From Sulfitobacter sp. SK012 (GTDB lineage Bacteria; Pseudomonadota; Alphaproteobacteria; Rhodobacterales; Rhodobacteraceae), in the NCBI RefSeq assembly GCF_003352085.1, contig NZ_CP025804.1, positions 2,914,001 to 2,978,000 on the forward strand: a stretch of 64,000 nucleotides of DNA. Reading direction: 5' to 3'. Each line of letters opens with the position of its first letter. Positions within the stretch are counted from its first letter, which is position 1. Shown here in pieces: positions 1 to 64,000 of this stretch. The notes beneath the pieces were generated by a model. The model was not told where the DNA came from. It worked only from the letters and a program-made list of their open reading frames with translations, and searched no databases. The position numbers and the translations under genes are program-made.

Positions 1-64
1 CAGCATCCATAAGGCGGCGGCGACGGTAGGTCTTGCGTTCTAAAAAGACGGGTGCCTGGGACAT
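1..64 (-). CDS. N-terminus of a small basic protein, cut by the window edge
   Basis: An ATG at 64-62 on the minus strand opens a frame that runs off the left edge. The visible 21 residues start MSQAPVFLERKTYRRRR and are strongly basic. The start lies only a few bases beyond the stop of the response-regulator gene at 69, so the two are probably co-transcribed. The arginine-rich start would suit the cytoplasmic side of a small membrane protein, but no membrane segment is visible in the part present. No function can be assigned. Confidence 0.6.
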   Translation of the reverse strand, partial: MSQAPVFLERKTYRRRRLMDA

Positions 65-68
65 GGGG

Positions 69-437
69 TTAGGTTCCGGTCAGCTCGCGCACAGCGCTAA
101 GCATTTCGGTATTGGAAAAGGGCTTGGTCATAAAACGGCTCACCCCGGCCTGCTCAGCCATCTCGCGGTCCCGCGCCTGCCCCCGTGCAGTTAACATCAA
201 TACGGGCAAATCATCCAAAGCGGCGTCTTCGCGCAGTTCTGCGAGAATCTCAAAGCCAGTTTTCCCCGGCAGCATCACATCGAGCATCACCAAATCAGGT
301 TTGGCCGCACGGATGACCTGGGCGGCATTGGTACCATTGGCCAGCATCTCGACGCGCCAGCCTTCTCGGCCCAACAAAAAGCGGATCGCCTCAGCGATGT
401 TCAACTCATCTTCTACCAGCACAACATGCTTGGCCAT
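69..437 (-). CDS. Single-domain response regulator (CheY-like receiver)
   Basis: The 122-residue protein is one receiver domain with no output domain. It has the acidic pair Glu9-Asp10, the phospho-acceptor Asp53 in MLDVMLPG, Thr83 in MLTARG and Lys105 in the TKPF motif, so phosphorylation by a histidine kinase is expected. The start has a strong GGGAGGGGAG ribosome site. A stand-alone receiver would act through protein contact rather than DNA binding. The partner kinase is not in the window and may lie upstream or elsewhere. The downstream gene at 64 is nearly touching, which suggests one operon. Confidence 0.93.
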   Translation of the reverse strand: MAKHVVLVEDELNIAEAIRFLLGREGWRVEMLANGTNAAQVIRAAKPDLVMLDVMLPGKTGFEILAELREDAALDDLPVLMLTARGQARDREMAEQAGVSRFMTKPFSNTEMLSAVRELTGT

Positions 438-559
438 GCGGTTCTCCCCTCCCGTTCGTCTCTCTGGTCGCCCTATATGCGGCCCGCTGTAACCGGGCTC
501 TTTAGAGCGTCATGCAAGATGCACTGGAACGCAGGCTCTGTCAAAAGCGATTGTGCCGT
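438..559. other. Short intergenic stretch with no recognised element
   Basis: This gap lies upstream of the response regulator and downstream of the minus-strand ScfR-type regulator. It holds the ribosome site of the response regulator at its left end. No convincing terminator or operator was seen in the rest. Confidence 0.4.
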
Positions 560-1861
560 TTAAAGGTCCGGCGTGCCCGTTAAGATCGATGGTTCTCGCC
601 GTGCGGTGCAAGCATCGTGCGGGCAAATGCGACATGTGCTGCCAACATCATGGATCCCCACGTTCGGTTGACCGGGCGGCACCGGAAGGATCAGCATCAC
701 CGCTTGCACCAAAGGCGCCGTGTTGTAGGCCGGTGCCGACTGCTGCTCGGCCACAGCAAAGGCGTCGAACACGCGTAGGTTACGGCCCAGTTGTTGCACC
801 CGGTCGCGCACCACCAAACCGGGCTGACCCAGTACGGAAAAAAGCGGCCAAAGCGGGCAACAGGCCCCAAACCGCGGCACTGAAAAGCCGGCGACCGACT
901 TGCGAAAGATTACCGTGCCGGAGCGGTCACAAACGACAAGCCCCGCGCCCAGTGCGGGCAATGCAGCCAGACGGCGTAAAATAACCGCCAAAGGCGCACC
1001 AACATCGCGGGCCAATGCAACCGGGTCAATCTTGTCCGCCTGTGCAATCGCGGCCTCCAGCTTGATCAATGGCAGTTTTTGAGCGTCACGCGCGACTTGT
1101 TCTAGCACCCGTTCGGCAATGTGGTGGGCGGCCTTGCTGCGCAGGTTCGGCGAGGCGTTGAGCACATCAGTGATCGCCCCGCCACTTGCGCCTTCAAGCT
1201 CCGCGAAATGATAGCGGTGCTCTTGGAGAAAACTCTCCACTTCTTCTTGAGGGCTGCTGGCGACGTCTTGCGGGCTGTCGAGCTCGAGATACCCGACAAG
1301 GGCTTGCGCGCTGTCGGCCAACCGGCGGCTGTCGGCATCAATGTTGGTGTGAAATCGGTCGCGCCATTCAGGCTCCAGCGTTTTTGTTTCGGCCAAAATC
1401 GCTGCGGTGGAGCGGATCGCGGCAGCTGTTGTCAGCAATTCATGCATGGAGGCCGCTAAATGCGGGTCATGCGCCATCCGGTCGCTGAGTGTTTCAACGG
1501 TGCGTTCCAGTGTGGCGATTCGGCGACGGCTGGCTGCAAGGACCTCGGCCCACCCCGGGAAGCGACCGGCAAATTCATCCGCTCGGCCCGCTTCTGGTTC
1601 TGCAAGGTGAGCATCCAGAGCTGCTTCGCGCAACGTGCCCAACAACGCGGCCTCTGCCCCATCCGTCAGCGCTTGCGGCTCCACATTCAGTTCGGCCGCA
1701 ATGTTCAAAAGCAGTTTGCCGCCGATTCTGCGGCGGTCGTGTTCGATCAGATTAAGGTAGCTTGCCGAAATTCCGCTGCGCTTTGCCAGATCGGCTTGTT
1801 TGATGCCGGCCATTACACGGCGCTCGCGGATGCGACTGCCCGTCAGACTTTCACGCGCCAT
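560..1861 (-). CDS. XRE-family regulator with short-chain fatty acyl sensing domain (ScfR type)
   Basis: The 433-residue protein starts at the ATG at 1861, which has GGGGCAGG about six bases upstream; a longer in-frame start at 1879 is less convincing. Residues 1-60 form a helix-turn-helix (KQADLAKRSGISASYLNLIE). The C-terminal part matches the DUF2083 sensor region and ends with the cysteine pattern CRICPHDACTARREPSI. Family members such as RamB and PccR bind short-chain acyl-CoA and control acetate or propionate genes. This one is divergent from an ABC importer operon at 2,096, its most likely target besides itself. The actual ligand is not shown by the sequence. Confidence 0.88.
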   Translation of the reverse strand: MARESLTGSRIRERRVMAGIKQADLAKRSGISASYLNLIEHDRRRIGGKLLLNIAAELNVEPQALTDGAEAALLGTLREAALDAHLAEPEAGRADEFAGRFPGWAEVLAASRRRIATLERTVETLSDRMAHDPHLAASMHELLTTAAAIRSTAAILAETKTLEPEWRDRFHTNIDADSRRLADSAQALVGYLELDSPQDVASSPQEEVESFLQEHRYHFAELEGASGGAITDVLNASPNLRSKAAHHIAERVLEQVARDAQKLPLIKLEAAIAQADKIDPVALARDVGAPLAVILRRLAALPALGAGLVVCDRSGTVIFRKSVAGFSVPRFGACCPLWPLFSVLGQPGLVVRDRVQQLGRNLRVFDAFAVAEQQSAPAYNTAPLVQAVMLILPVPPGQPNVGIHDVGSTCRICPHDACTARREPSILTGTPDL

Positions 1862-2095
1862 CTGATGCCTGCCCCGCATTAACCTGCAATTTCAAAAGCT
1901 TTCTGCGATGCAACATAATTTAATTTACACTTTTTCAGCCCCACTTGTAGATATATTTACAGAAAGATCGTTTTTATCAAGGGGGTTGTTGCGGGATTTT
2001 CCAAAACCGGGCGATAACATATTTGCACAACTGTGCGCACGCATGTGACCGATCAAGAATGTCACAGCCGTGTTTTCAACATTCGGGAGGAAACC
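1862..2095. promoter_or_regulatory. Divergent promoter region between the ScfR regulator and the ABC importer
   Basis: This AT-rich stretch separates two divergently read genes and must hold both promoters. ScfR-type regulators are reported to bind TTTGC/GCAAA-like repeats; TTTGCAC near 2,024 and TGCAAC near 1,911 are only weak matches. No confident operator can be drawn. Confidence 0.45.
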
Positions 2096-3442
2096 ATGTC
2101 ATTTAGAAATCCGACACGTCGCGGACTGATTCAGACCAGCGCCTTTGCCGGCGCAGGCCTTGCTCTGCCAACGTATCTCCGCGCGGACGGCCACAGCGGC
2201 TTTACCAACGCACCCACTGGCAGCACCGTTACACTGGGCTTTAACGTTCCCCAGACCGGTCCTTACGCCGAAGAAGGCCTCGACGAGCTGCGCGCACAAG
2301 AGCTAGCTGTTGAGCACCTGAATGGTGGCGGCGACGGCGGCATGATGAACACCTTCAGCTCCAAGGCGCTAAAAGGTAACGGCATTCTGGGTAAGAAAGT
2401 CGAATATGTAACGGGCGACACACAGACAAAGTCTGACGCTGCACGTGCATCTGCCAAATCCATGATCGAAAAAGACGGCGCCGTGATGATCAACGGTGGC
2501 TCTTCCTCTGGTGTGGCGATTGCTGTTCAAGGCCTGTGCCAAGAAGCTGGCGTCATTTTCATGGCTGGCCTCACGCACTCCAACGACACAACCGGTAAAG
2601 ATAAGAAAGCCAATGGCTTCCGTCACTTCTTTAACGGGTATATGTCTGCTGCGGCTTTGGCTCCGGTTCTCAAGAGCGCCTATGGCTCTGATCGTCGTGC
2701 CTATCACCTGACAGCCGACTACACATGGGGCTGGACACAGCAGGAATCGATTGCTGCGGCAACCGAAGCCATGGGTTGGGAAACAGTGAACAACGTGCTG
2801 ACGCCGCTTGCGTCCACGGACTTCTCTTCGTACATCGCGCCCGTGCTGAACTCCGGTGCGGATGTTCTGGTTCTGAACCACTACGGTGGGAACATGGTGA
2901 ACTCGCTGACCAACGCGATCCAGTTCGACCTGCTGAACAAAGAAGTGAACGGCAAGAAGTTCGAAATCGTTGTGCCACTCTACTCAGAGCTGATGGCCGC
3001 GGGTGCGGGCGAAAACGTGCAAGGCGTGATCGGCTCCATGAACTGGAACTGGCAGCTGCAGGACGAAGGCTCCAAAGCGTTCACCAAATCCTTCGGTGAA
3101 AAGTATGGCCGTCCACCGTCAAACTCTGCGCACACATGCTACGTACAGACCCTGCTTTATGCAGATGCTGTTGAGCGTGCGGGCACATTCAACCCATGTG
3201 GCGTTGCCGAAGCCCTCGAGGACTTCGACTTTGACGGCATGGGCAATGGCCCAACGTCCTACCGTGGCGCGGATCACCAGTGCTTCAAAGACGTGCTTGT
3301 TATGAAGGGTAAAGAGAACCCAACAAACGAGTATGACACGCTGGAGATTGTCGAAGTGACGCCACGTGCACAGGTCGAGTACGCACCTGATCACCCAATG
3401 TTCGCCGGTGGCGATCTGGGCAAGTGTAACCCCGGCGCTTAA
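2096..3442 (+). CDS. ABC transporter substrate-binding protein, branched-chain/amide type (Peripla_BP_6)
   Basis: The 448-residue periplasmic binding protein starts at 2096, with GGGAGG a few bases upstream; an upstream in-frame start at 2033 has no such site. The N-terminus has a twin-arginine motif (TRRGLIQTSA) and a hydrophobic stretch, so export is probably by Tat. The mature part resembles the type I periplasmic-binding fold used for amino acids, urea and short amides. It heads a five-gene importer operon and is followed by a hairpin with a T-run that should lower expression of the downstream genes relative to this one. The substrate is unknown; the divergent acyl-responsive regulator hints at a carboxylate or amide. 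Confidence 0.9.
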   Translation: MSFRNPTRRGLIQTSAFAGAGLALPTYLRADGHSGFTNAPTGSTVTLGFNVPQTGPYAEEGLDELRAQELAVEHLNGGGDGGMMNTFSSKALKGNGILGKKVEYVTGDTQTKSDAARASAKSMIEKDGAVMINGGSSSGVAIAVQGLCQEAGVIFMAGLTHSNDTTGKDKKANGFRHFFNGYMSAAALAPVLKSAYGSDRRAYHLTADYTWGWTQQESIAAATEAMGWETVNNVLTPLASTDFSSYIAPVLNSGADVLVLNHYGGNMVNSLTNAIQFDLLNKEVNGKKFEIVVPLYSELMAAGAGENVQGVIGSMNWNWQLQDEGSKAFTKSFGEKYGRPPSNSAHTCYVQTLLYADAVERAGTFNPCGVAEALEDFDFDGMGNGPTSYRGADHQCFKDVLVMKGKENPTNEYDTLEIVEVTPRAQVEYAPDHPMFAGGDLGKCNPGA

Positions 3443-3473
3443 GCGCTTGCTGTTACTTAATTAATCTCGGACA

Positions 3474-3496
3474 GGGCGCGCGATGCGCGCCCTTTT
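3474..3496 (+). terminator. Intrinsic terminator or attenuator after the substrate-binding protein gene
   Basis: GGGCGCGC (3474-3481), a GAT loop and GCGCGCCC (3485-3492) form a perfect 8-bp stem followed by TTTTCTCT. It lies inside the operon between the binding-protein and permease genes, so partial termination would give more binding protein than membrane components. Confidence 0.8.
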
Positions 3497-3556
3497 CTCT
3501 AAACGACCGCGCATGGGGTGTCCTCGGCGCGATGTTACGGGCCTAAGGTGGGGACA

Positions 3557-4585
3557 ATGGACGCAATTCTTCTTCAAGTTTTAAACGGATTAGACAAGGG
3601 CTCCGCATATGCGTTGATTGCCCTTGGCCTGACGTTGATTTTTGGCACGCTGGGTGTGGTGAACTTTGCCCACGGCGCGTTGTTTATGATTGGTGCTTTC
3701 TGCTCTGTGACAGTGCAGAAGATTTTAAACATCAGCACGGTGGCAGAACACCCCACCCAAAAGGACTTTCTGGGCAATCCTCTCAAGGTGGAAACACCTT
3801 ATGTGGAAACCTGGTTTGGCACTGACGTTGGCGCGTCGATCATCGATTGGTCCGTGCCATTGGCTATCTTGTTCGCGATCCCAGTGATGTTGGTCATTGG
3901 TTTCATCATGGAACGTGGATTGATCAAACACTTCTACAAGCGCCCTCATGCGGATCAGATCCTTGTGACCTTTGGCTTGGCCATCGTCCTGCAGGAAGTA
4001 ATCAAGTATTTCTACGGTGCCAATCCGATCCCAACCCCTGCCCCCGATGCGTTTCGCGGCAGTTTTGATTTCGGCGCGTTCTTTGGCTTGGACGTCTCAC
4101 TTATCTATCCTTACTGGCGCTTGGTCTACTTTGGCTTCTCCGCGCTGGTCATCGGTGCCGTGTTCGCCTTCTTGCAATTCACCACCTTCGGCATGGTTGT
4201 GCGCGCAGGTATGGCAGACCGCGAGACCGTAGGTCTCTTGGGCATCGACATTGACCGCCGCTTTACCATCATGTTTGGCATTGCGGCAGCCGTCGCTGGA
4301 TTGGCTGGTGTTATGTACGCGCCGATCAACTCGCCCAATTACCACATGGGCATGGACTTCCTTGTGCTCAGCTTTGTGGTTGTTGTTGTGGGCGGTATGG
4401 GCTCCCTGCCTGGTGCTGTGCTCGCGGGCTTCATGTTAGGCATCCTAGAGAGCTTTGCATCCATGAACGAGGTCAAGGCGATCCTGCCGGGCATCGACCA
4501 AATCATCATCTATGTGGTGGCCATTTTCATCTTGCTGACACGTCCGCGTGGCCTAATGGGTCGCAAGGGCGTGATGGAGGAATAA
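3557..4585 (+). CDS. ABC transporter permease, LivH family
   Basis: The 342-residue integral membrane protein is the first permease subunit of the importer. The chosen ATG at 3557 has AAGGTGGGG upstream and gives MDAILLQVLNGLDKGSAYAL, a typical LivH start; the frame is open further upstream to 3518. Several hydrophobic segments are evident, and the GLTLIFGTLGVVNFAHGALF region matches the family. It is longer than many LivH proteins because of an insert around residues 60-90. Its stop is 3 bases before the next permease start. Confidence 0.93.
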   Translation: MDAILLQVLNGLDKGSAYALIALGLTLIFGTLGVVNFAHGALFMIGAFCSVTVQKILNISTVAEHPTQKDFLGNPLKVETPYVETWFGTDVGASIIDWSVPLAILFAIPVMLVIGFIMERGLIKHFYKRPHADQILVTFGLAIVLQEVIKYFYGANPIPTPAPDAFRGSFDFGAFFGLDVSLIYPYWRLVYFGFSALVIGAVFAFLQFTTFGMVVRAGMADRETVGLLGIDIDRRFTIMFGIAAAVAGLAGVMYAPINSPNYHMGMDFLVLSFVVVVVGGMGSLPGAVLAGFMLGILESFASMNEVKAILPGIDQIIIYVVAIFILLTRPRGLMGRKGVMEE

Positions 4586-4588
4586 CGC

Positions 4589-5797
4589 ATGTTCGGAACA
4601 GCAAAACGAGACACCACACTGCTGATTATCGTCGCTATCCTGACGATGTTTGCACCCTTCATCCTGAACCCATTTCCAACGGATTCAGCAATGGCACAGT
4701 TCAACGCTGGCTACCCTGACTTGATGCAGCGGTTTGTAATCTTTGGTATCTTCGCCATCGGATTTAACATTCTGTTCGGCCTGACGGGCTACCTCAGCTT
4801 TGGCCACGCGGCGTTCCTGGGCATAGGCTCTTATGCGGTGGTTTGGATGTACAAACTGCTGGATTACAACATTCTGCCGGGTCTGGTTTTGGCGGTTGTT
4901 GTATCTGGCTTCTTTGCCCTGCTGATTGGATATATCAGTTTGCGGCGATCCGGGATCTACTTCTCAATTTTGACGCTGGCCTTTGCGCAAATGATGTTCG
5001 CGATCTCATATTCCGACCTTTTGGGCCGCTTCTTTGGCACATCGATCACCAACGGCGAAACCGGCCTGCAGGTCTATAACTCTGACCCGCAAATCCTGAT
5101 TGATGACTGGGAAACTGTTCCGCATCTGCTTGGTATTGTCGAAATGCGCTCCACTTACACGCTCGACATGGGTGGCTGGTCGTTCGACTTCAATGCGGGC
5201 TACTACCTCTGCGCTGTGATCATGATCCTGGCCTTCTACCTCGCGATCCGCATCTTCCGCTCGCCTTTTGGCATGATGCTCCGTGCGGTTAAATCCAACC
5301 AACAGCGGATGAACTACATCGGCTTGAACAAGCGGCCTTACACGCTGGCAGCTTTCGTGATTTCTGGCATGTACGCCGGTCTGGCCGGTGGTTTGATGGC
5401 CTCGATGGACCCACTGGCGGGTGCTGAGCGGATGCAATGGACCGCCTCTGGTGAAGTCGTGCTTATGACGATCCTTGGCGGTGCGGGCACCTTGATTGGC
5501 CCCGTGTTGGGAGCTGGTTTCATCAAGTACTTTGAGAACATCTTTTCCAAGATCAACGACAACGTGTTGCACCAGTGGTTTGCGTTCATGCCCGACGGGC
5601 TTGAGAATTTCATGGTTACCATCGTGCATCCTTTTGTGGGCAAAGGCTGGCATCTGACGCTGGGTCTGCTGTTCATGGCAGTCGTAATCTTCTTGCCAGG
5701 TGGTCTGGTCGAGGGGGGACAACGGATCGGGCGTCTTTTCAAGCGCAAGAAAACCGAGACTGACACGCCTGACGGCAAAACAACCCCTGCTGAATAA
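4589..5797 (+). CDS. ABC transporter permease, LivM family
   Basis: This 402-residue membrane protein is the second permease of the importer. It has the LivM pattern [21 protein letters not shown] and a conserved [14 protein letters not shown] segment near the C-terminus. A loop around residues 155-205 is larger than usual. The ATG follows the previous stop by 3 bases with GGAGG just upstream, showing translational coupling. The tail is charged and probably cytoplasmic. Confidence 0.93.
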
Positions 5798-5809
5798 GGA
5801 GCGACCGAC

Positions 5810-6574
5810 ATGAGTATCTTGGAAGTCAAAAACGTTAATAAGCGCTTTGGTGGGTTGCAGGCATTGGGGGATGTAAACCTCAGCATTGCGGAAAACTCTG
5901 TCCATGCGATCATCGGGCCCAATGGTGCGGGCAAATCCACCTTGCTCAACGTACTTGTGGGAAAACTGATCCCTGACACCGGTTCGGTCATGTTCGACGG
6001 GCAATCGGTGCTGGGGCGCAAGCCCTACGAGATCAACCAGATGGGCATTTCACGTGTGTTCCAAACACCAGAGATCTTTGGTGATCTGAGTGTGATGGAA
6101 AACATGCTCATCCCCTGCTTTGCCAAGCGCGATGGGGCGTTCCAAATGAATGCCATTTCCCGCGTGGTGAGCCAGCAAGACGTGATCGATAGTGCCGAAA
6201 AAATGCTCATCGAGATGAACATGGCGGACAAGCGGCACATGACCGCGTCTAGCCTGTCTCGTGGTGACAAACGACGCCTTGAGATCGGCATGTGCCTCGC
6301 GCAGACGCCACGCCTGTTGCTGCTGGATGAACCCACCGCCGGGATGGCGCGGGCAGATACCAACAACACCATCGACTTGCTGAAACAGATCAGCAACGAA
6401 CGCGACATCACCATCGCGATTATTGAGCATGACATGCATGTTGTGTTCTCGCTCGCTCAGCGCATCACGGTGCTGGCGCAAGGCTCGCCGCTGGTCGAAG
6501 ACACGCCAGACAAGATCAAAGGCCACCCAAAAGTGCGCGAAGCCTATCTGGGCGAATCCCAAGACGCGGCGTAA
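5810..6574 (+). CDS. ABC transporter ATPase, LivG family
   Basis: The 254-residue ATPase has Walker A GPNGAGKST, Walker B LLLLDEPTAGM and the switch histidine in IIEHDMHVVF. The signature motif reads SLSRGDKRR, a variant of LSGGQ; LivG proteins commonly depart from the consensus here. A GGAGCG ribosome site precedes the ATG and the gap to the upstream gene is 12 bases. It pairs with the LivF-type ATPase that follows. Confidence 0.93.
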   Translation: MSILEVKNVNKRFGGLQALGDVNLSIAENSVHAIIGPNGAGKSTLLNVLVGKLIPDTGSVMFDGQSVLGRKPYEINQMGISRVFQTPEIFGDLSVMENMLIPCFAKRDGAFQMNAISRVVSQQDVIDSAEKMLIEMNMADKRHMTASSLSRGDKRRLEIGMCLAQTPRLLLLDEPTAGMARADTNNTIDLLKQISNERDITIAIIEHDMHVVFSLAQRITVLAQGSPLVEDTPDKIKGHPKVREAYLGESQDAA

Positions 6575-6586
6575 AGGAACGTTAAG

Positions 6587-7339
6587 ATGAACACTCAGCC
6601 AAAAGCGAAAAACGCCAATCACGCTGCCAACGCCCCTGCCTTTTTGTCGGTCTGGGATCTGCATGCCTACTATGGCGAAAGCTATATCGTTCAAGGCGTC
6701 AGCTTTAACGTCCACGAAGGTGAAATTCTGGCGCTCTTGGGCCGCAATGGTGCAGGCAAGACGTCAACCTTGCGCGCGATTGCTCGGCTGAGCGATCCTG
6801 AGCTGCGCAAGGGTGAAATCTGGCTTGATCACCAGCCCTTGCATAACATGGCCAGCCACGAGGCTTCTGCAAATGGTTTGGCTCTGGTCCCAGAGGACCG
6901 CCGTATCATCGCGGGCCTGACGGTTGAGGAAAACCTCAAGCTTGCTCAAATCGCGCCGCCTATCGGCTGGTCGATCGACCGCGTTTACGATCTTTTTCCG
7001 CGCTTGCGCGAGCGTCGCAACCAAGAAGGTATAACCTTGTCGGGTGGCGAACAGCAGATGCTGGCCATCGCACGTGCGCTGTGCCGCGACATCAAAGTGC
7101 TGCTACTAGATGAGCCTTACGAGGGCCTTGCCCCGGTGATTGTGGACGAGATCGAAAAGACGCTGGCGTTGATCAAAGACCAGGGCATCACTACTATTCT
7201 TGTTGAGCAAAACGCTGTGCGGGCCCTGAAATTGGCCGACCGCGCTGTGATCCTTGATACCGGCGGTGTGGTTTTTGACGGTACGGCGGCAGATGTGCTC
7301 GATAATGCGGAATTGCGTGCCGAATACCTCGCCATCTAA
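6587..7339 (+). CDS. ABC transporter ATPase, LivF family
   Basis: The 250-residue protein has Walker A GRNGAGKTS, signature LSGGEQQ and Walker B LLLDEPYEGLAP, all typical of LivF. The first 20 residues are an extension rich in Ala and Asn before the domain begins at FLSVWDLHAYYG. It is the last gene of the importer operon, which comprises a binding protein, two permeases and two ATPases. Confidence 0.93.
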   Translation: MNTQPKAKNANHAANAPAFLSVWDLHAYYGESYIVQGVSFNVHEGEILALLGRNGAGKTSTLRAIARLSDPELRKGEIWLDHQPLHNMASHEASANGLALVPEDRRIIAGLTVEENLKLAQIAPPIGWSIDRVYDLFPRLRERRNQEGITLSGGEQQMLAIARALCRDIKVLLLDEPYEGLAPVIVDEIEKTLALIKDQGITTILVEQNAVRALKLADRAVILDTGGVVFDGTAADVLDNAELRAEYLAI

Positions 7340-7470
7340 GGCTGCTTTTTCACCTCAATGACCGCGCGTAAAGTCGCGCCTTTCCATGGGTCTGCCCATC
7401 GCCTATAAGTGCGGACAGAGCACTGGGCCACATGGAAAAAGTGGCCCCCTTCGCAACGGTCGAGGATTAC

Positions 7471-7965
7471 ATGACAAAAAACACCCATGACGCGGACGTC
7501 GCCTTTATTCGGGCGCTGGCGGAACTGTTGAACGAAAACGATTTGACCCAATTGCAGGTCAAACGGGACTATGCAGAAGATGACAGCCTGAATGTGCGTG
7601 TCTCTCGCAAGCCACCCCAACAGATCGTGGCCCCACAACAGCAAATGCAAGCGGCCCCTGCCCTGATGGCAGCACCTGCAGCTGCAGCAGCCACCGCTCC
7701 GGAGCCGCAAGCCGCCGATCCCGCAAGCGATCCGGGCGCCGTGACCTCACCGATGGTTGGTACGGTTTACATGCAAGGCGAACCGGGCGCGCCGCCGTTC
7801 ATTTCCGTCGGTACCAAAGTTGCCGAAGGCGATACGCTGTTGATTGTGGAAGCCATGAAAACCATGAACCACATCCCCTCCCCGCGCGCGGGTACCGTGA
7901 AGCGTATTCTTGTCGATGACGGAGCTGCCGTTGAATTCGGCGCACCGCTTGTGATCCTCGAATAA
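7471..7965 (+). CDS. accB: Acetyl-CoA carboxylase biotin carboxyl carrier protein
   Basis: This 164-residue protein carries biotin for acetyl-CoA carboxylase, the first committed step of fatty acid synthesis. The biotinyl domain is C-terminal, with the target Lys130 in EAMKTMNHI. The middle is a Pro/Ala/Gln-rich linker. The start at 7471 ([10 protein letters not shown]) has GAGG upstream and fits the family; an in-frame ATG at 7432 has a poor ribosome site. The gene lies 10 bases upstream of accC. Confidence 0.96.
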
Positions 7966-7975
7966 GGCGGCACAG

Positions 7976-9328
7976 ATGTTTAAAAAAATCCTCATCGCCA
8001 ACCGCGGAGAGATTGCGCTGCGTGTCATCCGGGCCGCGCGCGAGATGGGCATCGGCTCTGTTGCGGTGCATTCCACGGCTGACAGCGACGCGATGCATGT
8101 GCGCATGGCTGATGAAAGTGTCTGCATTGGCCCGCCATCAAGCCAGCAGTCCTATCTGTCGATCCCGTCAATCATCGCTGCCTGCGAGATTACCGGCGCT
8201 GAGGCGATCCACCCTGGCTATGGCTTTCTGAGTGAAAACGCCGGCTTTGTGCAGATCCTTGAGGATCATGGGCTGACGTTTATTGGTCCCACTGCGGAAC
8301 ATATCCGCATTATGGGCGACAAAATCACTGCCAAAGACACGATGAAGGCGCTCGGTGTGCCCTGCGTGCCCGGAAGCGAGGGCGGCGTGCCAACACTCGC
8401 GGATGCACAGCGCATCGGTGAAGAAGTCGGTTATCCAGTTATTATCAAAGCAACGGCAGGCGGTGGCGGCAAGGGCATGAAAGTCGCCCAAACGGCCAAG
8501 GATATGGAACGCGCGTTTCAGACTGCGCGTGCTGAGGGTAAATCGAACTTCGGCAACGACGAAGTCTACATTGAGAAATACTTAACCACGCCGCGCCACA
8601 TCGAAATTCAAGTGTTTGGCGATGGCAAAGGCCGCGCTGTGCATCTGGGTGAACGCGATTGCTCCTTGCAGCGCCGCCACCAAAAAGTATTCGAAGAGGC
8701 CCCCGGCCCTAGCATTACGCCCGAAGAACGCGCGCGCATCGGCAAGGTGTGTTCAGATGCGGTGGCGAACATCAACTACATCGGTGCAGGCACGATCGAA
8801 TTCTTGTACGAGAACGGCGAATTCTACTTCATCGAAATGAACACCCGCTTGCAGGTTGAACACCCCGTGACCGAAGGCATCTTTGGCGTGGATCTTGTGC
8901 GCGAACAGATCAACGTGGCCGCAGGGCTGCCTATGTCATTTCAACAAGAAGACCTCGAGATTAACGGCCACGCCATTGAAGTGCGCATCAACGCTGAAAA
9001 ACTGCCGAATTTCTCGCCGTGCCCAGGCCGGATCACGCAGTATCACGCGCCAGGTGGCCTTGGTGTGCGAATGGATTCGGCGCTCTATGCCGGCTATACA
9101 ATCCCGCCCTATTACGACAGCCTGATTGGCAAATTGATCGTGCATGGTCGCCACCGCGCAGAGGCGTTAGCGCGGCTGGAACGTTCCCTGTCTGAGCTTA
9201 TCGTGGACGGCGTCGACACAACGGTGCCACTCTTTCATGCGCTGCTGCAGGAACCTGACGTTCAGTCCGGCAACTACAATATCCACTGGCTGGAACATTG
9301 GCTGGAAACCCATATGGGCGAATCCTGA
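7976..9328 (+). CDS. accC: Acetyl-CoA carboxylase biotin carboxylase subunit
   Basis: The 450-residue length is typical of AccC. It begins [20 protein letters not shown], contains the glycine-rich ATP loop AGGGGKGMK, the [12 protein letters not shown] motif, and the [18 protein letters not shown] catalytic segment. It carboxylates the biotin on AccB with ATP and bicarbonate. It forms an operon with accB upstream and aat 6 bases downstream. The carboxyltransferase subunits are not in the window. Confidence 0.97.
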
Positions 9329-9334
9329 CCGCCT

Positions 9335-9970
9335 ATGACCGAGATCACGCCGGACCTGTTGCTGCATGGCTATAGCGTCGGCATTTTTCCGATGTCCGAA
9401 CACCGCGACGACCCAGAATTGTTCTGGGTCGACCCGCGAAAACGGGGTGTTTTACCGCTGGACGGTTTTCACATCTCGCGCTCGCTTGGCAAGGCAATGG
9501 CCCGCACGCCGTTTCAGATCACGGTCAATCGTGACTTTGATAGCGTCGTAGCAGGATGCGCAGATCGCGATGATACCTGGATAAATCAAGAAATTACAGC
9601 GCTTTACACGGCACTTCACGAACGTGGCAACGCCCACTCACTTGAAGTTTGGGATGGATCCGACCTGGTCGGCGGCGTTTATGGTGTCGTTTTAGGCGCG
9701 GCGTTTTTTGGCGAGAGCATGTTTTCGCGCCGTACGAACGCATCAAAAATAGCACTCGCTTGCCTTATGGATCGATTGCGGCGTGGGGGGTTTAGGCTTT
9801 TTGACACGCAGTTCTTGACGGATCATCTGGCGTCCTTGGGTGCGGTCGAAATTACCCGTGCCAACTATCATTCGCAACTCCGTGCAGCCATCGAACTTGA
9901 GGCGTCGTTTGTTGGACCTTCGGCGGCGTCAGCTCAAGACGTGATGCAGCGCATGACCCAGATATCATAG
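9335..9970 (+). CDS. aat: Leucyl/phenylalanyl-tRNA--protein transferase
   Basis: This 211-residue protein adds Leu or Phe from charged tRNA to proteins with N-terminal Arg or Lys, marking them for degradation by ClpAP. Family motifs seen are GIFPMSEH, FWVDPRKRGVLPLD, HSLEVWDG, FFGESMFSR and FDTQFLTDHLASLGA. It is the third gene of the accBC-aat operon. Its last 37 bases overlap the convergent DUF2155 gene. Confidence 0.96.
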   Translation: MTEITPDLLLHGYSVGIFPMSEHRDDPELFWVDPRKRGVLPLDGFHISRSLGKAMARTPFQITVNRDFDSVVAGCADRDDTWINQEITALYTALHERGNAHSLEVWDGSDLVGGVYGVVLGAAFFGESMFSRRTNASKIALACLMDRLRRGGFRLFDTQFLTDHLASLGAVEITRANYHSQLRAAIELEASFVGPSAASAQDVMQRMTQIS

Positions 9971-10287
9971 CGCGAATGTTCCAAGGCGCTCAGCGCTGGA
10001 GCCGAGGCAATCATCCAACCTGAAAACAGCGTTCCTGCGCGCCCAGTTTCGGAGATTTCCATTTCAGCATAGGCGTTGCCTGCAGGATTTCCAGCCGGAT
10101 AGCGGCAGTCATTCAGCGCGACTTGCAACCGACCAAGTTCAAATGCCTGGCCCCTGCCGACTTCGATTTCGGTGGTCAGCCCAGATGTTTTATCAAGCGC
10201 ACGCAACACAGCACCAGATCCAGACGTAACTTGCTGGGCCTGTACTGAGCTGGCAATTAAAACGCTAGATAACAAAAGTTTACGCAT
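9934..10287 (-). CDS. DUF2155 exported protein
   Basis: The 117-residue protein starts at the ATG at 10287, which has AAGGAG five bases upstream. The first 18 residues (MRKLLLSSVLIASSVQAQ) are a signal peptide, so it is periplasmic. The body matches DUF2155, with RALDKTSG near the N-terminus, FSGWMIASAPALSALEHSRYD near the C-terminus and two cysteines that may pair. In alphaproteobacteria it is commonly next to the NDUFA12 gene, as here. Function is unknown. Confidence 0.88.
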   Translation of the reverse strand: MRKLLLSSVLIASSVQAQQVTSGSGAVLRALDKTSGLTTEIEVGRGQAFELGRLQVALNDCRYPAGNPAGNAYAEMEISETGRAGTLFSGWMIASAPALSALEHSRYDIWVMRCITS

Positions 10288-10323
10288 CAGGGCTCCTTGG
10301 GCCACGCATGGCCCTGCCTTGGA

Positions 10324-10707
10324 TTATTCGGGGCTCCACGCCTCGTAATCCCCACGGTCGGCGGGTTTGGCGCGCCGCATCGATCCTGCGGGCGCATAAG
10401 CAAGCGGCGTCCCTGTCAGGTTTTCTTGATGCGGTTTTTCCCACGGCTTATGCGCCAGCGGTCGGTCGGTGGGCGGCTCGTTCCATGTGCGGTGCAGCCA
10501 GCCATGCCAATCAGGACTGATCCGGCTGGCTTCGGCTTCGCCGTTGAAAATCACCCAGCGCTTACTGTCATCGGCATTGCGATAAAAGATATTGCCTTGC
10601 GTGTCTTCTCCGACTTTTTCGCCCTTACGCCACGTGAAAAACTGGGTGTTGAGCGTTTGCCCATTCCACCACGTTACGCTGCGCAAAAGTGAAGTGACGA
10701 TACCCAT
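10324..10707 (-). CDS. NADH:ubiquinone oxidoreductase subunit NDUFA12 (B17.2 family)
   Basis: This 127-residue protein is an accessory subunit of respiratory complex I, conserved in alphaproteobacteria and mitochondria. The start at 10707 has a near-perfect GGAGG site. Family features are [24 protein letters not shown], the [22 protein letters not shown] core and a proline-rich tail. It lies 36 bases upstream of the DUF2155 gene and both probably share a transcript. The core nuo genes are not in this window. Confidence 0.93.
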
Positions 10708-10880
10708 AGGTGCCTCCGATTTCTCTTCTTCTGATATGGCGCAGTTTCTTCCCAAGGTCCAGCGGTCAGACGGCGCTGGCAGCGCGATTATGCGCGACGC
10801 AATATGGGAATTATCGCAAAAAATCCGCAATTTCGGCATTTTTGTCCGGTACAATTGGCTCGAACAACACCGGACCTGTT

Positions 10881-11243
10881 ATGAAAATCTTGTTATCTTT
10901 CGCACTCTACAGCACCATTTTGGGTGGTGCCCTGCTGTTTTGGCCACAAGGGACCGCGACCTCTACGGACAAAATCACCAAGGCGCGGATTGTGGCTGGT
11001 CAGGCGAAATTTGTCTCATCTGACCCCGCCGCAGTGCTCGATAGAGGTGGCGCACCTTCGAGCTCACCCTTTGTCGTCAACCTGATGGCTGAGCCGAAAC
11101 AAGCACCAGACCGGTTGTCACTTGGCAGACTGAAGAAGCGACAAGATGCCGAACGTCGGGGTTACGTCACCCAGCGAAACGGCTCCGCTTCTTTGCCCAA
11201 ACACAATGATGTTCGTCGGATGGACGCCCTAAGATTTAACTAG
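10881..11243 (+). CDS. Small protein with N-terminal membrane segment, unknown
   Basis: The 120-residue protein begins MKILLSFALYSTILGGALLF, a hydrophobic stretch that could be a signal peptide or an anchor. The rest is hydrophilic, basic and likely disordered, with no recognised domain. It is divergent from the NDUFA12 gene and overlaps the convergent Rid gene by 4 bases at its 3' end. Confidence 0.6.
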   Translation: MKILLSFALYSTILGGALLFWPQGTATSTDKITKARIVAGQAKFVSSDPAAVLDRGGAPSSSPFVVNLMAEPKQAPDRLSLGRLKKRQDAERRGYVTQRNGSASLPKHNDVRRMDALRFN

Positions 11244-11593
11244 GGCAAGAGCGCTGTGACTTCGATTTCGATCCGGTACTTCGGGTCGATCAGCCCCACT
11301 TCCATCATCGTGGCCGCAGGTGGATTTGTGCCAAATGTTTCTGACAAAAGCGGCCAGCAGGGTTCAAATTCTGTGCGATCTGGCAGCAAATAGGTCACTC
11401 GTACGACATCCGCCATGCAACATCCCGCCTCAAGTAAAGCAGCCTTGATGATGCGTAAGGCGTCGGCACATTGGGCAACGGCATCATCACCCTGACCGAC
11501 GGTGCCTGAGACGTGGACAAAACCGCCCGCCACGATCGCACGGCAATACCCGACCTTAGCTTCGAATTCGCCGCCTGAATGAATACGGTACAT
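11240..11593 (-). CDS. RidA/YjgF family protein
   Basis: The 117-residue length fits a single Rid domain. The family normally hydrolyses reactive enamines and imines made by PLP enzymes. The sequence has the Rid core with FVHVSGTVGQ, the MADVVRVTYLLPD helix region and a final RIEIEVTALLP, but the Arg of the archetypal deaminase motif (RxxVxV) appears only as RIEIEV, which still keeps the Arg. The gene is isolated between convergent and downstream genes. It is one of three Rid proteins in the window. Confidence 0.88.
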   Translation of the reverse strand: MYRIHSGGEFEAKVGYCRAIVAGGFVHVSGTVGQGDDAVAQCADALRIIKAALLEAGCCMADVVRVTYLLPDRTEFEPCWPLLSETFGTNPPAATMMEVGLIDPKYRIEIEVTALLP

Positions 11594-11639
11594 AATTTAC
11601 TCCTCTTTATCAAATACTTAAGAATAGTTCATAAATAAA

Positions 11640-11666
11640 AAAAGCGAGCACATCGGCTCGCTTTTT
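11640..11666 (-). terminator. Intrinsic terminator of clpX, likely bidirectional
   Basis: AAAAGCGAGC and GCTCGCTTTTT flank a 6-base loop (ACATCG). Runs of A on one side and T on the other let it work in both directions. It lies just after the clpX stop and upstream of the Rid gene. Confidence 0.85.
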
Positions 11667-11686
11667 CTCAACCTTGGTGGGTTAGA

Positions 11687-12952
11687 TTAACCTGCGGATG
11701 CAGGTTCTTTTTCGACTTCGGCGTGGATCATCAGCGGCTTTGCGTCAGACATAACAGCCTCTTCGTTCACGACGACCTCGGTAACGGTGTCCAGACCCGG
11801 CAGTTCGAACATGGTGTCGAGCAAGATATCCTCGAGGATCGAGCGCAGGCCACGTGCACCTGTCTTACGCTCAATCGCGCGTTTTGCGATTGCAGACAGT
11901 GCATCATCGGTAAAGTTCAGTTGCGTATCTTCGATCTCGAACAGACGCTGGTATTGCTTGACCAATGCGTTCTTTGGCTGGGTCAAAATCGTGATCAACG
12001 CATCTTCATCTAGATCTTCAAGCGTCGCCAGAACCGGCAGACGGCCCACAAATTCCGGGATCAGACCGAACTTAAGCAAATCCTCTGGTTCCAGATCGGT
12101 GAATATTTCGCCGATGCCACGGTCGTCTTGGCGGCGAACGTCCGCGCCAAAGCCCATCGCAGAACCTTTGCCCCGCGCAGCGATGATCCGGTCAAGACCC
12201 GCAAAGGCCCCGCCACAGATGAACAGGATGTTCGTGGTATCCACTTGCAGGAATTCTTGCTGCGGATGCTTGCGCCCGCCCTGCGGAGGAACCGAAGCCA
12301 CGGTGCCTTCCATAAGTTTCAAAAGCGCTTGCTGCACGCCCTCACCCGACACATCGCGCGTGATCGATGGGTTCTCAGATTTGCGCGTAATCTTATCAAC
12401 TTCATCGATATAAACGATGCCGCGTTGTGCGCGCTCAACATTATATTCCGACGATTGCAGCAGCTTGAGAATGATGTTCTCCACATCTTCGCCAACATAG
12501 CCCGCTTCGGTCAGCGTGGTTGCGTCGGCCATGGTGAAGGGCACATCAAGAATGCGTGCGAGCGTCTGCGCTAAGAGCGTTTTACCGCACCCAGTTGGGC
12601 CAATCAGCAAGATGTTGGATTTCGCCAGCTCGATATCGCCGCCGCTTTGCGCATGGTTAAGACGCTTGTAGTGGTTATGCACCGCTACGGACAACACCCG
12701 CTTGGCCATTGCTTGGCCAATCACGTAGTCGTCCAAAACATCACAGATGTCTTTGGGTGTCGGCACGCCATCGGTTGTCTTCAGGCCAGAAGCTTTTGTT
12801 TCTTCACGGATAATATCCATGCAGAGCTCGACGCATTCATCACAGATAAAAACGGTCGGACCTGCGATCAGCTTGCGCACCTCGTGTTGGCTCTTGCCGC
12901 AAAAGCTGCAGTAGAGTGTGTTTTTGCTGTCGCTGCTGGAACTGTTCGCCAT
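11687..12952 (-). CDS. clpX: ATP-dependent Clp protease ATP-binding subunit ClpX
   Basis: The 421-residue AAA+ unfoldase feeds substrates to ClpP. The N-terminal zinc domain has [11 protein letters not shown] and CDECVELC; Walker A is [12 protein letters not shown]; Walker B is VYIDEVDKI; the IGF loop for ClpP docking and the pore loop GYVGED are expected, and GYVGED is visible. The start at 12952 gives the standard [11 protein letters not shown]-terminus; the frame is open upstream to 13159 but that reading is not ClpX-like. clpP is upstream on the same strand. Confidence 0.97.
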
Positions 12953-13073
12953 GTTAACCCTTTCAGGCCAAATATCGGGAGCCCGCTTTGGGCATAATGT
13001 GTATTTGAGGCCAAACTTAGGCCAGCCTCCCCGGGGGTACAATCGCAAAATCCCGGAGAGGTGGGAATGGGCG

Positions 13074-13727
13074 TTACTTGCCCTTTTTTCCCTTAGGCTT
13101 TTCTGGTTCTTCGTCCTTGCCACGGTTGGCAACGATGTCGTCGATGTGACCCCACTCAAGCGCTTGCTCCGGTGTCATCCACTTGTCGCGATCCAGGGCT
13201 TGCTGAACGGTTTCGTAATCTTGTCCGGTGTGCTTCATGTACAGGCGGTACATCCGCTCACGCGTGGCCTCAATGCTTTGGGCGCTGATCAGGATATCGG
13301 CCGCTGTGCCGCGAGCACCACCAGAAGGCTGATGAACGAGGAATTCTGAGTTGGGCAGTGCATAGCGCATGCCCTTTTCGCCGCCAATCGCAATCACCGA
13401 ACCCATGGACGCCGCAAGCCCGCAAACAAGCGTGGATACTTTGGGGCGGATGTACTGCATGGTGTCGTAAATGCTCATCCCTGCTACCACACTGCCGCCG
13501 GGGCTGTTGATATACATGGATATTTCTTTGGACGGGTTTTCCGCCTCAAGGTGCAGCAACTGCGCCACGATCAGGTGCGACATGCCATCATGCACAGGCC
13601 CGTTCACAAAGATAATCCGCTCCTTCAGGAGGCGCGAAAAAATGTCGTAGGCACGTTCGCCACGGCTTGTTTGTTCGACCACCATCGGGACGAGATTGTT
13701 CTGAAAAGTCTCAATAGGATCGTTCAT
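13074..13727 (-). CDS. clpP: ATP-dependent Clp protease proteolytic subunit ClpP
   Basis: This 217-residue serine protease forms the barrel that degrades proteins delivered by ClpX. The catalytic residues are Ser107 (GLAASMGSV), His132 (FLVHQPSGG) and Asp181 (DRDKWMTP). The start [20 protein letters not shown] is typical; an upstream in-frame extension to 13811 is unlikely. The C-terminus is lysine-rich and charged. It lies 121 bases upstream of clpX, the usual order. Confidence 0.97.
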
Positions 13728-13987
13728 ACAGCGTGCCTTTGCCTGTTGGTCGCGGGACCATACCCGCAAAACCGTTATCCAGAGATTAGTCGCGCCACAA
13801 TGGGGGTACAAGGGGGGCTGATCGCTTGATCCTGCGGCAGGGCGTCTTACCTTCGTAAGATGAAAGAAACATTAACGATGTTCGCTCCCCCGGCAGGCCG
13901 CTGCCACACAGGCCTGCTTGGCATTTGGACCCATGCGGTCACTTTTGGATTTGCAAAAATAAACTCAATCTGATTGCGGTGATAAAA
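13728..13987. promoter_or_regulatory. Divergent intergenic region of clpP and phoX
   Basis: The 345-base space between the clpP and phoX starts must hold both promoters. Apart from the Pho-box-like repeats at its phoX end, no operator or RNA gene was recognised. A small hairpin-like CTTACCTTCGTAAG lies near 13,848. Confidence 0.45.
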
Positions 13988-14016
13988 CCTTCATACAGCG
14001 GTCACTAAATTGTTAC
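13988..14016 (+). promoter_or_regulatory. Candidate Pho box upstream of phoX
   Basis: Three 7-base units with 4-base spacers occur in an 11-base rhythm: CCTTCAT (13988-13994), CGGTCAC (13999-14005) and TTGTTAC (14010-14016). The PhoB consensus half-site is CTGTCAT/C, and the units match 5, 6 and 5 of 7 positions. The location 57 bases before the phosphatase start supports PhoB control under phosphate limitation, which is inferred. Confidence 0.55.
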
Positions 14017-14072
14017 GCACCAGGGTCACTAGGGACCTCGAGATCACGCCACTCCTAGAAGGGAAGCAGCAC

Positions 14073-16100
14073 ATGAACCGCCGCGACATCACAAACGATA
14101 CCTCCATTGGCAACCGTGCCGAAGCGTTTGAAGCATTCGACGACATCCCCACCAACCCCAATCTGACCCGCACCATCGGCGATGTGGTGAATGCGCGCTA
14201 TTCACGCCGAGATATGATGCGCGGCGCTTTGGGCGTCACCGCATCGACGGCCCTTTTTGGGACCTCCGCAATGATTGCACCGCATCAAGTAGCGGCGGCC
14301 ACCCCTTCAAACTTCAAATTCACCGAGCTGGCCTGGGGCAACGACAGAACACACCACGTCGCCGAAGGTTACGATGCCGAAATCTTGCTGCGTTGGGGCG
14401 ATCCAATCACAGCCGATGCGCCCGAGTTCGACGTGATGAACCAGACCGTCGCGGCGCAACTCAAGCAGTTCGGCTACAACAATGATTACGTGGGCTTTGT
14501 GCCGCTGAACGACGCAGGCACGCGCGGGTTGCTGTGCGTTAACCACGAATACACCAATGAAGAAGTAATGTTCCCCGGTTTGGGCCGTCAAGACACTGCC
14601 GGTTTTGGTGGCATGACGCCTGAGCTGATTGACATTGAGATGGCCGCGCATGGCGGGTCTGTTGTGGAAATCGCCCAGGATGATGATGGCACATGGCGAG
14701 TTGTGCGTGACAGTGCAATGAACCGCCGGATCACGCCGCTGACCACACAGATGACGCTAGATGGCCCAGCAGCAGGGCACCCGCGCCTCAAGACCCATGA
14801 TGACAACACGGGCCTTAAGGTAATAGGAACGCTCAACAATTGCGCCGGAGGATTGACGCCCTGGGGTACGTGGTTGATGGCCGAAGAGAATTTTCACGGA
14901 TATTTCTGGACCGATAATCTGGATGCTGAAGGTGCACCGCTTATCGACGAAACCCACGCTGAGGCGACCTCTTGGAAGCGCTACGGCGTGCCGGGGAATT
15001 GGTATGCATGGGGCAAGCATCACGACCGTTTTAACCTCGATAAAGAACCAAACATGTCCAACAAATTCGGCTGGGTCGTCGAAGTTGACCCAATGGACCC
15101 CAGTTCCACCCCGATTAAACACACGGCCCTTGGCCGCTTTCGCCATGAAGGCGCTGAGACCACGGTATCAAGCGACGGAAAACTGGTGATCTACATGGGC
15201 GACGACAACCGCTTTGACTACCAGTATAAATACGTCTCGGGCGGCACTGTGTCGGACGACCGCGCGGACAATTCTGCGCTGCTCAGCGATGGCACGTTAT
15301 ATGTCGCGCGCTTTGACGCAGATGGTACAATCGCGTGGTTGCCGCTTGTGCATGGGACTGGGCCACTAACGGCCACGAATGGCTTTAACGATCAGGGCGA
15401 TGTGATGATCGACACGCGCCTTGCTGCGGACCTGTTGGGTGCCACCCCGATGGACCGCCCCGAAGACGCACAACCGCGCGGCGATGGCACGGCGTATGTG
15501 ATGCTCACCAATAATTCCAGGCGCACGCCTGAAGATGTGAATGCTGCCAACCCGCGCGCCGAGAGTTCTTTTGGTCACATCATCGAGATCAAGGAAGACG
15601 GCGGCAATCACGCCGCGACCTTTGGTACATGGTCAATCTTGGTGAAATGCGGTGATCCATCAATTGCTGAGGTCGGGGCGCAGTGGAACCCTGAGACTTC
15701 TGAGAATGGCTGGTTCGGATCACCTGACAATTGCGCCATTGACGCAGATGGGCGGCTTTGGGTTGCCACAGATCAGGGCAAAAAGTGGGGCAAAACGGGC
15801 AAGTCTGACGGGCTATATGCGATAGAAACCCAAGGCGAGGCGCGCGGCACCTCAAAGCTCTTTTTCCGCTGCCCTGTGGGGGGCGAAATGTGCGGGCCAT
15901 ATTTCACACCCGACATGGAAACGCTATTTGTCGCAGTCCAGCACCCTGGCACTGATGGGACCACGGCGCTGACCGGTTTTGAGCGTCACAGCACGTTTGA
16001 AGATCCCGCCACCCGCTGGCCTGATTTCGATCCCAACATGCCGCCGCGCCCCTCTGTTGTTGTGATCACCAAACAAGGCGGCGGCAAGATTGCGGTTTAG
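14073..16100 (+). CDS. phoX: PhoX-family alkaline phosphatase, Tat-exported
   Basis: The 675-residue protein matches the PhoX/DUF839 family, which releases phosphate from organic esters outside the cytoplasm using iron and calcium. The twin-arginine motif SRRDMMRGALG is near residues 45-55 and is followed by a hydrophobic stretch, so export is by Tat. Family motifs include LLCVNHEYTNEE, NNCAGGLTPWGTWLMAEENF, GRFRHEGA and SPDNCAIDADGRLWVATDQG. The start at 14073 has GAAGGGAAG upstream. A Pho-box-like site precedes it. Its stop overlaps the convergent znuA pseudogene. Confidence 0.95.
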   Translation: MNRRDITNDTSIGNRAEAFEAFDDIPTNPNLTRTIGDVVNARYSRRDMMRGALGVTASTALFGTSAMIAPHQVAAATPSNFKFTELAWGNDRTHHVAEGYDAEILLRWGDPITADAPEFDVMNQTVAAQLKQFGYNNDYVGFVPLNDAGTRGLLCVNHEYTNEEVMFPGLGRQDTAGFGGMTPELIDIEMAAHGGSVVEIAQDDDGTWRVVRDSAMNRRITPLTTQMTLDGPAAGHPRLKTHDDNTGLKVIGTLNNCAGGLTPWGTWLMAEENFHGYFWTDNLDAEGAPLIDETHAEATSWKRYGVPGNWYAWGKHHDRFNLDKEPNMSNKFGWVVEVDPMDPSSTPIKHTALGRFRHEGAETTVSSDGKLVIYMGDDNRFDYQYKYVSGGTVSDDRADNSALLSDGTLYVARFDADGTIAWLPLVHGTGPLTATNGFNDQGDVMIDTRLAADLLGATPMDRPEDAQPRGDGTAYVMLTNNSRRTPEDVNAANPRAESSFGHIIEIKEDGGNHAATFGTWSILVKCGDPSIAEVGAQWNPETSENGWFGSPDNCAIDADGRLWVATDQGKKWGKTGKSDGLYAIETQGEARGTSKLFFRCPVGGEMCGPYFTPDMETLFVAVQHPGTDGTTALTGFERHSTFEDPATRWPDFDPNMPPRPSVVVITKQGGGKIAV

Positions 16101-17073
16101 GGTTTTGCCAAACATCCAACGATAGCATCCGCCATACCCTGCACCAGTGCGGGGTATGGCGCGGTCATGGGCAGATCCGGATCGCCCATGGGGTTGAGCG
16201 TCACGACCTCGACCCCCTCGCCTGCCATCAGCGCTTCAATCAGTGCCGCATTATGCGCTGGTTCCGCAAAGGCGCATTTTACCGGGTTTGCCGCTAATTG
16301 ATCGCGCAGTTTGGCCAACCGTGCCGGGCCCGGCTGTGCGCCGTCGCCTAAAAATACGGCTCCCGAGGCGCTGACGTGATAGCGTGCCTCGAAATATTGG
16401 AACGCGTCATGCAGTACTAAAAATGGAATATCCTTCAGAGCGTGAAGCCTATCCTCGAGGTCTGTGGAAAGCGCGGCAAGCTCTTGTGAAAATGACAAGA
16501 AATTGGCGCGGTACGCACCGGCATTGGCCGGATCTAGCGCGACCATTGCGTCCGATATATTTGCGGCGATGACAACGCCATTGGCCGGATCGAGTCAAAT
16601 ATGTGGATCAACATTGGCATGCTCTTCATCGTGGTCCGCATCATGATCCTCGTTGTGGTTCTCGTCATGATCTTCGTTGTGGTCCTCGTTATGATCCGCA
16701 TCTTGGCCATGATCGTGTCCCCCACCCTCAAAACCGTCCCCATCCCGCATAGGCAGAAGGTTGAGAGGCCCATCTATCTGCGCAATATGCTCTGCCTTGC
16801 CCGCCAATGCATCCAACGGCCCTTCGAGCCAGCGCGTCAGCTCCGGACTAACCCAGATCACAAGCTGGGCCTGCGACAAAGCCTGCGCCTCAAATGGGCG
16901 CATCGCATAATCATGCGGAGAGGTCCCGTTCGGGATCAAGACCTGCGGCACACCTACCCCTTCCATCACCCGCGCTGCTATCGCCCCGACGGGTGCGATA
17001 TCAGTCATCACACGAGGCGCGTCTGCCCAAGCGGGCGAAGTCGTAAGGCAGAGTGCAAAAAAACGTGGCGCAT
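16097..17073 (-). pseudogene. znuA: Broken zinc ABC transporter substrate-binding protein gene
   Basis: Two separated pieces in one frame match ZnuA: one with DIAPVGAIAARVMEGVGVP and a His/Asp-rich zinc loop, and one with FLVLHDAFQYFEARYHV. Between them the conserved Trp of DPHIWLDP is replaced by TGA (16595-16597), a one-base change. Upstream, the only start that gives a signal peptide (ATG at 17073) is out of frame; adding one T to the seven-T run at 17057-17063 would restore a continuous signal peptide ending TSPAWADAP. No in-frame start remains before a GTG at 17011, which would lack the signal peptide. The product would have bound periplasmic zinc for ZnuBC. Confidence 0.9.
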
Positions 17074-17116
17074 GCCAGATATCTTATATTGGTAAGCAGA
17101 GCAGGCTTGCTAACTT

Positions 17117-17138
17117 ATATGTTATAATATATCAATAC
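17117..17138. promoter_or_regulatory. Candidate Zur operator between znuA and zur
   Basis: ATGTTATAATATATCAAT lies in the divergent promoter. It resembles the alphaproteobacterial Zur box, a palindrome built on ATGTTAT and ATAACAT halves; the left half is exact and the right half degraded. Its position, about 25 bases before the zur start, suits repression by zinc-loaded Zur. The assignment rests on similarity only. Confidence 0.55.
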
Positions 17139-17163
17139 TGAATATCTTCTGCAAGGAACATCC

Positions 17164-17649
17164 ATGCCCACCTCCATCGGGTTTGAATCCCACGATCACA
17201 GCATTTGTGTGCGCGGTTCGCTTGAAAAAGCGCAGGCACATTGTGGTGCAACCGGCCTGCGCCTGACGCCTGTGCGACGCCGTAGCCTTGAGATTTTGCT
17301 TGCTGAGCATCGCGCTATGGGTGCCTACGATCTTCTGCGCCAACTTGCCGCAGAAGGGCTGGGTAGCCAACCGCCCGTTGCCTACCGCGCGCTGGAGTTT
17401 ATGGTTGGTGCCGGCTTCGCCCATAAGATTGAAGCGCTGAATGCCTACATCGCTTGTGCCCATATAGGGGAGGACCATGCGCCTGCTTTTCTGATCTGCC
17501 GCAGTTGCCAGTCGGTGGCCGAAACTGATACGACCTCCGACCAAGGACGCCTTGGTGACGCCGCGCGCGCCACGGGTTTCCGCATCGAACGGACAGTGGT
17601 CGAAGCCGAAGGGCTCTGCCCCGCGTGCCAAGACGAGGACGCAGAATGA
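17164..17649 (+). CDS. zur: Zinc-responsive Fur-family repressor
   Basis: The 161-residue protein has the Fur fold: a winged helix (GLRLTPVRRRSLEILLAEHRAMGAYDLL) and a C-terminal dimer and metal domain with HIGEDHAPAFLICRSCQSV and a final CPAC pair for structural zinc. The context with znu genes identifies it as Zur rather than Fur. It reads divergently from znuA and overlaps znuC by ATGA. No lesion is visible, so the repressor outlives part of its regulon. Confidence 0.9.
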   Translation: MPTSIGFESHDHSICVRGSLEKAQAHCGATGLRLTPVRRRSLEILLAEHRAMGAYDLLRQLAAEGLGSQPPVAYRALEFMVGAGFAHKIEALNAYIACAHIGEDHAPAFLICRSCQSVAETDTTSDQGRLGDAARATGFRIERTVVEAEGLCPACQDEDAE

Positions 17650-18376
17650 GACTTATCACGACAACAGATCTTGGCCTCTCTTATGGCGCACGCATTGTGC
17701 TGGAGGGTGTCAACATCGGCATCGACCGCGGAGAGATCGTGACGATCGTGGGGCCTAACGGCTCTGGCAAATCGTCGCTGCTGCGCGCTTTGATCGGTGC
17801 CTTGCCACCGCGGCGTGGCAAAGTCACCCGCGCTCCCGGTTTGCGCATTGGCTTTGTCCCCCAAAAACTGCAGATCGATGCATCTTTGCCCCTTACTGTC
17901 TCTCGGTTTCTCAACCTTCCGCACAAGACCACACCCACCGCAATTGAGGCCGCCCTTGCCGATGCTGGTGTCTCGGATCTGGGCACGCGGCAAATGGCGC
18001 AGCTGTCTGGTGGGCAATTTCAACGCGTGCTGCTGGCGCGCGCGCTTTTGAGCACGCCAGATATCCTGATCCAAGATGAAGCCACGCAGGACCTCGACTA
18101 ACCAGGGGCCGCAAGTTTTTTTCCGCCAGATCGAAGCCGTCCGCCAAGCGCGTGGCTGTGCCGTGTTGATGGTCAGCCATGATTGCATGTTGTGATGGCC
18201 GCCAGTGACCGAGTGGTGTGCTTTAACGGCCACGTGTGTTGCGAAGGGACGCCGGATGTCGTGGCCGACGCCCCCGAATACCGCGCGCTCTTTGGCACTG
18301 GGACGCAAGTGCTTTGGCGCTGTACCGCCATGACCACGATCATCATGGTCACGACCACGATCACGGAGCCCACTAA
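17646..18376 (+). pseudogene. znuC: Broken zinc ABC transporter ATPase gene
   Basis: The first 152 residues are a good ZnuC with Walker A GPNGSGKSS, signature LSGGQFQR and Walker B ILIQDEATQDLD. A TAA then replaces the expected Gln codon (18099-18101). After it, coding continues as ZnuC sequence but with an extra T in a T-run (18116-18122), a missing T near 18183 (SHDLHVVMAA needs it) and a further shift near 18313. The final frame encodes the usual His/Asp tail ([15 protein letters not shown]) and stops at 18376, touching the znuB start. Four lesions make a functional product very unlikely. Confidence 0.9.
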
Positions 18377-19170
18377 TGCTAGATGATTTCTTAGTGAGCG
18401 CGGCTCTTGCCGGGCTTGGGGTGGCCCTTGCCGCAGCCCCGTTGGGTTGTTTCGTTGTTTGGCGCCGCATGGCCTATTTTGGCGATGCAACCAGCCATGC
18501 GGCGATCCTTGGCTTGGCACTGGCATTGGCGACGGATTTGCCAATCTTTGCAGGGGTTTTGGCCGTGGCACTGGCGATGGCGCTGCTCATTGCGGCGCTG
18601 TCTGAACGCACTGTGAGTGCCGACACGCTGCTTGGAGTTTTGGCCCATGCCGCATTGGCCCTCGGACTGGTGGCTGTGTCACTACTGGACGGGGTCCGGG
18701 TGGATTTGGACGCCTATCTATTTGGCGATATCTTGGCAGTGACGCGCGCTGATCTGGTGGTCATCTGGAGCGGTGCGGCCCTTGTCGCAGGCCTGATGAT
18801 CTGGCGCTGGCAAGCATTGCTGACCGCAACCCTTTCGCCTGATCTGGCAAGTGCCAGCGGTGGCAATCCGCGCCGCGAAGTGCTGCTCCTCACCCTCGCT
18901 TTGGCAGTGACCGTGGCGGTCGCAATCAAGGTCGTAGGGGCGTTGTTGATCGCGGCAATGCTGATTACCCCAGCAGCAACCGCGCGGCCCTTTGCACGAA
19001 CACCCGAGATGATGGCGGCCTGCGCCGTTATCATAGGGGCCGTCGCCGCCCTAGGGGGGTTGGGTGGGTCCTACATCTTTGATACGCTAACCGGCCCCAG
19101 CATCGCCAGCTTTGCTGCCGGGCTTTTTGCGCTCTCGATTGCGCTTTGGCCCCTGCTCCGCCGGGCTTAG
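18376..19170 (+). CDS. znuB: Zinc ABC transporter permease ZnuB
   Basis: The 264-residue membrane protein has about seven to eight hydrophobic segments and family motifs [23 protein letters not shown] and [20 protein letters not shown]. Its ATG overlaps the stop of the znuC reading frame (TAATG). No frameshift or stop is seen. Without ZnuA and ZnuC made here it cannot form a working importer unless partners are encoded elsewhere. Confidence 0.92.
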
Positions 19171-19172
19171 GT

Positions 19173-19574
19173 TTACGCTTTAGACAGAACCGCAGTGGCT
19201 TCAATCTCGACCTTGGCTTCATCCTCAACAAGGGCTGAAACAACGACCATGGCCATCGCCGGGAAATGCCGCCCCATAACTTCGCGGTAGGCGCGGCCGA
19301 CATCTGCTTGTGCCGCTAGATATTCCGCTTTGTCAGTGACGTACCAAGTCAGACGGACGATGTCTTCGGGCGTACCTCCGGCCGCTTCGACCACGGCCCG
19401 AATGTTGCGCAGGGCCTGCACCATCTGACCAATGAAATCATGCGCTTCAAACTTTTGATCCACTGTCCAACCGATCTGCCCTCCGACAAAAAGGTGCCCG
19501 TCTGCGGCCAACACGCCATTGGCGTATCCTTTTGCCGGGGCCCAGCCCTCGGGTTGAATAATTTGATGTGCCAT
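19173..19574 (-). CDS. RidA family protein of the kynurenine/aminobenzoyl-CoA operon
   Basis: The 133-residue Rid domain protein has FVGGQIGWTVD, the VRLTWYVTDKAEYLAA segment and the terminal KVEIEATAVLS. The archetypal RidA Arg in the RVEIEA position is Lys here, so it may belong to another Rid subgroup. Family members hydrolyse enamines or imines to ketones and ammonia. It is the last gene of the 14-gene unit, 25 bases after the LivF-type ATPase, where an enamine-type ring product is expected, so a deamination role is plausible but inferred. Confidence 0.88.
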   Translation of the reverse strand: MAHQIIQPEGWAPAKGYANGVLAADGHLFVGGQIGWTVDQKFEAHDFIGQMVQALRNIRAVVEAAGGTPEDIVRLTWYVTDKAEYLAAQADVGRAYREVMGRHFPAMAMVVVSALVEDEAKVEIEATAVLSKA

Positions 19575-19599
19575 AGTCTTTTCCTCCTCGTCAGGGGCG

Positions 19600-20289
19600 T
19601 CAAACGCCCAAATATTGATCCGCTATTTGTGCGGATAGGTCTGTCATTGGTCCCGACCACACGGTGGTGCCACGTTCTAAAATAACGGCGCTGTCCGCCA
19701 CACCGCCAAGTTCACGCAGGGATTTATCCACCACGATCAGCGACATGCCGGTTTCTGCCTTGAGTTTAGCGACGGCTGCCCAGATCTCTTGGCGGACCAC
19801 CGGGGCCAACCCTTCGGTCGCCTCATCGAGAAGCAGCAGCGTTGGATTTGTCATCAAGGCGCGACCAATTGCGAGCATCTGCTGTTCGCCGCCCGATAAG
19901 CTTGCGGCAAGCTGGCTTTGACGTTCTCCCAATCGCGGAAAAAGGTCTGTCACGGCAGCCACATCCCAAGGCCCTTTGCGGGCCGCGGCGATCAGGTTCT
20001 CATGCACTGTCAGCGGGCCAAAGCAGCGACGCCCCTCAGGCACCAATCCGATGCCTGCGCGCGCGGCGCGGTAGCTGGGCAACCGGGCGATGTCTTTGCC
20101 GTTAAATTCCAGCGTTCCACCAGAATGTCTGAGCATCCGGCAGATCACCTTATTGGTCGAGGATTTACCCATCCCATTGCGCCCCATCAACGCCAGTACT
20201 TCGCCTTGTTGCAGTGCCAGATCGACACCAAACAACGCCTGTGATGGCCCGTAAGACGCCGTGATCCCCCTGAGGTTAAGCACATTCAT
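19600..20289 (-). CDS. ABC transporter ATPase, LivF family (second importer)
   Basis: The 229-residue ATPase has Walker A GRNGMGKSS, signature LSGGEQQM and Walker B LLLDEATEGLAP. The ATG overlaps the upstream ATPase stop by 4 bases. It belongs to the importer encoded within the kynurenine/aminobenzoyl-CoA operon. Confidence 0.93.
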   Translation of the reverse strand: MNVLNLRGITASYGPSQALFGVDLALQQGEVLALMGRNGMGKSSTNKVICRMLRHSGGTLEFNGKDIARLPSYRAARAGIGLVPEGRRCFGPLTVHENLIAAARKGPWDVAAVTDLFPRLGERQSQLAASLSGGEQQMLAIGRALMTNPTLLLLDEATEGLAPVVRQEIWAAVAKLKAETGMSLIVVDKSLRELGGVADSAVILERGTTVWSGPMTDLSAQIADQYLGV

Positions 20290-21041
20290 GCCGCGTCCTC
20301 CGACCCCAAATAGGCTTCTCGGACATCCGGGTTCTTGCGGATTTCATCCGCGGTGCCGGTCGCGATAATTTGGCCGTAGACCAGCACCGAGATGCGGTCA
20401 GCAAGCGCAAAGACCGCGTCCATGTCATGCTCCACCAACAAAATCGGTGCCTGTGCGCGCAATCCATCGAGAAAACCTGTCATCTCTTTGGAGCCTTCTG
20501 CCCCCAGCCCCGCCATCGGTTCGTCCATCAAGAACACTGACGGCTCCAAGGTCAGTGCCACAGCGACCTCGAGCTGGCGGCGCTGTCCGTGGCTTAACTC
20601 AGCCGTCCGGCGCGCGGCGGCATCCTGCAGACCAACCCGTTCCAGCGCATCCATGGCCCGCGCGCGCAACCCGTCCTGTTTCAGGACCGGCCCAAAGAAA
20701 CGCATGACCCCACCTTGGCACCCTAATGCACCAAGGGTCACGTTTTGCAGCACCGTCATCTCCATCGCGAGTGACGAAATTTGAAAAGTACGCCCCAGCC
20801 CTGCACGCGCCCGTGCAACCGTTCCCAGTGCAGTCACATCGCGACCGGCAAATTCAACCGTGCCGCTGTCGGATTTCAGGCCCCCGGCGATCTGTTTGAT
20901 CAGCGTGGATTTTCCCGCACCGTTAGGTCCGATCAACGCATGGATTTCGCCCTGCATCAGGGTCAACGACACACCATCCGTTGCCTTGAGCGCGCCAAAG
21001 CTCTTGTGCAGATCTTTGATTTTCAGCAGCGGATCAGTCAT
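20286..21041 (-). CDS. ABC transporter ATPase, LivG family (second importer)
   Basis: The 251-residue protein starts at the ATG at 21041, inside the end of the permease gene (8-base overlap). Walker A is GPNGAGKST, the signature variant is ELSHGQRRQLE, Walker B is FLMDEPMAGL and the switch histidine lies in LLVEHDMDAVF. An upstream in-frame start at 21062 would extend it by seven residues. It pairs with the LivF-type subunit that follows. Confidence 0.93.
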   Translation of the reverse strand: MTDPLLKIKDLHKSFGALKATDGVSLTLMQGEIHALIGPNGAGKSTLIKQIAGGLKSDSGTVEFAGRDVTALGTVARARAGLGRTFQISSLAMEMTVLQNVTLGALGCQGGVMRFFGPVLKQDGLRARAMDALERVGLQDAAARRTAELSHGQRRQLEVAVALTLEPSVFLMDEPMAGLGAEGSKEMTGFLDGLRAQAPILLVEHDMDAVFALADRISVLVYGQIIATGTADEIRKNPDVREAYLGSEDAA

Positions 21042-22017
21042 GAGCCTGCTCGCGTCCTGCAATAAGGCCGATCATGCCACCGCGCGCAAAAAGCACCACG
21101 AGCAACAAAAGCACCCCCAGATAAACATGCCAGAAATCACTGAGGCCGCCCAAAACATGCTCCAGAAGGATGAACAATGCCGCCCCCGCAACAGGGCCAA
21201 AGAGCCGCCCTACCCCGCCTAAGATCACAAAAACCATGATCTCTCCGCTGGTTTGCCAACTGAACATTGTGGGGCTTACAAAACGGTTGAGATCCGCAAA
21301 AAGCGCGCCCGCCAGGCCCGTCACCGCCCCTGACAGCACAAATGCCACCAGCCGAATGCGGTAAGGCGTGATCCCGACCGTCTCGACCCGCTCTGGGTTT
21401 TGACGCGCGGCAGACAGCGCCAAGCCGAAAGGTGCGGCGGCCAGACGGCCCGCGAAAAACAAAACCAAAGCCAACAGCGCAAAACAGATGCCAAAAAAGG
21501 TTAGCGGATCAAGCGTGTTAAGACCGGGAAAGCCATTGCGCACATAGACCGACAGGCCATCTTCACCGCCATACGCGCTCCAGGAGATGCTGAAATAATA
21601 AAGCATCTGACCAAAGGCGAGCGTGATCATGATGAAATAGACGCCCGAGGTGCGTAAGCTGAGCGCGCCGATCGCTAACGCGGCCAGCGCACTTGCGATG
21701 ATCGCGACCAGCCAGATGATCGGCATGGATTTGGTGCCCTCAATCAAAAACGGCACCTCCATCAGCGGCGTGTAATTTTGGGCGTGAAAGGCAAGAATGC
21801 CCATCGCATAGCCCCCAATGCCAAAGAACGCAGCGTGACCAAGACTGACCAAGCCGCCCAGTCCCAGCGCGATGTTCAAGCCAACCCCAGCGAGTGCAAG
21901 GATCGCAGCTTTGGTGGTCAGCGTGATGATAAATGGCGCGTCGAGGACAAACGCCACGAGTGCTGTCACTGGCAGGAGTGCAAAAAGAAAGACGTTCAGG
22001 AGGGTTTCGCGCCGCAT
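21034..22017 (-). CDS. ABC transporter permease, LivM family (second importer)
   Basis: The 327-residue membrane protein has GLGGLVSLGHAAFFGIGGYA and GGVGRLFGPVAGAALF, typical of LivM. The ATG at 22017 has GGGAGG upstream and starts one base after the previous stop (TAAGATG). An upstream in-frame start at 22032 inside the preceding gene is less likely. Confidence 0.92.
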   Translation of the reverse strand: MRRETLLNVFLFALLPVTALVAFVLDAPFIITLTTKAAILALAGVGLNIALGLGGLVSLGHAAFFGIGGYAMGILAFHAQNYTPLMEVPFLIEGTKSMPIIWLVAIIASALAALAIGALSLRTSGVYFIMITLAFGQMLYYFSISWSAYGGEDGLSVYVRNGFPGLNTLDPLTFFGICFALLALVLFFAGRLAAAPFGLALSAARQNPERVETVGITPYRIRLVAFVLSGAVTGLAGALFADLNRFVSPTMFSWQTSGEIMVFVILGGVGRLFGPVAGAALFILLEHVLGGLSDFWHVYLGVLLLLVVLFARGGMIGLIAGREQAHD

Positions 22018-22018
22018 C

Positions 22019-22936
22019 TTACGCCTCCCCAAAGAGGCCGGTGGGTTTGAATAATAGTACCCCCGCCATCAAGATGTAGATCGACATATTCGCCAAAGAA
22101 GAGCCCAGCGACGTGGCCGCCTGCGCCTCCATAAACGTGGCAAAGAGCGGCGGAAGCAGCACGCCACCAAGCGTATCTGTCAGCCCGACCAACAGCGCAC
22201 CCACCAGCGCGCCTTTGATCGATCCGATGCCGCCGATCACGATCACAACAAAGGCAAGGATCAGCACTGGCTCGCCCATACCAACCTGAACTGATTGAAT
22301 GGCCCCAACGAGCGCGCCCGCAAGCCCAGCAAGCGCGGCCCCAAGAGCAAAGACCAACGTGTAGAGCTTTGAGATATCGACCCCAAGGGCTGCGATCATT
22401 TCACGATCGGCCTCACCTGCACGAATTTGGATGCCAATGCGGGTCCGTGCAATCAACGCAAACAGCCCCATTGCGATCAGCAGTCCAACGACGATGATGG
22501 TCAAACGGTAGAGCGGGTATTGGATGCCACCGGGCAGCATAACGGCCCCACTGAGCGCAGGTGGAATATCAAGAAACAGCGGAAATGAGCCAAAAACCCA
22601 CCGCGTCCCTTCAGAGAAAATAAGGATCAGAGCAAAGGTCGCCAGCACTTGATCAAGGTGGTCGCGGTCATAAAGCCTGCGGATCACCAACAACTCAACC
22701 AAAGCACCCGCCGCAGCCGCTGCGGCCAGTGCTGCTATCAATCCAAGTGCAAATGATCCAGTCGCCGCCGACACAGCCGCCGCGGCAAAAGCACCAACCA
22801 TATAAAGCGATCCATGGGCCAGATTGATCAGCCCCATCACGCCAAAAATAAGCGTCAGGCCGGCCGCCATCAAGAACAGCATGATGCCCGATTGCAGGCC
22901 ATTGAGCACCTGTTCGATCAAAAGGATTGGGGTCAT
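22019..22936 (-). CDS. ABC transporter permease, LivH family (second importer)
   Basis: The 305-residue membrane protein has MAAGLTLIFGVMGLINLAHG near the start and a conserved VIVIGGIGSIKGALVGALL segment. It is the first permease gene after the binding protein, separated from it by 85 bases that contain a GC-rich hairpin. Confidence 0.92.
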   Translation of the reverse strand: MTPILLIEQVLNGLQSGIMLFLMAAGLTLIFGVMGLINLAHGSLYMVGAFAAAAVSAATGSFALGLIAALAAAAAAGALVELLVIRRLYDRDHLDQVLATFALILIFSEGTRWVFGSFPLFLDIPPALSGAVMLPGGIQYPLYRLTIIVVGLLIAMGLFALIARTRIGIQIRAGEADREMIAALGVDISKLYTLVFALGAALAGLAGALVGAIQSVQVGMGEPVLILAFVVIVIGGIGSIKGALVGALLVGLTDTLGGVLLPPLFATFMEAQAATSLGSSLANMSIYILMAGVLLFKPTGLFGEA

Positions 22937-22987
22937 TGCGGGTCAAAGCTTCCTTGGCCCTGCGATGTGCAAGGTTGGTGTTTGAAT

Positions 22988-23014
22988 GCGCGCGCCAGGG
23001 TGCCCGGCGCGCGC
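22988..23014. promoter_or_regulatory. GC-rich intercistronic hairpin after the second substrate-binding protein gene
   Basis: GCGCGCGCC (22988-22996) and GGCGCGCGC (23006-23014) are a perfect 9-bp inverted repeat with a 9-base loop. No T-run follows on the transcribed strand, so it is more likely an mRNA-stabilising or partial termination element than a full terminator. It occupies the same operon position as the hairpin at 3474. Confidence 0.6.
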
Positions 23015-23021
23015 CAAAGAT

Positions 23022-24164
23022 TTAAAAGCTGCAGTCAGCGCCGTAGACGTCTGAGTGACCTGATGCCGCAACGCCAATGATCTTATTGGTTACGACATCG
23101 CCCTGCTTGACGACTTCGCGCATGTAGATGTCCTGCACGGGGTGGTGGTTAGGTGCAAAGCTGAACGACCCACGCACACTGTCGAAATCAGCCGCCTCAA
23201 GAGCGGCTCGGAAAGCATCCGCGTCTTTGACATCGGCCGAAGCGGCCGCAGAGGCCAGCAAGAGCCCGGTGTCATAACCTTGAGCCGCATAGAGTGACGG
23301 TAGGCGGCCATATTCAGCCTCAAAATCGGCAACAAATTTGACGTTTGCAGGATTGTCGATGTCTTTGGACCAATGCGAGGTGTTCTTGACCCCGATGGCC
23401 GCGTCGCCAATCGCCCCTAGGATACCTTGATCAAAGCTAAACGCAGGGCCCATAACGTTTTTATCCACGCCCGAGCCTGAGTATTGCTTCATAAAGGAAA
23501 TCCCCATGCCGCCCGGCAGGAAGTAAAACACTGTATCGGCATCTGACGCACGGATTTGGCTGATCTCAGCTGCGTAATCGGTCTGGCCCAGTTGGGTATA
23601 AACCTCTTGCGCGATCTCGCCTTTGAACATGCGCTTGAAACCGGTCATCCCGTCTTTGCCGGCTGGATAATTCGGCGCGATCAGGAATACTTTGCCGATG
23701 CCATTTTCATTTGCCCAGCTGCCTGCGGCCTCGTAGAACGCATCGTTCTGCCACGCCACGTTAAAGTAATTCTGATGGCACCCCTTCCCGGCCAGCTGGC
23801 TGGGACCGGCATTGGGGCTAATGTAGAACTTGCCTTGCGCCGTTGTCGCCGGGACCACCGCCATGGCGAGGTTGGACCAGATAATGCCTGTCAGCACATC
23901 GACCTTTTCGGATTGGATCATCTTATCGGTCAGTTGCACCGCGATGTCAGGTTTGCGCTGATCATCCTCAATCACCAGTTCAATCGCGTCATTGCCTTTG
24001 GTCGCCAGCAAAAAGCCGTCCCGCACGTCTACGCCAAGGCCGGCACCGCCGCCCGAAAGCGTGGTGATCATACCCACCTTCACTGTGCCGCCATGGCCAT
24101 CGGCCACAGCGCCCGTTGCAACCGCAGCAAGCCCGGCAGCGAGGATCATTGATCGTAATTTCAT
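23022..24164 (-). CDS. ABC transporter substrate-binding protein (second importer)
   Basis: The 380-residue binding protein has a Sec signal peptide (MKLRSMILAAGLAAVATGAVA) and the type I periplasmic-binding fold (VKVGMITTLSGGGAGLGVDVRDG). The start has AGGGAGACGACC upstream. Two or more cysteines (near residue 128 and the C-terminal GADCSF) may form a disulfide. It sits directly after kynureninase in the same direction, so its ligand may be tryptophan, kynurenine, anthranilate or a related aromatic; this is inferred from context. Confidence 0.9.
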   Translation of the reverse strand: MKLRSMILAAGLAAVATGAVADGHGGTVKVGMITTLSGGGAGLGVDVRDGFLLATKGNDAIELVIEDDQRKPDIAVQLTDKMIQSEKVDVLTGIIWSNLAMAVVPATTAQGKFYISPNAGPSQLAGKGCHQNYFNVAWQNDAFYEAAGSWANENGIGKVFLIAPNYPAGKDGMTGFKRMFKGEIAQEVYTQLGQTDYAAEISQIRASDADTVFYFLPGGMGISFMKQYSGSGVDKNVMGPAFSFDQGILGAIGDAAIGVKNTSHWSKDIDNPANVKFVADFEAEYGRLPSLYAAQGYDTGLLLASAAASADVKDADAFRAALEAADFDSVRGSFSFAPNHHPVQDIYMREVVKQGDVVTNKIIGVAASGHSDVYGADCSF

Positions 24165-24253
24165 GGTCGTCTCCCTAGTTGTTGAGCCTCATTCAGCGGG
24201 CCCGTTTGGTGGCGCGGCATAAGCCCCGCGCCGTTGTCAAAAGATTGCGCGGA
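24165..24253. other. Short gap between kynureninase and the importer genes
   Basis: The gap contains the ribosome site of the binding-protein gene and a GC-rich partial inverted repeat (GGCGCGGC/GCCCCGCGCC). It is the largest break in the 14-gene unit and could hold an internal promoter, though none is obvious. Confidence 0.35.
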
Positions 24254-25444
24254 TCAAGTCACCTTGGACCGCGTTTTATATTTATCGTTGTCCCACAGCC
24301 GGTTGTTCATCACATCTGCAATGACCTTGACCGCGGCGCTTATGTCAGCTGCATCCAGATACATCGGGGTAAAGCCAAAGCGCATAATATCTGGCGCACG
24401 AAAATCGCCGATCACACCATGATCGATCACGGCCTGCATCGCGGCATAGCCATGCTCAAACTGGAACGATACCTGCGACCCGCGAATGGCCCCTTCGCGC
24501 GGACTGGCAAGGGTCAATTGCGGTGCATCCCGCTCAACCTCAAAGATGAATTGCTCTTGCAGGGCCAGTGAGGCCGCGCGCAATTCGTTCATGTCGATGT
24601 CTTCCCAAAGCTCCATCGCAACTTCGAGCGCTGCAAGTTGGATGATCGGCGGGGTGCCAACACGCATCCGCTCGATGCCAAGGCCTGGCTGATAGTTCAG
24701 ATCAAAATCAAAGGGTTGGCGATGTCCAAGCCAACCACTGAGCGCCGGCTCGATACTATCCATCAAGTCGGGCCGCACATAAATAAACGCCGGTGCGCCG
24801 GGACCGCCATTGAGGTATTTATACGTACACCCAATCGCCATTTCGCACCCGGATCCAAGCAAATCGACAGGCAACGCCCCTGCCGAATGGGCAAGATCCC
24901 AGATCATCACCGCGCCCTGCGCCTGTGCCGTCTTGGTGATCGCGGCCACATCATGCCTGCGGCCTGTGCGGTAATCGACTTCCGTAAGAAGCACGGCTGC
25001 GTGGGTCTCATTGATCGCACCGGCCACCTCTTCAGGGGCGACTGTTTGCAGCTCATAGCCTTGCGCAAGCAGCCCTACGAGGCCCTCAGCCATATAGAGA
25101 TCAGACGGGAAATTGCCGGTATCACTCAAGATCACACGCCGCTCTGGCCGCATCTTGACCGCCGAAGCGAGCGCCTGGAACACCTTGATGGACAGCGTAT
25201 CGCCCATGACCACCGATCCTGTGGGGGCGCCGATGATCCGGCCCACTTGATCGCCAATCTTTGCAGGTTGATCCATCCAACCCGCGCCGTTCCAACCCCG
25301 GATCACCATTTGACCCCACTCGTCACTCAGCATTTTTTGGACCCGCGCGGCCACGCCCTTGGGCAAAGGCCCCAGCGAATTGCCATCAAGGTAGATCACC
25401 CCTTCAGGTAGGATAAATGCGTCTTTTTTCAGTACGTTGGACAC
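24254..25444 (-). CDS. kynU: Kynureninase
   Basis: The 396-residue PLP enzyme cleaves kynurenine to anthranilate and alanine. It shows LPEGVIYLDGNSLGPLPKG at the start and the PLP lysine in CTYKYLNGGPGAPAF. The start codon is GTG directly after the kynA stop (TAAGTG), with AGAGGAG upstream, showing tight coupling. Its product anthranilate is the substrate of the CoA ligase encoded two genes upstream. Confidence 0.96.
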   Translation of the reverse strand: MSNVLKKDAFILPEGVIYLDGNSLGPLPKGVAARVQKMLSDEWGQMVIRGWNGAGWMDQPAKIGDQVGRIIGAPTGSVVMGDTLSIKVFQALASAVKMRPERRVILSDTGNFPSDLYMAEGLVGLLAQGYELQTVAPEEVAGAINETHAAVLLTEVDYRTGRRHDVAAITKTAQAQGAVMIWDLAHSAGALPVDLLGSGCEMAIGCTYKYLNGGPGAPAFIYVRPDLMDSIEPALSGWLGHRQPFDFDLNYQPGLGIERMRVGTPPIIQLAALEVAMELWEDIDMNELRAASLALQEQFIFEVERDAPQLTLASPREGAIRGSQVSFQFEHGYAAMQAVIDHGVIGDFRAPDIMRFGFTPMYLDAADISAAVKVIADVMNNRLWDNDKYKTRSKVT

Positions 25445-26272
25445 TTATAGTGCTCCTCTAACATGCCATAGCTCTGGAAACAGCTCAACTTCGAGCATCT
25501 TGCGCAAATAGCCAACACCTGATGTGCCGCCCGTCCCGCGCTTGAAACCGATGATCCGCTCAACTGTCGTGACGTGGTTAAAACGCCAGCGACGAAAATA
25601 ATCCTCAAGATCGACGAACTTTTCCGCCAATTCATATAATTCCCAATGGGTTGCGGGATCTTCATAAACATGCTGCCACAGGTCCTGCACCGCCTGCTGC
25701 GCGGCCCAATCGGAAGTCGCGGGCGCACCCGCAAGTTTGTCCTGCCCAAGACGGGTGCACACCACGTCGATCGCAACTTGGTACAGGCTTGGTTGGGTCA
25801 ATTCATCCTGCAAAGCGGCCAATGCGATCGGCCGGTGCTGGTGCAGTTTCATTAAGGCACCGACCCGGTTGCCCAGAAGGTATTCAACCAGCCGGTATTG
25901 ATGCGACTGAAACCCTGATGAATTGCCTAACGACGGCCGAAACGCGGTGTATTCACTCGGCGTCATCGTCCGCAGCACGTCCCAAGCGTTGTTAAGCTGT
26001 TCAAAGATACGCGCCACCCTGCTGAGCATCTTGAACGCCGGCTGCAAATCCCCCGACAGCATCACCTTGCGGGCTTCCTGAAGCTCGTGGATCGCCAAGC
26101 GCATCCATAATTCTGAGGTCTGATGCTGGATGATGAACAGCATTTCGTCATGAGCATCGCTCAGCGGATGCTGCGACGACAATATCGCATCGAGGCCCAG
26201 GTAATCGCCATAAGACATGTCCTTGGCGAAATCCATCTTGGCGCCGTCAGAGGCTTTTTCAAAATCGCTCAT
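25445..26272 (-). CDS. kynA: Tryptophan 2,3-dioxygenase
   Basis: The 275-residue haem enzyme opens the indole ring of tryptophan to N-formylkynurenine. Family motifs are [31 protein letters not shown], the proximal-histidine segment [14 protein letters not shown] and the C-terminal [13 protein letters not shown]. The ATG overlaps the ligase stop by ATGA. No kynurenine formamidase gene lies in the operon, so the next step must be done by a protein encoded elsewhere. Confidence 0.96.
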
Positions 26273-27888
26273 GTTGCTGTCCTGAGGGCAAAGCGTTGAA
26301 TCTTGCCTGTGGCTGTTTTGGGGAGTGCGTCAATAAATTGGATGTCGCGAGGGTATTTAAAGGGAGCAATTTTTGCCTTAACGTGATCCTGTAATTCCTT
26401 GATAATATTTGAATTATTTTCAAAACCTTCATTAAGAACCACATGCGCCTGCACAATGGATCCACGCGCTTCATCCGGAGCAGCCACTACGCCACATTCG
26501 CTGACTGCTGGGTGGGATAGCAAGGCGGCTTCCACCTCTGGTCCTGCAATATTGTAACCGGAGGAGACGATCATATCGTCATTACGCGCAGCGAAATGCA
26601 GGTATCCATCGTCATCCATCGAAAAGCTGTCACCCGTGATGTTCCAGCCATCGATTACATATTCAGCCTGCCGCGCATCGCCCAAATAGCGGCAACCTGT
26701 CGGCCCTCTCACCGCCAAACGCCCGACCTCGCCCCGCGGCATTTCTACGCCATTCTGATCAATGATCTTGGCCTCGTACCCTGTGACAGGCCGCCCGGTG
26801 CAGGCCGCTTTGTGGTCGTCGAAACGGTTGGAAATGAAGATATGCAGCATCTCGGTCGCGCCGATCCCATCCAGCATCGGCTTGCCGGTCTTGGCCTTCC
26901 AATCGTGATAAACAGGTGCAGGCAATGTTTCACCCGCACTGACGGCTGCGCGCAGGCTACTTAGGTCGGCACCATCATCCATTGCCTGCAGCATGGCGCG
27001 GTAGGCGGTCGGCGCGGTAAAACAAACCGTGGCTTTGAATTTTTCAATGATTTCAATCATATTTGGTGGACTTGCTGTCTCTAGCAGTGTTGCCGCAGCC
27101 CCAAACCTCAGGGGGAATATCGCAAGTCCCCCGAGGCCGAACGTGAAAGCCAAGGGCGGCGAGCCAACAAACACATCCTCTGGCACAACGCCCAAAACCT
27201 CACGGGCATAACCATCCGCAATCACCAAGAGGTCACGATGAAAATGCATTGTTGCCTTTGGGTTACCGGTCGTTCCTGATGTGAAACCCAAAAGAGCAAC
27301 GTCATCTTGGCTAGTGTCGACGGCATCAAAATGCACCGGCTTTTCCAGTGCCAAACGATCAAGTTCTGCATCGTGGTTGCTGGTCCCGTCAAACCCGACC
27401 ACCGTTTTAAGAAACCGCGATGTCTTGGCGCATCCGGCCATCTCGTCCATCAGGCGCGTATCGCACAGCGCATGGCTTATCTCGGCCTTGTCTACAATCG
27501 CGGTAAGCTCTCCCGTGCGCAGCATTGGCATGGTGTTCACCACGACTGCGCCGGCTTTGGTTGCGGCCAACCAACAGGCGACCATCGCGGGGTTATTGGC
27601 ACTTCGGATCAGGACCCGGTTCCCTGGCTTTAGCCCAAGGTTATCGACCAACGCCGCCGCCAATTTATTGGTCCAGTCAGCCAGCTCTTTGTAGGTCCGG
27701 CGTCGACCATTCCCGATCAAAGCGGTGCGATCACCATGCCCTTTTTCCACCATATTATCAGTTAGCTCCACGCCAACATTCAACCGATCCGGATAGTCAA
27801 ACCCATCAAGGCGCAAATCTGGCCAAGTCGCCGCAGGCGGCAGGTTATCGCGGGTAAAACTATCGCTATGTCCAGAGCGTCCCAGCAT
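26269..27888 (-). CDS. Benzoate/2-aminobenzoate-CoA ligase family protein
   Basis: The 539-residue adenylate-forming enzyme has the A3 loop [13 protein letters not shown], the [12 protein letters not shown] region and the catalytic lysine motif [10 protein letters not shown]. It resembles benzoate-CoA ligase family members. Next to kynU, whose product is anthranilate, and the two-domain monooxygenase, the expected substrate is anthranilate (2-aminobenzoate). The start at 27888 has AGGAGG upstream. Substrate assignment is from context; benzoate or salicylate are alternatives. Confidence 0.9.
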
Positions 27889-27890
27889 CG

Positions 27891-29039
27891 CTATCGTCCT
27901 CCTAAAACCTGACGGGCAATGACGACCCGTTGCACGTCTGATGCGCCCTCATAGATGCGCAAGGCGCGGATCTCGCGGTACAGGCTTTCAACCGTTTCGC
28001 CGACCCGCACACCGTCACCACCATGTAGTTGCACCGCCTTGTCGATCACCTGCTGGGCGCGATCGGTCGCGAATAGTTTCGCCATTGCAGCCTCACGGGT
28101 TACACGCGGCGCACCGCTGTCTTTGGTCCAGGCAGCGCGGTATACCAGCAAGGCCGCGGCATCCACATCCAGCGCCATGTCTGCGATGTGCCCCTGAACC
28201 ATCTGTAAATCCGCCAAGGGTGCCCCTTGCACCTGTCGCGCCGTTACCCGTTCAATTGCTTCGTCCAAGGCGCGCCGCGCAAAACCAAGCGCTGCTGCGG
28301 CTACGGTCGTACGAAAGACATCTAGCACCGACATCGCGATGGCAAATCCCTGCCCTGGTGCGCCGATCAGTGCAGATTTGGGCACGCGGCATTTCGTAAA
28401 CCGAAGCCGTGCAAGCGGATGGGGCGCGATGACCTGCAACCGCTCAACCACTTCAAATCCCGGCAGTCCTGCAGGCACGATAAATGCACTTAATCCGCGT
28501 GCGCCGGGTGCCTCACCTGTACGGGCGAACAACGTGTAGACATCTGCAATGCCACCGTTGGAAATCCAGGTTTTTTCGCCGTTCAGGACATAGTCATTGC
28601 CGTCCTCAACCGCCGTCATTGTCGAGTTCGCGACGTCCGAGCCTGATTGCGGTTCGGTCAGGGCAAATGCCGAAATTGCTTGTCCCTTACGGGTCAACGG
28701 CAGCCATTCTTGTTGTTGGGATTCATTCCCAAAAAGCGAGATTGCACCGGTTCCCAGCCCCTGCATCGCAAAGGCGAAATCGGCCAAACCGTCATGACGC
28801 GCCAATGTTTCGCGGGTGAGACTTAGGCTGCGGACATCAAGCGTTTCGCCTTGGGGCGCGGCAGAATGTTGTAACCAGCCATCTTCGCCCATACGACGCA
28901 CAAGTGCGCGACAGGCTGCATCCGTGTCGCTGTGATCAATATCTCCCAACGCGCCGGGGACCCACGCCTCAAGTGAGTCAGCCAGCGCCTTGTGACGCGG
29001 CTCCAAAAAGGGCCAATCAAGGAAACTTCGATCAGCCAT
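27891..29039 (-). CDS. Acyl-CoA dehydrogenase
   Basis: The 382-residue flavoprotein has [17 protein letters not shown], the FAD segment [21 protein letters not shown] and the C-terminal catalytic region [19 protein letters not shown] with Glu in YEG. It would oxidise a CoA thioester of the ring-derived chain after dearomatisation. Two to three bases separate it from its neighbours on each side. Confidence 0.92.
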
Positions 29040-29042
29040 GGT

Positions 29043-29843
29043 TCAATCTCCCTGAAACTCTGGTTTTTGCTTGTCCACAAATGCTGTGTAGGCGCGCTCA
29101 AAATCGCCGGTCTGCATGCAGATCGCTTGTGCTTGCGCCTCTGCCTCAATGGCTTGTTCGATCGACATCGACCATTCCTGCGCCAGCATCGTTTTGGTCA
29201 TCATATGCGCGAAATTTGGCCCAGCTTGAATTCTGCGCGCGAGCGTCACGGCTTCGGCTTCCAGTGCGTCAATCTCCACGACGCGGTTGAAAAAGCCCCA
29301 GCGTTCGCCTTCATCAGCGCTCATTGAGCGGCCGGTATAGAGCAACTCCGCCGCGCGGCCTTGTCCGATCAATCGTGGCAGGATCGCGCAAGCCCCCATG
29401 TCACAGCCTGCTAGGCCAACACGGGTAAATAAAAACGCTATTTTGGCCTGTGGCGTCGCAATCCGAAGGTCTGATGCCATCGCAATAATCGCGCCTGCGC
29501 CCACGCAAATGCCATCCACAGCGGCGATTACGGGCTTGCCGCAGTTGATGATGGCCTTAACCAAATCACCGGTCATACGGGTAAATCGCAGCAGTTCTTT
29601 CATGTTCATTCTAGTCAAAGGCCCAATGATATCATGCACATCACCGCCAGAGCTAAAGTTACCCCCATTTGATGCAAACACGACCACATCGACGTCATCT
29701 GAATAAACCAGATCGCGAAACCAGTCGCGCAGTTCGGCATAGCTGTCAAAGGTTAGCGGGTTTTTACGGTCTGGTCGGTCCAGCCGCACGGTCGCAACGC
29801 CGCTGTCGATCTCACAGATAAAATGTTTCACATCACTGCGCAT
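29043..29843 (-). CDS. Enoyl-CoA hydratase/isomerase family protein
   Basis: The 266-residue crotonase-fold protein starts at 29843 (GGAGGAAACCC upstream), overlapping the MarR gene by 11 bases. It has the oxyanion segment [11 protein letters not shown] and [17 protein letters not shown]. The position often held by the catalytic Glu reads [18 protein letters not shown], so it belongs to a variant subgroup and may act as hydratase, isomerase or ring hydrolase. Context suggests work on the alicyclic CoA thioester. Confidence 0.9.
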
Positions 29844-30315
29844 GGGTTTCCTCCGCTTTATCCGTTTGGTCTGCGAATTGCTGAAGTCGGGCTGCGAGCG
29901 TGCGGGCTTCCTCGGCGGTGACGCCAGACAACATATCATCAATCCACGCTTCATGGGCACGGGCCTGACTGGCAAATTCAGTGTACCCAGTAGGTGTCAA
30001 CCGCAACAGCGTTGCACGACGGTCACCGGGAACGGGCACACGCTCCACAAGGCCCTCATCAGCGAGCCGATCGGCAATGCCGGTGACATTACCGCCCGAG
30101 ACACGCAGGACGTCAGACAGGCGGCTCATTTTCAGGCCGTCTTTATGCTGTGATAGCGCAGCCATCAGATCAAATCTTGGTAACGTACTGGCGAACTCCA
30201 CCCGAAATTTGTCACGCAGACGCGCGTCCACGGACCGGGTCATCTTGAGCAACCGCAACCACAAACGCAGACGTTCTTTGGACGCTGGATCATCTGGATG
30301 CTGGGCGCTGGTCAT
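29833..30315 (-). CDS. MarR-family transcriptional regulator
   Basis: The 160-residue winged-helix protein has [24 protein letters not shown], the recognition helix region [23 protein letters not shown] and the wing [16 protein letters not shown]. MarR proteins in aromatic-acid operons usually bind aryl-CoA or the free acid and release DNA. It is inside the operon, overlapping both neighbours. The inverted repeat at 33371-33407 is its likely target. Confidence 0.92.
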
Positions 30316-31031
30316 ATTTCGCCCCCGGACACGGAAAGGGCGTGGCCATTCACCATGGAGGCCCCCTCGGAGGCAAGAAACTGCACGGCCGCGACTACTT
30401 CTTCGGTGCGGATCATCCGGCGCATGGGATTGCCTGAGACGATGCGCGCTTCCGCGTCGTCCGCGCTGATGGAGAACCGCTTGGACACAGCGTCAACTGC
30501 TGCTGCCCCCATGTCAGTATCCACGAAACCGGGACAGACCGCGTTGCAGGTAATCCCACTGCGCGCGACCTCTTGGGCCAACGCACGTACCAGACCAAGG
30601 ACCCCGTGTTTTGCGGCCACATATGCCGAGATGTTTGGGCCACCTTGCAGGCTTGCCGTCGAGGCAATCGCGATCAACCGCCCACCGGTCTGCATTTCCT
30701 GCACGGCTGCCCGAAAAGTCAGGAACGTTCCGGTCAAATTGACAGACAGTGTATCATTCCACTGTTCTAGCGACATATCGCGCAACTTTGTTGGGGTGCC
30801 CGCACCTGCGTTGGCAATCACGACGTCGAAGGGCTGTGCAAACCATGCGGCCACATCCGCCTCATTGGTGACGTCACCTGTCACGCAGGTCATGCCACGC
30901 CCACCGTCGGTTTCACGCAGCGCTTCTTCGCGCCTGCCCGTGATTGTGACTGCATCCCCCGCATCAGAAAATGCCCGCGCCGTTGCCCGGCCAATCCCTG
31001 ATCCGCCGCCCGTGATTAAGACCTGTCTCAT
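30312..31031 (-). CDS. Short-chain dehydrogenase/reductase
   Basis: The 239-residue SDR has the cofactor loop [15 protein letters not shown], the catalytic Ser in [12 protein letters not shown] and Tyr-Lys in YVAAKHG. GRREEAL after the second strand suggests NADP preference. It would act on a ring ketone or hydroxyacyl-CoA intermediate. It overlaps both neighbours by 4 bases (ATGA junctions). Confidence 0.92.
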
Positions 31032-33319
31032 ACTTTCTCTACCTCCGCTGCGCGGTCAGCAAGCCGCCATAACTGGTCGCGCCCAGCTTCATAAGGAGCG
31101 GGCCATTTTGCGTGGCGGTCGCCAATCGCGGCCCCGTGGCGCAATGTCCAATAAGGATCAGCCAGATGCGGACGAGCCAGACAAACAAGGTCCGCGCGCC
31201 CGGCCATCAAGATCGAATTGACATGGTCGGCCTCAAAGATGTTGCCAACTGCCATGGTTTTGATCCCACCTTCGTTGCGGATGCGGTCAGAGAATGGTGT
31301 TTGGAACATGCGGCCATAGACGGGCTCGCCAATAGTGCTGGTTTGTCCGGCAGAAACATCAATAATGTCAGCCCCAGAAGCCTCAAACATACGCGCAATT
31401 TCTACGGCTTCTTCGGGGGTCACGCCGTCATCACCGGCCCAATCATTGGCAGATATCCGCACCGACATCGGCTTGGCTGCGGGCCATACCGCACGCATCG
31501 CCTCAAAGACTTCGAGCGGATAGCGCATGCGGTTTTCAAGGGTGCCGCCGTATTCATCCGAACGCGTATTCGACAAAGGTGAGATGAAACTTGAGACAAA
31601 ATAGCCATGTGCGGCATGTAATTCGATCATGTCGAACCCGGCGCGGTCCGCCATCTGGGCTGCTGTCACAAATTCATCGCGGATGCGGTCCATGTCGTCG
31701 CGCGTCGCGGCCTTGGGTGTGGCGTTGCCTTCGGACCACGGAATGGCGGATGCCGAGATGATTGGCCAATTGCCGTCCTTGAGCGGTGCGTCCATGGTCT
31801 CCCACCCCACCTGGGTCGACCCTTTGCGGCCCGAATGGCCGATCTGGCAGCAAATCATGGCTTCGGTCTCAGTATGGACAAAACCCGTAAGGCGCACCCA
31901 AGCGGCCTCGTGTTCCGGCGCGTAGAGCCCTGGACAGCCCGGAGTGATCCGACCGTCCGCTGAGACGCATGTCATCTCTGTGTAAACAAGTGCAGCCCCG
32001 CCCTTGGCCCGCTCACCGTAGTGAATGAGGTGCCAGTCGGTGGGCGCGCCATCGACGGCCTTGTACTGCGCCATGGGCGAGACGACGATGCGGTTGATCA
32101 GGTCCATCTCGCGCAGCTTGAAGGGCGCAAACATCGGGGTGCGCGCCGGGCCATTGGCCCCTGCTCCCGCTTGTTCCATGAACCACTTCTCGGCGCCCGC
32201 CAGCCAGTCAGGATCGCGCTCGCGCAGGTTCTCGTGGCTGATGCGTTGGCTGCGGGTCAGCATCGAATAATTCAGCTGTACCGGGTCGAGATCAAGATAA
32301 CGCTCAACATCTTCGAACCACTCGACCGAATTGCGCGCCGCCGATTGCAAACGCAGCACTTCAAGTCGGCGCGCTTCCTCATATTTGGCAAATGCCGTCG
32401 GTAGATCCGCATCGTCACTGACATGCTTGGCCAAACTCATCGCGGATTCCAACGCCAGCTTTGTGCCAGACCCGATTGAAAAATGCGCCGTCGCAGACGC
32501 GTCGCCCAAGAGCACCAGGTTTTCGTGGCTCCAATGTTCGCACAGCACGCGGGGGAACTTGATCCAGGCCGAACCGCGGATATGGGTGGCGTTGGTCATC
32601 AACTTATGCCCGCCCAAATGATCTTTGAAGATCTCTTCGCAGACCGCAATCGTCTGCTCCTGGTTCATCTCGCCAAACCCGTGGGCATCAAAGGTCTGTT
32701 GCGAGCATTCCACAATGAAGGTCGCCGTTTCATCGTCAAATTGGTAAGCGTGCACCCAAATCCAGCCCTTATCGGTTTTTTCAAAGATAAAGGTAAACGC
32801 GTTGTCGAATTTCTGATGGGTGCCCAGCCAGACAAACGGGCAGCGGCGCACGTCGATGTCAGGTTTGAAGGCATCTTCAAATTCCATTCGCGCCTTTGAG
32901 TTCAAGCCATCGCAGGCCACAACCAGATCATAGCCATCCATGTAGCTAGAGGCGGCTTTAACTTCCGTTTCGAACTGGAGGTTCACGCCAAGTTCGCGGG
33001 CGCGATCTTGCAAGATTAGCAGCAGGCGCTTGCGACCAATGCCACAAAACCCATGACCCGAAGACAAGATCGTGTGGCCCTGATGGTGCAGCGCGATGTC
33101 ATCCCAATAGGCAAAATGGCTGCGGATTTCCTCGGCCGAAACGGGATCGTTGATTTGAAGGTTGTCGAGTGTTTCATCTGACAACACCACACCCCAACCA
33201 AAGGTATCATCAGGCTTGTTGCGCTCCAGAATCGTCACTTCGGCATCCGGTTCACGCAGCTTGAGAGAGATCGCAAAGTAGAGCCCCGCAGGCCCTCCGC
33301 CCAAACATATCGCGCGCAT
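31028..33319 (-). CDS. Two-domain flavin monooxygenase/reductase, 2-aminobenzoyl-CoA monooxygenase/reductase type
   Basis: The 763-residue protein joins an N-terminal FAD monooxygenase ([16 protein letters not shown] at the start, [19 protein letters not shown] near residue 280) to a C-terminal Old Yellow Enzyme domain from about residue 395 ([43 protein letters not shown]). This architecture is that of 2-aminobenzoyl-CoA monooxygenase/reductase, which hydroxylates and reduces the ring in one protein. Database names often call it bifunctional salicylyl-CoA 5-hydroxylase/oxidoreductase. The ATG at 33319 has GGGGAG upstream. It is the first gene of the unit; kynU and the ligase favour the aminobenzoyl substrate. 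Confidence 0.92.
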
Positions 33320-33370
33320 CAATCCGTCTCCCCTAGGTGGCTATACCAAGTAAGCTAGGGCAACAGATCA

Positions 33371-33407
33371 TTTGCTTCAAGTAAAAATATTTTACACCTA
33401 AAGCAAA
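33371..33407. promoter_or_regulatory. 37-bp imperfect palindrome, likely MarR operator of the catabolic operon
   Basis: TTTGCTT at 33371 and AAGCAAA at 33401 are exact inverted arms, and the inner bases continue the symmetry around an AT-rich centre (15 of the outer 19 pairs agree). It lies 52 bases upstream of the first gene of the operon. The symmetry and position suit a dimeric regulator such as the MarR protein at 29833; the link is inferred. Confidence 0.65.
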
Positions 33408-33409
33408 CT

Positions 33410-34285
33410 TTACGGCGATAGAACGGTTACGCCCGGAATGCGTTGGATCGTAACCAGGTCATCATCGTAGATATCCGACATTTCCTCGACCAGCGCATCG
33501 GTCCAGCCGGGCATGTCCAGTTCTTCCTCGATCTGGTCATCAAGCCCATATTTACCCAAGAACGCCGCAATCACCCGGCGCTTTTGAATTTCGGTCATGA
33601 CCGGATGATCCTTGAGGTAGCCCCGAAACCTGGTCATCCCCTCCGCCGACATGATCGACGTCAGCAGATCAAAGCCACCGATGATTTTTTCGCCATGATC
33701 AAGGCCGGCCATCTCGCGGATAATTTCGGCCCAAATGAGCGGCGCATCTTCGTTGCACCAAACCGTCAACGTGGCCTCAGGCGCGGCTTCACGGATCAAT
33801 GCGATCGTTTCGGACCACAAGATCTGGCGTGGATCGCGCCCGCCCCAAAATGCATCGCCGTCTTTGTTCTGAGATTTTTCATAGAGCACCGGCAACAATG
33901 TCGCGGGATTTCGGATGGCCATAAAAATCTCGAACTGATCGGATGGGAAGAGCTGCATCATGCGCATCATCCGCACCGGGGCAGCAGGGTATAGCATCCC
34001 CCCCTGCACTGCCGTCGACGGCGTGCGAAAGAAATTCCCGTCAGATAGGATGACCCGCTCCGCCTCGCCTTCGTCCAGAAACGAATCGAGCAAGACTTCA
34101 CGCGCGCCCGGTGCCGCGGGCGAATTGGTCATGGCGTTCAACGTATCGCGCACAAGGCTGCGATATTTGCCCGGCCCGGGCACTGCAACACCACGATTTC
34201 CAAGGTCCTCTGCATTGCGCAGCAGGCACTTCAAAAGCCGCTCTTCTTCGGTGAAATGGACACCTGTGTGTAAAACCAGCTGCAT
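33410..34285 (-). CDS. Sulfotransferase-like protein, unknown
   Basis: The 291-residue protein starts at the ATG at 34285. The N-terminal MQLVLHTGVHFTEEERLLKCL resembles the phosphosulfate-binding loop of sulfotransferase-like proteins (LHIGxHKTGT pattern) but lacks the usual Lys-Thr-Gly. A later FEIFMAIRNPATLLPVLYEK resembles their second nucleotide-binding segment (IRNP). No signal peptide is seen. It stands alone, upstream of the catabolic operon on the same strand and downstream of nothing related. Function is not assigned. Confidence 0.7.
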   Translation of the reverse strand: MQLVLHTGVHFTEEERLLKCLLRNAEDLGNRGVAVPGPGKYRSLVRDTLNAMTNSPAAPGAREVLLDSFLDEGEAERVILSDGNFFRTPSTAVQGGMLYPAAPVRMMRMMQLFPSDQFEIFMAIRNPATLLPVLYEKSQNKDGDAFWGGRDPRQILWSETIALIREAAPEATLTVWCNEDAPLIWAEIIREMAGLDHGEKIIGGFDLLTSIMSAEGMTRFRGYLKDHPVMTEIQKRRVIAAFLGKYGLDDQIEEELDMPGWTDALVEEMSDIYDDDLVTIQRIPGVTVLSP

Positions 34286-34408
34286 AGCACTCCGCCTTGG
34301 TTTGAGACTGGCTCTATGTATAGCGGCTTTGTGTCTGGATAAAACAGCAATCCTCCCCCTCAAAGCCTCTTGCGCGGCGGCTCACAAGGCACTAAAGGAC
34401 CTCGCAGT

Positions 34409-34484
34409 GCCCCTATAGCTCAGCTGGTAGAGCAATTGATTTGTAATCAATAGGTCCGCGGTTCGAGTCCGTGTGGGGGCACCA
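34409..34484 (+). tRNA. tRNA-Thr (anticodon UGU)
   Basis: The 76-base cloverleaf has a 7-bp acceptor stem (GCCCCTA with TGGGGGC), a D arm with AGCTGGTAGA, an anticodon stem ATTGA/TCAAT with loop TTTGTAA (anticodon TGT at 34442-34444), and the T arm GGTTCGAGTCC. CCA is encoded at 34482-34484. It marks the edge of the IS-rich part of the window. Confidence 0.97.
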
Positions 34485-34583
34485 TTTCACCATCCAGAAT
34501 AGTCCGGAGACATCCGAAAATCCCTGTGTTATATAGGCTTTATTGAGATCGTTCGTCCGATGCTGTTTTATAGCATACAGCAA

Positions 34584-34646
34584 CGTACCCCCTGTTTGGG
34601 GGTATTATTGGGGGTACGGTGAAATCTGAGAAATGAGCGTACCCCC
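34584..34646. repeat. Cluster of direct and inverted CGTACCCCC repeats downstream of tRNA-Thr
   Basis: CGTACCCCC occurs at 34584-34592 and 34638-34646, with inverted copies GGGGGTA at 34598-34604 and GGGGGTACG at 34610-34618. The first pair forms a perfect 7-bp hairpin with loop TGTTT. No gene overlaps it. It lies between tRNA-Thr and the IS21-type element. It may be part of an old integration site or a regulator binding cluster. Confidence 0.6.
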
Positions 34647-34760
34647 ACGATTGTGAATCCCGGAGACAAAATGGCCATGGAAATGGTTGGGTAATCTGAC
34701 CGTCGCGGAGTAAAATTCCGCAATCTAACATCTGGTGCTGTCGAGCAACGGGTGGGGAAG

Positions 34761-36260
34761 ATGTATTCTGTGGATTTGTACAGTCGGGTGCGCCGTGCGT
34801 GCCATGTCGAAGGTAAGAACAATAGTGAGGCGGCCCGTCTGTTTGGGATTGACCGCAAAACAGTGGCGAAGATTTTGAAGCATTCGGTTCCGCCGGGTTA
34901 TCAAAGAACGACCGCGCCAGTTCGTCCGAAGTTGGATCCGTTCATTGGGATAATTGATCAGATCCTGAAAGACGATAAACGGGTCATCAAAAAGCAACGC
35001 CACACAGCCAAACGTATTCATGCGCGATTGCGTGATGAACATGGGTTCACTGGCGGGATCACCATCGTCACGGACTATGTTCGTGAGAAGCAGCGACGTA
35101 CCCAAGAGGTGTTTGTTCCTCTGGTTCACACCCCTGGCCATGCTCAGGTCGATTTTGGCGAGACCCTTGGTGTGATTGGTGGTGTTGAACGAAAGCTGCA
35201 TTACATTGCGATATCGTTGCCGCATTCGGATGCGTTCTTCATGAAGGCATATCCGGCAGAAACGACAGAAGCCTTCTGTGATGGTCACAACGCTGCGTTT
35301 GCGTTCTTCGGTGGTGTGCCCTTGTCGGCACTGTACGATAACACCGTGATAGCGGTTGCAAAGATCTTGGGAGGAGGCAAGCGGATCCGGACCAGAACTT
35401 TCTCGGAACTACAATAGCATTATCTGTTTGAGGACCGGTTTGGCCGCCCTGGTAAAGGTAACGACAAAGGTAATGTCGAAGGTGTCATTGGCTACGGACG
35501 GAGGAACTTCCTAATCCCTGCTCCCCGGTTCGATAGTTTTGATGCTTTGAACGCCTGGTTGGAGGAACAATGTTTGAAGCGTCAGGACGATGTTGTTCGC
35601 GGGCATAGTGAGAGTATTGGTGAACGGTTGCTACGAGACCTGGACGCGTTGATGGCATTGCCCCCAACACCTTACGATGCGTGTGATAAGGTCAGTACTC
35701 GGGCAACTTCAATATCGATGATCCGTTATCGCAATAACGATTACTCCGTCCCTGTCGCCTTTGCCCATCATGAGGTTCAGGTACGCGGCTATGTCCATGA
35801 GGTCGTGATCGGCTGTGGGACCGAGATTGTCGCCCGACATCGACGATCTTACGAGAAGGCAGATATGATTTTCGACCCGATGCATTACTTGCCATTGTTG
35901 GAGCAGAAGGTTGGTGCTCTCGACCAGGCGGCACCCTTGCAGGGTTGGGATCTGCCCGATGCGTTCACGACCCTTCATCGATTGTTGGAAGCCCGCATGG
36001 GTAAGGCGGGGAAGCGCGAATATGTTCAGATCTTGCGACTATTGGAAACCTTCGAGATGGAGCACGTTCATGCTGCAATCAAACAAGCCTTGGACCTGGG
36101 CGCACTTGGCTACGATGCGATCAAGCATCTGATCCTTTGCCGGATTGAGCGTCGTCCGCCTAGGCTTGATCTCGATATCTATCCTTATCTGCCGAAAGCG
36201 GTGGTTGAGACGACAAAGCCTTCCAGCTATGCCGTGCTGTTGTCCGAGGTGGCCGCATGA
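34761..36260 (+). pseudogene. istA: IS21 transposase IstA with internal amber stop
   Basis: The frame would give about 499 residues, the normal IstA size. An N-terminal helix-turn-helix (NNSEAARLFGIDRKTVAKIL) and the start of the DDE integrase core (HAQVDFGETLG) are in the first part. TAG at 35415-35417 interrupts FSELQ*HYLFEDRFGRPGKG, where other IstA proteins carry a sense codon; the rest stays in the same frame. The end overlaps istB by ATGA. One base change would account for the loss. Confidence 0.9.
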
Positions 36261-37021
36261 ACGATACTGTTACTGATACACCGCAGGTTCTGCTCAGGCA
36301 TCACCTGACCAAACTTCGGCTGCCAACCTTCCAAAGCGAATACACCAAACAGGCCCAACAATGCGCCGCAGAGAACAAGGATCATGTCCAATATCTCCTG
36401 CGCTTGTGTGAGCTGGAGCTGATCGAACGTGAGCGACGGATGGTAGAGCGGCGTATCAAAGCCGCGAAGTTTCCGGCAACCAAGAGCCTGGATAGCTTTG
36501 ACTTCAAAACGATCCCGTCACTGAACAAGGTGCTGGTGATGGAATTGGCCCGCTGCGAGTACACCGCAAAGCGTCAAAACGTTATCGCGCTAGGACCAAG
36601 TGGGACCGGTAAAACACATGTTGCTCTCGGCCTTGGACTGGCAGCTTGCCAAAAGGGCTTGAAGGTACGTTTCACCACAGCCGCTGCACTGGTTCATGAA
36701 ATGATCGAGGCAGTTGACGAACGCCGACTGCAACGACACCAAAAACAACTAGCAGCCCAAGATTTGCTGATCATTGACGAACTTGGGTTCGTGCCACTCT
36801 CCAAGACCGGGGCCGAGTTGCTGTTCGAAGTGATCAGTCAACGATATGAACGCGGCTCCATCATCATCACATCCAACCTGCCGTTCGATGAATGGACAGA
36901 GGTCTTCGGATCAGAACGCCTCACGGGTGCCATCCTCGACCGCCTGACACACCACGTCCATATCCTGGAGATGAATGGTGAAAGCTATCGGCTGAACCAA
37001 AGCCGAAACCGCACAGCCTGA
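36257..37021 (+). CDS. istB: IS21 helper ATPase IstB
   Basis: The 254-residue AAA+ ATPase has Walker A GPSGTGKTHVA and Walker B LLIIDELGFVPLS, both typical of IstB, which assists IstA in target selection. The frame is intact and overlaps istA by 4 bases. With istA broken it is probably inactive in transposition unless supplied in trans. Confidence 0.95.
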   Translation: MNDTVTDTPQVLLRHHLTKLRLPTFQSEYTKQAQQCAAENKDHVQYLLRLCELELIERERRMVERRIKAAKFPATKSLDSFDFKTIPSLNKVLVMELARCEYTAKRQNVIALGPSGTGKTHVALGLGLAACQKGLKVRFTTAAALVHEMIEAVDERRLQRHQKQLAAQDLLIIDELGFVPLSKTGAELLFEVISQRYERGSIIITSNLPFDEWTEVFGSERLTGAILDRLTHHVHILEMNGESYRLNQSRNRTA

Positions 37022-37103
37022 ACAAACCCAACTGAAGCCAAGGAGCTGACAAATTGGCCAATTTCTCTCCGGGACGCTGACCGATTTTACTCCGGGATTG
37101 ACA

Positions 37104-37270
37104 TTCTGGGTAAATTGGTCTTTAGGAAAGCCGCATAAATAATACTCTTGAGCCCTTCGCGCCGCCACACCTGCTTCGATAATTTGCACAATCAGATGAA
37201 AGTTCCTAGGCGTTGAGTTTGCCGCATTTTGGGCGAGCATTGTTGAGATTGTTTATCGGTCCAAGTAACT
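37104..37270. other. Flank between the IS21 element and an IS3 remnant
   Basis: On the minus strand a short open frame reads FHLIVQIIEAGVAARRAQEYY and is cut off at the IS21 end. It may be the remains of an interrupted gene. No match is claimed, and nothing else is seen. Confidence 0.3.
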
Positions 37271-37628
37271 TGGGAGCTGAACTCTGCCAAAGTCATCGAC
37301 GCTCTGACGGACTTACTCGTCCTGCGTGGTGTGCCCCCATCAGACCCCATTGCGAAGGCCGTTAGGGACTGGATCAAGGTGATTGGGGTAAGGATTGCCT
37401 AAATCGAACTCGGGTCACCATCGGAGGACGGGTAGTGCGAGAGCTTCAAAGAGAGGATGCGGGACACATGCCGAACGGTGAAATCTTCTATTCTCACCAT
37501 GAAGCGCAAATCGTCATCGAAAGATGAAGGAGCCATTGCAACACCACTACCCTCAAAGCGCTCTGGGCGACCTCCCGCCAGCGCCACCGGCCATCGTCCA
37601 GATGTACCGCCGGCCCATCATGCGCTAA
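37271..37628 (+). pseudogene. Decayed remnant of an IS3-family transposase (OrfB C-terminus)
   Basis: Pieces of an OrfB integrase core can be read: VIDALTDLLVLRGVPP, KAVRDWIKVIGVRIA followed by a stop, IEPGSPSEDG followed by a stop, then CESFKERMRD. After a frameshift GEIFYSHHEAQIVIER and another stop follow, then LGDLPPAPPAIVQMYRRP to a stop at 37628. The DNGPEF block is missing (about seven residues between RGVPP and IAKAV). At least three stops and two frameshifts show an old remnant, different from the IS3 element at 50421. Confidence 0.8.
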
Positions 37629-37758
37629 CTATCTATCTGGACCCCTCAAGTGGGACGGCTCAGCCGTTTCTGATTATTGGCGAAATTCCTCAAACCCACT
37701 GATGCAATAGCCCCCTTCCTCTGATAAAACAGTGGAGTTGTGACACTTGGAAAATGAT

Positions 37759-38931
37759 ATGCCCAAACTGCAAATGATTGCCCCCGCGCCCGTTATTGAA
37801 ATGGCCGACGGCAACCTAAGACTGGATGTTAAATATGTAGAAGGAATGCGCATCCACGTTGAGCAATGGGATGGTCCCGTCGCCTGTATTCTCAAGCGCG
37901 GTGCAACCGACATCCCTTTTGGGGCGACGTATAACCCGAACGACCTAGAATTCGATCTTGAAATAATTTCTGAGGACGCGCCGATCACGGTGGACGGATT
38001 GAACAAAAATGATCTGATCTTTGCCGGAGCAGATATGCATGATGTTTTGCACCTGGCGGATCCAGGTCAGCGACCAACGGGAACGAAAATAGTTTATTCA
38101 ATCGAGTATGATCTAGGCACACGTATTCGGATTGCATCACTGGACGAAAGTAAGAGCTTTCTGCGCAAAGTCCGCTCCAAGTTATGGTTGATCAATCAGG
38201 AACGGCGCCGCCGCACCGCACTGAGAAGTTGCGATGGTATTCAGGCGAATGGCTACCCTGCATTCGAGGCCTATAGTTCACTGAACAAACAATCGATGTT
38301 GTATTTGGATGGTCGCATGGGTCGTGACGCAATGGCTACTCAAGATGAGCAAGCCGCTCGAGCCAGATATTTGCAATCAGGTGCCCCTTTGCGCCTTGTC
38401 CACTCAGGACGATTGGAACAGATGAAAGGGGCGCAGGATTTGATCCCAGTTGTTCGAGCGCTTCGACAATCAGGGATAGAGTTCACACTCGACGTTTTTG
38501 GCCTTGGCAGTCTCACTTCTGAAATAGAGACCGCTGTCTCACAAGAAGGATTAAGTGACTGCGTTCGCATTCATGGGGCCGTCGACTTTGACGAGGTTCT
38601 TGTACCATTCTTTCGCCGAAATGCAGACCTTTTCCTATCGTGCCACAGGCAATCTGATCCGTCTTGTACTTATTTGGAAAGCATGGGATGCGGCATTCCG
38701 ATTGTGGGTTATCGAAACTCAATGTGGAGAAACTTGGCAGAAAAGTCGGGCGGAGGTTGGGCTGTTCCTATGGGCAGAACAAAGGATCTCGCTGGGAAAA
38801 TCGCATCGCTAGACAGTGATAGGCAACAGTTGAAAGACGCCGGGGAATTGGGGCTCCGGTTCGCCGAAAATCACGCATTCGAAGACGAGTTTTCGAAACG
38901 GATGGACCACTTATCCAGCTTAGTTACTTAA
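37759..38931 (+). CDS. GT4-family glycosyltransferase
   Basis: The 390-residue protein has the GT-B donor domain with LVHSGRLEQMKGAQDLIPVV, HGAVDFDEVLVPFFRRNADLFLSCHRQ and CTYLESMGCGIPIVGYRN, which includes the nucleotide-sugar binding Glu motif. The ATG at 37759 has GGA upstream; an in-frame TTG at 37747 is another possible start. No signal peptide or membrane segment is clear. It stands between IS remnants with no other polysaccharide genes, which suggests an isolated survivor of a larger cluster. Confidence 0.85.
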   Translation: MPKLQMIAPAPVIEMADGNLRLDVKYVEGMRIHVEQWDGPVACILKRGATDIPFGATYNPNDLEFDLEIISEDAPITVDGLNKNDLIFAGADMHDVLHLADPGQRPTGTKIVYSIEYDLGTRIRIASLDESKSFLRKVRSKLWLINQERRRRTALRSCDGIQANGYPAFEAYSSLNKQSMLYLDGRMGRDAMATQDEQAARARYLQSGAPLRLVHSGRLEQMKGAQDLIPVVRALRQSGIEFTLDVFGLGSLTSEIETAVSQEGLSDCVRIHGAVDFDEVLVPFFRRNADLFLSCHRQSDPSCTYLESMGCGIPIVGYRNSMWRNLAEKSGGGWAVPMGRTKDLAGKIASLDSDRQQLKDAGELGLRFAENHAFEDEFSKRMDHLSSLVT

Positions 38932-39115
38932 TTCTCCATCGTTTTGGTCCGCGCAAAATCTAGCCATGGCATTGTCTTTTCACGGTCAAATTCCTCTAAG
39001 CCCTTGCCTAACATGGTGCGCGACAAATTGCGGGGTGCCGCGTGCTCCGGTTTCAACAGGGCAAACTCATAGAGGAACCTCACAAGGCCTAGCCCTTGGC
39101 ACTCGCTGGGCGGGC
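38928..39115 (-). pseudogene. Possible C-terminal fragment of an unidentified protein
   Basis: The minus strand reads an open frame ending at 38928 with the protein-like sequence FLYEFALLKPEHAAPRN and GKGLEEFDREKTMPWLDFAR before TAA. It has no good start of its own and its upstream part runs into the end of the cytochrome gene in another frame. It also overlaps the convergent glycosyltransferase stop. It may be the tail of a deleted gene; no family is recognised. Confidence 0.35.
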
Positions 39116-41062
39116 CTACTGCGGCGGTAATAACGAGTCTGAGCTCATGAAATTGAGCGTATCACTGCCTGGTACAAACTGCAGCGCTTCTTGCAAAACT
39201 CGCGCTGCCGCCTGTGGGCCGCGCGTAGCATCGGCGATCCGCACCAACATCACCCACGCATCTTCGCGTTGCGGGTCCATCCGAATGACTTCGCGAAAAG
39301 CGCGTTCCGCAGCCTCCATATTTCGCATTGTCAGCGCCGTACCGGCCAAAACCAGATGTGTCTCTGGGAAGTCAGCCCTATTCACGAGACCGGTTTGCCA
39401 TTCTCGCAACGCTGCGCGCAATTTCTGGGTTGCGTTTGGCGACATACTCGACGGAGGCACCGTAAACAGTGTTTTGGCGGCTTCGATCCGCACCACACGC
39501 ATAGGATCCCCCAGCACTTTTTCTAGACGCTCCACGCGAAGCTCAGGTGCCAAGGATTGATTGCCCCCCACGGCTGCGGCTCGCACCAATGGATCCGGAT
39601 CCTCCAACAGAGGCGCAAGCCGCGTGGCCATTTCAGGGTCGGCAGCCTGCTCCAAAAGCCACAACGCCGTGGCCCGCACTAGGCCGGGCTGCGAAGTATC
39701 TTCTGCCAAATCGGCAAGTGAGCCTTTTGCAGAAACTGGATCAAGACGGCCTGCCGCAAGGGTTTGACCGTAGTGCAATCCACGACGCGTGCTCTTGGGA
39801 AACCACTCTTCAATTGCGGTTGCCGCCCACCCAGAGGACTTATCCGTATGGCAATCTGAACAAGCATTCGGGCTGTCTGTCTCTAGGGAAAGATCAGGTC
39901 GCGGGATCCTAAAACTATGATCTCGGCGTCCGTCCACACCCATATATACACGCTCAATCATATGGCAGTTCTTACACTGCGCCCCATCTGAGCCTGCCTC
40001 GTGAAAGTGATGCGAAGGGTCGTCATATGGCTTGGGGTCCAACGTCGGAAAACTCGGGTTTCCAGCTGGCGAATGACACTGCGCGCAGACGCCGTTGCCT
40101 TCGGCCTTCAATTCCCCGCTATGGGCGTCATGACAGTTCAAGCACGTCACCCCTTGCTGGTTCATCTTGGACTGTAAGAACGAGCCGTAAACATAAACCT
40201 CGTCCAAGATCTGACCGTCCGCGTGATAGGATCCGGGCCGAAGCAAAGCGAGTGAATACGCGTCACTATAGGCCGTGCCCGGGATGGGGTTGCCGTCAAA
40301 ATGGGCTTCGCGGCGCGAGTGGCACGAGGCGCATTGTTGTAAAACCGTCTCTGTTTCATGGCCAAAGTCAATTGTGAGCCGGTAGTCGTTGAGACCCACC
40401 GCAGGCGACTCCAATACGGTGCCAGTCGCCCATTCGAGATGCGCACTGCCGGGACCGTGGCAGGCCTCGCAACCCACACCGATTTCAGCCGGAATAGAGG
40501 AATATGTGAGTTCTACCGGGTCGTAATTTTTCTCAAACCCTGTCGCGTGGCACTCTGCACAACGGGCATTCCAGTTCTTGTAAGGACCAGTCCAGTGAAA
40601 CCCATCGTCAGGTGGCAGATCTTGTTCTGGATAAAGGTGAAACCACCGGTTTTTGACCGTATCCCAGACCACATCAAAGCTCTGGATTTTTCCCGGCTCA
40701 GTCTCCAGTAGGTATTGTTGCAGCGGTTCGATCCCTGCGACTGAGTGCACTTTATAATCGGTAGCTACCCCGTCTTTTTCTGTAACGTTGATGTAATACT
40801 GACCCTGTTCGATGCGAAAACGCGTGATGGTCCCGTCATGCAAAAATTCGGTGTCATTGAAATCAGCCACAATGTTCTCGGCCGTCGGCTCGGTCCAAGC
40901 CAACGCATGGTGCGACCCTTCCCAAGCCTCGGCCGCCTCGGCGTGGCAATCACGGCAGGTGTTCGAGCCAACATAGTTCGGTGGCGGTGTGACACTTTCT
41001 TGGGCCGCTACGGCACCGGCAAAAACTTGGGCAAAAAAGACGCAAAGGACGAAGCGAAACAT
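39116..41062 (-). CDS. Exported octahaem cytochrome c with repeat-rich C-terminal domain
   Basis: The 648-residue protein begins with a signal peptide ending AGAVAAQE. Eight CxxCH haem sites are present: CRDCH, CAECH, CEACH, CASCH, CLNCH, CAQCH, CKNCH and CSDCH, all within about residues 36-400. The last third has helical repeats resembling HEAT/TPR units (PLVRAAAVGGNQSLAPELR, REDAWVMLVRIADATRGPQ). It is periplasmic and could transfer electrons or act as a reductase or oxidase. It is downstream of an outer-membrane barrel and a sulfatase on the same strand. Its redox partner is unknown. Confidence 0.9.
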   Translation of the reverse strand: MFRFVLCVFFAQVFAGAVAAQESVTPPPNYVGSNTCRDCHAEAAEAWEGSHHALAWTEPTAENIVADFNDTEFLHDGTITRFRIEQGQYYINVTEKDGVATDYKVHSVAGIEPLQQYLLETEPGKIQSFDVVWDTVKNRWFHLYPEQDLPPDDGFHWTGPYKNWNARCAECHATGFEKNYDPVELTYSSIPAEIGVGCEACHGPGSAHLEWATGTVLESPAVGLNDYRLTIDFGHETETVLQQCASCHSRREAHFDGNPIPGTAYSDAYSLALLRPGSYHADGQILDEVYVYGSFLQSKMNQQGVTCLNCHDAHSGELKAEGNGVCAQCHSPAGNPSFPTLDPKPYDDPSHHFHEAGSDGAQCKNCHMIERVYMGVDGRRDHSFRIPRPDLSLETDSPNACSDCHTDKSSGWAATAIEEWFPKSTRRGLHYGQTLAAGRLDPVSAKGSLADLAEDTSQPGLVRATALWLLEQAADPEMATRLAPLLEDPDPLVRAAAVGGNQSLAPELRVERLEKVLGDPMRVVRIEAAKTLFTVPPSSMSPNATQKLRAALREWQTGLVNRADFPETHLVLAGTALTMRNMEAAERAFREVIRMDPQREDAWVMLVRIADATRGPQAAARVLQEALQFVPGSDTLNFMSSDSLLPPQ

Positions 41063-41224
41063 ATATCAACGTGGCTTTCAGACTAGACCGCAGAACGGTG
41101 TGCGAAGGTTGAAGGGGAGCAACTATGCGACGAACAGGAGAGTTCGCCCTCCCCTGTTGTTTAGTTTTGCCAAACAGCCTCGCACGGCACATGACCCTCA
41201 CCAAAGTCTTGGAAGCTCATCACT

Positions 41225-42025
41225 TTATTTCGGAAAAAGCAATGTCGCGCCCAAGGTTAGGCCCCAACCATCTGGTCCGTTTTCAGAAGACTTAACCCAG
41301 TTGCGCACTCCTACGGTAAAACTGACCCGTTGGTCTCCGAGTGTAACCAGCTTTCTGACGTTTGCATTGATCGGGACAGACCAGTCGTCCGCTTCCCAGT
41401 CATAAGTACTTTCGGTGTTCAGCACGAAGGTCCAAGCATCAGGTGTTGTGTAGTTCAGAAAGGGTTGCACGAACGTATCGCTTTGATCGGTGTCTGCGCC
41501 CGCAATATCCCACGTGTGGCTGCCCAACAGGCCGATCGTCCAAGGACCGTTCTGCTTCAGTGCCAACCCGGTTATGCCTGCACCCCATTCGTTCCTGCCC
41601 AAGCCATTAGAAGAGGAAGTGGGGATTTGGAGGATTGGACCTACGCCCCATGTTACACCGCTTGATGTTGGTTTCTTGGGCGAGAAAAAGAAACTTGCCT
41701 GTATGTCGCCAAACCCATTCGAAGAATTGCCGGGTGTCACATCATCTAGCCAGACGTATGGAATAATTGTGCGTGTAATGAGGTTCCAGTCATCATTGAG
41801 GCTGAAGGGAATAACCGGTTTGACGACCAGCGTTCTTTGCGTGCCTTCACCATTCGGACCAAGGTTCTGGTCATATTTATACTCAAATGGAACTGAGATT
41901 AGCGCAGCGACCGGATTGGCCAGTTTTTTGGCCAACTCTTCTTCTGATTCGGCATGCGACACTGTCGCGGATAAGGGCAGGATCAGAACTGTGGCCCAAA
42001 GTACCGCTTGTTCTCCATTCAGCAT
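41225..42025 (-). CDS. Outer-membrane beta-barrel protein of the transporter/MetA-like family
   Basis: The 266-residue protein has a signal peptide ending TVSHAES. The mature part has alternating polar and apolar strands rich in Trp and Tyr, with NPVAALISVPFEYKYDQNLG, GFGDIQASFFFSPKKPT, TWGVGPILQIPT and a C-terminal GLTLGATLLFPK. This pattern fits a family often labelled transporter or, misleadingly, neuromedin U. It probably sits in the outer membrane and may form a channel. It is 146 bases downstream of the sulfatase, beyond a terminator. Confidence 0.85.
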   Translation of the reverse strand: MLNGEQAVLWATVLILPLSATVSHAESEEELAKKLANPVAALISVPFEYKYDQNLGPNGEGTQRTLVVKPVIPFSLNDDWNLITRTIIPYVWLDDVTPGNSSNGFGDIQASFFFSPKKPTSSGVTWGVGPILQIPTSSSNGLGRNEWGAGITGLALKQNGPWTIGLLGSHTWDIAGADTDQSDTFVQPFLNYTTPDAWTFVLNTESTYDWEADDWSVPINANVRKLVTLGDQRVSFTVGVRNWVKSSENGPDGWGLTLGATLLFPK

Positions 42026-42126
42026 CTACTTGCCTCTTCGTTTGTTGAAAGTTCTGATCATTTCAGAGCCGGGGCCCCTGTCAGCCGAGCATGCTCCCGA
42101 CCAGGACGACATGCTCATCTTATGTG

Positions 42127-42153
42127 AAAAACCAGAGCCCAAGGGCTCTGGTT
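42127..42153 (-). terminator. Intrinsic terminator after the sulfatase gene
   Basis: AACCAGAGCCC and GGGCTCTGGTT pair as an 11-bp perfect stem; on the minus strand it is followed by a T-run. It ends the sulfatase transcript and separates it from the barrel-protein gene. Confidence 0.85.
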
Positions 42154-42171
42154 GAGGGTATTGTTTAGCGC

Positions 42172-43896
42172 TTAAAAGTCGCTGCCCGTGAGCGGGATAG
42201 GATAGTTGTTCATCTGCTCAGGTGTGAACGGAAGCTTGTCGACATTCGCAGGTGCGGTGCGGAGCTTAGCCGTTTCAGGGCGCTCGTTGGCGATACCGGT
42301 AAGTGCCGGCCCCGGTGTCGCGTCAGGGCGGTTTGGATACTTCTCCATCCAAAGATGGTGACGAGCAAGCTGACGGTTGAACATGGATTTGACGTGGAAC
42401 TGTTCAATCATCTCGCCGTTGGCTTCACGCGGGTCGGTGTAGAGGTCATAGAACTCGTTCATCGACAAGCCAGGTGTCGCGTTTTTCCAATCCCGCTTGA
42501 AACGACCTTTGACGCCAGCAGCCACAGTGGTGTGCTGATAAATCATCACATAATCGCGCCGGCTGTAACCATCACCATTCAAGAAGAGAGACGTTTGATC
42601 GACGCCGTCAATCACCCGATCTGTCGGGATGCCGTCCATGGCACCACCAATGCGCGCAAAGGTCGTATAAAGGTCACTGACATGCAGGATGTCGCCAATG
42701 ATCTGGTCAGGTTCGATAACGCCTTCCCATTTGGCAATCGCTGGCACACGAACGCCGCCTTCGGTGAAGTCACCTTTACCACCGGTATAAAGTGTTTCAA
42801 CCATACCGCGCGGGCCGAAATGAGTGAACGGCCCATTGTCGGCCATCACGATTACAAGCGTATTGTCGGAGATGCCCTTTTCGTCCAGATGCGCAAACAG
42901 TTCGCCCACAAAGGCATCAATTTTGACCAAAGCTTCTGGTAGAACATTCTTGTTGGCCGTCAGTTTAGATGTTGCACGGGGATCCGGAATGAACCCCAAA
43001 GCAATCGGGTGGTAGGCGATAAAGAACGGCTCATTCGCTTCTACGCTTTTGTCGATGAAGGCGAGTGTGCGGCGTTGGGCTTCGGTTTCGATATCCCAAA
43101 AATTAGTTACGGTTGGCGGTGGCCCCCACTCAAGCGTTTCACCACCTTTGGTGCCTTCAAGCGTCCAGACATAGCCATTTGGCTGCCACGAGTTATCGAT
43201 ATCGTATTTGTCATCGCCATACAGCTCAGGGAACAATCCGGTAATGACGTTGTTAACTTCAGCGCCCTCAACCCACATCGATGGCACCTGATTGTACGGC
43301 GTAAAGAATGCCTCGTCGTAGCCTTGATTGTGCGCATACGAAGGTTCTGTATCGCCAAGGTGCCATTTGCCATAGAACGCGGTCTTATAACCGACATCTG
43401 ACAACAGCTCAGCGATCATAACTTCATCGGCATCAATGCCGGAAGACTCTACCGGGAACGCAACCGAGTGCATACCGCTGCGCACCGCATAACGGCCGGT
43501 CTGAAAGGCCGCGCGCGTTTGCGTACAAGCAATCTCAGAGTACATGCGCATGAAGTTGATGCCTTCATCAGCCATCTGGTTCATGAACGGTGTCTCGAAC
43601 CCGCGCACTGCTTGGATTTCTGGAATGCCGACCTCGCCCACCGCAGTATCGTCCCACATGATGTGGATAATGTTAGGCTTGTTGCCGTGCTTTTTTTCAA
43701 GAGCTGCCAATTTTGCCTGAATATCCGCGTCTTCCATCGCCCATTTTTCGCCATGCTGAGCTTCCAGCACATAATGTTCAGCGTCATGGATGATGTCTGC
43801 GCTTTGCGCGGTTGCCGAGGCGGCATACCCGCATGTCAGCGCCAAAGCGCTGACCAGCAGCCGCCTCTGGGTTACGTTTATCGACCGTTCCGTCAT
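42172..43896 (-). CDS. Periplasmic sulfatase-family hydrolase with atypical maturation motif
   Basis: The 574-residue protein has a signal peptide (ALALTCGYAASATAQS) and the alkaline-phosphatase-fold sulfatase core: metal site IIHIMWDDTAVGEVG, FYGKWHLGD, VIVMADNGPFTHFG and FTEGGVRVPAIAKW. The site normally CxPxR, whose Cys is converted to formylglycine, reads CTQTRAAFQTGR, with Gln instead of Pro. The histidine region is also unusual (FIAYHPIALGF). It would release sulfate from an organic sulfate ester; the substrate is unknown. Its own terminator follows; a regulator-like gene is divergent upstream. Confidence 0.9.
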   Translation of the reverse strand: MTERSINVTQRRLLVSALALTCGYAASATAQSADIIHDAEHYVLEAQHGEKWAMEDADIQAKLAALEKKHGNKPNIIHIMWDDTAVGEVGIPEIQAVRGFETPFMNQMADEGINFMRMYSEIACTQTRAAFQTGRYAVRSGMHSVAFPVESSGIDADEVMIAELLSDVGYKTAFYGKWHLGDTEPSYAHNQGYDEAFFTPYNQVPSMWVEGAEVNNVITGLFPELYGDDKYDIDNSWQPNGYVWTLEGTKGGETLEWGPPPTVTNFWDIETEAQRRTLAFIDKSVEANEPFFIAYHPIALGFIPDPRATSKLTANKNVLPEALVKIDAFVGELFAHLDEKGISDNTLVIVMADNGPFTHFGPRGMVETLYTGGKGDFTEGGVRVPAIAKWEGVIEPDQIIGDILHVSDLYTTFARIGGAMDGIPTDRVIDGVDQTSLFLNGDGYSRRDYVMIYQHTTVAAGVKGRFKRDWKNATPGLSMNEFYDLYTDPREANGEMIEQFHVKSMFNRQLARHHLWMEKYPNRPDATPGPALTGIANERPETAKLRTAPANVDKLPFTPEQMNNYPIPLTGSDF

Positions 43897-43998
43897 ATTA
43901 CTCTCCTGTTGTCGTAAAGTGTGGTGTCATCCCGTTTGAGACGCTGCGGTGAAAATCGCCGTTCTCGACTACATCGTTTGGTGCTGTGGCCGCCTCGT

Positions 43999-44286
43999 TC
44001 ATTGGCAATCCGTTCCTTGAATCCGGGCCGTGCGAAGCAGTTTTTCGATCTCCCGCCTAAGATCTTCAAAGCTGGCAATTAGGTCTGCGGTTGGACCATC
44101 CAAGTCGCCAAAACGTTTGTTGAACTCTGTCAAAATGATCTCAAAATGCGCAACTATTTCATCGAAACCGGCATCCGTCTTCCGAAGCAAGATCAACCTA
44201 TCGGAGCATTCGGGGAAAATTGTATCCAGAGTTTCGGTCAACGCGTTGCCTTGTGTGTGGTGTTCTATTCTTCTTTCAAAAAACAC
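43999..44286 (-). CDS. Possible small helical protein, unknown
   Basis: The 95-codon frame reads as a charged helical protein (FDEIVAHFEIILTEFNKRF, IASFEDLRREIEKLLRTA). The only start is a GTG at 44286 without a clear ribosome site, so the true start is uncertain. It lies between the sulfatase promoter and the divergent gene at 44382. It resembles no family known to me. The opposite-strand frame here is low-complexity and looks like a shadow. Confidence 0.4.
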   Translation of the reverse strand: MFFERRIEHHTQGNALTETLDTIFPECSDRLILLRKTDAGFDEIVAHFEIILTEFNKRFGDLDGPTADLIASFEDLRREIEKLLRTARIQGTDCQ

Positions 44287-44381
44287 AGGCAGCGCAGGGC
44301 TGACAGGTATGTTACGGTGATGTTACGGTAAGAAACGGGCCTTTACTCAAAGGCATGCGGCCATACGATCGGAAGGAAAAA

Positions 44382-45740
44382 GTGACCAAATTCAACGCTA
44401 TCAAACCGACCCAGATACAAATTCAGGTTGCATTGAATGCCATCCTTTCCAGCGCCACCTTTGCCGATGCCAACAGGCTAAAATCGTTTCTTAAGTTCAT
44501 CGTTGAGGAAGCTCTTAATGAGCGCGGGGCGAATCTCCGAGCTAAAATCATTGCATCAGATGTATATGGGCGGCGCCCTGAGGAAGGCGTTGAGCAGGAA
44601 ACCATTGTGCGTGTCGATGCTGGACGGCTTCGGCGTAGGATGGATATCTACTATTCTGAAGAAGGTGCGAAAGATCCGGTTCGGATTCATGTTCTGGCTG
44701 GGGGCTATGTGCCGACGTTTGAACTTGTCGAGTTAGCCGAACCAGTTGATGACGTCTCTAATGCGCAAACCGGAAAGGCCAAATCGTTTGGTCGCGCCTC
44801 TGTTCTCAGTGCTGTGCTGGCAAGTGGCATAGCAGGTATCGGTGTCGGGTGGATAAGCAACGATTCAGCAGACGGTGAATCGCTAAGCGCAATGTCGATC
44901 GCAAACTCCAATGCACTTGTCGAAGCGGGAGCGCTACGGCGCTCTGTAAACCAAGTGTCGTCTGCATCCCTGCTCGCCCTCACCTTTGTAGAAGAGGCGC
45001 AGGAGTTAGTCTTCCCGTCCATTGATCCTGTAAGAGTACGCGCCTCTGAAATGATGTGTCAGCGTGCGATTGATTTCTCACCAGAACAGTCGACCGGGTA
45101 CAGTTGCATAGCATTTGCACAGTCATACCTCGCATTTGTCGCGCCGAATGGTGCTGCACGAACCAAAAAACTATCAAGTGCCAGAAACGCAGCGGCCACG
45201 GCCCTTCGCATCGACCCAACTGACGCGCATGCACAAATGGCAGATGCCTGGAACAAATTCGTAGACGGCGACCGAGTGGGGGCGCTGCAACGTGCGAAGT
45301 CTACGATTAAAATCGCGCCCTACGATGAATTCCTTTGGAACTTTTACGGGATGATGATGGCATTTGACGGACAAGGGCCTGAGTTGCTCGCCTCTTATTT
45401 TCCTAACGCGAGCAATGCGAGCGGAGGTGAACGCTACCACCCTTTTGTATTGGCGGGGGCATACTTCCAGATGGGTGAATTCACGAAGACCTTGGCGGCA
45501 ATTGACAACGCAATTGAGATTGAAGGCCGCATAAGCGCATTGATGACGGGCATCCAGATTGCAGCCTATGAAGCAATTGGGGACCATCCATCAGCCGAAC
45601 TTTGTGCGGCAAACCTGATCGCTTCATGGCCACGCGCGAATTACAAACCAGTTCTCGTGAGGTTCTTCACTGATGAAGCCGACGCGTTGGCAATTTCAAC
45701 TCGTATTGACAGCGCACTTGCCCGACTTGAGGACAGCTAA
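44382..45740 (+). CDS. Membrane-anchored regulator-like protein with winged-helix-type N-terminus and C-terminal TPR-like repeats
   Basis: The GTG at 44382 has GGAAGG five bases upstream and is preferred to the ATG at 44355; the protein has 452 residues. Residues 10-110 (RLKSFLKFIVEEALN, IIASDVYGRRPEE, ETIVRVDAGRLRRRMDIYY, PVRIHVLAGGYVPTFE) match a domain found at the start of many alphaproteobacterial TPR and adenylate-cyclase-like proteins. A hydrophobic segment (VLSAVLASGIAGIGVGW) follows, then helical repeats likely in the periplasm. This layout suits a one-component membrane sensor. It is divergent from the sulfatase gene. Confidence 0.75.
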   Translation: MTKFNAIKPTQIQIQVALNAILSSATFADANRLKSFLKFIVEEALNERGANLRAKIIASDVYGRRPEEGVEQETIVRVDAGRLRRRMDIYYSEEGAKDPVRIHVLAGGYVPTFELVELAEPVDDVSNAQTGKAKSFGRASVLSAVLASGIAGIGVGWISNDSADGESLSAMSIANSNALVEAGALRRSVNQVSSASLLALTFVEEAQELVFPSIDPVRVRASEMMCQRAIDFSPEQSTGYSCIAFAQSYLAFVAPNGAARTKKLSSARNAAATALRIDPTDAHAQMADAWNKFVDGDRVGALQRAKSTIKIAPYDEFLWNFYGMMMAFDGQGPELLASYFPNASNASGGERYHPFVLAGAYFQMGEFTKTLAAIDNAIEIEGRISALMTGIQIAAYEAIGDHPSAELCAANLIASWPRANYKPVLVRFFTDEADALAISTRIDSALARLEDS

Positions 45741-45946
45741 ACGACTACCGTGAGCTATAAGTTCAGCTTCTGTATTCGCCAATGTTCAAATGCAGCCATG
45801 GCTCTGGTAGATGTTAAGGCCCGCCTCTTAAGGCCAAGGGAGAAGTCATATATGTCAGCATCTCGGACAGTATTCATTTTTCGCTTTAAGGTTCGGTGAA
45901 GATCGGGATGATGCGTCACTAAGCCGACAACTAAAGGAGATCTCTG
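45741..45946. other. Intergenic gap upstream of the HlyD-family gene
   Basis: No gene or RNA was recognised. AAGGAG just before 45947 is the ribosome site of the following gene. Confidence 0.4.
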
Positions 45947-47056
45947 ATGGTACTAATCCTTGCTCTTTACGGAGGGGTTATCTATTTGGTTTTTGGTCGG
46001 TTTAAGCTGCTCCCTTGGAACACAACCTGGAAATCCATTTCTGCCACAGTCGGCCTGCTTATTGCGCTGATCGTGATCGGGGCTCTGAATTACCTTACTC
46101 CTTCGGGCCGGGTAGCTGTTCATGGCGCAACCATTGAAATCACACCCAATGTCACTGGCTCGGTAGTGAGTGTCGCTATCAAGGCCAACACGCCAATCAA
46201 AAAAGGCGACCTGTTATTTCAGATTGACCCTGTACCGTTTGAGATCGAAGTGGGCCGTCTTGAGGCCGCGGTGGTTGAAGCGAAAACTGCTGCAAATATG
46301 CTCCTTACTGACCTTGAGGCAGTTGAGGCGGAGATTGACGGCCTGACCGTTCAACTTACCTTCGGGATCGAACGGCGTGACGATATTGTGGAACTCGCGG
46401 ATCGCGGCGTGAACTCCCAGTTCCAGTTGCAAGAAGCCGTTTCTACGATTGGTCAACTAGAGGCTGGCTTGCGTTCAGCCAAAGCTCGCAAACAAGGGCT
46501 TGAACTGCGCATTGCGTCTCAGATCGGCGGAGTGGATTCAACGGTTGCACAAGCACAACAAATGCTTGAGACCGCGCGCTGGAACCTACGCCAAACTGAC
46601 GTTTTTGCAATCGAGGACGGGACTGTCACAGCCATGGTGCTGAAACCGGGCGCGCGGGTAACAAAATTCAAATCAGCACTGGCCTTTGTGCCCTATGGTG
46701 ACAGATCTCTGACGGGTGTATTCGCGCAATCCGGGGCCCATGCCTTTGTGCCAGGCACAGAAGTGATGGTGGCAATGCGCAGTGATCCGGGCACCTTCTT
46801 TACGACAACGATCCAAGCCCTGATCCCCGGCACCGGTGAAGGGACATTGGCAACCACTGGGGCCTTGCCCACAATAGGTCAACTCCTAGGCAGCAGTTCA
46901 GTCGTCGTGCGCCTGAAAATACCAAATGACCTACCAGAGCATGTCACTCTTTTAGGGTCATCCGGATCGGCCACGCTCATCACACCAGATGCTGGGCCAA
47001 TCGAACCGTTGGCCAAGATCCTGTTCTGGATCAAACGTTACACGAATTACCTATGA
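45947..47056 (+). CDS. HlyD-family membrane fusion protein (YiaV/YibH-like)
   Basis: The 369-residue protein has two N-terminal hydrophobic segments (VLILALYGGVIYLVF and VGLLIALIVIGALNYL), a biotinyl-lipoyl-like half (ITPNVTGSVVSVAIKANTPIKKGDLLFQID), a coiled-coil hairpin (residues 105-200) and a beta-barrel domain. It links an inner-membrane transporter to the outside. The two-segment start resembles YiaV/YibH, which usually pair with a small DUF3302 protein; none is seen here. The start has AAGGAG. Confidence 0.88.
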   Translation: MVLILALYGGVIYLVFGRFKLLPWNTTWKSISATVGLLIALIVIGALNYLTPSGRVAVHGATIEITPNVTGSVVSVAIKANTPIKKGDLLFQIDPVPFEIEVGRLEAAVVEAKTAANMLLTDLEAVEAEIDGLTVQLTFGIERRDDIVELADRGVNSQFQLQEAVSTIGQLEAGLRSAKARKQGLELRIASQIGGVDSTVAQAQQMLETARWNLRQTDVFAIEDGTVTAMVLKPGARVTKFKSALAFVPYGDRSLTGVFAQSGAHAFVPGTEVMVAMRSDPGTFFTTTIQALIPGTGEGTLATTGALPTIGQLLGSSSVVVRLKIPNDLPEHVTLLGSSGSATLITPDAGPIEPLAKILFWIKRYTNYL

Positions 47057-47064
47057 CGCTCCTA

Positions 47065-47331
47065 TTAGCGTGCTTGGGTGTAGATAATGCATTGCACGAC
47101 CTCGGTCATTTTTTTTGACACGTCTTCGACGTAACGCTCCATATTAACCAGTATGCGCGAAATTTCGGCGTAAATGATCTTGGTATCTGACCACTTCGCT
47201 TTCGCCATAGTATTAGCGTGCAGATCGGCGGAGGCTTCGACCTCACCCATGGCTTGATCCCAAGGTATTTTGAACCGGGCTCTAGCTTCAGCAGGATTCG
47301 TCAAAGAGGCTTGCGGAAGAAGAACTACCAT
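47065..47331 (-). CDS. Possible small protein, unknown
   Basis: The 88-codon frame gives a charged sequence with a helical stretch (IIYAEISRILVNMERYVEDV). It ends 8 bases after the convergent HlyD stop and lies downstream of the SYLF gene on the same strand with a 73-base gap. No family is recognised and the start is uncertain. Confidence 0.4.
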   Translation of the reverse strand: MVVLLPQASLTNPAEARARFKIPWDQAMGEVEASADLHANTMAKAKWSDTKIIYAEISRILVNMERYVEDVSKKMTEVVQCIIYTQAR

Positions 47332-47404
47332 ACCCGTCCTTGAGCGATGGGTTTACGCGCAAGCTTATATGATTTGGCAAGCAGCAGAGCGAGCAATTGA
47401 CCCC

Positions 47405-48067
47405 TCAATTAAGCGCATCGTCTTTCCAATATTTGGTACCCGACGCATTTGCATTCACCCGCCAGCCTTTCTTGCTCAGCACAAAGAATGAGCGCCCATC
47501 TGTGAATTTAACTTCTGTCGTCGTGCGGTCAGTTCCCTCCATTGCGCCTGCATCCGCAGACGCATCATAGCCATGTTCAACAAACCGCTCGAAATCGACT
47601 GGTGTCTCAAACATAATAACGAACTGCGATTCAAAACCTCCAATGCCGAAAGCGGCACCCATACCGCCTGTGCCCATTTGCATGTACGTCCGCGCGCCAT
47701 CCGGAGAGGCCACCGCAACACCCCGCCCATATCCTGCGGAAAGTGGGAAAATGGAAACCCGCCGCATATCGAATGCAGCATATCCAGTGCTAACACTATA
47801 GGCTTCGGCAGCCTCCGAATTTTCCGCCAATAACCGCAACAGAACATCGTTTGCCATGTTATCGAGCTTGTCTCTCGTGGCTTCAGGCGTCTCTTCGTTG
47901 CCTACCAGGTCACTGGTCGAGTCTACGGCTTCGCCAACCGCATCAACTCCTTTCTTAGCCACATCGCCAACCTTGCCGGCACCTTTCTTCACTTTATCCA
48001 GAAAGCCTTCGGCACTTACTGGGGCGGCAAGCGTTGCCAGTAAGAGCAAAAATATCGCGTTTTTCAT
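47405..48067 (-). CDS. Exported SYLF-domain (YSC84-type) protein
   Basis: The ATG at 48067 has GAGGACC upstream and gives a 220-residue protein with a clear signal peptide (MKNAIFLLLLATLAAPVSAE). A helical, lysine-rich segment (residues 20-50) precedes the SYLF domain, which shows VSIFPLSAGYGRGVAVA, GGMGAAFGIGGFESQFVIMF and DGRSFFVLSKKGWRVNA. SYLF domains bind lipids; bacterial ones are exported and poorly characterised. No linked gene explains its role. Confidence 0.85.
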   Translation of the reverse strand: MKNAIFLLLLATLAAPVSAEGFLDKVKKGAGKVGDVAKKGVDAVGEAVDSTSDLVGNEETPEATRDKLDNMANDVLLRLLAENSEAAEAYSVSTGYAAFDMRRVSIFPLSAGYGRGVAVASPDGARTYMQMGTGGMGAAFGIGGFESQFVIMFETPVDFERFVEHGYDASADAGAMEGTDRTTTEVKFTDGRSFFVLSKKGWRVNANASGTKYWKDDALN

Positions 48068-48193
48068 AAGGTCCTCGCTGTTAGTACGAACTTGATTTAG
48101 TGCGGCGCGTCTCTTCTTTCGAAGCCTAACGTTCTCGAAGAAGAACGCCATTGGATTCGCAACTGAGGGAGATGTTCATCGAGGCAATAAGGT

Positions 48194-48295
48194 TCAGTAG
48201 CTAACTTCAGACGTCATTGACGTCCTCTCCCCAATGGCTTCACCCAAGCGACATAGGGCCTCACCCTTTCTTTTCAGATGCTCGCTTTCGTTCAT
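48194..48295 (-). CDS. Possible 33-residue peptide next to IS30
   Basis: An ATG at 48295 with CAGGAGCC upstream opens a short frame encoding a charged, helical peptide (NESEHLKRKGEALCRLGEAI) to a TGA at 48194. It lies about 46 bases from the left end of the IS30 element and may be real or a chance frame. Confidence 0.25.
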   Translation of the reverse strand: MNESEHLKRKGEALCRLGEAIGERTSMTSEVSY

Positions 48296-48341
48296 TTCAT
48301 GGCTCCTGCCCTCCTGCAGGAATCGTTACGAAGGGCAGTTG

Positions 48342-49554
48342 CCTCAACTGATCGACGCAACACTTTAATCTTTAGGAAGAGATGGAGTGTTTTGAATGAA
48401 GTATCGTCGCAGGATCTATTATTCAGGCGAACAGCGTGCCGATATCTGGGATCGATGGCAGCGTGGCGAGTCGATGAGGTCGATTGGGCGCGTTTTTGAT
48501 CGCCACTCATCGTCGGTATTTTCCGTGATTTCACCGACGGGCGGAATACGTCCACCTGATCGCAGACGCGGTCGTTCTGCATTGAGCCTTGCTGAGCGTG
48601 AAGAGATATCTCGTGGGCTCAGCACCAAGCAATCTCTCCGGGCAATTGCGCGTCAGTTGCGACGTGCGCCTTCAACGATCCGCCGCGAGGTACGACGCAA
48701 TGGGGGCAAGTTGTGCTATCGCGCAACGGCATCAGACCAAGCTGCATGGGATCGGGCTTTGCGCCCCAAGATGTGCAAGTTGGCTTGTCACCCGATGTTG
48801 GCCCACGCAGTATCCGCAAAGTTACGGCGCAAGTGGTCGCCAGAACAAGTTGCTGGTTGGTTCAAACGCGCATCCCCTGGAGAGGCGCACAAACAGGTGT
48901 CACACGAAACGATTTACAGAAGCCTTTATATACACGCGGTGTCCTGAAGAAGGAACTTCTGGAGCACTTGCGGGCTAAACGCACTGTCCGGCGCTCACAG
49001 CATGCCAGCCAGAAGCGAAAGGGAAATGGCCAGATCAAGGACGCTGTATCTATCAGCGAAAGGCCTGCGTCCGTCGAAGATCGTGCTGTTCGGGGCCACT
49101 GGGAGGGCGACTTAATCGGTGGATCAAAGAACAGTTATATCGCGACACTCGTGGAACGGCATTCTCGGTACGTGATGCGGGTCAAAGTCGCGAACAAAGA
49201 CACACAGAGTGTCATCACGGCGCTGATCAAATCGGCTCAGAAACTGCCGCGCGAGCTCTACAAGTCGCTGACGTGGGATCGTGGCAAAGAGCTGGCAGAT
49301 CATCCGCGATTCACGTTGGCAACCGACGTTGATGTCTACTTCTGCGACCCACAATCACCGTGGCAGCGCGGGTCAAACGAGAACACCAACCGGCTTTTGA
49401 GGCAGTACTTGCCTCGCGGAACGGACCTATCCGTTCATTCCCAAGTAAAACTCAGTGCAATTGCAAGGCAACTCAACGAACGACCTCGCAAGACCTTGCA
49501 ATACCAAACACCAGCAGAGATGTCCGCAGAGTGTGTTGCATCGACCGGTTGAGG
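48342..49554 (+). mobile_element. IS30-family insertion sequence, transposase frameshifted
   Basis: The element is about 1.2 kb. Its ends form imperfect inverted repeats: CCTCAACTGATCGACGCAACAC at the left and CCTCAACCGGTCGATGCAACAC read inward from 49554. It carries one transposase gene that fills the element and is broken by a frameshift. The flanking target duplication is too short to call. Confidence 0.85.
48396..49552 (+). pseudogene. IS30-family transposase with an internal frameshift
   Basis: The first frame gives helix-turn-helix regions (MRSIGRVFDRHSSSVFSVI, LRAIARQLRRAPSTIRREV) and KWSPEQVAGWFKR up to ETIYRSLYI, then stops at 48947. The rest continues one frame over as TRGVLKKELLEHLR with the DDE core (VRGHWEGDLIGGSKNSYIATLVE, YFCDPQSPWQRGSNENTNRLLRQ). 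IS30 proteins normally read SLYIQTRGV, so two bases appear to be missing near 48935. IS30 does not use programmed frameshifting, so this copy is likely dead. Confidence 0.88.
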
Positions 49555-49625
49555 TCGCCGCGGATTGCGGACATTCGCTGCACTTTTCACAGAGGTCTGC
49601 TGTGCGGACATTCATCGTGGATATT

Positions 49626-50111
49626 TCAGGGAGAGATCAATACCTCGCCCTCAATTTCCATTGCAAAACCAAGCGGCAGTCCGGACACACCAATGGCGGA
49701 GCGTGCATGACGGCCAATATCCTGGCCGAACACATCAATTATAAGGTCACTAAATCCATTCACCACAATGTGCTGTTCCGAATAACCAGGCGCGGACGTC
49801 ACCATTCCAAAGACGCGAACCCATCCCGTGATACGCGACAATGCACCAATTTCAGCTTTGAGGTTGGCAAGTACGGTCAGCGCCACCTCGCGGGCGTCCG
49901 CATACCCTTGATCCGTCGTAATCTCGGCACCCACAACGCCAAATGGGCCGGCAATACTGCCATCCATTGCGCTCTTGGGGTGCCCCGAGAAAACCGCCCT
50001 ATCCCCCCGGATGTTAACAAACTCGAAGGGTAAGTTTAGTCCCTCTGGCAGCGTCGTAGGCTGCGGCAATTTAAGGCGTAATTTTTTCAGTCGATCTTCT
50101 GGTGTCAGCAT
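49626..50111 (-). CDS. Long Rid-family (YjgF-like) protein
   Basis: The 161-residue protein starts at 50111; a longer in-frame reading to 50255 is not supported. It has the Rid core with AVFSGHPKSAMDGSIAGPFG, AREVALTVLANLKAEIGALS and a C-terminal ARSAIGVSGLPLGFAMEIEGEVLI containing Arg. It belongs to the longer Rid subgroup often annotated as endoribonuclease L-PSP. It lies between two insertion sequences, 72 bases beyond the IS30 end. Confidence 0.88.
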   Translation of the reverse strand: MLTPEDRLKKLRLKLPQPTTLPEGLNLPFEFVNIRGDRAVFSGHPKSAMDGSIAGPFGVVGAEITTDQGYADAREVALTVLANLKAEIGALSRITGWVRVFGMVTSAPGYSEQHIVVNGFSDLIIDVFGQDIGRHARSAIGVSGLPLGFAMEIEGEVLISP

Positions 50112-50420
50112 GCTCAATCCCCAATTCAATTGATAACCCGATTGGTTAAACTTCGTCAGAACAAATACCATCAATGTCCGTCTGCCCCAAACATTAGCTG
50201 TAGAATGTATCGTCGTTTGCTGGGCGGACAAACCGGGCCTTTGTAGGTCCAGCACGACTTATTGGTGAAAATCGGAGATGTTTGCTCGAAATGGTCGCAT
50301 TGAAGAAGTTCCCAGAGCCAGGCGCTCTGAGCATATCCACAGAAATCGCAAAATCTATAGCATGCACCAGTAGATGAATGAATCTTAGGGGCTTGTCACC
50401 AAAGTTGAAATCGGTGTTTC
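50112..50420. other. Intergenic stretch upstream of the IS3 element
   Basis: It holds the promoter region of the Rid gene and DNA up to the IS3 end at 50421. No other feature was recognised. Confidence 0.4.
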
Positions 50421-50482
50421 TGAGGTGCCCCTAGATTTGTAGACGCTTTGCTTGGTAATTTTGGAACCAAGGAGAGACGGAT

Positions 50483-50764
50483 ATGAGTGAGGGAATTCGG
50501 TTTACGGATGAGTTTAAGCGGGACGCGGTGGCACAGGTCGTTGAGCGCGGATACGCGGTCAGCGAAGTGGCTGAACGGCTGGGGATCAGCACTAAGTCGC
50601 TTTACACATGGAAGGCGCAGTTTTCGAAGCCACCGCATGTACGGGCCGAGGTTTTGGATCAGGCCACTGAGATAAGGCGGTTGAAGCGCGAACTGGCGCG
50701 GGTGACCGAAGAACGCACAATCTTAAAAAAGGCGACCGCGTACTTCGCGCGAGAGTCTCAGTGA
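50483..50764 (+). CDS. IS3 transposase OrfA
   Basis: The 93-residue protein has the helix-turn-helix of IS3 OrfA (RDAVAQVVERGYAVSEVAERLGISTKSLYTWKAQF) and a C-terminal leucine-zipper-like stretch. A slippery A AAA AAG at 50725-50731 near the end is the usual site of -1 frameshifting that makes the OrfAB fusion. Its stop overlaps the orfB start. Confidence 0.93.
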   Translation: MSEGIRFTDEFKRDAVAQVVERGYAVSEVAERLGISTKSLYTWKAQFSKPPHVRAEVLDQATEIRRLKRELARVTEERTILKKATAYFARESQ

Positions 50765-51639
50765 GGTACGCGTTTATTGAGGCTCATCGGGCGGAGTTTT
50801 CTGTTCGGTCAATGTGCCGCGTGCTGATGGTCCATTTCAGCGGGTTCTATGCATGGCTTAAGGAACCGTTAAGCCCGCGGGCGCTTGAAGATGCGCGGCA
50901 AACCGATCTGATCCAACAAGCCTGGACGGACAGCGGCAAAGTTTATGGATACCGCAAGCTGCACGATGATCTTCTTGATCAAGGCGAGACCTGTTCTGAG
51001 AACCGCGTAGCGCGTTTGGCCAGCTTAGCTGGTATAGCCGCCCAGATCGGTTACAGGCGTCGCCCTGGTCGGTATGGCGGTAAGCCAGCAGTCTTCGCCG
51101 ACAACACATTGGACCGACAGTTCGAAGTCGAGGCGCCTGATCGGATTTGGGTGACAGACATCACGTACATCAAAACGCACGAGGGCTGGTCATATCTGGC
51201 TGTTGTGATCGATCTGTTCTCAAGGCGTGTCGTCGGTTGGTCTATGCCGTCGCGGATGACAACGGACCTCGCCTTGCAGGCATTGCTGAGCGCTGTTTGG
51301 CGACGCAAGCCCAAGGCCAAGGTTATGATCCATTCCGACCAAGGCTCACAGTTCACCAGCAAAGAGTGGCAATCGTTCCTTGGTAAACACAATCTGGATG
51401 CCAGTATGAGCCGACGTGGGAATTGTCATGATAACGCAGTGGCCGAAAGCTTCTTCCAGCTTCTGAAACGGGAACGGATCAGGCGGCGGACATACTTAAC
51501 ACGCGATGCCGCAAGGTAGGATGTGTTCGACTACATCGAGATGTTTTACAACCCGACACGCAAGCACACAAACAACGGCATGCTGTCACCAGTTGACTAT
51601 GAAAAGAAACAGCAGAAAATGAACGAGGCAGGCGTCTAG
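50761..51639 (+). pseudogene. IS3 transposase OrfB with internal amber stop
   Basis: The DDE integrase core is present: WVTDITYIKTHEGWSYLAVVID, MIHSDQGSQFTSKEWQSFL and MSRRGNCHDNAVAESFFQLLKRE. TAG at 51517-51519 interrupts TRDAAR*DVFDYIEMFYN, where IS3 proteins normally have Gln or similar (CAG to TAG would be one change). The remaining 40 codons stay in frame to 51639. The three catalytic acidic residues lie before the stop, so some activity cannot be ruled out. Confidence 0.88.
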
Positions 51640-51657
51640 GAAACTAGGGGCACCTCA

Positions 51658-51829
51658 TTTCGGGGTATTTTTTCAGGATCACTTAGGCTTGGTAGTATTT
51701 AGCGCCTAGCTGGCAGGGCCCAAATTAGTGTTGAAAACGGGAACTCATCAATTTGCTTTAGCAGGAGCCGAAAGTTGTCGCCCCCAACAGAAACCAAAAA
51801 AGAATACCTGGCTACTTGAAGCATGATAC
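51658..51829. other. Flank of the IS3 element, no gene seen
   Basis: The stretch starts with the TTTC target duplication and is AT-rich. No gene, RNA or clear terminator was recognised. Confidence 0.4.
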
Positions 51830-52078
51830 CTAATTATCGTTATCGGCCTCGCACATGTGCGTAAGTGAAATTTGATGAAACTTGCCGTCGTCACGATCAC
51901 CAATGAAGCAATCCCACATCGGTTTAGTGACGACCCGCTCTGCCTGCAATCTCAGATCGAACAGCTTGGCGGCATCCACATCATCCATATGATCGATGAG
52001 GTTCGTGAAGGAGACGACAAAGCCGCGCCAAGCATTTTCCTTTGCTCGACTAGGCGCTGGATAATCCGTCTTCTTCAT
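51830..52078 (-). CDS. Small cytoplasmic protein, unknown
   Basis: The ATG at 52078 has GGAAAGGAAAC upstream and gives an 82-residue protein; a longer in-frame start at 52144 lacks a good site. The sequence is mixed and helical (AKENAWRGFVVSFTNLIDHMDDVDAA with WDCFIGDRDDGKFHQIS) and has no signal peptide. No family is recognised. Confidence 0.6.
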   Translation of the reverse strand: MKKTDYPAPSRAKENAWRGFVVSFTNLIDHMDDVDAAKLFDLRLQAERVVTKPMWDCFIGDRDDGKFHQISLTHMCEADNDN

Positions 52079-52144
52079 ACGCGTTTCCTTTCCGGTGGGT
52101 TCGGGTGTTCTGACGACTCGAACCATGGAAGTGGTAGGCGACAA

Positions 52145-52388
52145 ATGGGGCGTTTCTTTGACTTAGCAGCAACCAATATTGGCTGAAGCGCCTCCTTGAA
52201 GCGATCCTCCTTAGGTTCGACGCATCCCAACCCTGCCCTCTAGGGTGAATACAAAGGCCTCCAAAACAGGGGGTATTGCGGGTCCAAACACCCGATTTTA
52301 ATCAGAGTCTGGCTCGCCGCTGAGACTTGAAGGTGAGTATGCAATTTGGCCTGCTGCTCAGCTTTCTACCTTGGCCTTCGACAATACC
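52145..52388. other. Intergenic gap with no recognised element
   Basis: This holds the upstream region of the small gene at 52078 and the downstream end of the phospholipase-like gene. Nothing else was identified. Confidence 0.4.
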
Positions 52389-53915
52389 CTACAACTGCGA
52401 ACCAATCGGCAGAACGCCAAGTATGTCGGCCCACAAATGCTGCGCCGTGGTACCTGTCGGTTCTGACTTGTAGAGAGAGATCGCCCCGTCGCTGCGACGC
52501 GTGGTCCAATTGATTTGGCCTCTTTCGTCCAGACCTAGATGGTATGTGCTCACAGGCAGCGCTTGATCCAAACTTTTGTTTAATCGCGCGGTCAAGGAAG
52601 GCGCGTCCAGCATGATCCCCATCTCGCTGTTGATGTTGACCGAGCGCGGATCCATATTGAACGATCCGACAAACAGATATCTATCATCGATCATGAAAGC
52701 CTTGGTGTGTAGACCGGACCGGCTCTGCCACCAGTAAACACCCGCCTTTTGGCTTTGGAGCGCGTCCGTCCGTAACTCGTAGAGTTCCACACCCGCGCGC
52801 AGCAACGCTTTGCGTTTCTTGGCGTAATGCGCATAGACAGGAATGACGTCGTTGGACCCAATTGAGTTCGTTACAACGTCGACTTCAACGCCCCGAGCTT
52901 CCATCCCAGCCAGCCAGTTCACGCCATTGGTTTGAGGCACAAAATAGGCTGACACGATGCGCACTTCGCTTCCAGCGTTCTCAAAATATGGTGACAGCTG
53001 CGAGGCGAGGAGTTCTTCTTTTTGTGCGTCGCCCGCCGTTTTTGATGCCGGATCAGCATAGAGCCGTGCAGGTACCCAAGTAAGCTTGAAGGTTTCGCGT
53101 GCAAATTTTTCATTGGCTGACCTAATCAGTGCTTTTCCAAAATCGGATTGCCGGGCTTCCTCTTTCAGTTCGGCCAACCTGATGCGCGCGTCTTTCAGTG
53201 AAAACTCCTTTGGCTCCCCGATTACAACGCGCGCGGGTACTGCAAATTTGCTATTCCAGTATTCGTCAAAACTCGCCGACACATCAAGAACCACCGGGCC
53301 CGCGGCCAGGACGTCCAGATCGACGTAGTTCATCCGCTCTTTGGCAAGAAAATACTCCGCCCCGATGTTTCGGCCGCCGACGATCGTTACTGCGTTATCA
53401 AAGGTCATCGACTTGTTGTGCATCCTGCGATTAACGCGTTTGAAGTCGGTCAGCCCACTCAAAATCAGGCCCTTCTCGCGCCAAAACGGATTGAACAGGC
53501 GGATTTCAATTTTGGGGTGTAGGTCCAGGGCCGCGGTCATTGCGTCGTAATGAGATGTATCCATGTCATCCAGAAGCAACCTGACCCTTACCCCCCGATC
53601 GGCAGCCTGCAACAGGCTGGAGGCAAACAAGTGGCCTGTGGCGTCGTTGTGCAGCAAATAATACTGGGCATCTATCGTCTTTTCGGCGCGCTTGGCGAGC
53701 AACAATCTTGCAGCGAGAGCCTCTTCTCCGTTGGAAATTAGACGCACACCAGATCGCCCGTCTCCGGGGTTCCCAAGCTCATTGGATCTGTTGGCGAGGC
53801 GTGTGCCCTGCGGTTCTGGGATCGCGCGGGTCACAGATTTTTCATATTGCTTTACGGTCCCGCCGCAAGAGGCAAGCAAGGCGATGACAAAGAGCAATGG
53901 TAGTTTCAAACGCAC
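52389..53915 (-). CDS. Phospholipase D/cardiolipin synthase-like lipoprotein
   Basis: The 508-residue protein starts with a lipoprotein signal (VIALLASCGG; Cys about residue 17). Two HKD motifs are visible: HNKSMTFDNAVTIVGGRNIG and HTKAFMIDDRYLFVGSFNMD. This matches the ClsC/YmdC-type PLD family, which makes cardiolipin or related lipids, though membrane-anchored PLD proteins with other substrates exist. It stands alone in its strand neighbourhood. Confidence 0.9.
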   Translation of the reverse strand: MRLKLPLLFVIALLASCGGTVKQYEKSVTRAIPEPQGTRLANRSNELGNPGDGRSGVRLISNGEEALAARLLLAKRAEKTIDAQYYLLHNDATGHLFASSLLQAADRGVRVRLLLDDMDTSHYDAMTAALDLHPKIEIRLFNPFWREKGLILSGLTDFKRVNRRMHNKSMTFDNAVTIVGGRNIGAEYFLAKERMNYVDLDVLAAGPVVLDVSASFDEYWNSKFAVPARVVIGEPKEFSLKDARIRLAELKEEARQSDFGKALIRSANEKFARETFKLTWVPARLYADPASKTAGDAQKEELLASQLSPYFENAGSEVRIVSAYFVPQTNGVNWLAGMEARGVEVDVVTNSIGSNDVIPVYAHYAKKRKALLRAGVELYELRTDALQSQKAGVYWWQSRSGLHTKAFMIDDRYLFVGSFNMDPRSVNINSEMGIMLDAPSLTARLNKSLDQALPVSTYHLGLDERGQINWTTRRSDGAISLYKSEPTGTTAQHLWADILGVLPIGSQL

Positions 53916-54267
53916 GCCAAACTACTCCAATTTGCTTCGCTTTGTGAATAACGGATTTTCTACACCCGGCTTCGCTAGAACGATCAAGTTTCCGTAAGTA
54001 AATAGCAAGGGTTTCGGCCCAAAAAACAAGGGCATTCAAAGAATGCAGAGCCGCAATCACGCTAAAGAACCATCAGCGGGACGGGTGTATCGTGGATGAC
54101 AGGCTTCCAATTCAGCCCGGACCTTCGCGGGAATGAACGTTTGGGGTCAATGCTGCCTTTGGCGCGGCGCTATCTATAGGTCCTGAGCCAAACTGCAATC
54201 GGGTTGGCGGGTACTTCCCAAGTTGATACAATCAACTGAGGTATCCAAATAGGCAGGCACAAAACTC
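53916..54267. promoter_or_regulatory. Divergent promoter region between the PLD lipoprotein and a periplasmic protein
   Basis: The 352 bases hold both promoters. A short inverted repeat, GTTGATACAATCAAC, lies near 54,222-54,236. No gene or RNA was recognised. Confidence 0.4.
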
Positions 54268-54771
54268 ATGCGGTTTCTTACTCTTGTTCTGGCCATGGCC
54301 ACATCCGTTGCATCGGCTTCAGGTACCGATACCAAGGTCTTCGAGACGTTCGGTGAATGGACAATTATGATCAGATCGGGCGATCCTGTCGCTTGCTATG
54401 CTACCCGGATGGGCGAAGACGGGAGCGAGGTTCAGATAGGCGTGGAGCCAGACCTACAAGGCGGATATTTTGCGGTTTATAATTCTGCTTGGACCCACAT
54501 CAAAGAAGGCGATGTCGGTTCTGTAGAATTCAACTTTGGGACCTCAAGGTTCGGAGGTGAAGCCGTTGGTAAAACGGAGAACGACATCCCCGGGGGATAT
54601 GCATTTTTTGACAACCCGGCTTTCGTAGAAGAGTTTGCAAACCGTCAAACGGTTAAGGTCATTGGGACCAGTGGCGCCGTTTTTGAGATGGATCTGACCG
54701 GGACAAAGAAAGCCGTCACCGGCGTTCTTGCTTGTCAGGATGCGCAGCCTAAGACGGACACCAACGAATAA
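54268..54771 (+). CDS. Exported protein of unknown function
   Basis: The 167-residue protein has a signal peptide (MRFLTLVLAMATSVASASG). The mature part has FGEWTIMIRSGDPVACYATR and a final CQDAQ, so one disulfide is possible. The small beta-rich sequence loosely recalls IalB-like periplasmic proteins, but the match is not firm. It converges with the AsmA gene, 8 bases apart. Confidence 0.7.
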   Translation: MRFLTLVLAMATSVASASGTDTKVFETFGEWTIMIRSGDPVACYATRMGEDGSEVQIGVEPDLQGGYFAVYNSAWTHIKEGDVGSVEFNFGTSRFGGEAVGKTENDIPGGYAFFDNPAFVEEFANRQTVKVIGTSGAVFEMDLTGTKKAVTGVLACQDAQPKTDTNE

Positions 54772-54779
54772 GACTGGGA

Positions 54780-57494
54780 TTATTTTAGCTGCAATATATC
54801 TGGTTTACAGGATTTTCGGTTCGCCGGCATCTTATCCGCTCCGTCTACGCGCTTGCTCCGCGAACCTCCAACCTGCAATTTAAACTTGGGTGCGCTCAGC
54901 TTGCCGGTGACATCAAATGGCCAAGCCGCGCGCGCTAGTGGGCGCCCTACTGGCCGAGGTTCGGCGCGTATTTTGATGGCATCATTTTTCCAATCAACCG
55001 TCCCTCTGGCGACAAGCTGAACACTAGCGGTTTCAGCAACCACGGAATCAAAAACAACTTTGCCCGGCGAGATCTTAACAGGAGCGACGACACAGGCCAC
55101 ATCGGTATAGCCTTGCCTGATCTCTTTTGAGAAAAGCCATGGGAAAACACCCAGTCCCGCCAATTCCAAAAGGCTCGTCGCAATCTGCCCTTGGGACATG
55201 ACAATTGACGCAGAGCCATTCATCGAATTGACAAAAGCCTCGACTGAACTGCGGTTACCCACGACGCGGACGTTTCCCCTGAGTTGCCCGTTAGCTTCAA
55301 TATTCAAACCTGCAGCCTTGAGTAATTTCCTTATATCCCAGCCCTGCGTTGTTCCCGTCAGCGCGACAAAATTGGGCGATTCTACTAAGTCCATATCGGC
55401 TTGAAGGTTAAAGGAACCCCCGCCAAAGGCGACATCCAAAGGCCCAAGCCGTGCTTTGCCATTTTCAGAAACCAGTTCGCTTGAAACGCTGTTCAAGCCT
55501 TCGACTCCTGTGATCTCCTTGAAATCAATTTGTGCGAAAATGTCGGTTTCGATGAGAAAAGTTTCTAGATCAACAAAGTCGGCCGGACTGTCGCCCTTTT
55601 TTGGCAAAACAAGGGGCTGCAATTCTATCTCATCGGCCGCTGCATTCTGTTCGTCTTCGGGCCCACCAGCATCGCTAATCTTCCCAAGTTCAGTTACACC
55701 AGCAAGAGCGTTCTTCAGGTCGTTGAGAGACAGTTTTTCACTGATGATTTTTGCGTCGATCTTGGGACGGCCGTTTGCCTCACTGGTCGCAAGCGTGCCG
55801 GTTAATTCAGACGTACCAGCGCCCAAACCAAGTTCAGCATTCACAAACCCATCTTCTCCACGAATGGATGCGCTGAGTTTCAGCGGGCCGGCGTCTACGG
55901 GCTTTAACTTCAACGCCGATAGGAACTGCGCCCCATCAGCGATATCGAGGTCAAGATCCACTTCCATCCCATTCAGTGTCGTCACATCGCCGACCCTGAC
56001 GTTTGCGTCCATGGCCCACACATCGGTATTCACAGCCTTTGCCGTGAGGCCAACCAGGCTCAGGGAGCCCTGAGCATCATCGACGGAAAATTCGGCTTCA
56101 ATGCCGCCAAATGCATCGGCGACATCTTCCCCCAAACTTGACAACACAAGAGAAGCTGGCGCTGAAATTTCTCCGACTAGTTCGAGTTGCTTGAACTCCA
56201 GAAGGTTCAGAACATTGCCTCGGGCGATAAGTATGGGCGCATCGCGCGGACCTGCCTGCAGCGATATTTTCTCCAGCGCTAGATACCCCTCATCCGTACG
56301 CCGGATGCTGCCGATGGAAACAGGCCCTACTTCATCAAGGCCTTGCTGAAAGGCGTTGGTTTTCATCAGTAATTCGTCGAATTCCAGCGACCCGTTTTTG
56401 CTAAAGATTTGGGTAGAGATGCCTGTTAGCTTGAGTTCTTTAAGCTTGTTGGCCTTTTGAGGCGGCTTGTTCTCGGGAAAAAGACGGGCAATTAGCTCGA
56501 TGTTGAAATTTTTCATATCAGCCAGGTTTTCAATGTCGCCTATTGCTGTAATGGACTGCCCTTTTCCCAACTCAACTTCAGTAGATAAATTGGAAACAGA
56601 CGTGGTCCCCGCCTGGTTTGTCAGCATTGCAGACATCACAGCAGTTCCGTCCAAAGTGCCTTTCAGCTTTAGCACGTCCAATAGATCGCCTAATCCAGCT
56701 ACATCAATTTCAAGCTGCCCGGTAAAGCCACCGCCTTCTGATGTTGTGGTGGGCTCTCCATCAAAACTCAGCTCAATGGAACTGAAAGTGGCGCGCGTCG
56801 TGAAATCTGCGCCTTCGGGATAGTTCCCATCAATTGAAAATGGTTCGCCATTCACCGTTCCATTACTGATAACCTTGAGCTCTGTACCATCCTGCAACTG
56901 CTCCAGAGACAAGTTCTTGAGTTCGAAATCAAACTCAAATCCAGAAGTCTCGTCGTCCATAAGTAACTGAATGTTGGTGAATGTCGCGGTTCTGGTTCTA
57001 AGAAAATCCAGAAGGCCGTTCCCCTGATCGCCACCCTCTTCAGCTTGATCAACTTCGGTCGTTTCAGACGGACCTGAGGCTTTTGAACGTTCCTCCTCGT
57101 TTTCGGTCCAGCTTGACTTGCCGTTCGCATCTTTGAGCAAACTGACCTTTAAGCCGTCGATAAACAGATTGTTCAAATCGACCTTGCCATCGAGCAGCCC
57201 CAACAAGTTCAGATCAAATTCAAAACTCGAGAGCTCCGCTAGGTTTACACCCTCCATATCCTCACTTGGGATGAGCACGCCGCTCGCCTTAACGCGGCTG
57301 ACCCGACTAACCCGAGCGCTAACGTCCCCGGTAACCAAAAGCGGTTGTCCAATTTGCTTCGAAAGGGCATCCGAAACGATTGACCGGCGAAAGTCGCTGA
57401 ACAATGGCGTCGCTAAGATGGACCAGGCCAACGCAACAAGAACGATGGAAACGACGCCCAATCCCAGTGCTATCCGTAATACCCAGCGCATCAT
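54780..57494 (-). CDS. AsmA-family membrane protein
   Basis: The 904-residue protein has one N-terminal membrane segment (IALGLGVVSIVLVALAWSIL) and a long periplasmic beta-rich part. The C-terminal AsmA domain is clear: GSASIVMSQGQIATSLLELAGLG, KISPGKVVFDSVVAETASV and DVTGKLSAPKFKLQVGG. An acidic linker sits around residues 135-160. AsmA proteins are thought to help move lipids between membranes. It ends convergent with the preceding small gene. Confidence 0.92.
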   Translation of the reverse strand: MMRWVLRIALGLGVVSIVLVALAWSILATPLFSDFRRSIVSDALSKQIGQPLLVTGDVSARVSRVSRVKASGVLIPSEDMEGVNLAELSSFEFDLNLLGLLDGKVDLNNLFIDGLKVSLLKDANGKSSWTENEEERSKASGPSETTEVDQAEEGGDQGNGLLDFLRTRTATFTNIQLLMDDETSGFEFDFELKNLSLEQLQDGTELKVISNGTVNGEPFSIDGNYPEGADFTTRATFSSIELSFDGEPTTTSEGGGFTGQLEIDVAGLGDLLDVLKLKGTLDGTAVMSAMLTNQAGTTSVSNLSTEVELGKGQSITAIGDIENLADMKNFNIELIARLFPENKPPQKANKLKELKLTGISTQIFSKNGSLEFDELLMKTNAFQQGLDEVGPVSIGSIRRTDEGYLALEKISLQAGPRDAPILIARGNVLNLLEFKQLELVGEISAPASLVLSSLGEDVADAFGGIEAEFSVDDAQGSLSLVGLTAKAVNTDVWAMDANVRVGDVTTLNGMEVDLDLDIADGAQFLSALKLKPVDAGPLKLSASIRGEDGFVNAELGLGAGTSELTGTLATSEANGRPKIDAKIISEKLSLNDLKNALAGVTELGKISDAGGPEDEQNAAADEIELQPLVLPKKGDSPADFVDLETFLIETDIFAQIDFKEITGVEGLNSVSSELVSENGKARLGPLDVAFGGGSFNLQADMDLVESPNFVALTGTTQGWDIRKLLKAAGLNIEANGQLRGNVRVVGNRSSVEAFVNSMNGSASIVMSQGQIATSLLELAGLGVFPWLFSKEIRQGYTDVACVVAPVKISPGKVVFDSVVAETASVQLVARGTVDWKNDAIKIRAEPRPVGRPLARAAWPFDVTGKLSAPKFKLQVGGSRSKRVDGADKMPANRKSCKPDILQLK

Positions 57495-57542
57495 CCTTCG
57501 TACTCCCTAATCAATCTCAAGCATGAAATTGGCAAATTTCCG

Positions 57543-57650
57543 TCAAACAAGTGGATCCCTTGGGGCCCTGCCCTTTTGACCTGTTTTTCCATCCCTATGC
57601 CCTGTCGGGACTTTAAGCACTTTGGGATCAACTTCATAGGGCGGCGTCAT
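57543..57650 (-). CDS. Possible 35-residue peptide upstream of asmA-like gene
   Basis: An ATG at 57650 opens a short basic frame (PPYEVDPKVLKVPTGHRDGK) ending at 57543, 48 bases before the AsmA start and in the same direction. There is no strong ribosome site. It could be a leader peptide or a chance frame. Confidence 0.3.
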   Translation of the reverse strand: MTPPYEVDPKVLKVPTGHRDGKTGQKGRAPRDPLV

Positions 57651-58281
57651 GATTTGCAAGCCATTCTCATTGATCTAACCAAAGGTTGGAACAATCAAAC
57701 TCTCGGCAAGGATTATGATTAGAATAAAAGGTCCCATCAATTCGAGCCGACCACCTCGAAGACAATTAACATTGGCGCCAGCAACTCCCTGAAATCGGCA
57801 CCTATTGATGGCTTCCACTGCATCTCCTATTCGGTAGTTTCAGCGCATCAAGGCAGCCAATTGATGCTAGATACCCGTAATCGCCTTGATCGAAATCAGC
57901 AGAGTTGAAGCTTGCATGCCCCAATGATTTTGCGTTGCCCCGGTTAGAGGCGAAGACTTGAAATGAGATCTTGGCCTGGTTTCAGGCGAGTTTTCATTTT
58001 ACCCACAGTCCGAACGGTTCGTCGCTCGAACGACATCTCCCAGCCCTTGATGTTTGTAGAGATAGAAACGTCAAAGACGATGGCTGGCCTTCAATTAGCT
58101 GCTCCCTGCGCTGGGAATGACTATTGTGGTTCCCAAGCCAACCAAAGCCGCAACATGCACTTTTTTGAGGTATAGCCGCGTGCCATGCCGTCGACTGCTG
58201 CACAAAGCGGGTTCCCAAGGTTGCATACCAAACCTTGGAAGCTATCATCTATTTCATAATTGAAGTTCTGGGAGACACGAT
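57651..58281. other. 630-base intergenic stretch, no gene seen
   Basis: Neither strand shows a convincing protein, and frames present are short and cysteine-rich. No tRNA, terminator or repeat family was recognised. The end carries the ribosome site (GGGAGACACGAT) of the amidohydrolase gene. Confidence 0.45.
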
Positions 58282-60150
58282 ATGCAGCGAAAACCCTTCA
58301 ACTTTGCGGCAACAACCGCTTTCGTTGGGCTGTTGTGTACCAGCCAGAGCGTCAGCGCTCAGGACATGGTCGAGACGATCTATCTCGGGGGCCCCATTCT
58401 GACAATCAACGATGATGCGCCCCGCGCTGAGGCGGTTGCGGTGGCTGACGGCAAGATTGTCTCCGTTGGATCGCTCTCCGACATCATGGCGCTGCGCGGC
58501 GAAACGACCGAAATCTTTGATCTTGAGGGTCGCGCAATGCTGCCCGGGTTTGTCGACAGCCATGGGCATGCCGTGATGGGGGGACTGCAGGCACTGTCTG
58601 CCAATCTTCTGGCCGCGCCAGACGGCGATGTCACCGATATTCCCAGCCTTCAGGACACGCTGCGCGATTGGATGGCCGAAAATGCGGCCACAGTGGACAA
58701 GGTGCAATTGATCGTTGGCTTTGGGTATGACCAATCGCAATTGACCGAATTGCGCCACCCCACGCGGGACGACCTCGATGAAGTATCAACGGATATCCCC
58801 ATTATCATTGTCCATCAGTCAGGCCACTTTGGTGTCGCCAACTCCAAAGCTCTCGAATTAACCAATGTTGATGCGAGCCTTCCCGATCCGGCAGGCGGCA
58901 TCATCAGACGGCAAGAGGATGGCACCCCCAGCGGGGTTCTTGAGGAAAACGCATTTTTCGCGGTGTTGACCAACCTGCTTGGTGGGCTTGGTGAAGAAGG
59001 CTTGCGCGCCTTTGCAAACGCGGGCCCTAAGCTTTGGGCGAAGTTCGGCTATACAACGGCGCAAGAAGGGCGTGCGGCTCCTGCAATCGTTGAAGTTATG
59101 AAAAGCGTCGCGTCCGAAGGTGGCTTCAAAGTTGACGTCGTGGTCTATCCCGACATGATGGTTGATCGCGATTACATCGCAGCGAATGTGTCGGATGAGT
59201 ATGTAAATAGGATGCGTGTTGGCGGTGCGAAACTTACGATTGATGGCTCTCCCCAAGGTTTCACGGCTTGGCGGGACCGTCCCTATTTTGACCCGGTGGG
59301 CGAATATGAGCCCGGCTATCTCGGGTACCCTGCCGTCACAAATGAACAGGTGATTGACGCCGTAGACTGGGCGTTTGAAAACGATATTCAGATCCTTGTG
59401 CATTCCAACGGAGAGGCGGCATCGGATCTTCTGCTTGCGTCGATTGATAGTGCTACAACGAAATACGGCCCCGCGGATCGGCGTCCCGTGCTGATCCATG
59501 GGCAATTCCTGCGCGAAGATCAGGTTGATGAGATGCAAAGGCTTGATGTGTTTCCATCCTTGTTCCCAATGCACACGTTTTATTGGGGCGATTGGCACCG
59601 CGATCACACTGTCGGGCCAGTCCTTGCGGAGAATATTTCCCCAACTGGGTGGGTGCGTCAGCGCGGTATGAAGTTTGGCTCGCACCATGACGCGCCAGTG
59701 GCGTTTCCTGACAGCATGCGAATTCTAGATGCGACGGTAACCCGGCGAACAAGGTCGGGTGACATCCTGGGCCCGTCTCAGCGGGTGGATGTAATGACGG
59801 CCCTTAAATCGATGACGATCTGGCCTGCATGGCAACATTACGAGTCAGACATGAAGGGCAGCATCGAAGTCGGCAAACTCGCGGATTTTGTGATCCTGTC
59901 TGACGACCCAACTGCAGTTGATCCTGAGATACTCGACACGCTGACGGTCATGACGACGATCAAAGAGGATGAGGTGATTTATTCCGCCCAGGCCCCACAG
60001 AAAGACGGCGCGCTCCAAGGTTCACAAAGCCGCGTCGCATTAGCGTCGAGCGGAACACCGATGGATGGCCATGCATTTCTTCATGTGACGGAAATCGGAA
60101 TGTTGAAGATGATCGGTGCGGAACCGAAGCAGGCAAAAAACAGCCCCTGA
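58282..60150 (+). CDS. Exported metal-dependent amidohydrolase (Amidohydro_3/YtcJ type)
   Basis: The 622-residue protein has a signal peptide ending SVSAQD. The metal-binding start of the family is clear: AMLPGFVDSHGHAVMG. Other features are IIIVHQSGHFGVANSKALEL, QILVHSNGEAASD, KFGSHHDAPVAFPDS and WQHYESDMKGSIEVGKLADFVILSDDP. YtcJ-like enzymes hydrolyse amide, ester or related bonds; the substrate is unknown. Export is unusual for many members and fits the neighbouring exported hydrolase. Confidence 0.9.
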   Translation: MQRKPFNFAATTAFVGLLCTSQSVSAQDMVETIYLGGPILTINDDAPRAEAVAVADGKIVSVGSLSDIMALRGETTEIFDLEGRAMLPGFVDSHGHAVMGGLQALSANLLAAPDGDVTDIPSLQDTLRDWMAENAATVDKVQLIVGFGYDQSQLTELRHPTRDDLDEVSTDIPIIIVHQSGHFGVANSKALELTNVDASLPDPAGGIIRRQEDGTPSGVLEENAFFAVLTNLLGGLGEEGLRAFANAGPKLWAKFGYTTAQEGRAAPAIVEVMKSVASEGGFKVDVVVYPDMMVDRDYIAANVSDEYVNRMRVGGAKLTIDGSPQGFTAWRDRPYFDPVGEYEPGYLGYPAVTNEQVIDAVDWAFENDIQILVHSNGEAASDLLLASIDSATTKYGPADRRPVLIHGQFLREDQVDEMQRLDVFPSLFPMHTFYWGDWHRDHTVGPVLAENISPTGWVRQRGMKFGSHHDAPVAFPDSMRILDATVTRRTRSGDILGPSQRVDVMTALKSMTIWPAWQHYESDMKGSIEVGKLADFVILSDDPTAVDPEILDTLTVMTTIKEDEVIYSAQAPQKDGALQGSQSRVALASSGTPMDGHAFLHVTEIGMLKMIGAEPKQAKNSP

Positions 60151-60318
60151 ATCGTAGATTTTACAGTTATCCGCCTGCTTAGCAGATCTTGATTATTGCT
60201 AGGCGGGCGACAGTTTTGAAACCGATGCGGAACTTAAGCATTTATTTCAATGGCTTTAAAAATGGGCGAAGCGTTGATATGCCTTTCCCAAACTACTGTC
60301 CAAATGGAGTTATAAAAA

Positions 60319-61122
60319 ATGTCTTACATTTCTCGCGCAATTGGTGCCGCGGCCGTCACGCTAGCCGCCTTTCTTTATTCGGGCCAATCCACCAACGCCC
60401 AGAGCACAGGGGATAACGAGACTATGGATAAACCGGTTTTTGTGATGGTCCACGGAACATTCCAGTGGGCTGGGCAGTGGCAACCCCTGAGCACAATGCT
60501 TGAGGATGCTGGGTATGAGGTGATCGAAGCATCTTTGACGGGGCTTGGTGAGAAAGAGCATTTGCTGTCCAAGGAAACTGGTCTGATGACCCATATTCTG
60601 GACGTCTCCAACATTATGAGCTGGCGCGATTTGAGCAACGTCATTCTGGTTTCACATAGTTACGGCGGGCCTGTCATATCAGGCGCAGCCGCCCATGAGC
60701 CGGATCGCGTTAAGCACCTAGTTTTCATCGACACGGTGCCGCTGGATCACGGCGAGAACCTGATCGATGGGTTTGGTCCCGATGTTTATGATGTGGCCAA
60801 AATTTCTGTCGACAAAGACGGAGACGGTTGGGTCATCCCATCAGATACCCTTCGTGAAGCGAAACCGACCATGCGCCCCCACCCTTGGAAATCCTACATT
60901 GAACGCATCGACTTACCCGCGGACACACCAGATTTTGCGGGCACAATCATCGTGGCGACTGAGGGCGAGGTCTTTTCCCATATGCGAAACGTCCAAGCTC
61001 CGGCGCGCGCCGAAAAACGAGGGTGGGATTTGGTGACTGTGGAAGGGCCTCATCAACTGATGGAAGTAAGCCCATCCAAGGAAATAGTCGCCGAAATACT
61101 GCTTAATATTGCCAAAAACTAA
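60319..61122 (+). CDS. Exported alpha/beta hydrolase
   Basis: The 267-residue protein has a signal peptide (IGAAAVTLAAFLYSGQSTNAQ). The hydrolase fold shows VMVHGTFQWAGQW for the oxyanion hole, the nucleophile Ser in VSHSYGGPV and the catalytic His in EGPHQLMEVSP. It resembles esterases of the methyl-salicylate esterase/EstC type. It lies 168 bases after the amidohydrolase and 100 bases before the DUF1254 gene, all in one direction. Confidence 0.9.
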   Translation: MSYISRAIGAAAVTLAAFLYSGQSTNAQSTGDNETMDKPVFVMVHGTFQWAGQWQPLSTMLEDAGYEVIEASLTGLGEKEHLLSKETGLMTHILDVSNIMSWRDLSNVILVSHSYGGPVISGAAAHEPDRVKHLVFIDTVPLDHGENLIDGFGPDVYDVAKISVDKDGDGWVIPSDTLREAKPTMRPHPWKSYIERIDLPADTPDFAGTIIVATEGEVFSHMRNVQAPARAEKRGWDLVTVEGPHQLMEVSPSKEIVAEILLNIAKN

Positions 61123-61222
61123 TATTCAAGAATGCGAGTACTAGTTCGGTTGGGTTGTTTTCCATCTCCCTCTTGGGAGAAGTTAACGCCGTATCCATGA
61201 CCCGTATTGTAAGGAGACGAAC

Positions 61223-62236
61223 ATGAGATTCTCGCAAATGAAATTACCATTTTTCATCTTGGCCACGGTAGGCACTGCCGCGGTTGCCGACGGCATTACG
61301 GTAACGCCGGAAACCTACATTCGGGCAGAAACTGATGTCGCATTTGCGGATTTTCAGCGCCGTGCAGATGGTATGATCAATACCAACGCCTTCGTGCGCG
61401 AACCAACTTTGCTGGATGATCAACCCGTTATCCGGATGAACCGAGACACGCTATATGGCAGCGTTGTCATCGACACCCAAGGCGGTGCCAAGATCACTGT
61501 CCCAAAGGCAGAGGACGGAAGATACATTTCTGTCCTCGTGTTGGACAATGACCACTACGCTCCTGCGGTGTATTACGAGCCCGGCACATATGATCTGCCC
61601 ACGGACACGCGCTATGTGACGCTACTCTACCGGGTTCAGTTGCTTGATTATTCAAACCCTGATGATGTCGCTGCGGCCAACGCCCTTCAAGATCAGTTTG
61701 TTGTTCAAGCAAGCAGTTCGGAGCCATTTCAATCACCCCAGTGGAATGTCGACAGTATGCTGGCCCTGCGGGCGGAGTATGAAGTTGAGTTCAAGAAGTT
61801 CGCGCAGTTTGAGCCCGATTGGATGGGCCCACGTGGCGAGGTAAACGAAGAAACCCGACACCTTGCTGCCGCTGGTGCCTGGGGTCTGTTTCCGTCAAAA
61901 GATGCGGTTTACATCAACTATGCTGGGCCGACTGACCCGGAAAAGTGTTATTCGGCCACCTACGAGACACCGCAGACCGAAGCCTTTTGGTCCATCACCG
62001 TCTACGGCGATGACGGGTTCATGAAAAGCGACAACAACGTCATTAATGACCGCAATGTATCATCCAATGACGATGGTACCTTTACCGCATTTTTCGGATC
62101 CGAAGCAGCGTGTGGTACAAAAGAAAATCGCGTTGATATCAGCGATGGTTGGAATTTCTTGCTTCGTATTTACAGACCAGGGTCTGAAATTTTATCCGGA
62201 GAATACACTCTGCCGGAGGTTTCTACGTTAGAGTAA
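61223..62236 (+). CDS. Exported DUF1254/DUF1214-family protein
   Basis: The 337-residue protein has a signal peptide ending AAVADG. The DUF1254 part has NTNAFVREPTLLDDQPVIRMNRDTLYGS, and the C-terminal DUF1214-like part has TEAFWSITVYGDDGFM and GWNFLLRIYRPGSEILSG. These families are common in exported proteins of unknown function and often sit near hydrolases. AAGGAG precedes the ATG. Confidence 0.88.
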   Translation: MRFSQMKLPFFILATVGTAAVADGITVTPETYIRAETDVAFADFQRRADGMINTNAFVREPTLLDDQPVIRMNRDTLYGSVVIDTQGGAKITVPKAEDGRYISVLVLDNDHYAPAVYYEPGTYDLPTDTRYVTLLYRVQLLDYSNPDDVAAANALQDQFVVQASSSEPFQSPQWNVDSMLALRAEYEVEFKKFAQFEPDWMGPRGEVNEETRHLAAAGAWGLFPSKDAVYINYAGPTDPEKCYSATYETPQTEAFWSITVYGDDGFMKSDNNVINDRNVSSNDDGTFTAFFGSEAACGTKENRVDISDGWNFLLRIYRPGSEILSGEYTLPEVSTLE

Positions 62237-62555
62237 AGACCAACAGTGCGATGGCCGGCGGCTTGGTTTGTGGGCGACAGTTGTGCCCGCGTGGTCTTGC
62301 GGCATGCACCTACATCCAGTCTAGTGAAACTGCACCGCTGCGCTGGACGAACTGGGTAATGGCCGAGACTGATGGCTACGGTAATCCCATGTCCTGCGTT
62401 GCCGCCGGTGGGCTATTGACCCAAAGCTTTCAATTCCCCAACACGCGCCAACACGCGGCGAATGTCTCCGATTGATGAACTAGCGCGGGCTACAGTTTGG
62501 ACGGGCACTACGGTGGTTTCACTTACAACAGTTGTTCGGATACTTTGGCTGCAGG
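62237..62555. other. Intergenic stretch with no recognised element
   Basis: Between two convergent genes. The frames present are short and do not resemble proteins. No hairpin with a T-run was noticed. Confidence 0.4.
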
Positions 62556-63377
62556 TCACGTCAAGAATTGATCAATCTGCGCTTTCACTTGATCTTTTAG
62601 CCCTACTGTTTGAGCGAGAATTTCTTTGGTTTTCAAAAAATCCAACGAGCGGTAGCTGTCCACAGGGGGCCGCAGCAAAGCTGTCTTAGGATGTTTCGTC
62701 GCCGCGTACTGAACAATTGTCATCTGCATGATTTGGCTTGAGGCATACATCGCATCGATTTTATTGGGCCGCGCAGCGTCAGAGCCGTGCGAGCCACCTG
62801 AGACATCGACGGCGATCACATGTTGTGCTTGGTCTTGTAGGATATCCAACGGGCAAGGATTGGTGGCGCTTCCGTCGATGTAGAAACGTCCCTCACGTTC
62901 AACAGGCAAAAACACTGCCGGCATTGCAGCAGAGGCTGCCATTGCTGACAAAAGGGACCCGCCTTCAAAAACAGTTGTGCTTTGACGGTAGTAATCTGTC
63001 GCGGCAATCTTGAGGGGGATGGCAAGCTCGGCGAATGTATCTGGGATCGCTTCAGGTAAGAACGTCTTCAAGATGCGCTCTAAATTCAACTCGCCGATGC
63101 GGGGCCCGCCATCACGAAAGAAATCCCCGAGGCTAGACGGGCGAACCTTGAAAATATTGCCCATCAAGGTCATTGGGCTGCTGATCTTGCTGTAGATGTG
63201 ATCAGTGATCGCGTCGGCGGACATACCTGCGCAGGCGGCAGCCCCAATGATGGAACCGATTGACGTACCTGCGATAAGGTTAGGCTTAAGTCCCAATTCA
63301 TCAAAAGCTCTGACAACGTGGATATGAGCTAATCCGCGCGCGCCGCCTGCGCCCAAAGCGAGAGCAATCTTATCCAT
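62556..63377 (-). CDS. Patatin-like phospholipase
   Basis: The 273-residue protein has the glycine-rich oxyanion loop LALGAGGARGLAHIHV, the nucleophile Ser in IAGTSIGSIIGA and the Asp of the catalytic dyad in FYIDGSATNPCP. No signal peptide is seen, so it is cytoplasmic. It lies 15 bases downstream of the partial hydrolase gene and is likely co-transcribed with it. Confidence 0.92.
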   Translation of the reverse strand: MDKIALALGAGGARGLAHIHVVRAFDELGLKPNLIAGTSIGSIIGAAACAGMSADAITDHIYSKISSPMTLMGNIFKVRPSSLGDFFRDGGPRIGELNLERILKTFLPEAIPDTFAELAIPLKIAATDYYRQSTTVFEGGSLLSAMAASAAMPAVFLPVEREGRFYIDGSATNPCPLDILQDQAQHVIAVDVSGGSHGSDAARPNKIDAMYASSQIMQMTIVQYAATKHPKTALLRPPVDSYRSLDFLKTKEILAQTVGLKDQVKAQIDQFLT

Positions 63378-63392
63378 AGTGGTGTCCTGAAT

Positions 63393-64000
63393 TCAGATGG
63401 GGGATGCGACAAAATCCGTATAAAGCACTTTCAACCGCTCAGTATCGTCTGCTGTCCAGTTTGGTGGATCGGTGACCGTCAGCCAACCGTCGATGTATTC
63501 GAGCGCATCATAGGTATGCCCATATCCTGACGGTGGGGATGTGGCCATCGGCACATCAAAGCCAACCTGAAGGAACGTCACTATTGGATACCAGTCAAAA
63601 TATGGTGCCACATCTCTGCCACGGATTTTGCCCAGCCAATCGGGACGGCGAAAAGCTAGCCTGGGTGAGAAAAATACCATTGGATCGCTCGCATGTTGCA
63701 GATAAAGCAAACGCATCCTGCCCCATTCACCCCCAGCCGGCACAGCGATCCCGTCTTGGTTCATAAACCGGACAAGTGCACCATCACGGTATTCGGGTAA
63801 CCATGCAGGGCTGCCTTCATTACGGCTTGCGGTGATCCTTGCCCAGACCGTACTGGCAAAGGGTGGGCCACTCCAAAGGGCGCCGTCAATAGGATCTGCG
63901 AAAACGGTTACCAAATCTGCGGAAGCCTCAGACCCTAGCGCGCCTAGGCTTAACCCGAAAAGGTAGAGCTTGGGGCGCGTATCCTTGGGCAATTTGGTCC
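63393..64000 (-). CDS. C-terminal part of an Abhydrolase_9-type protein, cut by the window edge
   Basis: The open frame continues past the right edge. The visible part has the nucleophile motif LFGLSLGALGSE and segments WSGPPFASTVWARITASRNEGSP, YLQHASDPMVFFSPRL and a final GYGHTYDALEYIDGWLTVT, matching the C-terminal catalytic domain of the Abhydrolase_9 family, whose N-terminal half is normally membrane-spanning. Substrate unknown; esterase-like chemistry is expected. Confidence 0.85.
   Translation of the reverse strand, partial: TKLPKDTRPKLYLFGLSLGALGSEASADLVTVFADPIDGALWSGPPFASTVWARITASRNEGSPAWLPEYRDGALVRFMNQDGIAVPAGGEWGRMRLLYLQHASDPMVFFSPRLAFRRPDWLGKIRGRDVAPYFDWYPIVTFLQVGFDVPMATSPPSGYGHTYDALEYIDGWLTVTDPPNWTADDTERLKVLYTDFVASPI

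Follow-up and report, generated by a model that had tools for sequence, protein, structure and literature searches.

A fourteen-gene unit in Sulfitobacter sp. SK012 proposed to join tryptophan breakdown to the aerobic 2-aminobenzoyl-CoA pathway

Fourteen genes on the minus strand of the Sulfitobacter sp. SK012 DNA analysed here (a stretch of 64,000 nucleotides, the window) run from position 33319 to 19173 and probably constitute, with good confidence, one inducible unit that catabolises L-tryptophan and anthranilate by a kyn-fused form of the Azoarcus evansii-type aerobic 2-aminobenzoyl-CoA pathway. The gene content and order, the recurrent linkage, the conservation of a dyad and the residue changes described below are read from the sequences themselves. 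Most of the chemistry is known, including the ligase and monooxygenase reactions, which come from the literature on other organisms; what would be new is the join of the two pathways, a predicted switch, a Met-type Rid protein, the lack of a KynB scoring over cut-off in the genome and a crotonase-fold enzyme that seems to be without its glutamates.

Gene content and the CoA-pathway core

The fourteen open reading frames were all confirmed at the positions, spacings and families given in the original prediction, with backing from Pfam for the whole unit and from NCBIfam for ten of the genes. The junctions measure, in order, -4, -4, -11, 3, 2, -4, 0, 89, 85, 1, -8, -4 and 25 bases (negative values are overlaps), so that the claim that most of them overlap by 4-11 bases or lie 0-3 bases apart holds for ten of thirteen. 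These sizes use starts picked from alternatives for the crotonase-fold gene (29843), the second permease gene (22017) and the first ATPase gene (21041); the 143-base overlap that the mechanical ORF list gives for the MarR and crotonase-fold genes stems from a wrongly placed start. A single transcript may cover the whole unit. Internal promoters could fit into the three wider junctions (89, 85 and 25 bases). Shuffled sequence has as many promoter-like and terminator-like sites as the real sequence. A convergent ABC-3 permease gene (18376-19170) begins two bases past the unit. The core gene order is exact in 68 of 77 loci. The complete fourteen-gene order was found in three of eight units fetched from the genus (MarR scoring below threshold in two of the three) and not in the other five.

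The first gene (31028..33319, minus strand) encodes a 763-aa fusion of FAD_binding_3 and OYE domains (PF01494 and PF00724) of the 2-aminobenzoyl-CoA monooxygenase/reductase type (ABMO), present in one full-length copy in the genome. It stands in one run with genes for an SDR oxidoreductase (30312..31031, minus; 239 aa; PF13561/PF00106), a crotonase-fold enzyme named as enoyl-CoA hydratase family (29043..29843, minus; 266 aa; NF006107, 478.6 bits, cut-off 330), an acyl-CoA dehydrogenase (27891..29039, minus; 382 aa; PF00441 among others) and an aryl-CoA ligase (26269..27888, minus; 539 aa; PF00501), which is the content of the Azoarcus-type module. The nearest solved relative of the ligase is 4wv3, 'Anthranilate-CoA ligase' (297 bits), and the ligase is likely an anthranilate-CoA ligase. 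In the dehydrogenase, Glu364 sits in the motif IYEG and is Glu in all 76 ungapped rows of a 77-row alignment. In the crotonase-fold enzyme, Asp192, Ile163 and Phe183 (numbering of the 310-aa long frame) are each found in 62 of 62 aligned rows; the last two presumably occupy the places of the two catalytic glutamates of rat crotonase, and on that placement the protein appears to be without the glutamates expected of an enoyl-CoA hydratase.

ABMO scores 1285.9 bits against NF006101 (cut-off 1078), and both this model and RefSeq name it salicylyl-CoA 5-hydroxylase. The name would suit a salicylate unit, in which the ligase takes salicylate, the products are gentisyl-CoA and gentisate, and kynA and kynU are mere neighbours. 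A Cupriavidus homologue indeed scores higher (1358.6 bits), and next to it lie a gene of the fumarylacetoacetate hydrolase family and one resembling gentisate 1,2-dioxygenase (311.7 bits, below the cut-off of 442.1). We give this reading little credence: there is no gentisate 1,2-dioxygenase among the fourteen genes, the conserved core includes the dehydrogenase and crotonase genes, for which a gentisate route has no use, the nearest solved relative of the ligase is an anthranilate-CoA ligase, and kynA has repeatedly joined or left the module. NF006101 also covers proteins from anthranilate-type neighbourhoods, and the salicylyl-CoA database names may be over-specific for these family members.

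Anthranilate breakdown by the CoA route is preferred because the ABMO fusion occurs with ligase, SDR, dehydrogenase and crotonase-fold genes and because its linkage to kynA is repeated. The CoA route is preferred to catechol since no AntA over cut-off was found in the whole genome (best 94.5 bits against 671.9). These two parts of the earlier reading are thus retained, and its importer substrate is not (see below).

The kyn genes and their linkage to the module

The kynA gene (25445..26272, minus; 275 aa) encodes a tryptophan 2,3-dioxygenase (TDO; PF03301, 235 bits), the single copy in the genome, and it shares 4 bases with the end of the ligase gene. The product scores 353 bits against the solved 2nox and narrowly misses TIGR03036 (379 bits, cut-off 390.7); H50 and H233, which we take to be the functional haem histidines, are kept in at least 95% of 38 aligned rows. 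The kynU gene (24254..25444, minus; 396 aa) encodes a kynureninase (TIGR01814, 254.3 bits, cut-off 246.4; solved 1qz9, 417.5 bits). Both genes are shared with kynBAU, the tryptophan-to-anthranilate operon. Unlike in that operon, the kyn genes of the window are joined to a CoA route, and no KynB formamidase (TIGR03035) over cut-off was found in the whole genome (best 47.8 bits against 223.05).

A formamidase gene is also absent from the unit. Two PF04199 proteins were ruled out as KynB, both being far below the TIGR03035 cut-off. In Ruegeria pomeroyi, kynA adjoins an alpha/beta hydrolase gene, and the Sulfitobacter genome carries an unlinked 47% homologue (C1:4445253-4446020), which is the best candidate for the formamidase of the tryptophan route. 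Its solved matches are 2pbl, a 'putative esterase/lipase/thioesterase' (314.1 bits), 'Lipase 1' (101.5), the Drosophila-type kynurenine formamidase 4e11 (62.9 bits) and two weaker esterases; its NCBIfam name is hormone-sensitive lipase. The family is found in 17 of 37 kyn-bearing loci against 4 of 46 others, of which 14 are of undetermined kyn status.

Alternatively, kynA and kynU might mainly serve the formation of 3-hydroxyanthranilate for NAD or a meta-cleavage route, with anthranilate as spill. A 3-hydroxyanthranilate 3,4-dioxygenase over cut-off is indeed encoded in the genome, far off at C1:269094; the only kynA copy lies outside its neighbourhood, where 7 of the 17 listed frames were named. 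The genome has 25 FAD_binding_3 places; a scan of the eight long ones besides ABMO gave no kynurenine 3-monooxygenase named by NCBIfam (E 1e-60; best 25 matches), a weak point as NCBIfam may include no such model. Very little credence is given to this alternative.

The link between tryptophan breakdown and the module was surveyed over 83 ABMO loci, of which 69 are determinable for the presence of kynA. The gene is within the ABMO locus in 37 of the 69, in five arrangements, and at least 15 changes in its presence (gain or loss) fall on the monooxygenase tree. Of the 44 ABMO-bearing genomes of the genus, 34, SK012 included, have kynA at a distance of about 5 kb from ABMO, judged by coordinates, and it is also near ABMO in two loci from another family (L188 and L189). 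Because of this repeated linkage, the association of kynA with the module, as read from gene neighbourhoods, is not chance. The idea that a kyn unit and an aromatic-acid unit, each with its own promoters and functions, stand side by side by accident deserves hardly any credence: the three junctions of 25-89 bases would suit it, as would the 32 of 69 determinable loci where kynA is not near ABMO (TDO is present in 28 of 30 such genomes searched), and against it stand the 4-base overlap of kynA with the ligase stop, the joining of the two gene sets in five separate arrangements, and a dyad before kynA genes standing apart, described next.

Regulator and predicted operator

The MarR-family regulator (29833..30315, minus; 160 aa; PF12802) would act at a 29-bp dyad (33375..33403, minus), the predicted operator, 55 bases upstream of the ATG of the first gene. 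With a matrix built from 73 loci outside the clade of the window, the dyad scores 24.0 bits, against 7.3 bits for the runner-up in the 64 kb; it is among the weaker ones, the range over loci being 23.3-42.4 bits. A dyad lies upstream of ABMO in seven of the eight fetched genus units. Matches also occur before kynA apart from ABMO in three of five tested genus genomes (24.9, 13.7 and 9.6 bits), and before the kyn unit in none of four tested genus genomes without ABMO. Among kyn units of genomes in which kynA is not near ABMO, only 2 of 26 tested have a dyad of at least 9 bits. MarR would repress at the dyad and would probably be released by an aryl-CoA or by anthranilate.

Importer, Rid protein and proposed pathway

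The LIV-type ABC importer is complete, with a substrate-binding protein (23022..24164, minus; 380 aa; PF13458), two permeases (22019..22936 and 21034..22017, minus; PF02653) and two ATPases (20286..21041, minus, PF00005 and PF12399; 19600..20289, minus, PF00005). It stands beside the ABMO module in 17 loci with kyn genes and in 10 determinable loci with none nearby; 41 of the 70 loci that are determinable for it have no importer. The genomes of L040 and L042 each carry, behind kynA and away from ABMO, a protein related to the binding protein at 70% (L150 and L151). The nearest solved relative of the binding protein is 4evq (179.8 bits), the benzoate-type binding protein RPA0668. Import of an indole- or kynurenine-type compound, as originally predicted, is not supported, because the importer accompanies the module whether or not kyn genes are nearby and because its binding protein resembles 4evq; an aromatic acid, most likely anthranilate, would be the substrate. 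RPA0668 is described as binding benzoate, 4-hydroxybenzoate and salicylate (PMC3223731).

The last gene (19173..19574, minus) encodes a 133-aa Rid-family protein (PF01042) that scores 59.2 bits against TIGR00004 (cut-off 106.25). It keeps Glu123, and Met107 replaces the catalytic Arg105 of RidA; all 43 ungapped rows of a 47-row alignment, window included, have Met at this place. The annotation 'RidA' gives a family name only. Rid stands beside the module in 19 of 25 neighbourhoods of a phylum sample, with Met, by eye, in all 19. No Rid gene stands in 5 of the 51 determinable loci, in 4 of 8 genus units (within the fetched stretch) or in 4 of the 23 long neighbourhoods of the phylum sample. A main role as an ordinary 2-iminoacid deaminase shielding KynU is rejected, since the Arg is missing and since, of 29 determinable loci that have no kyn genes nearby, 25 carry Rid. 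In RidA the Arg holds a free carboxylate; a protein that has lost it would suit a thioester, and Glu, still present, can position water, so that the Met-type Rid would supply the step from ABMO to ring opening. In 2015, Rid4-7 were described as having no known function at all (PMC4433059).

In the proposed pathway, KynA would open the ring of tryptophan, giving N-formylkynurenine, which a formamidase from another locus, with the hydrolase above as best candidate, would convert to kynurenine, and KynU would yield anthranilate and alanine. The ligase would form anthraniloyl-CoA, which ABMO would hydroxylate and reduce to the non-aromatic enamine 2-amino-5-oxocyclohex-1-enecarbonyl-CoA. Hydrolysis of the enamine to the dioxo thioester is probably the work of Rid, ring opening or rearrangement probably that of the crotonase-fold enzyme, and the SDR and the dehydrogenase would feed beta-oxidation. 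Tentatively, Rid could be a dedicated CoA-enamine deaminase, the crotonase-fold enzyme, with its single Asp, the ring opener, and the AFMID-like (animal-type) alpha/beta hydrolase the replacement of KynB. If true, these roles complete the route from tryptophan to central metabolism, and the Arg-less Rid group gains a function, for which the unit gives a concrete substrate to try. It likewise supplies candidate genes, together with a predicted operator, for tryptophan and anthranilate breakdown.

The closest known systems are the aerobic 2-aminobenzoate clusters of Azoarcus (Aromatoleum) evansii, reportedly described by Schuhle et al. in 2001 and said to include also MarR, substrate-binding protein and 'translation inhibitor' (Rid) genes. 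By the description of these clusters in a review (PMC4539516), the ligase, the monooxygenase/reductase fusion and beta-oxidation are common to both. The window unit differs in having kynA and kynU inside and the five-gene importer in line, the A. evansii side being taken from descriptions. In Arthrobacter sp. Rue61a two anthranilate-CoA ligases are active and the anthranilate genes are fed by quinaldine, whereas the window unit would be fed by tryptophan; 'kynuren' has no occurrence in the text on these genes (PMC3534580). A kyn-abm operon was not evident in titles or abstract starts of the literature searched, subscription papers lying mostly outside the search.

A Comamonas odontotermitis plasmid unit (L155), the betaproteobacterial stand-in for A. 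evansii in sequence comparison, shares ABMO, SDR, crotonase-fold enzyme, dehydrogenase, ligase, the five importer genes and Rid (37-66% identity over 11 shared proteins compared), and differs in a stretch without kyn genes, a divergent MarR and a thioesterase before Rid. Related units occur in the marine strains Ruegeria pomeroyi DSS-3 and Sagittula stellata E-37; the plasmid unit of the latter (L090) likewise has the core, then the ligase, kynA and kynU in line and then Rid, and differs in being without the importer and in having a thioesterase before Rid.

Layout of the unit

The unit occupies 19173-33319 on the minus strand of the window (C1:2914001-2978000, C1 being a contig of the 5.18-Mb, four-contig genome). 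As originally predicted, all fourteen genes are present in one order: a 2-aminobenzoyl-CoA monooxygenase/reductase type fusion (ABMO), SDR, MarR, a crotonase-fold (ECH-like) enzyme, acyl-CoA dehydrogenase (ACAD), ligase, kynA, kynU, a binding protein, two permeases, two ATPases, and Rid. Most junctions were said to overlap by 4-11 bases or to be 0-3 bases apart, which is true for ten of the thirteen, the exceptions being 89, 85, and 25. The genome has one full-length ABMO and one tryptophan 2,3-dioxygenase (TDO, the kynA product), and the closest six named ABMO relatives among the matches listed, at 84-87%, come from strains or bins of Sulfitobacter or Roseobacter. This is a real, well-delimited catabolic unit of known chemistry with three testable gaps. 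A literature search for this gene combination found no paper.

An ABC-3 family permease gene (18376-19170) is convergent with the Rid gene, their ends two bases apart. Upstream of the unit lie a tRNA-Thr gene (tgt; 34409-34484) and then a transposase-like gene in the stretch 34752-36260, with a frame (34752-35417) bearing sub-cut-off HTH matches and a Mu-transposase C-terminal domain (35547-36260); this may be a mobile element adjoining the tRNA gene.

Linkage of kynA to the ABMO genes

The fourteen proteins were compared over 83 loci, the window uncounted. These are the best 80 of at least 593 genome-collection matches plus three plasmid records, and the sample therefore leans toward the kin of the window. 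Of the 77 loci in this best-80-plus-three sample that extend to ACAD or ligase, 68 keep the exact core order ABMO-SDR-MarR-ECH-ACAD-ligase; of the nine that do not, three have no ligase in the stretch examined, and the others no MarR or SDR at the threshold used. Within 10 kb on either side, kynA is found in 37 of the 69 loci of the same sample with enough flank (14 further loci, with too short a flank, were excluded). A 20-kb stretch covers roughly half a percent of a genome of this size, so an unlinked kynA would be expected in only about 1 in 200.

Among the 37 loci the arrangement varies: after the first genes come kynA-kynU (13), kynU-kynA (5), or kynA alone (6), and upstream kynA is divergent (11) or parallel (2). 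The ABMO tree (made by a quick method; 84 rows including the window; stars on 36 of its 81 inner branches) implies a minimum of 15 changes in kynA presence, 19 in arrangement, and 14 in importer presence. Thirty-two loci have no kyn genes nearby; 31 were submitted to whole-genome search, and TDO lies elsewhere in 28 of the 30 genomes searched. The genome of one of the 32 (L039) also bears a second, kyn-bearing unit (L152).

The genus survey covered 58 genomes, the own genome among them; ABMO is over the cut-off in 44, and TDO is present in all. Judged by the positions listed, ABMO and TDO share a contig at a distance of about 5 kb in 34 of the ABMO-bearing genomes; they are not so placed in the other ten (G001, G003, G004, G005, G017, G030, G031, G043, G054, and G056), some on short contigs. 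The fourteen-gene order recurs only in part: kynAU, importer, and Rid stand as in the window in three of the eight genus units examined (L101, L103, and L105; MarR under the threshold used in the first two). Importer and Rid are absent from the stretches examined of L100, L102, and L107, L104 has kynA alone, and L106 is a second, divergent ABMO paralogue in G022 (47% identity, under the cut-off). L106 includes its own genes for KynA-like (39%) and KynU-like (46%) proteins, a binding protein, and Rid.

A 29-bp dyad upstream of ABMO (33375-33403, minus strand) is the predicted MarR target. With a symmetric 29-position matrix trained on 73 upstream regions, the window and seven clade mates left out (a test not fully blind, because the seed was taken from all upstream regions including that of the window), it is the top match in the 64-kb window at 24.0 bits, the runner-up having 7.3. 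The whole-locus best match falls within 200 bases before ABMO in 71 of 73 training loci and in all seven clade mates. The dyad is also upstream of ABMO in seven of the eight genus units, the exception being the paralogue L106 (1.7 bits). The protein at 33410-34363, upstream of the dyad and on the same strand, has no name, no Pfam match at E 0.001, and, over 33410-34300, no NCBIfam match at E 1e-5.

Where a kyn unit stands apart from ABMO, a dyad of at least 9 bits precedes it in three of five genus genomes (G043, G030, and G054; not G001 or G017). In the genomes of the other ABMO loci, 2 of 26 such units have one. The dyad was found in none of four genus genomes (of 14 such) without ABMO over the cut-off, in neither of two second copies, and not at the further TDO of G043 (L112). 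The siteless G063, among the 26, has TDO coordinates identical to those of G056 and is probably that genome; the genus count would then be 3/6, covering six rather than five of the ten kyn-apart genus genomes. The counts thus suggest that regulatory coupling may outlast the separation in some genomes, not in most.

Substrate and enzymes of the pathway

NCBIfam calls ABMO a salicylyl-CoA 5-hydroxylase/oxidoreductase, and a Cupriavidus homologue adjoins a gentisate dioxygenase-like gene; the window unit has no such gene. The closest solved relative of the ligase is the anthranilate-CoA ligase 4wv3 (297 bits, versus 257.1 for a benzoate ligase). Anthranilate would be the product expected from kynA and kynU, and no anthranilate dioxygenase is over the cut-off in the own genome. 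Many ABMO-family members in anthranilate-type neighbourhoods (H26-H85) carry the name salicylyl-CoA 5-hydroxylase, which is probably too specific for them.

Asp192 of the crotonase-fold enzyme is present in all 62 usable rows (of 81). It aligns with an Asp found in both 6sl9 and 4fzw, a residue that has a role in PaaG. Ile163 and Phe183 occupy the presumed positions of the usual glutamates. Judged by sequence, a plain hydratase role seems unlikely, and the enzyme may be an isomerase or a ring-opening hydrolase.

N-formylkynurenine requires a formamidase, and no KynB (TIGR03035) was found at the cut-off in the own genome. In R. pomeroyi an alpha/beta hydrolase adjoins kynA, and its 47% homologue here (C1:4445253-4446020) weakly matches the solved kynurenine formamidase 4e11 and contains GHSAGGH and HGGYW, the latter a motif typical of animal-type formamidase (AFMID). 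A 3-hydroxyanthranilate 3,4-dioxygenase (L086:7095-7637; C1:269094 in the own genome) lies far from the kyn genes, near genes for a DHDPS-family protein, aspartate dehydrogenase, aldehyde dehydrogenase, and an intradiol dioxygenase.

In the Rid protein, alignment with 1j7h places Met107 at the position of the RidA-type Arg (Arg105 in the numbering of PMC4433059); Met and Glu123 are each present in all 43 ungapped rows of an alignment of 47. A sample of 200 Pseudomonadota genomes gave ABMO-family matches at E 1e-250 or better in 25, the own genome among them, and 22 of these pass the cut-off. Outside the window, 19 of 25 neighbourhoods (L184 and L199 short; L191 and L192 from one genome) have a Rid gene, and Met, read by eye, is present in all 19; Rid is absent from the long L195, L202, L207, and L208. 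A statement by Niehaus et al. counts against a deaminase role in general; in our reading, the Arg may be dispensable when the substrate is a thioester. For the Azoarcus/Arthrobacter work, PMC3534580 mentions that the ABMO product is deaminated hydrolytically and also mentions a C7H8O4 CoA ester; Rid may perform this deamination. In many module copies, a 4HBT-type thioesterase gene precedes Rid, as in the plasmid units of Sagittula stellata E-37 (L090:21097-21504) and Comamonas odontotermitis (L155:22580-23035); none was found in the unit of the window.

The importer

The closest solved chain to the binding protein is 4evq (179.8 bits). In 29 of the 70 callable loci of the best-80-plus-three sample its gene comes after the ligase, with kyn genes in 17, none nearby in 10, and two not callable for kyn; in Comamonas it does so in a stretch without a kyn gene. 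Occurring with or without kyn genes, the importer is thus a part of the module that comes and goes, which does not support its supposed dedication to an indole- or kynurenine-type compound; our best guess for its substrate is anthranilate or another aromatic acid. In each of two 16-kb stretches without ABMO, a gene for a binding-protein relative (70%) comes after kynA (L150:8182-10292 and L151:8390-10469).
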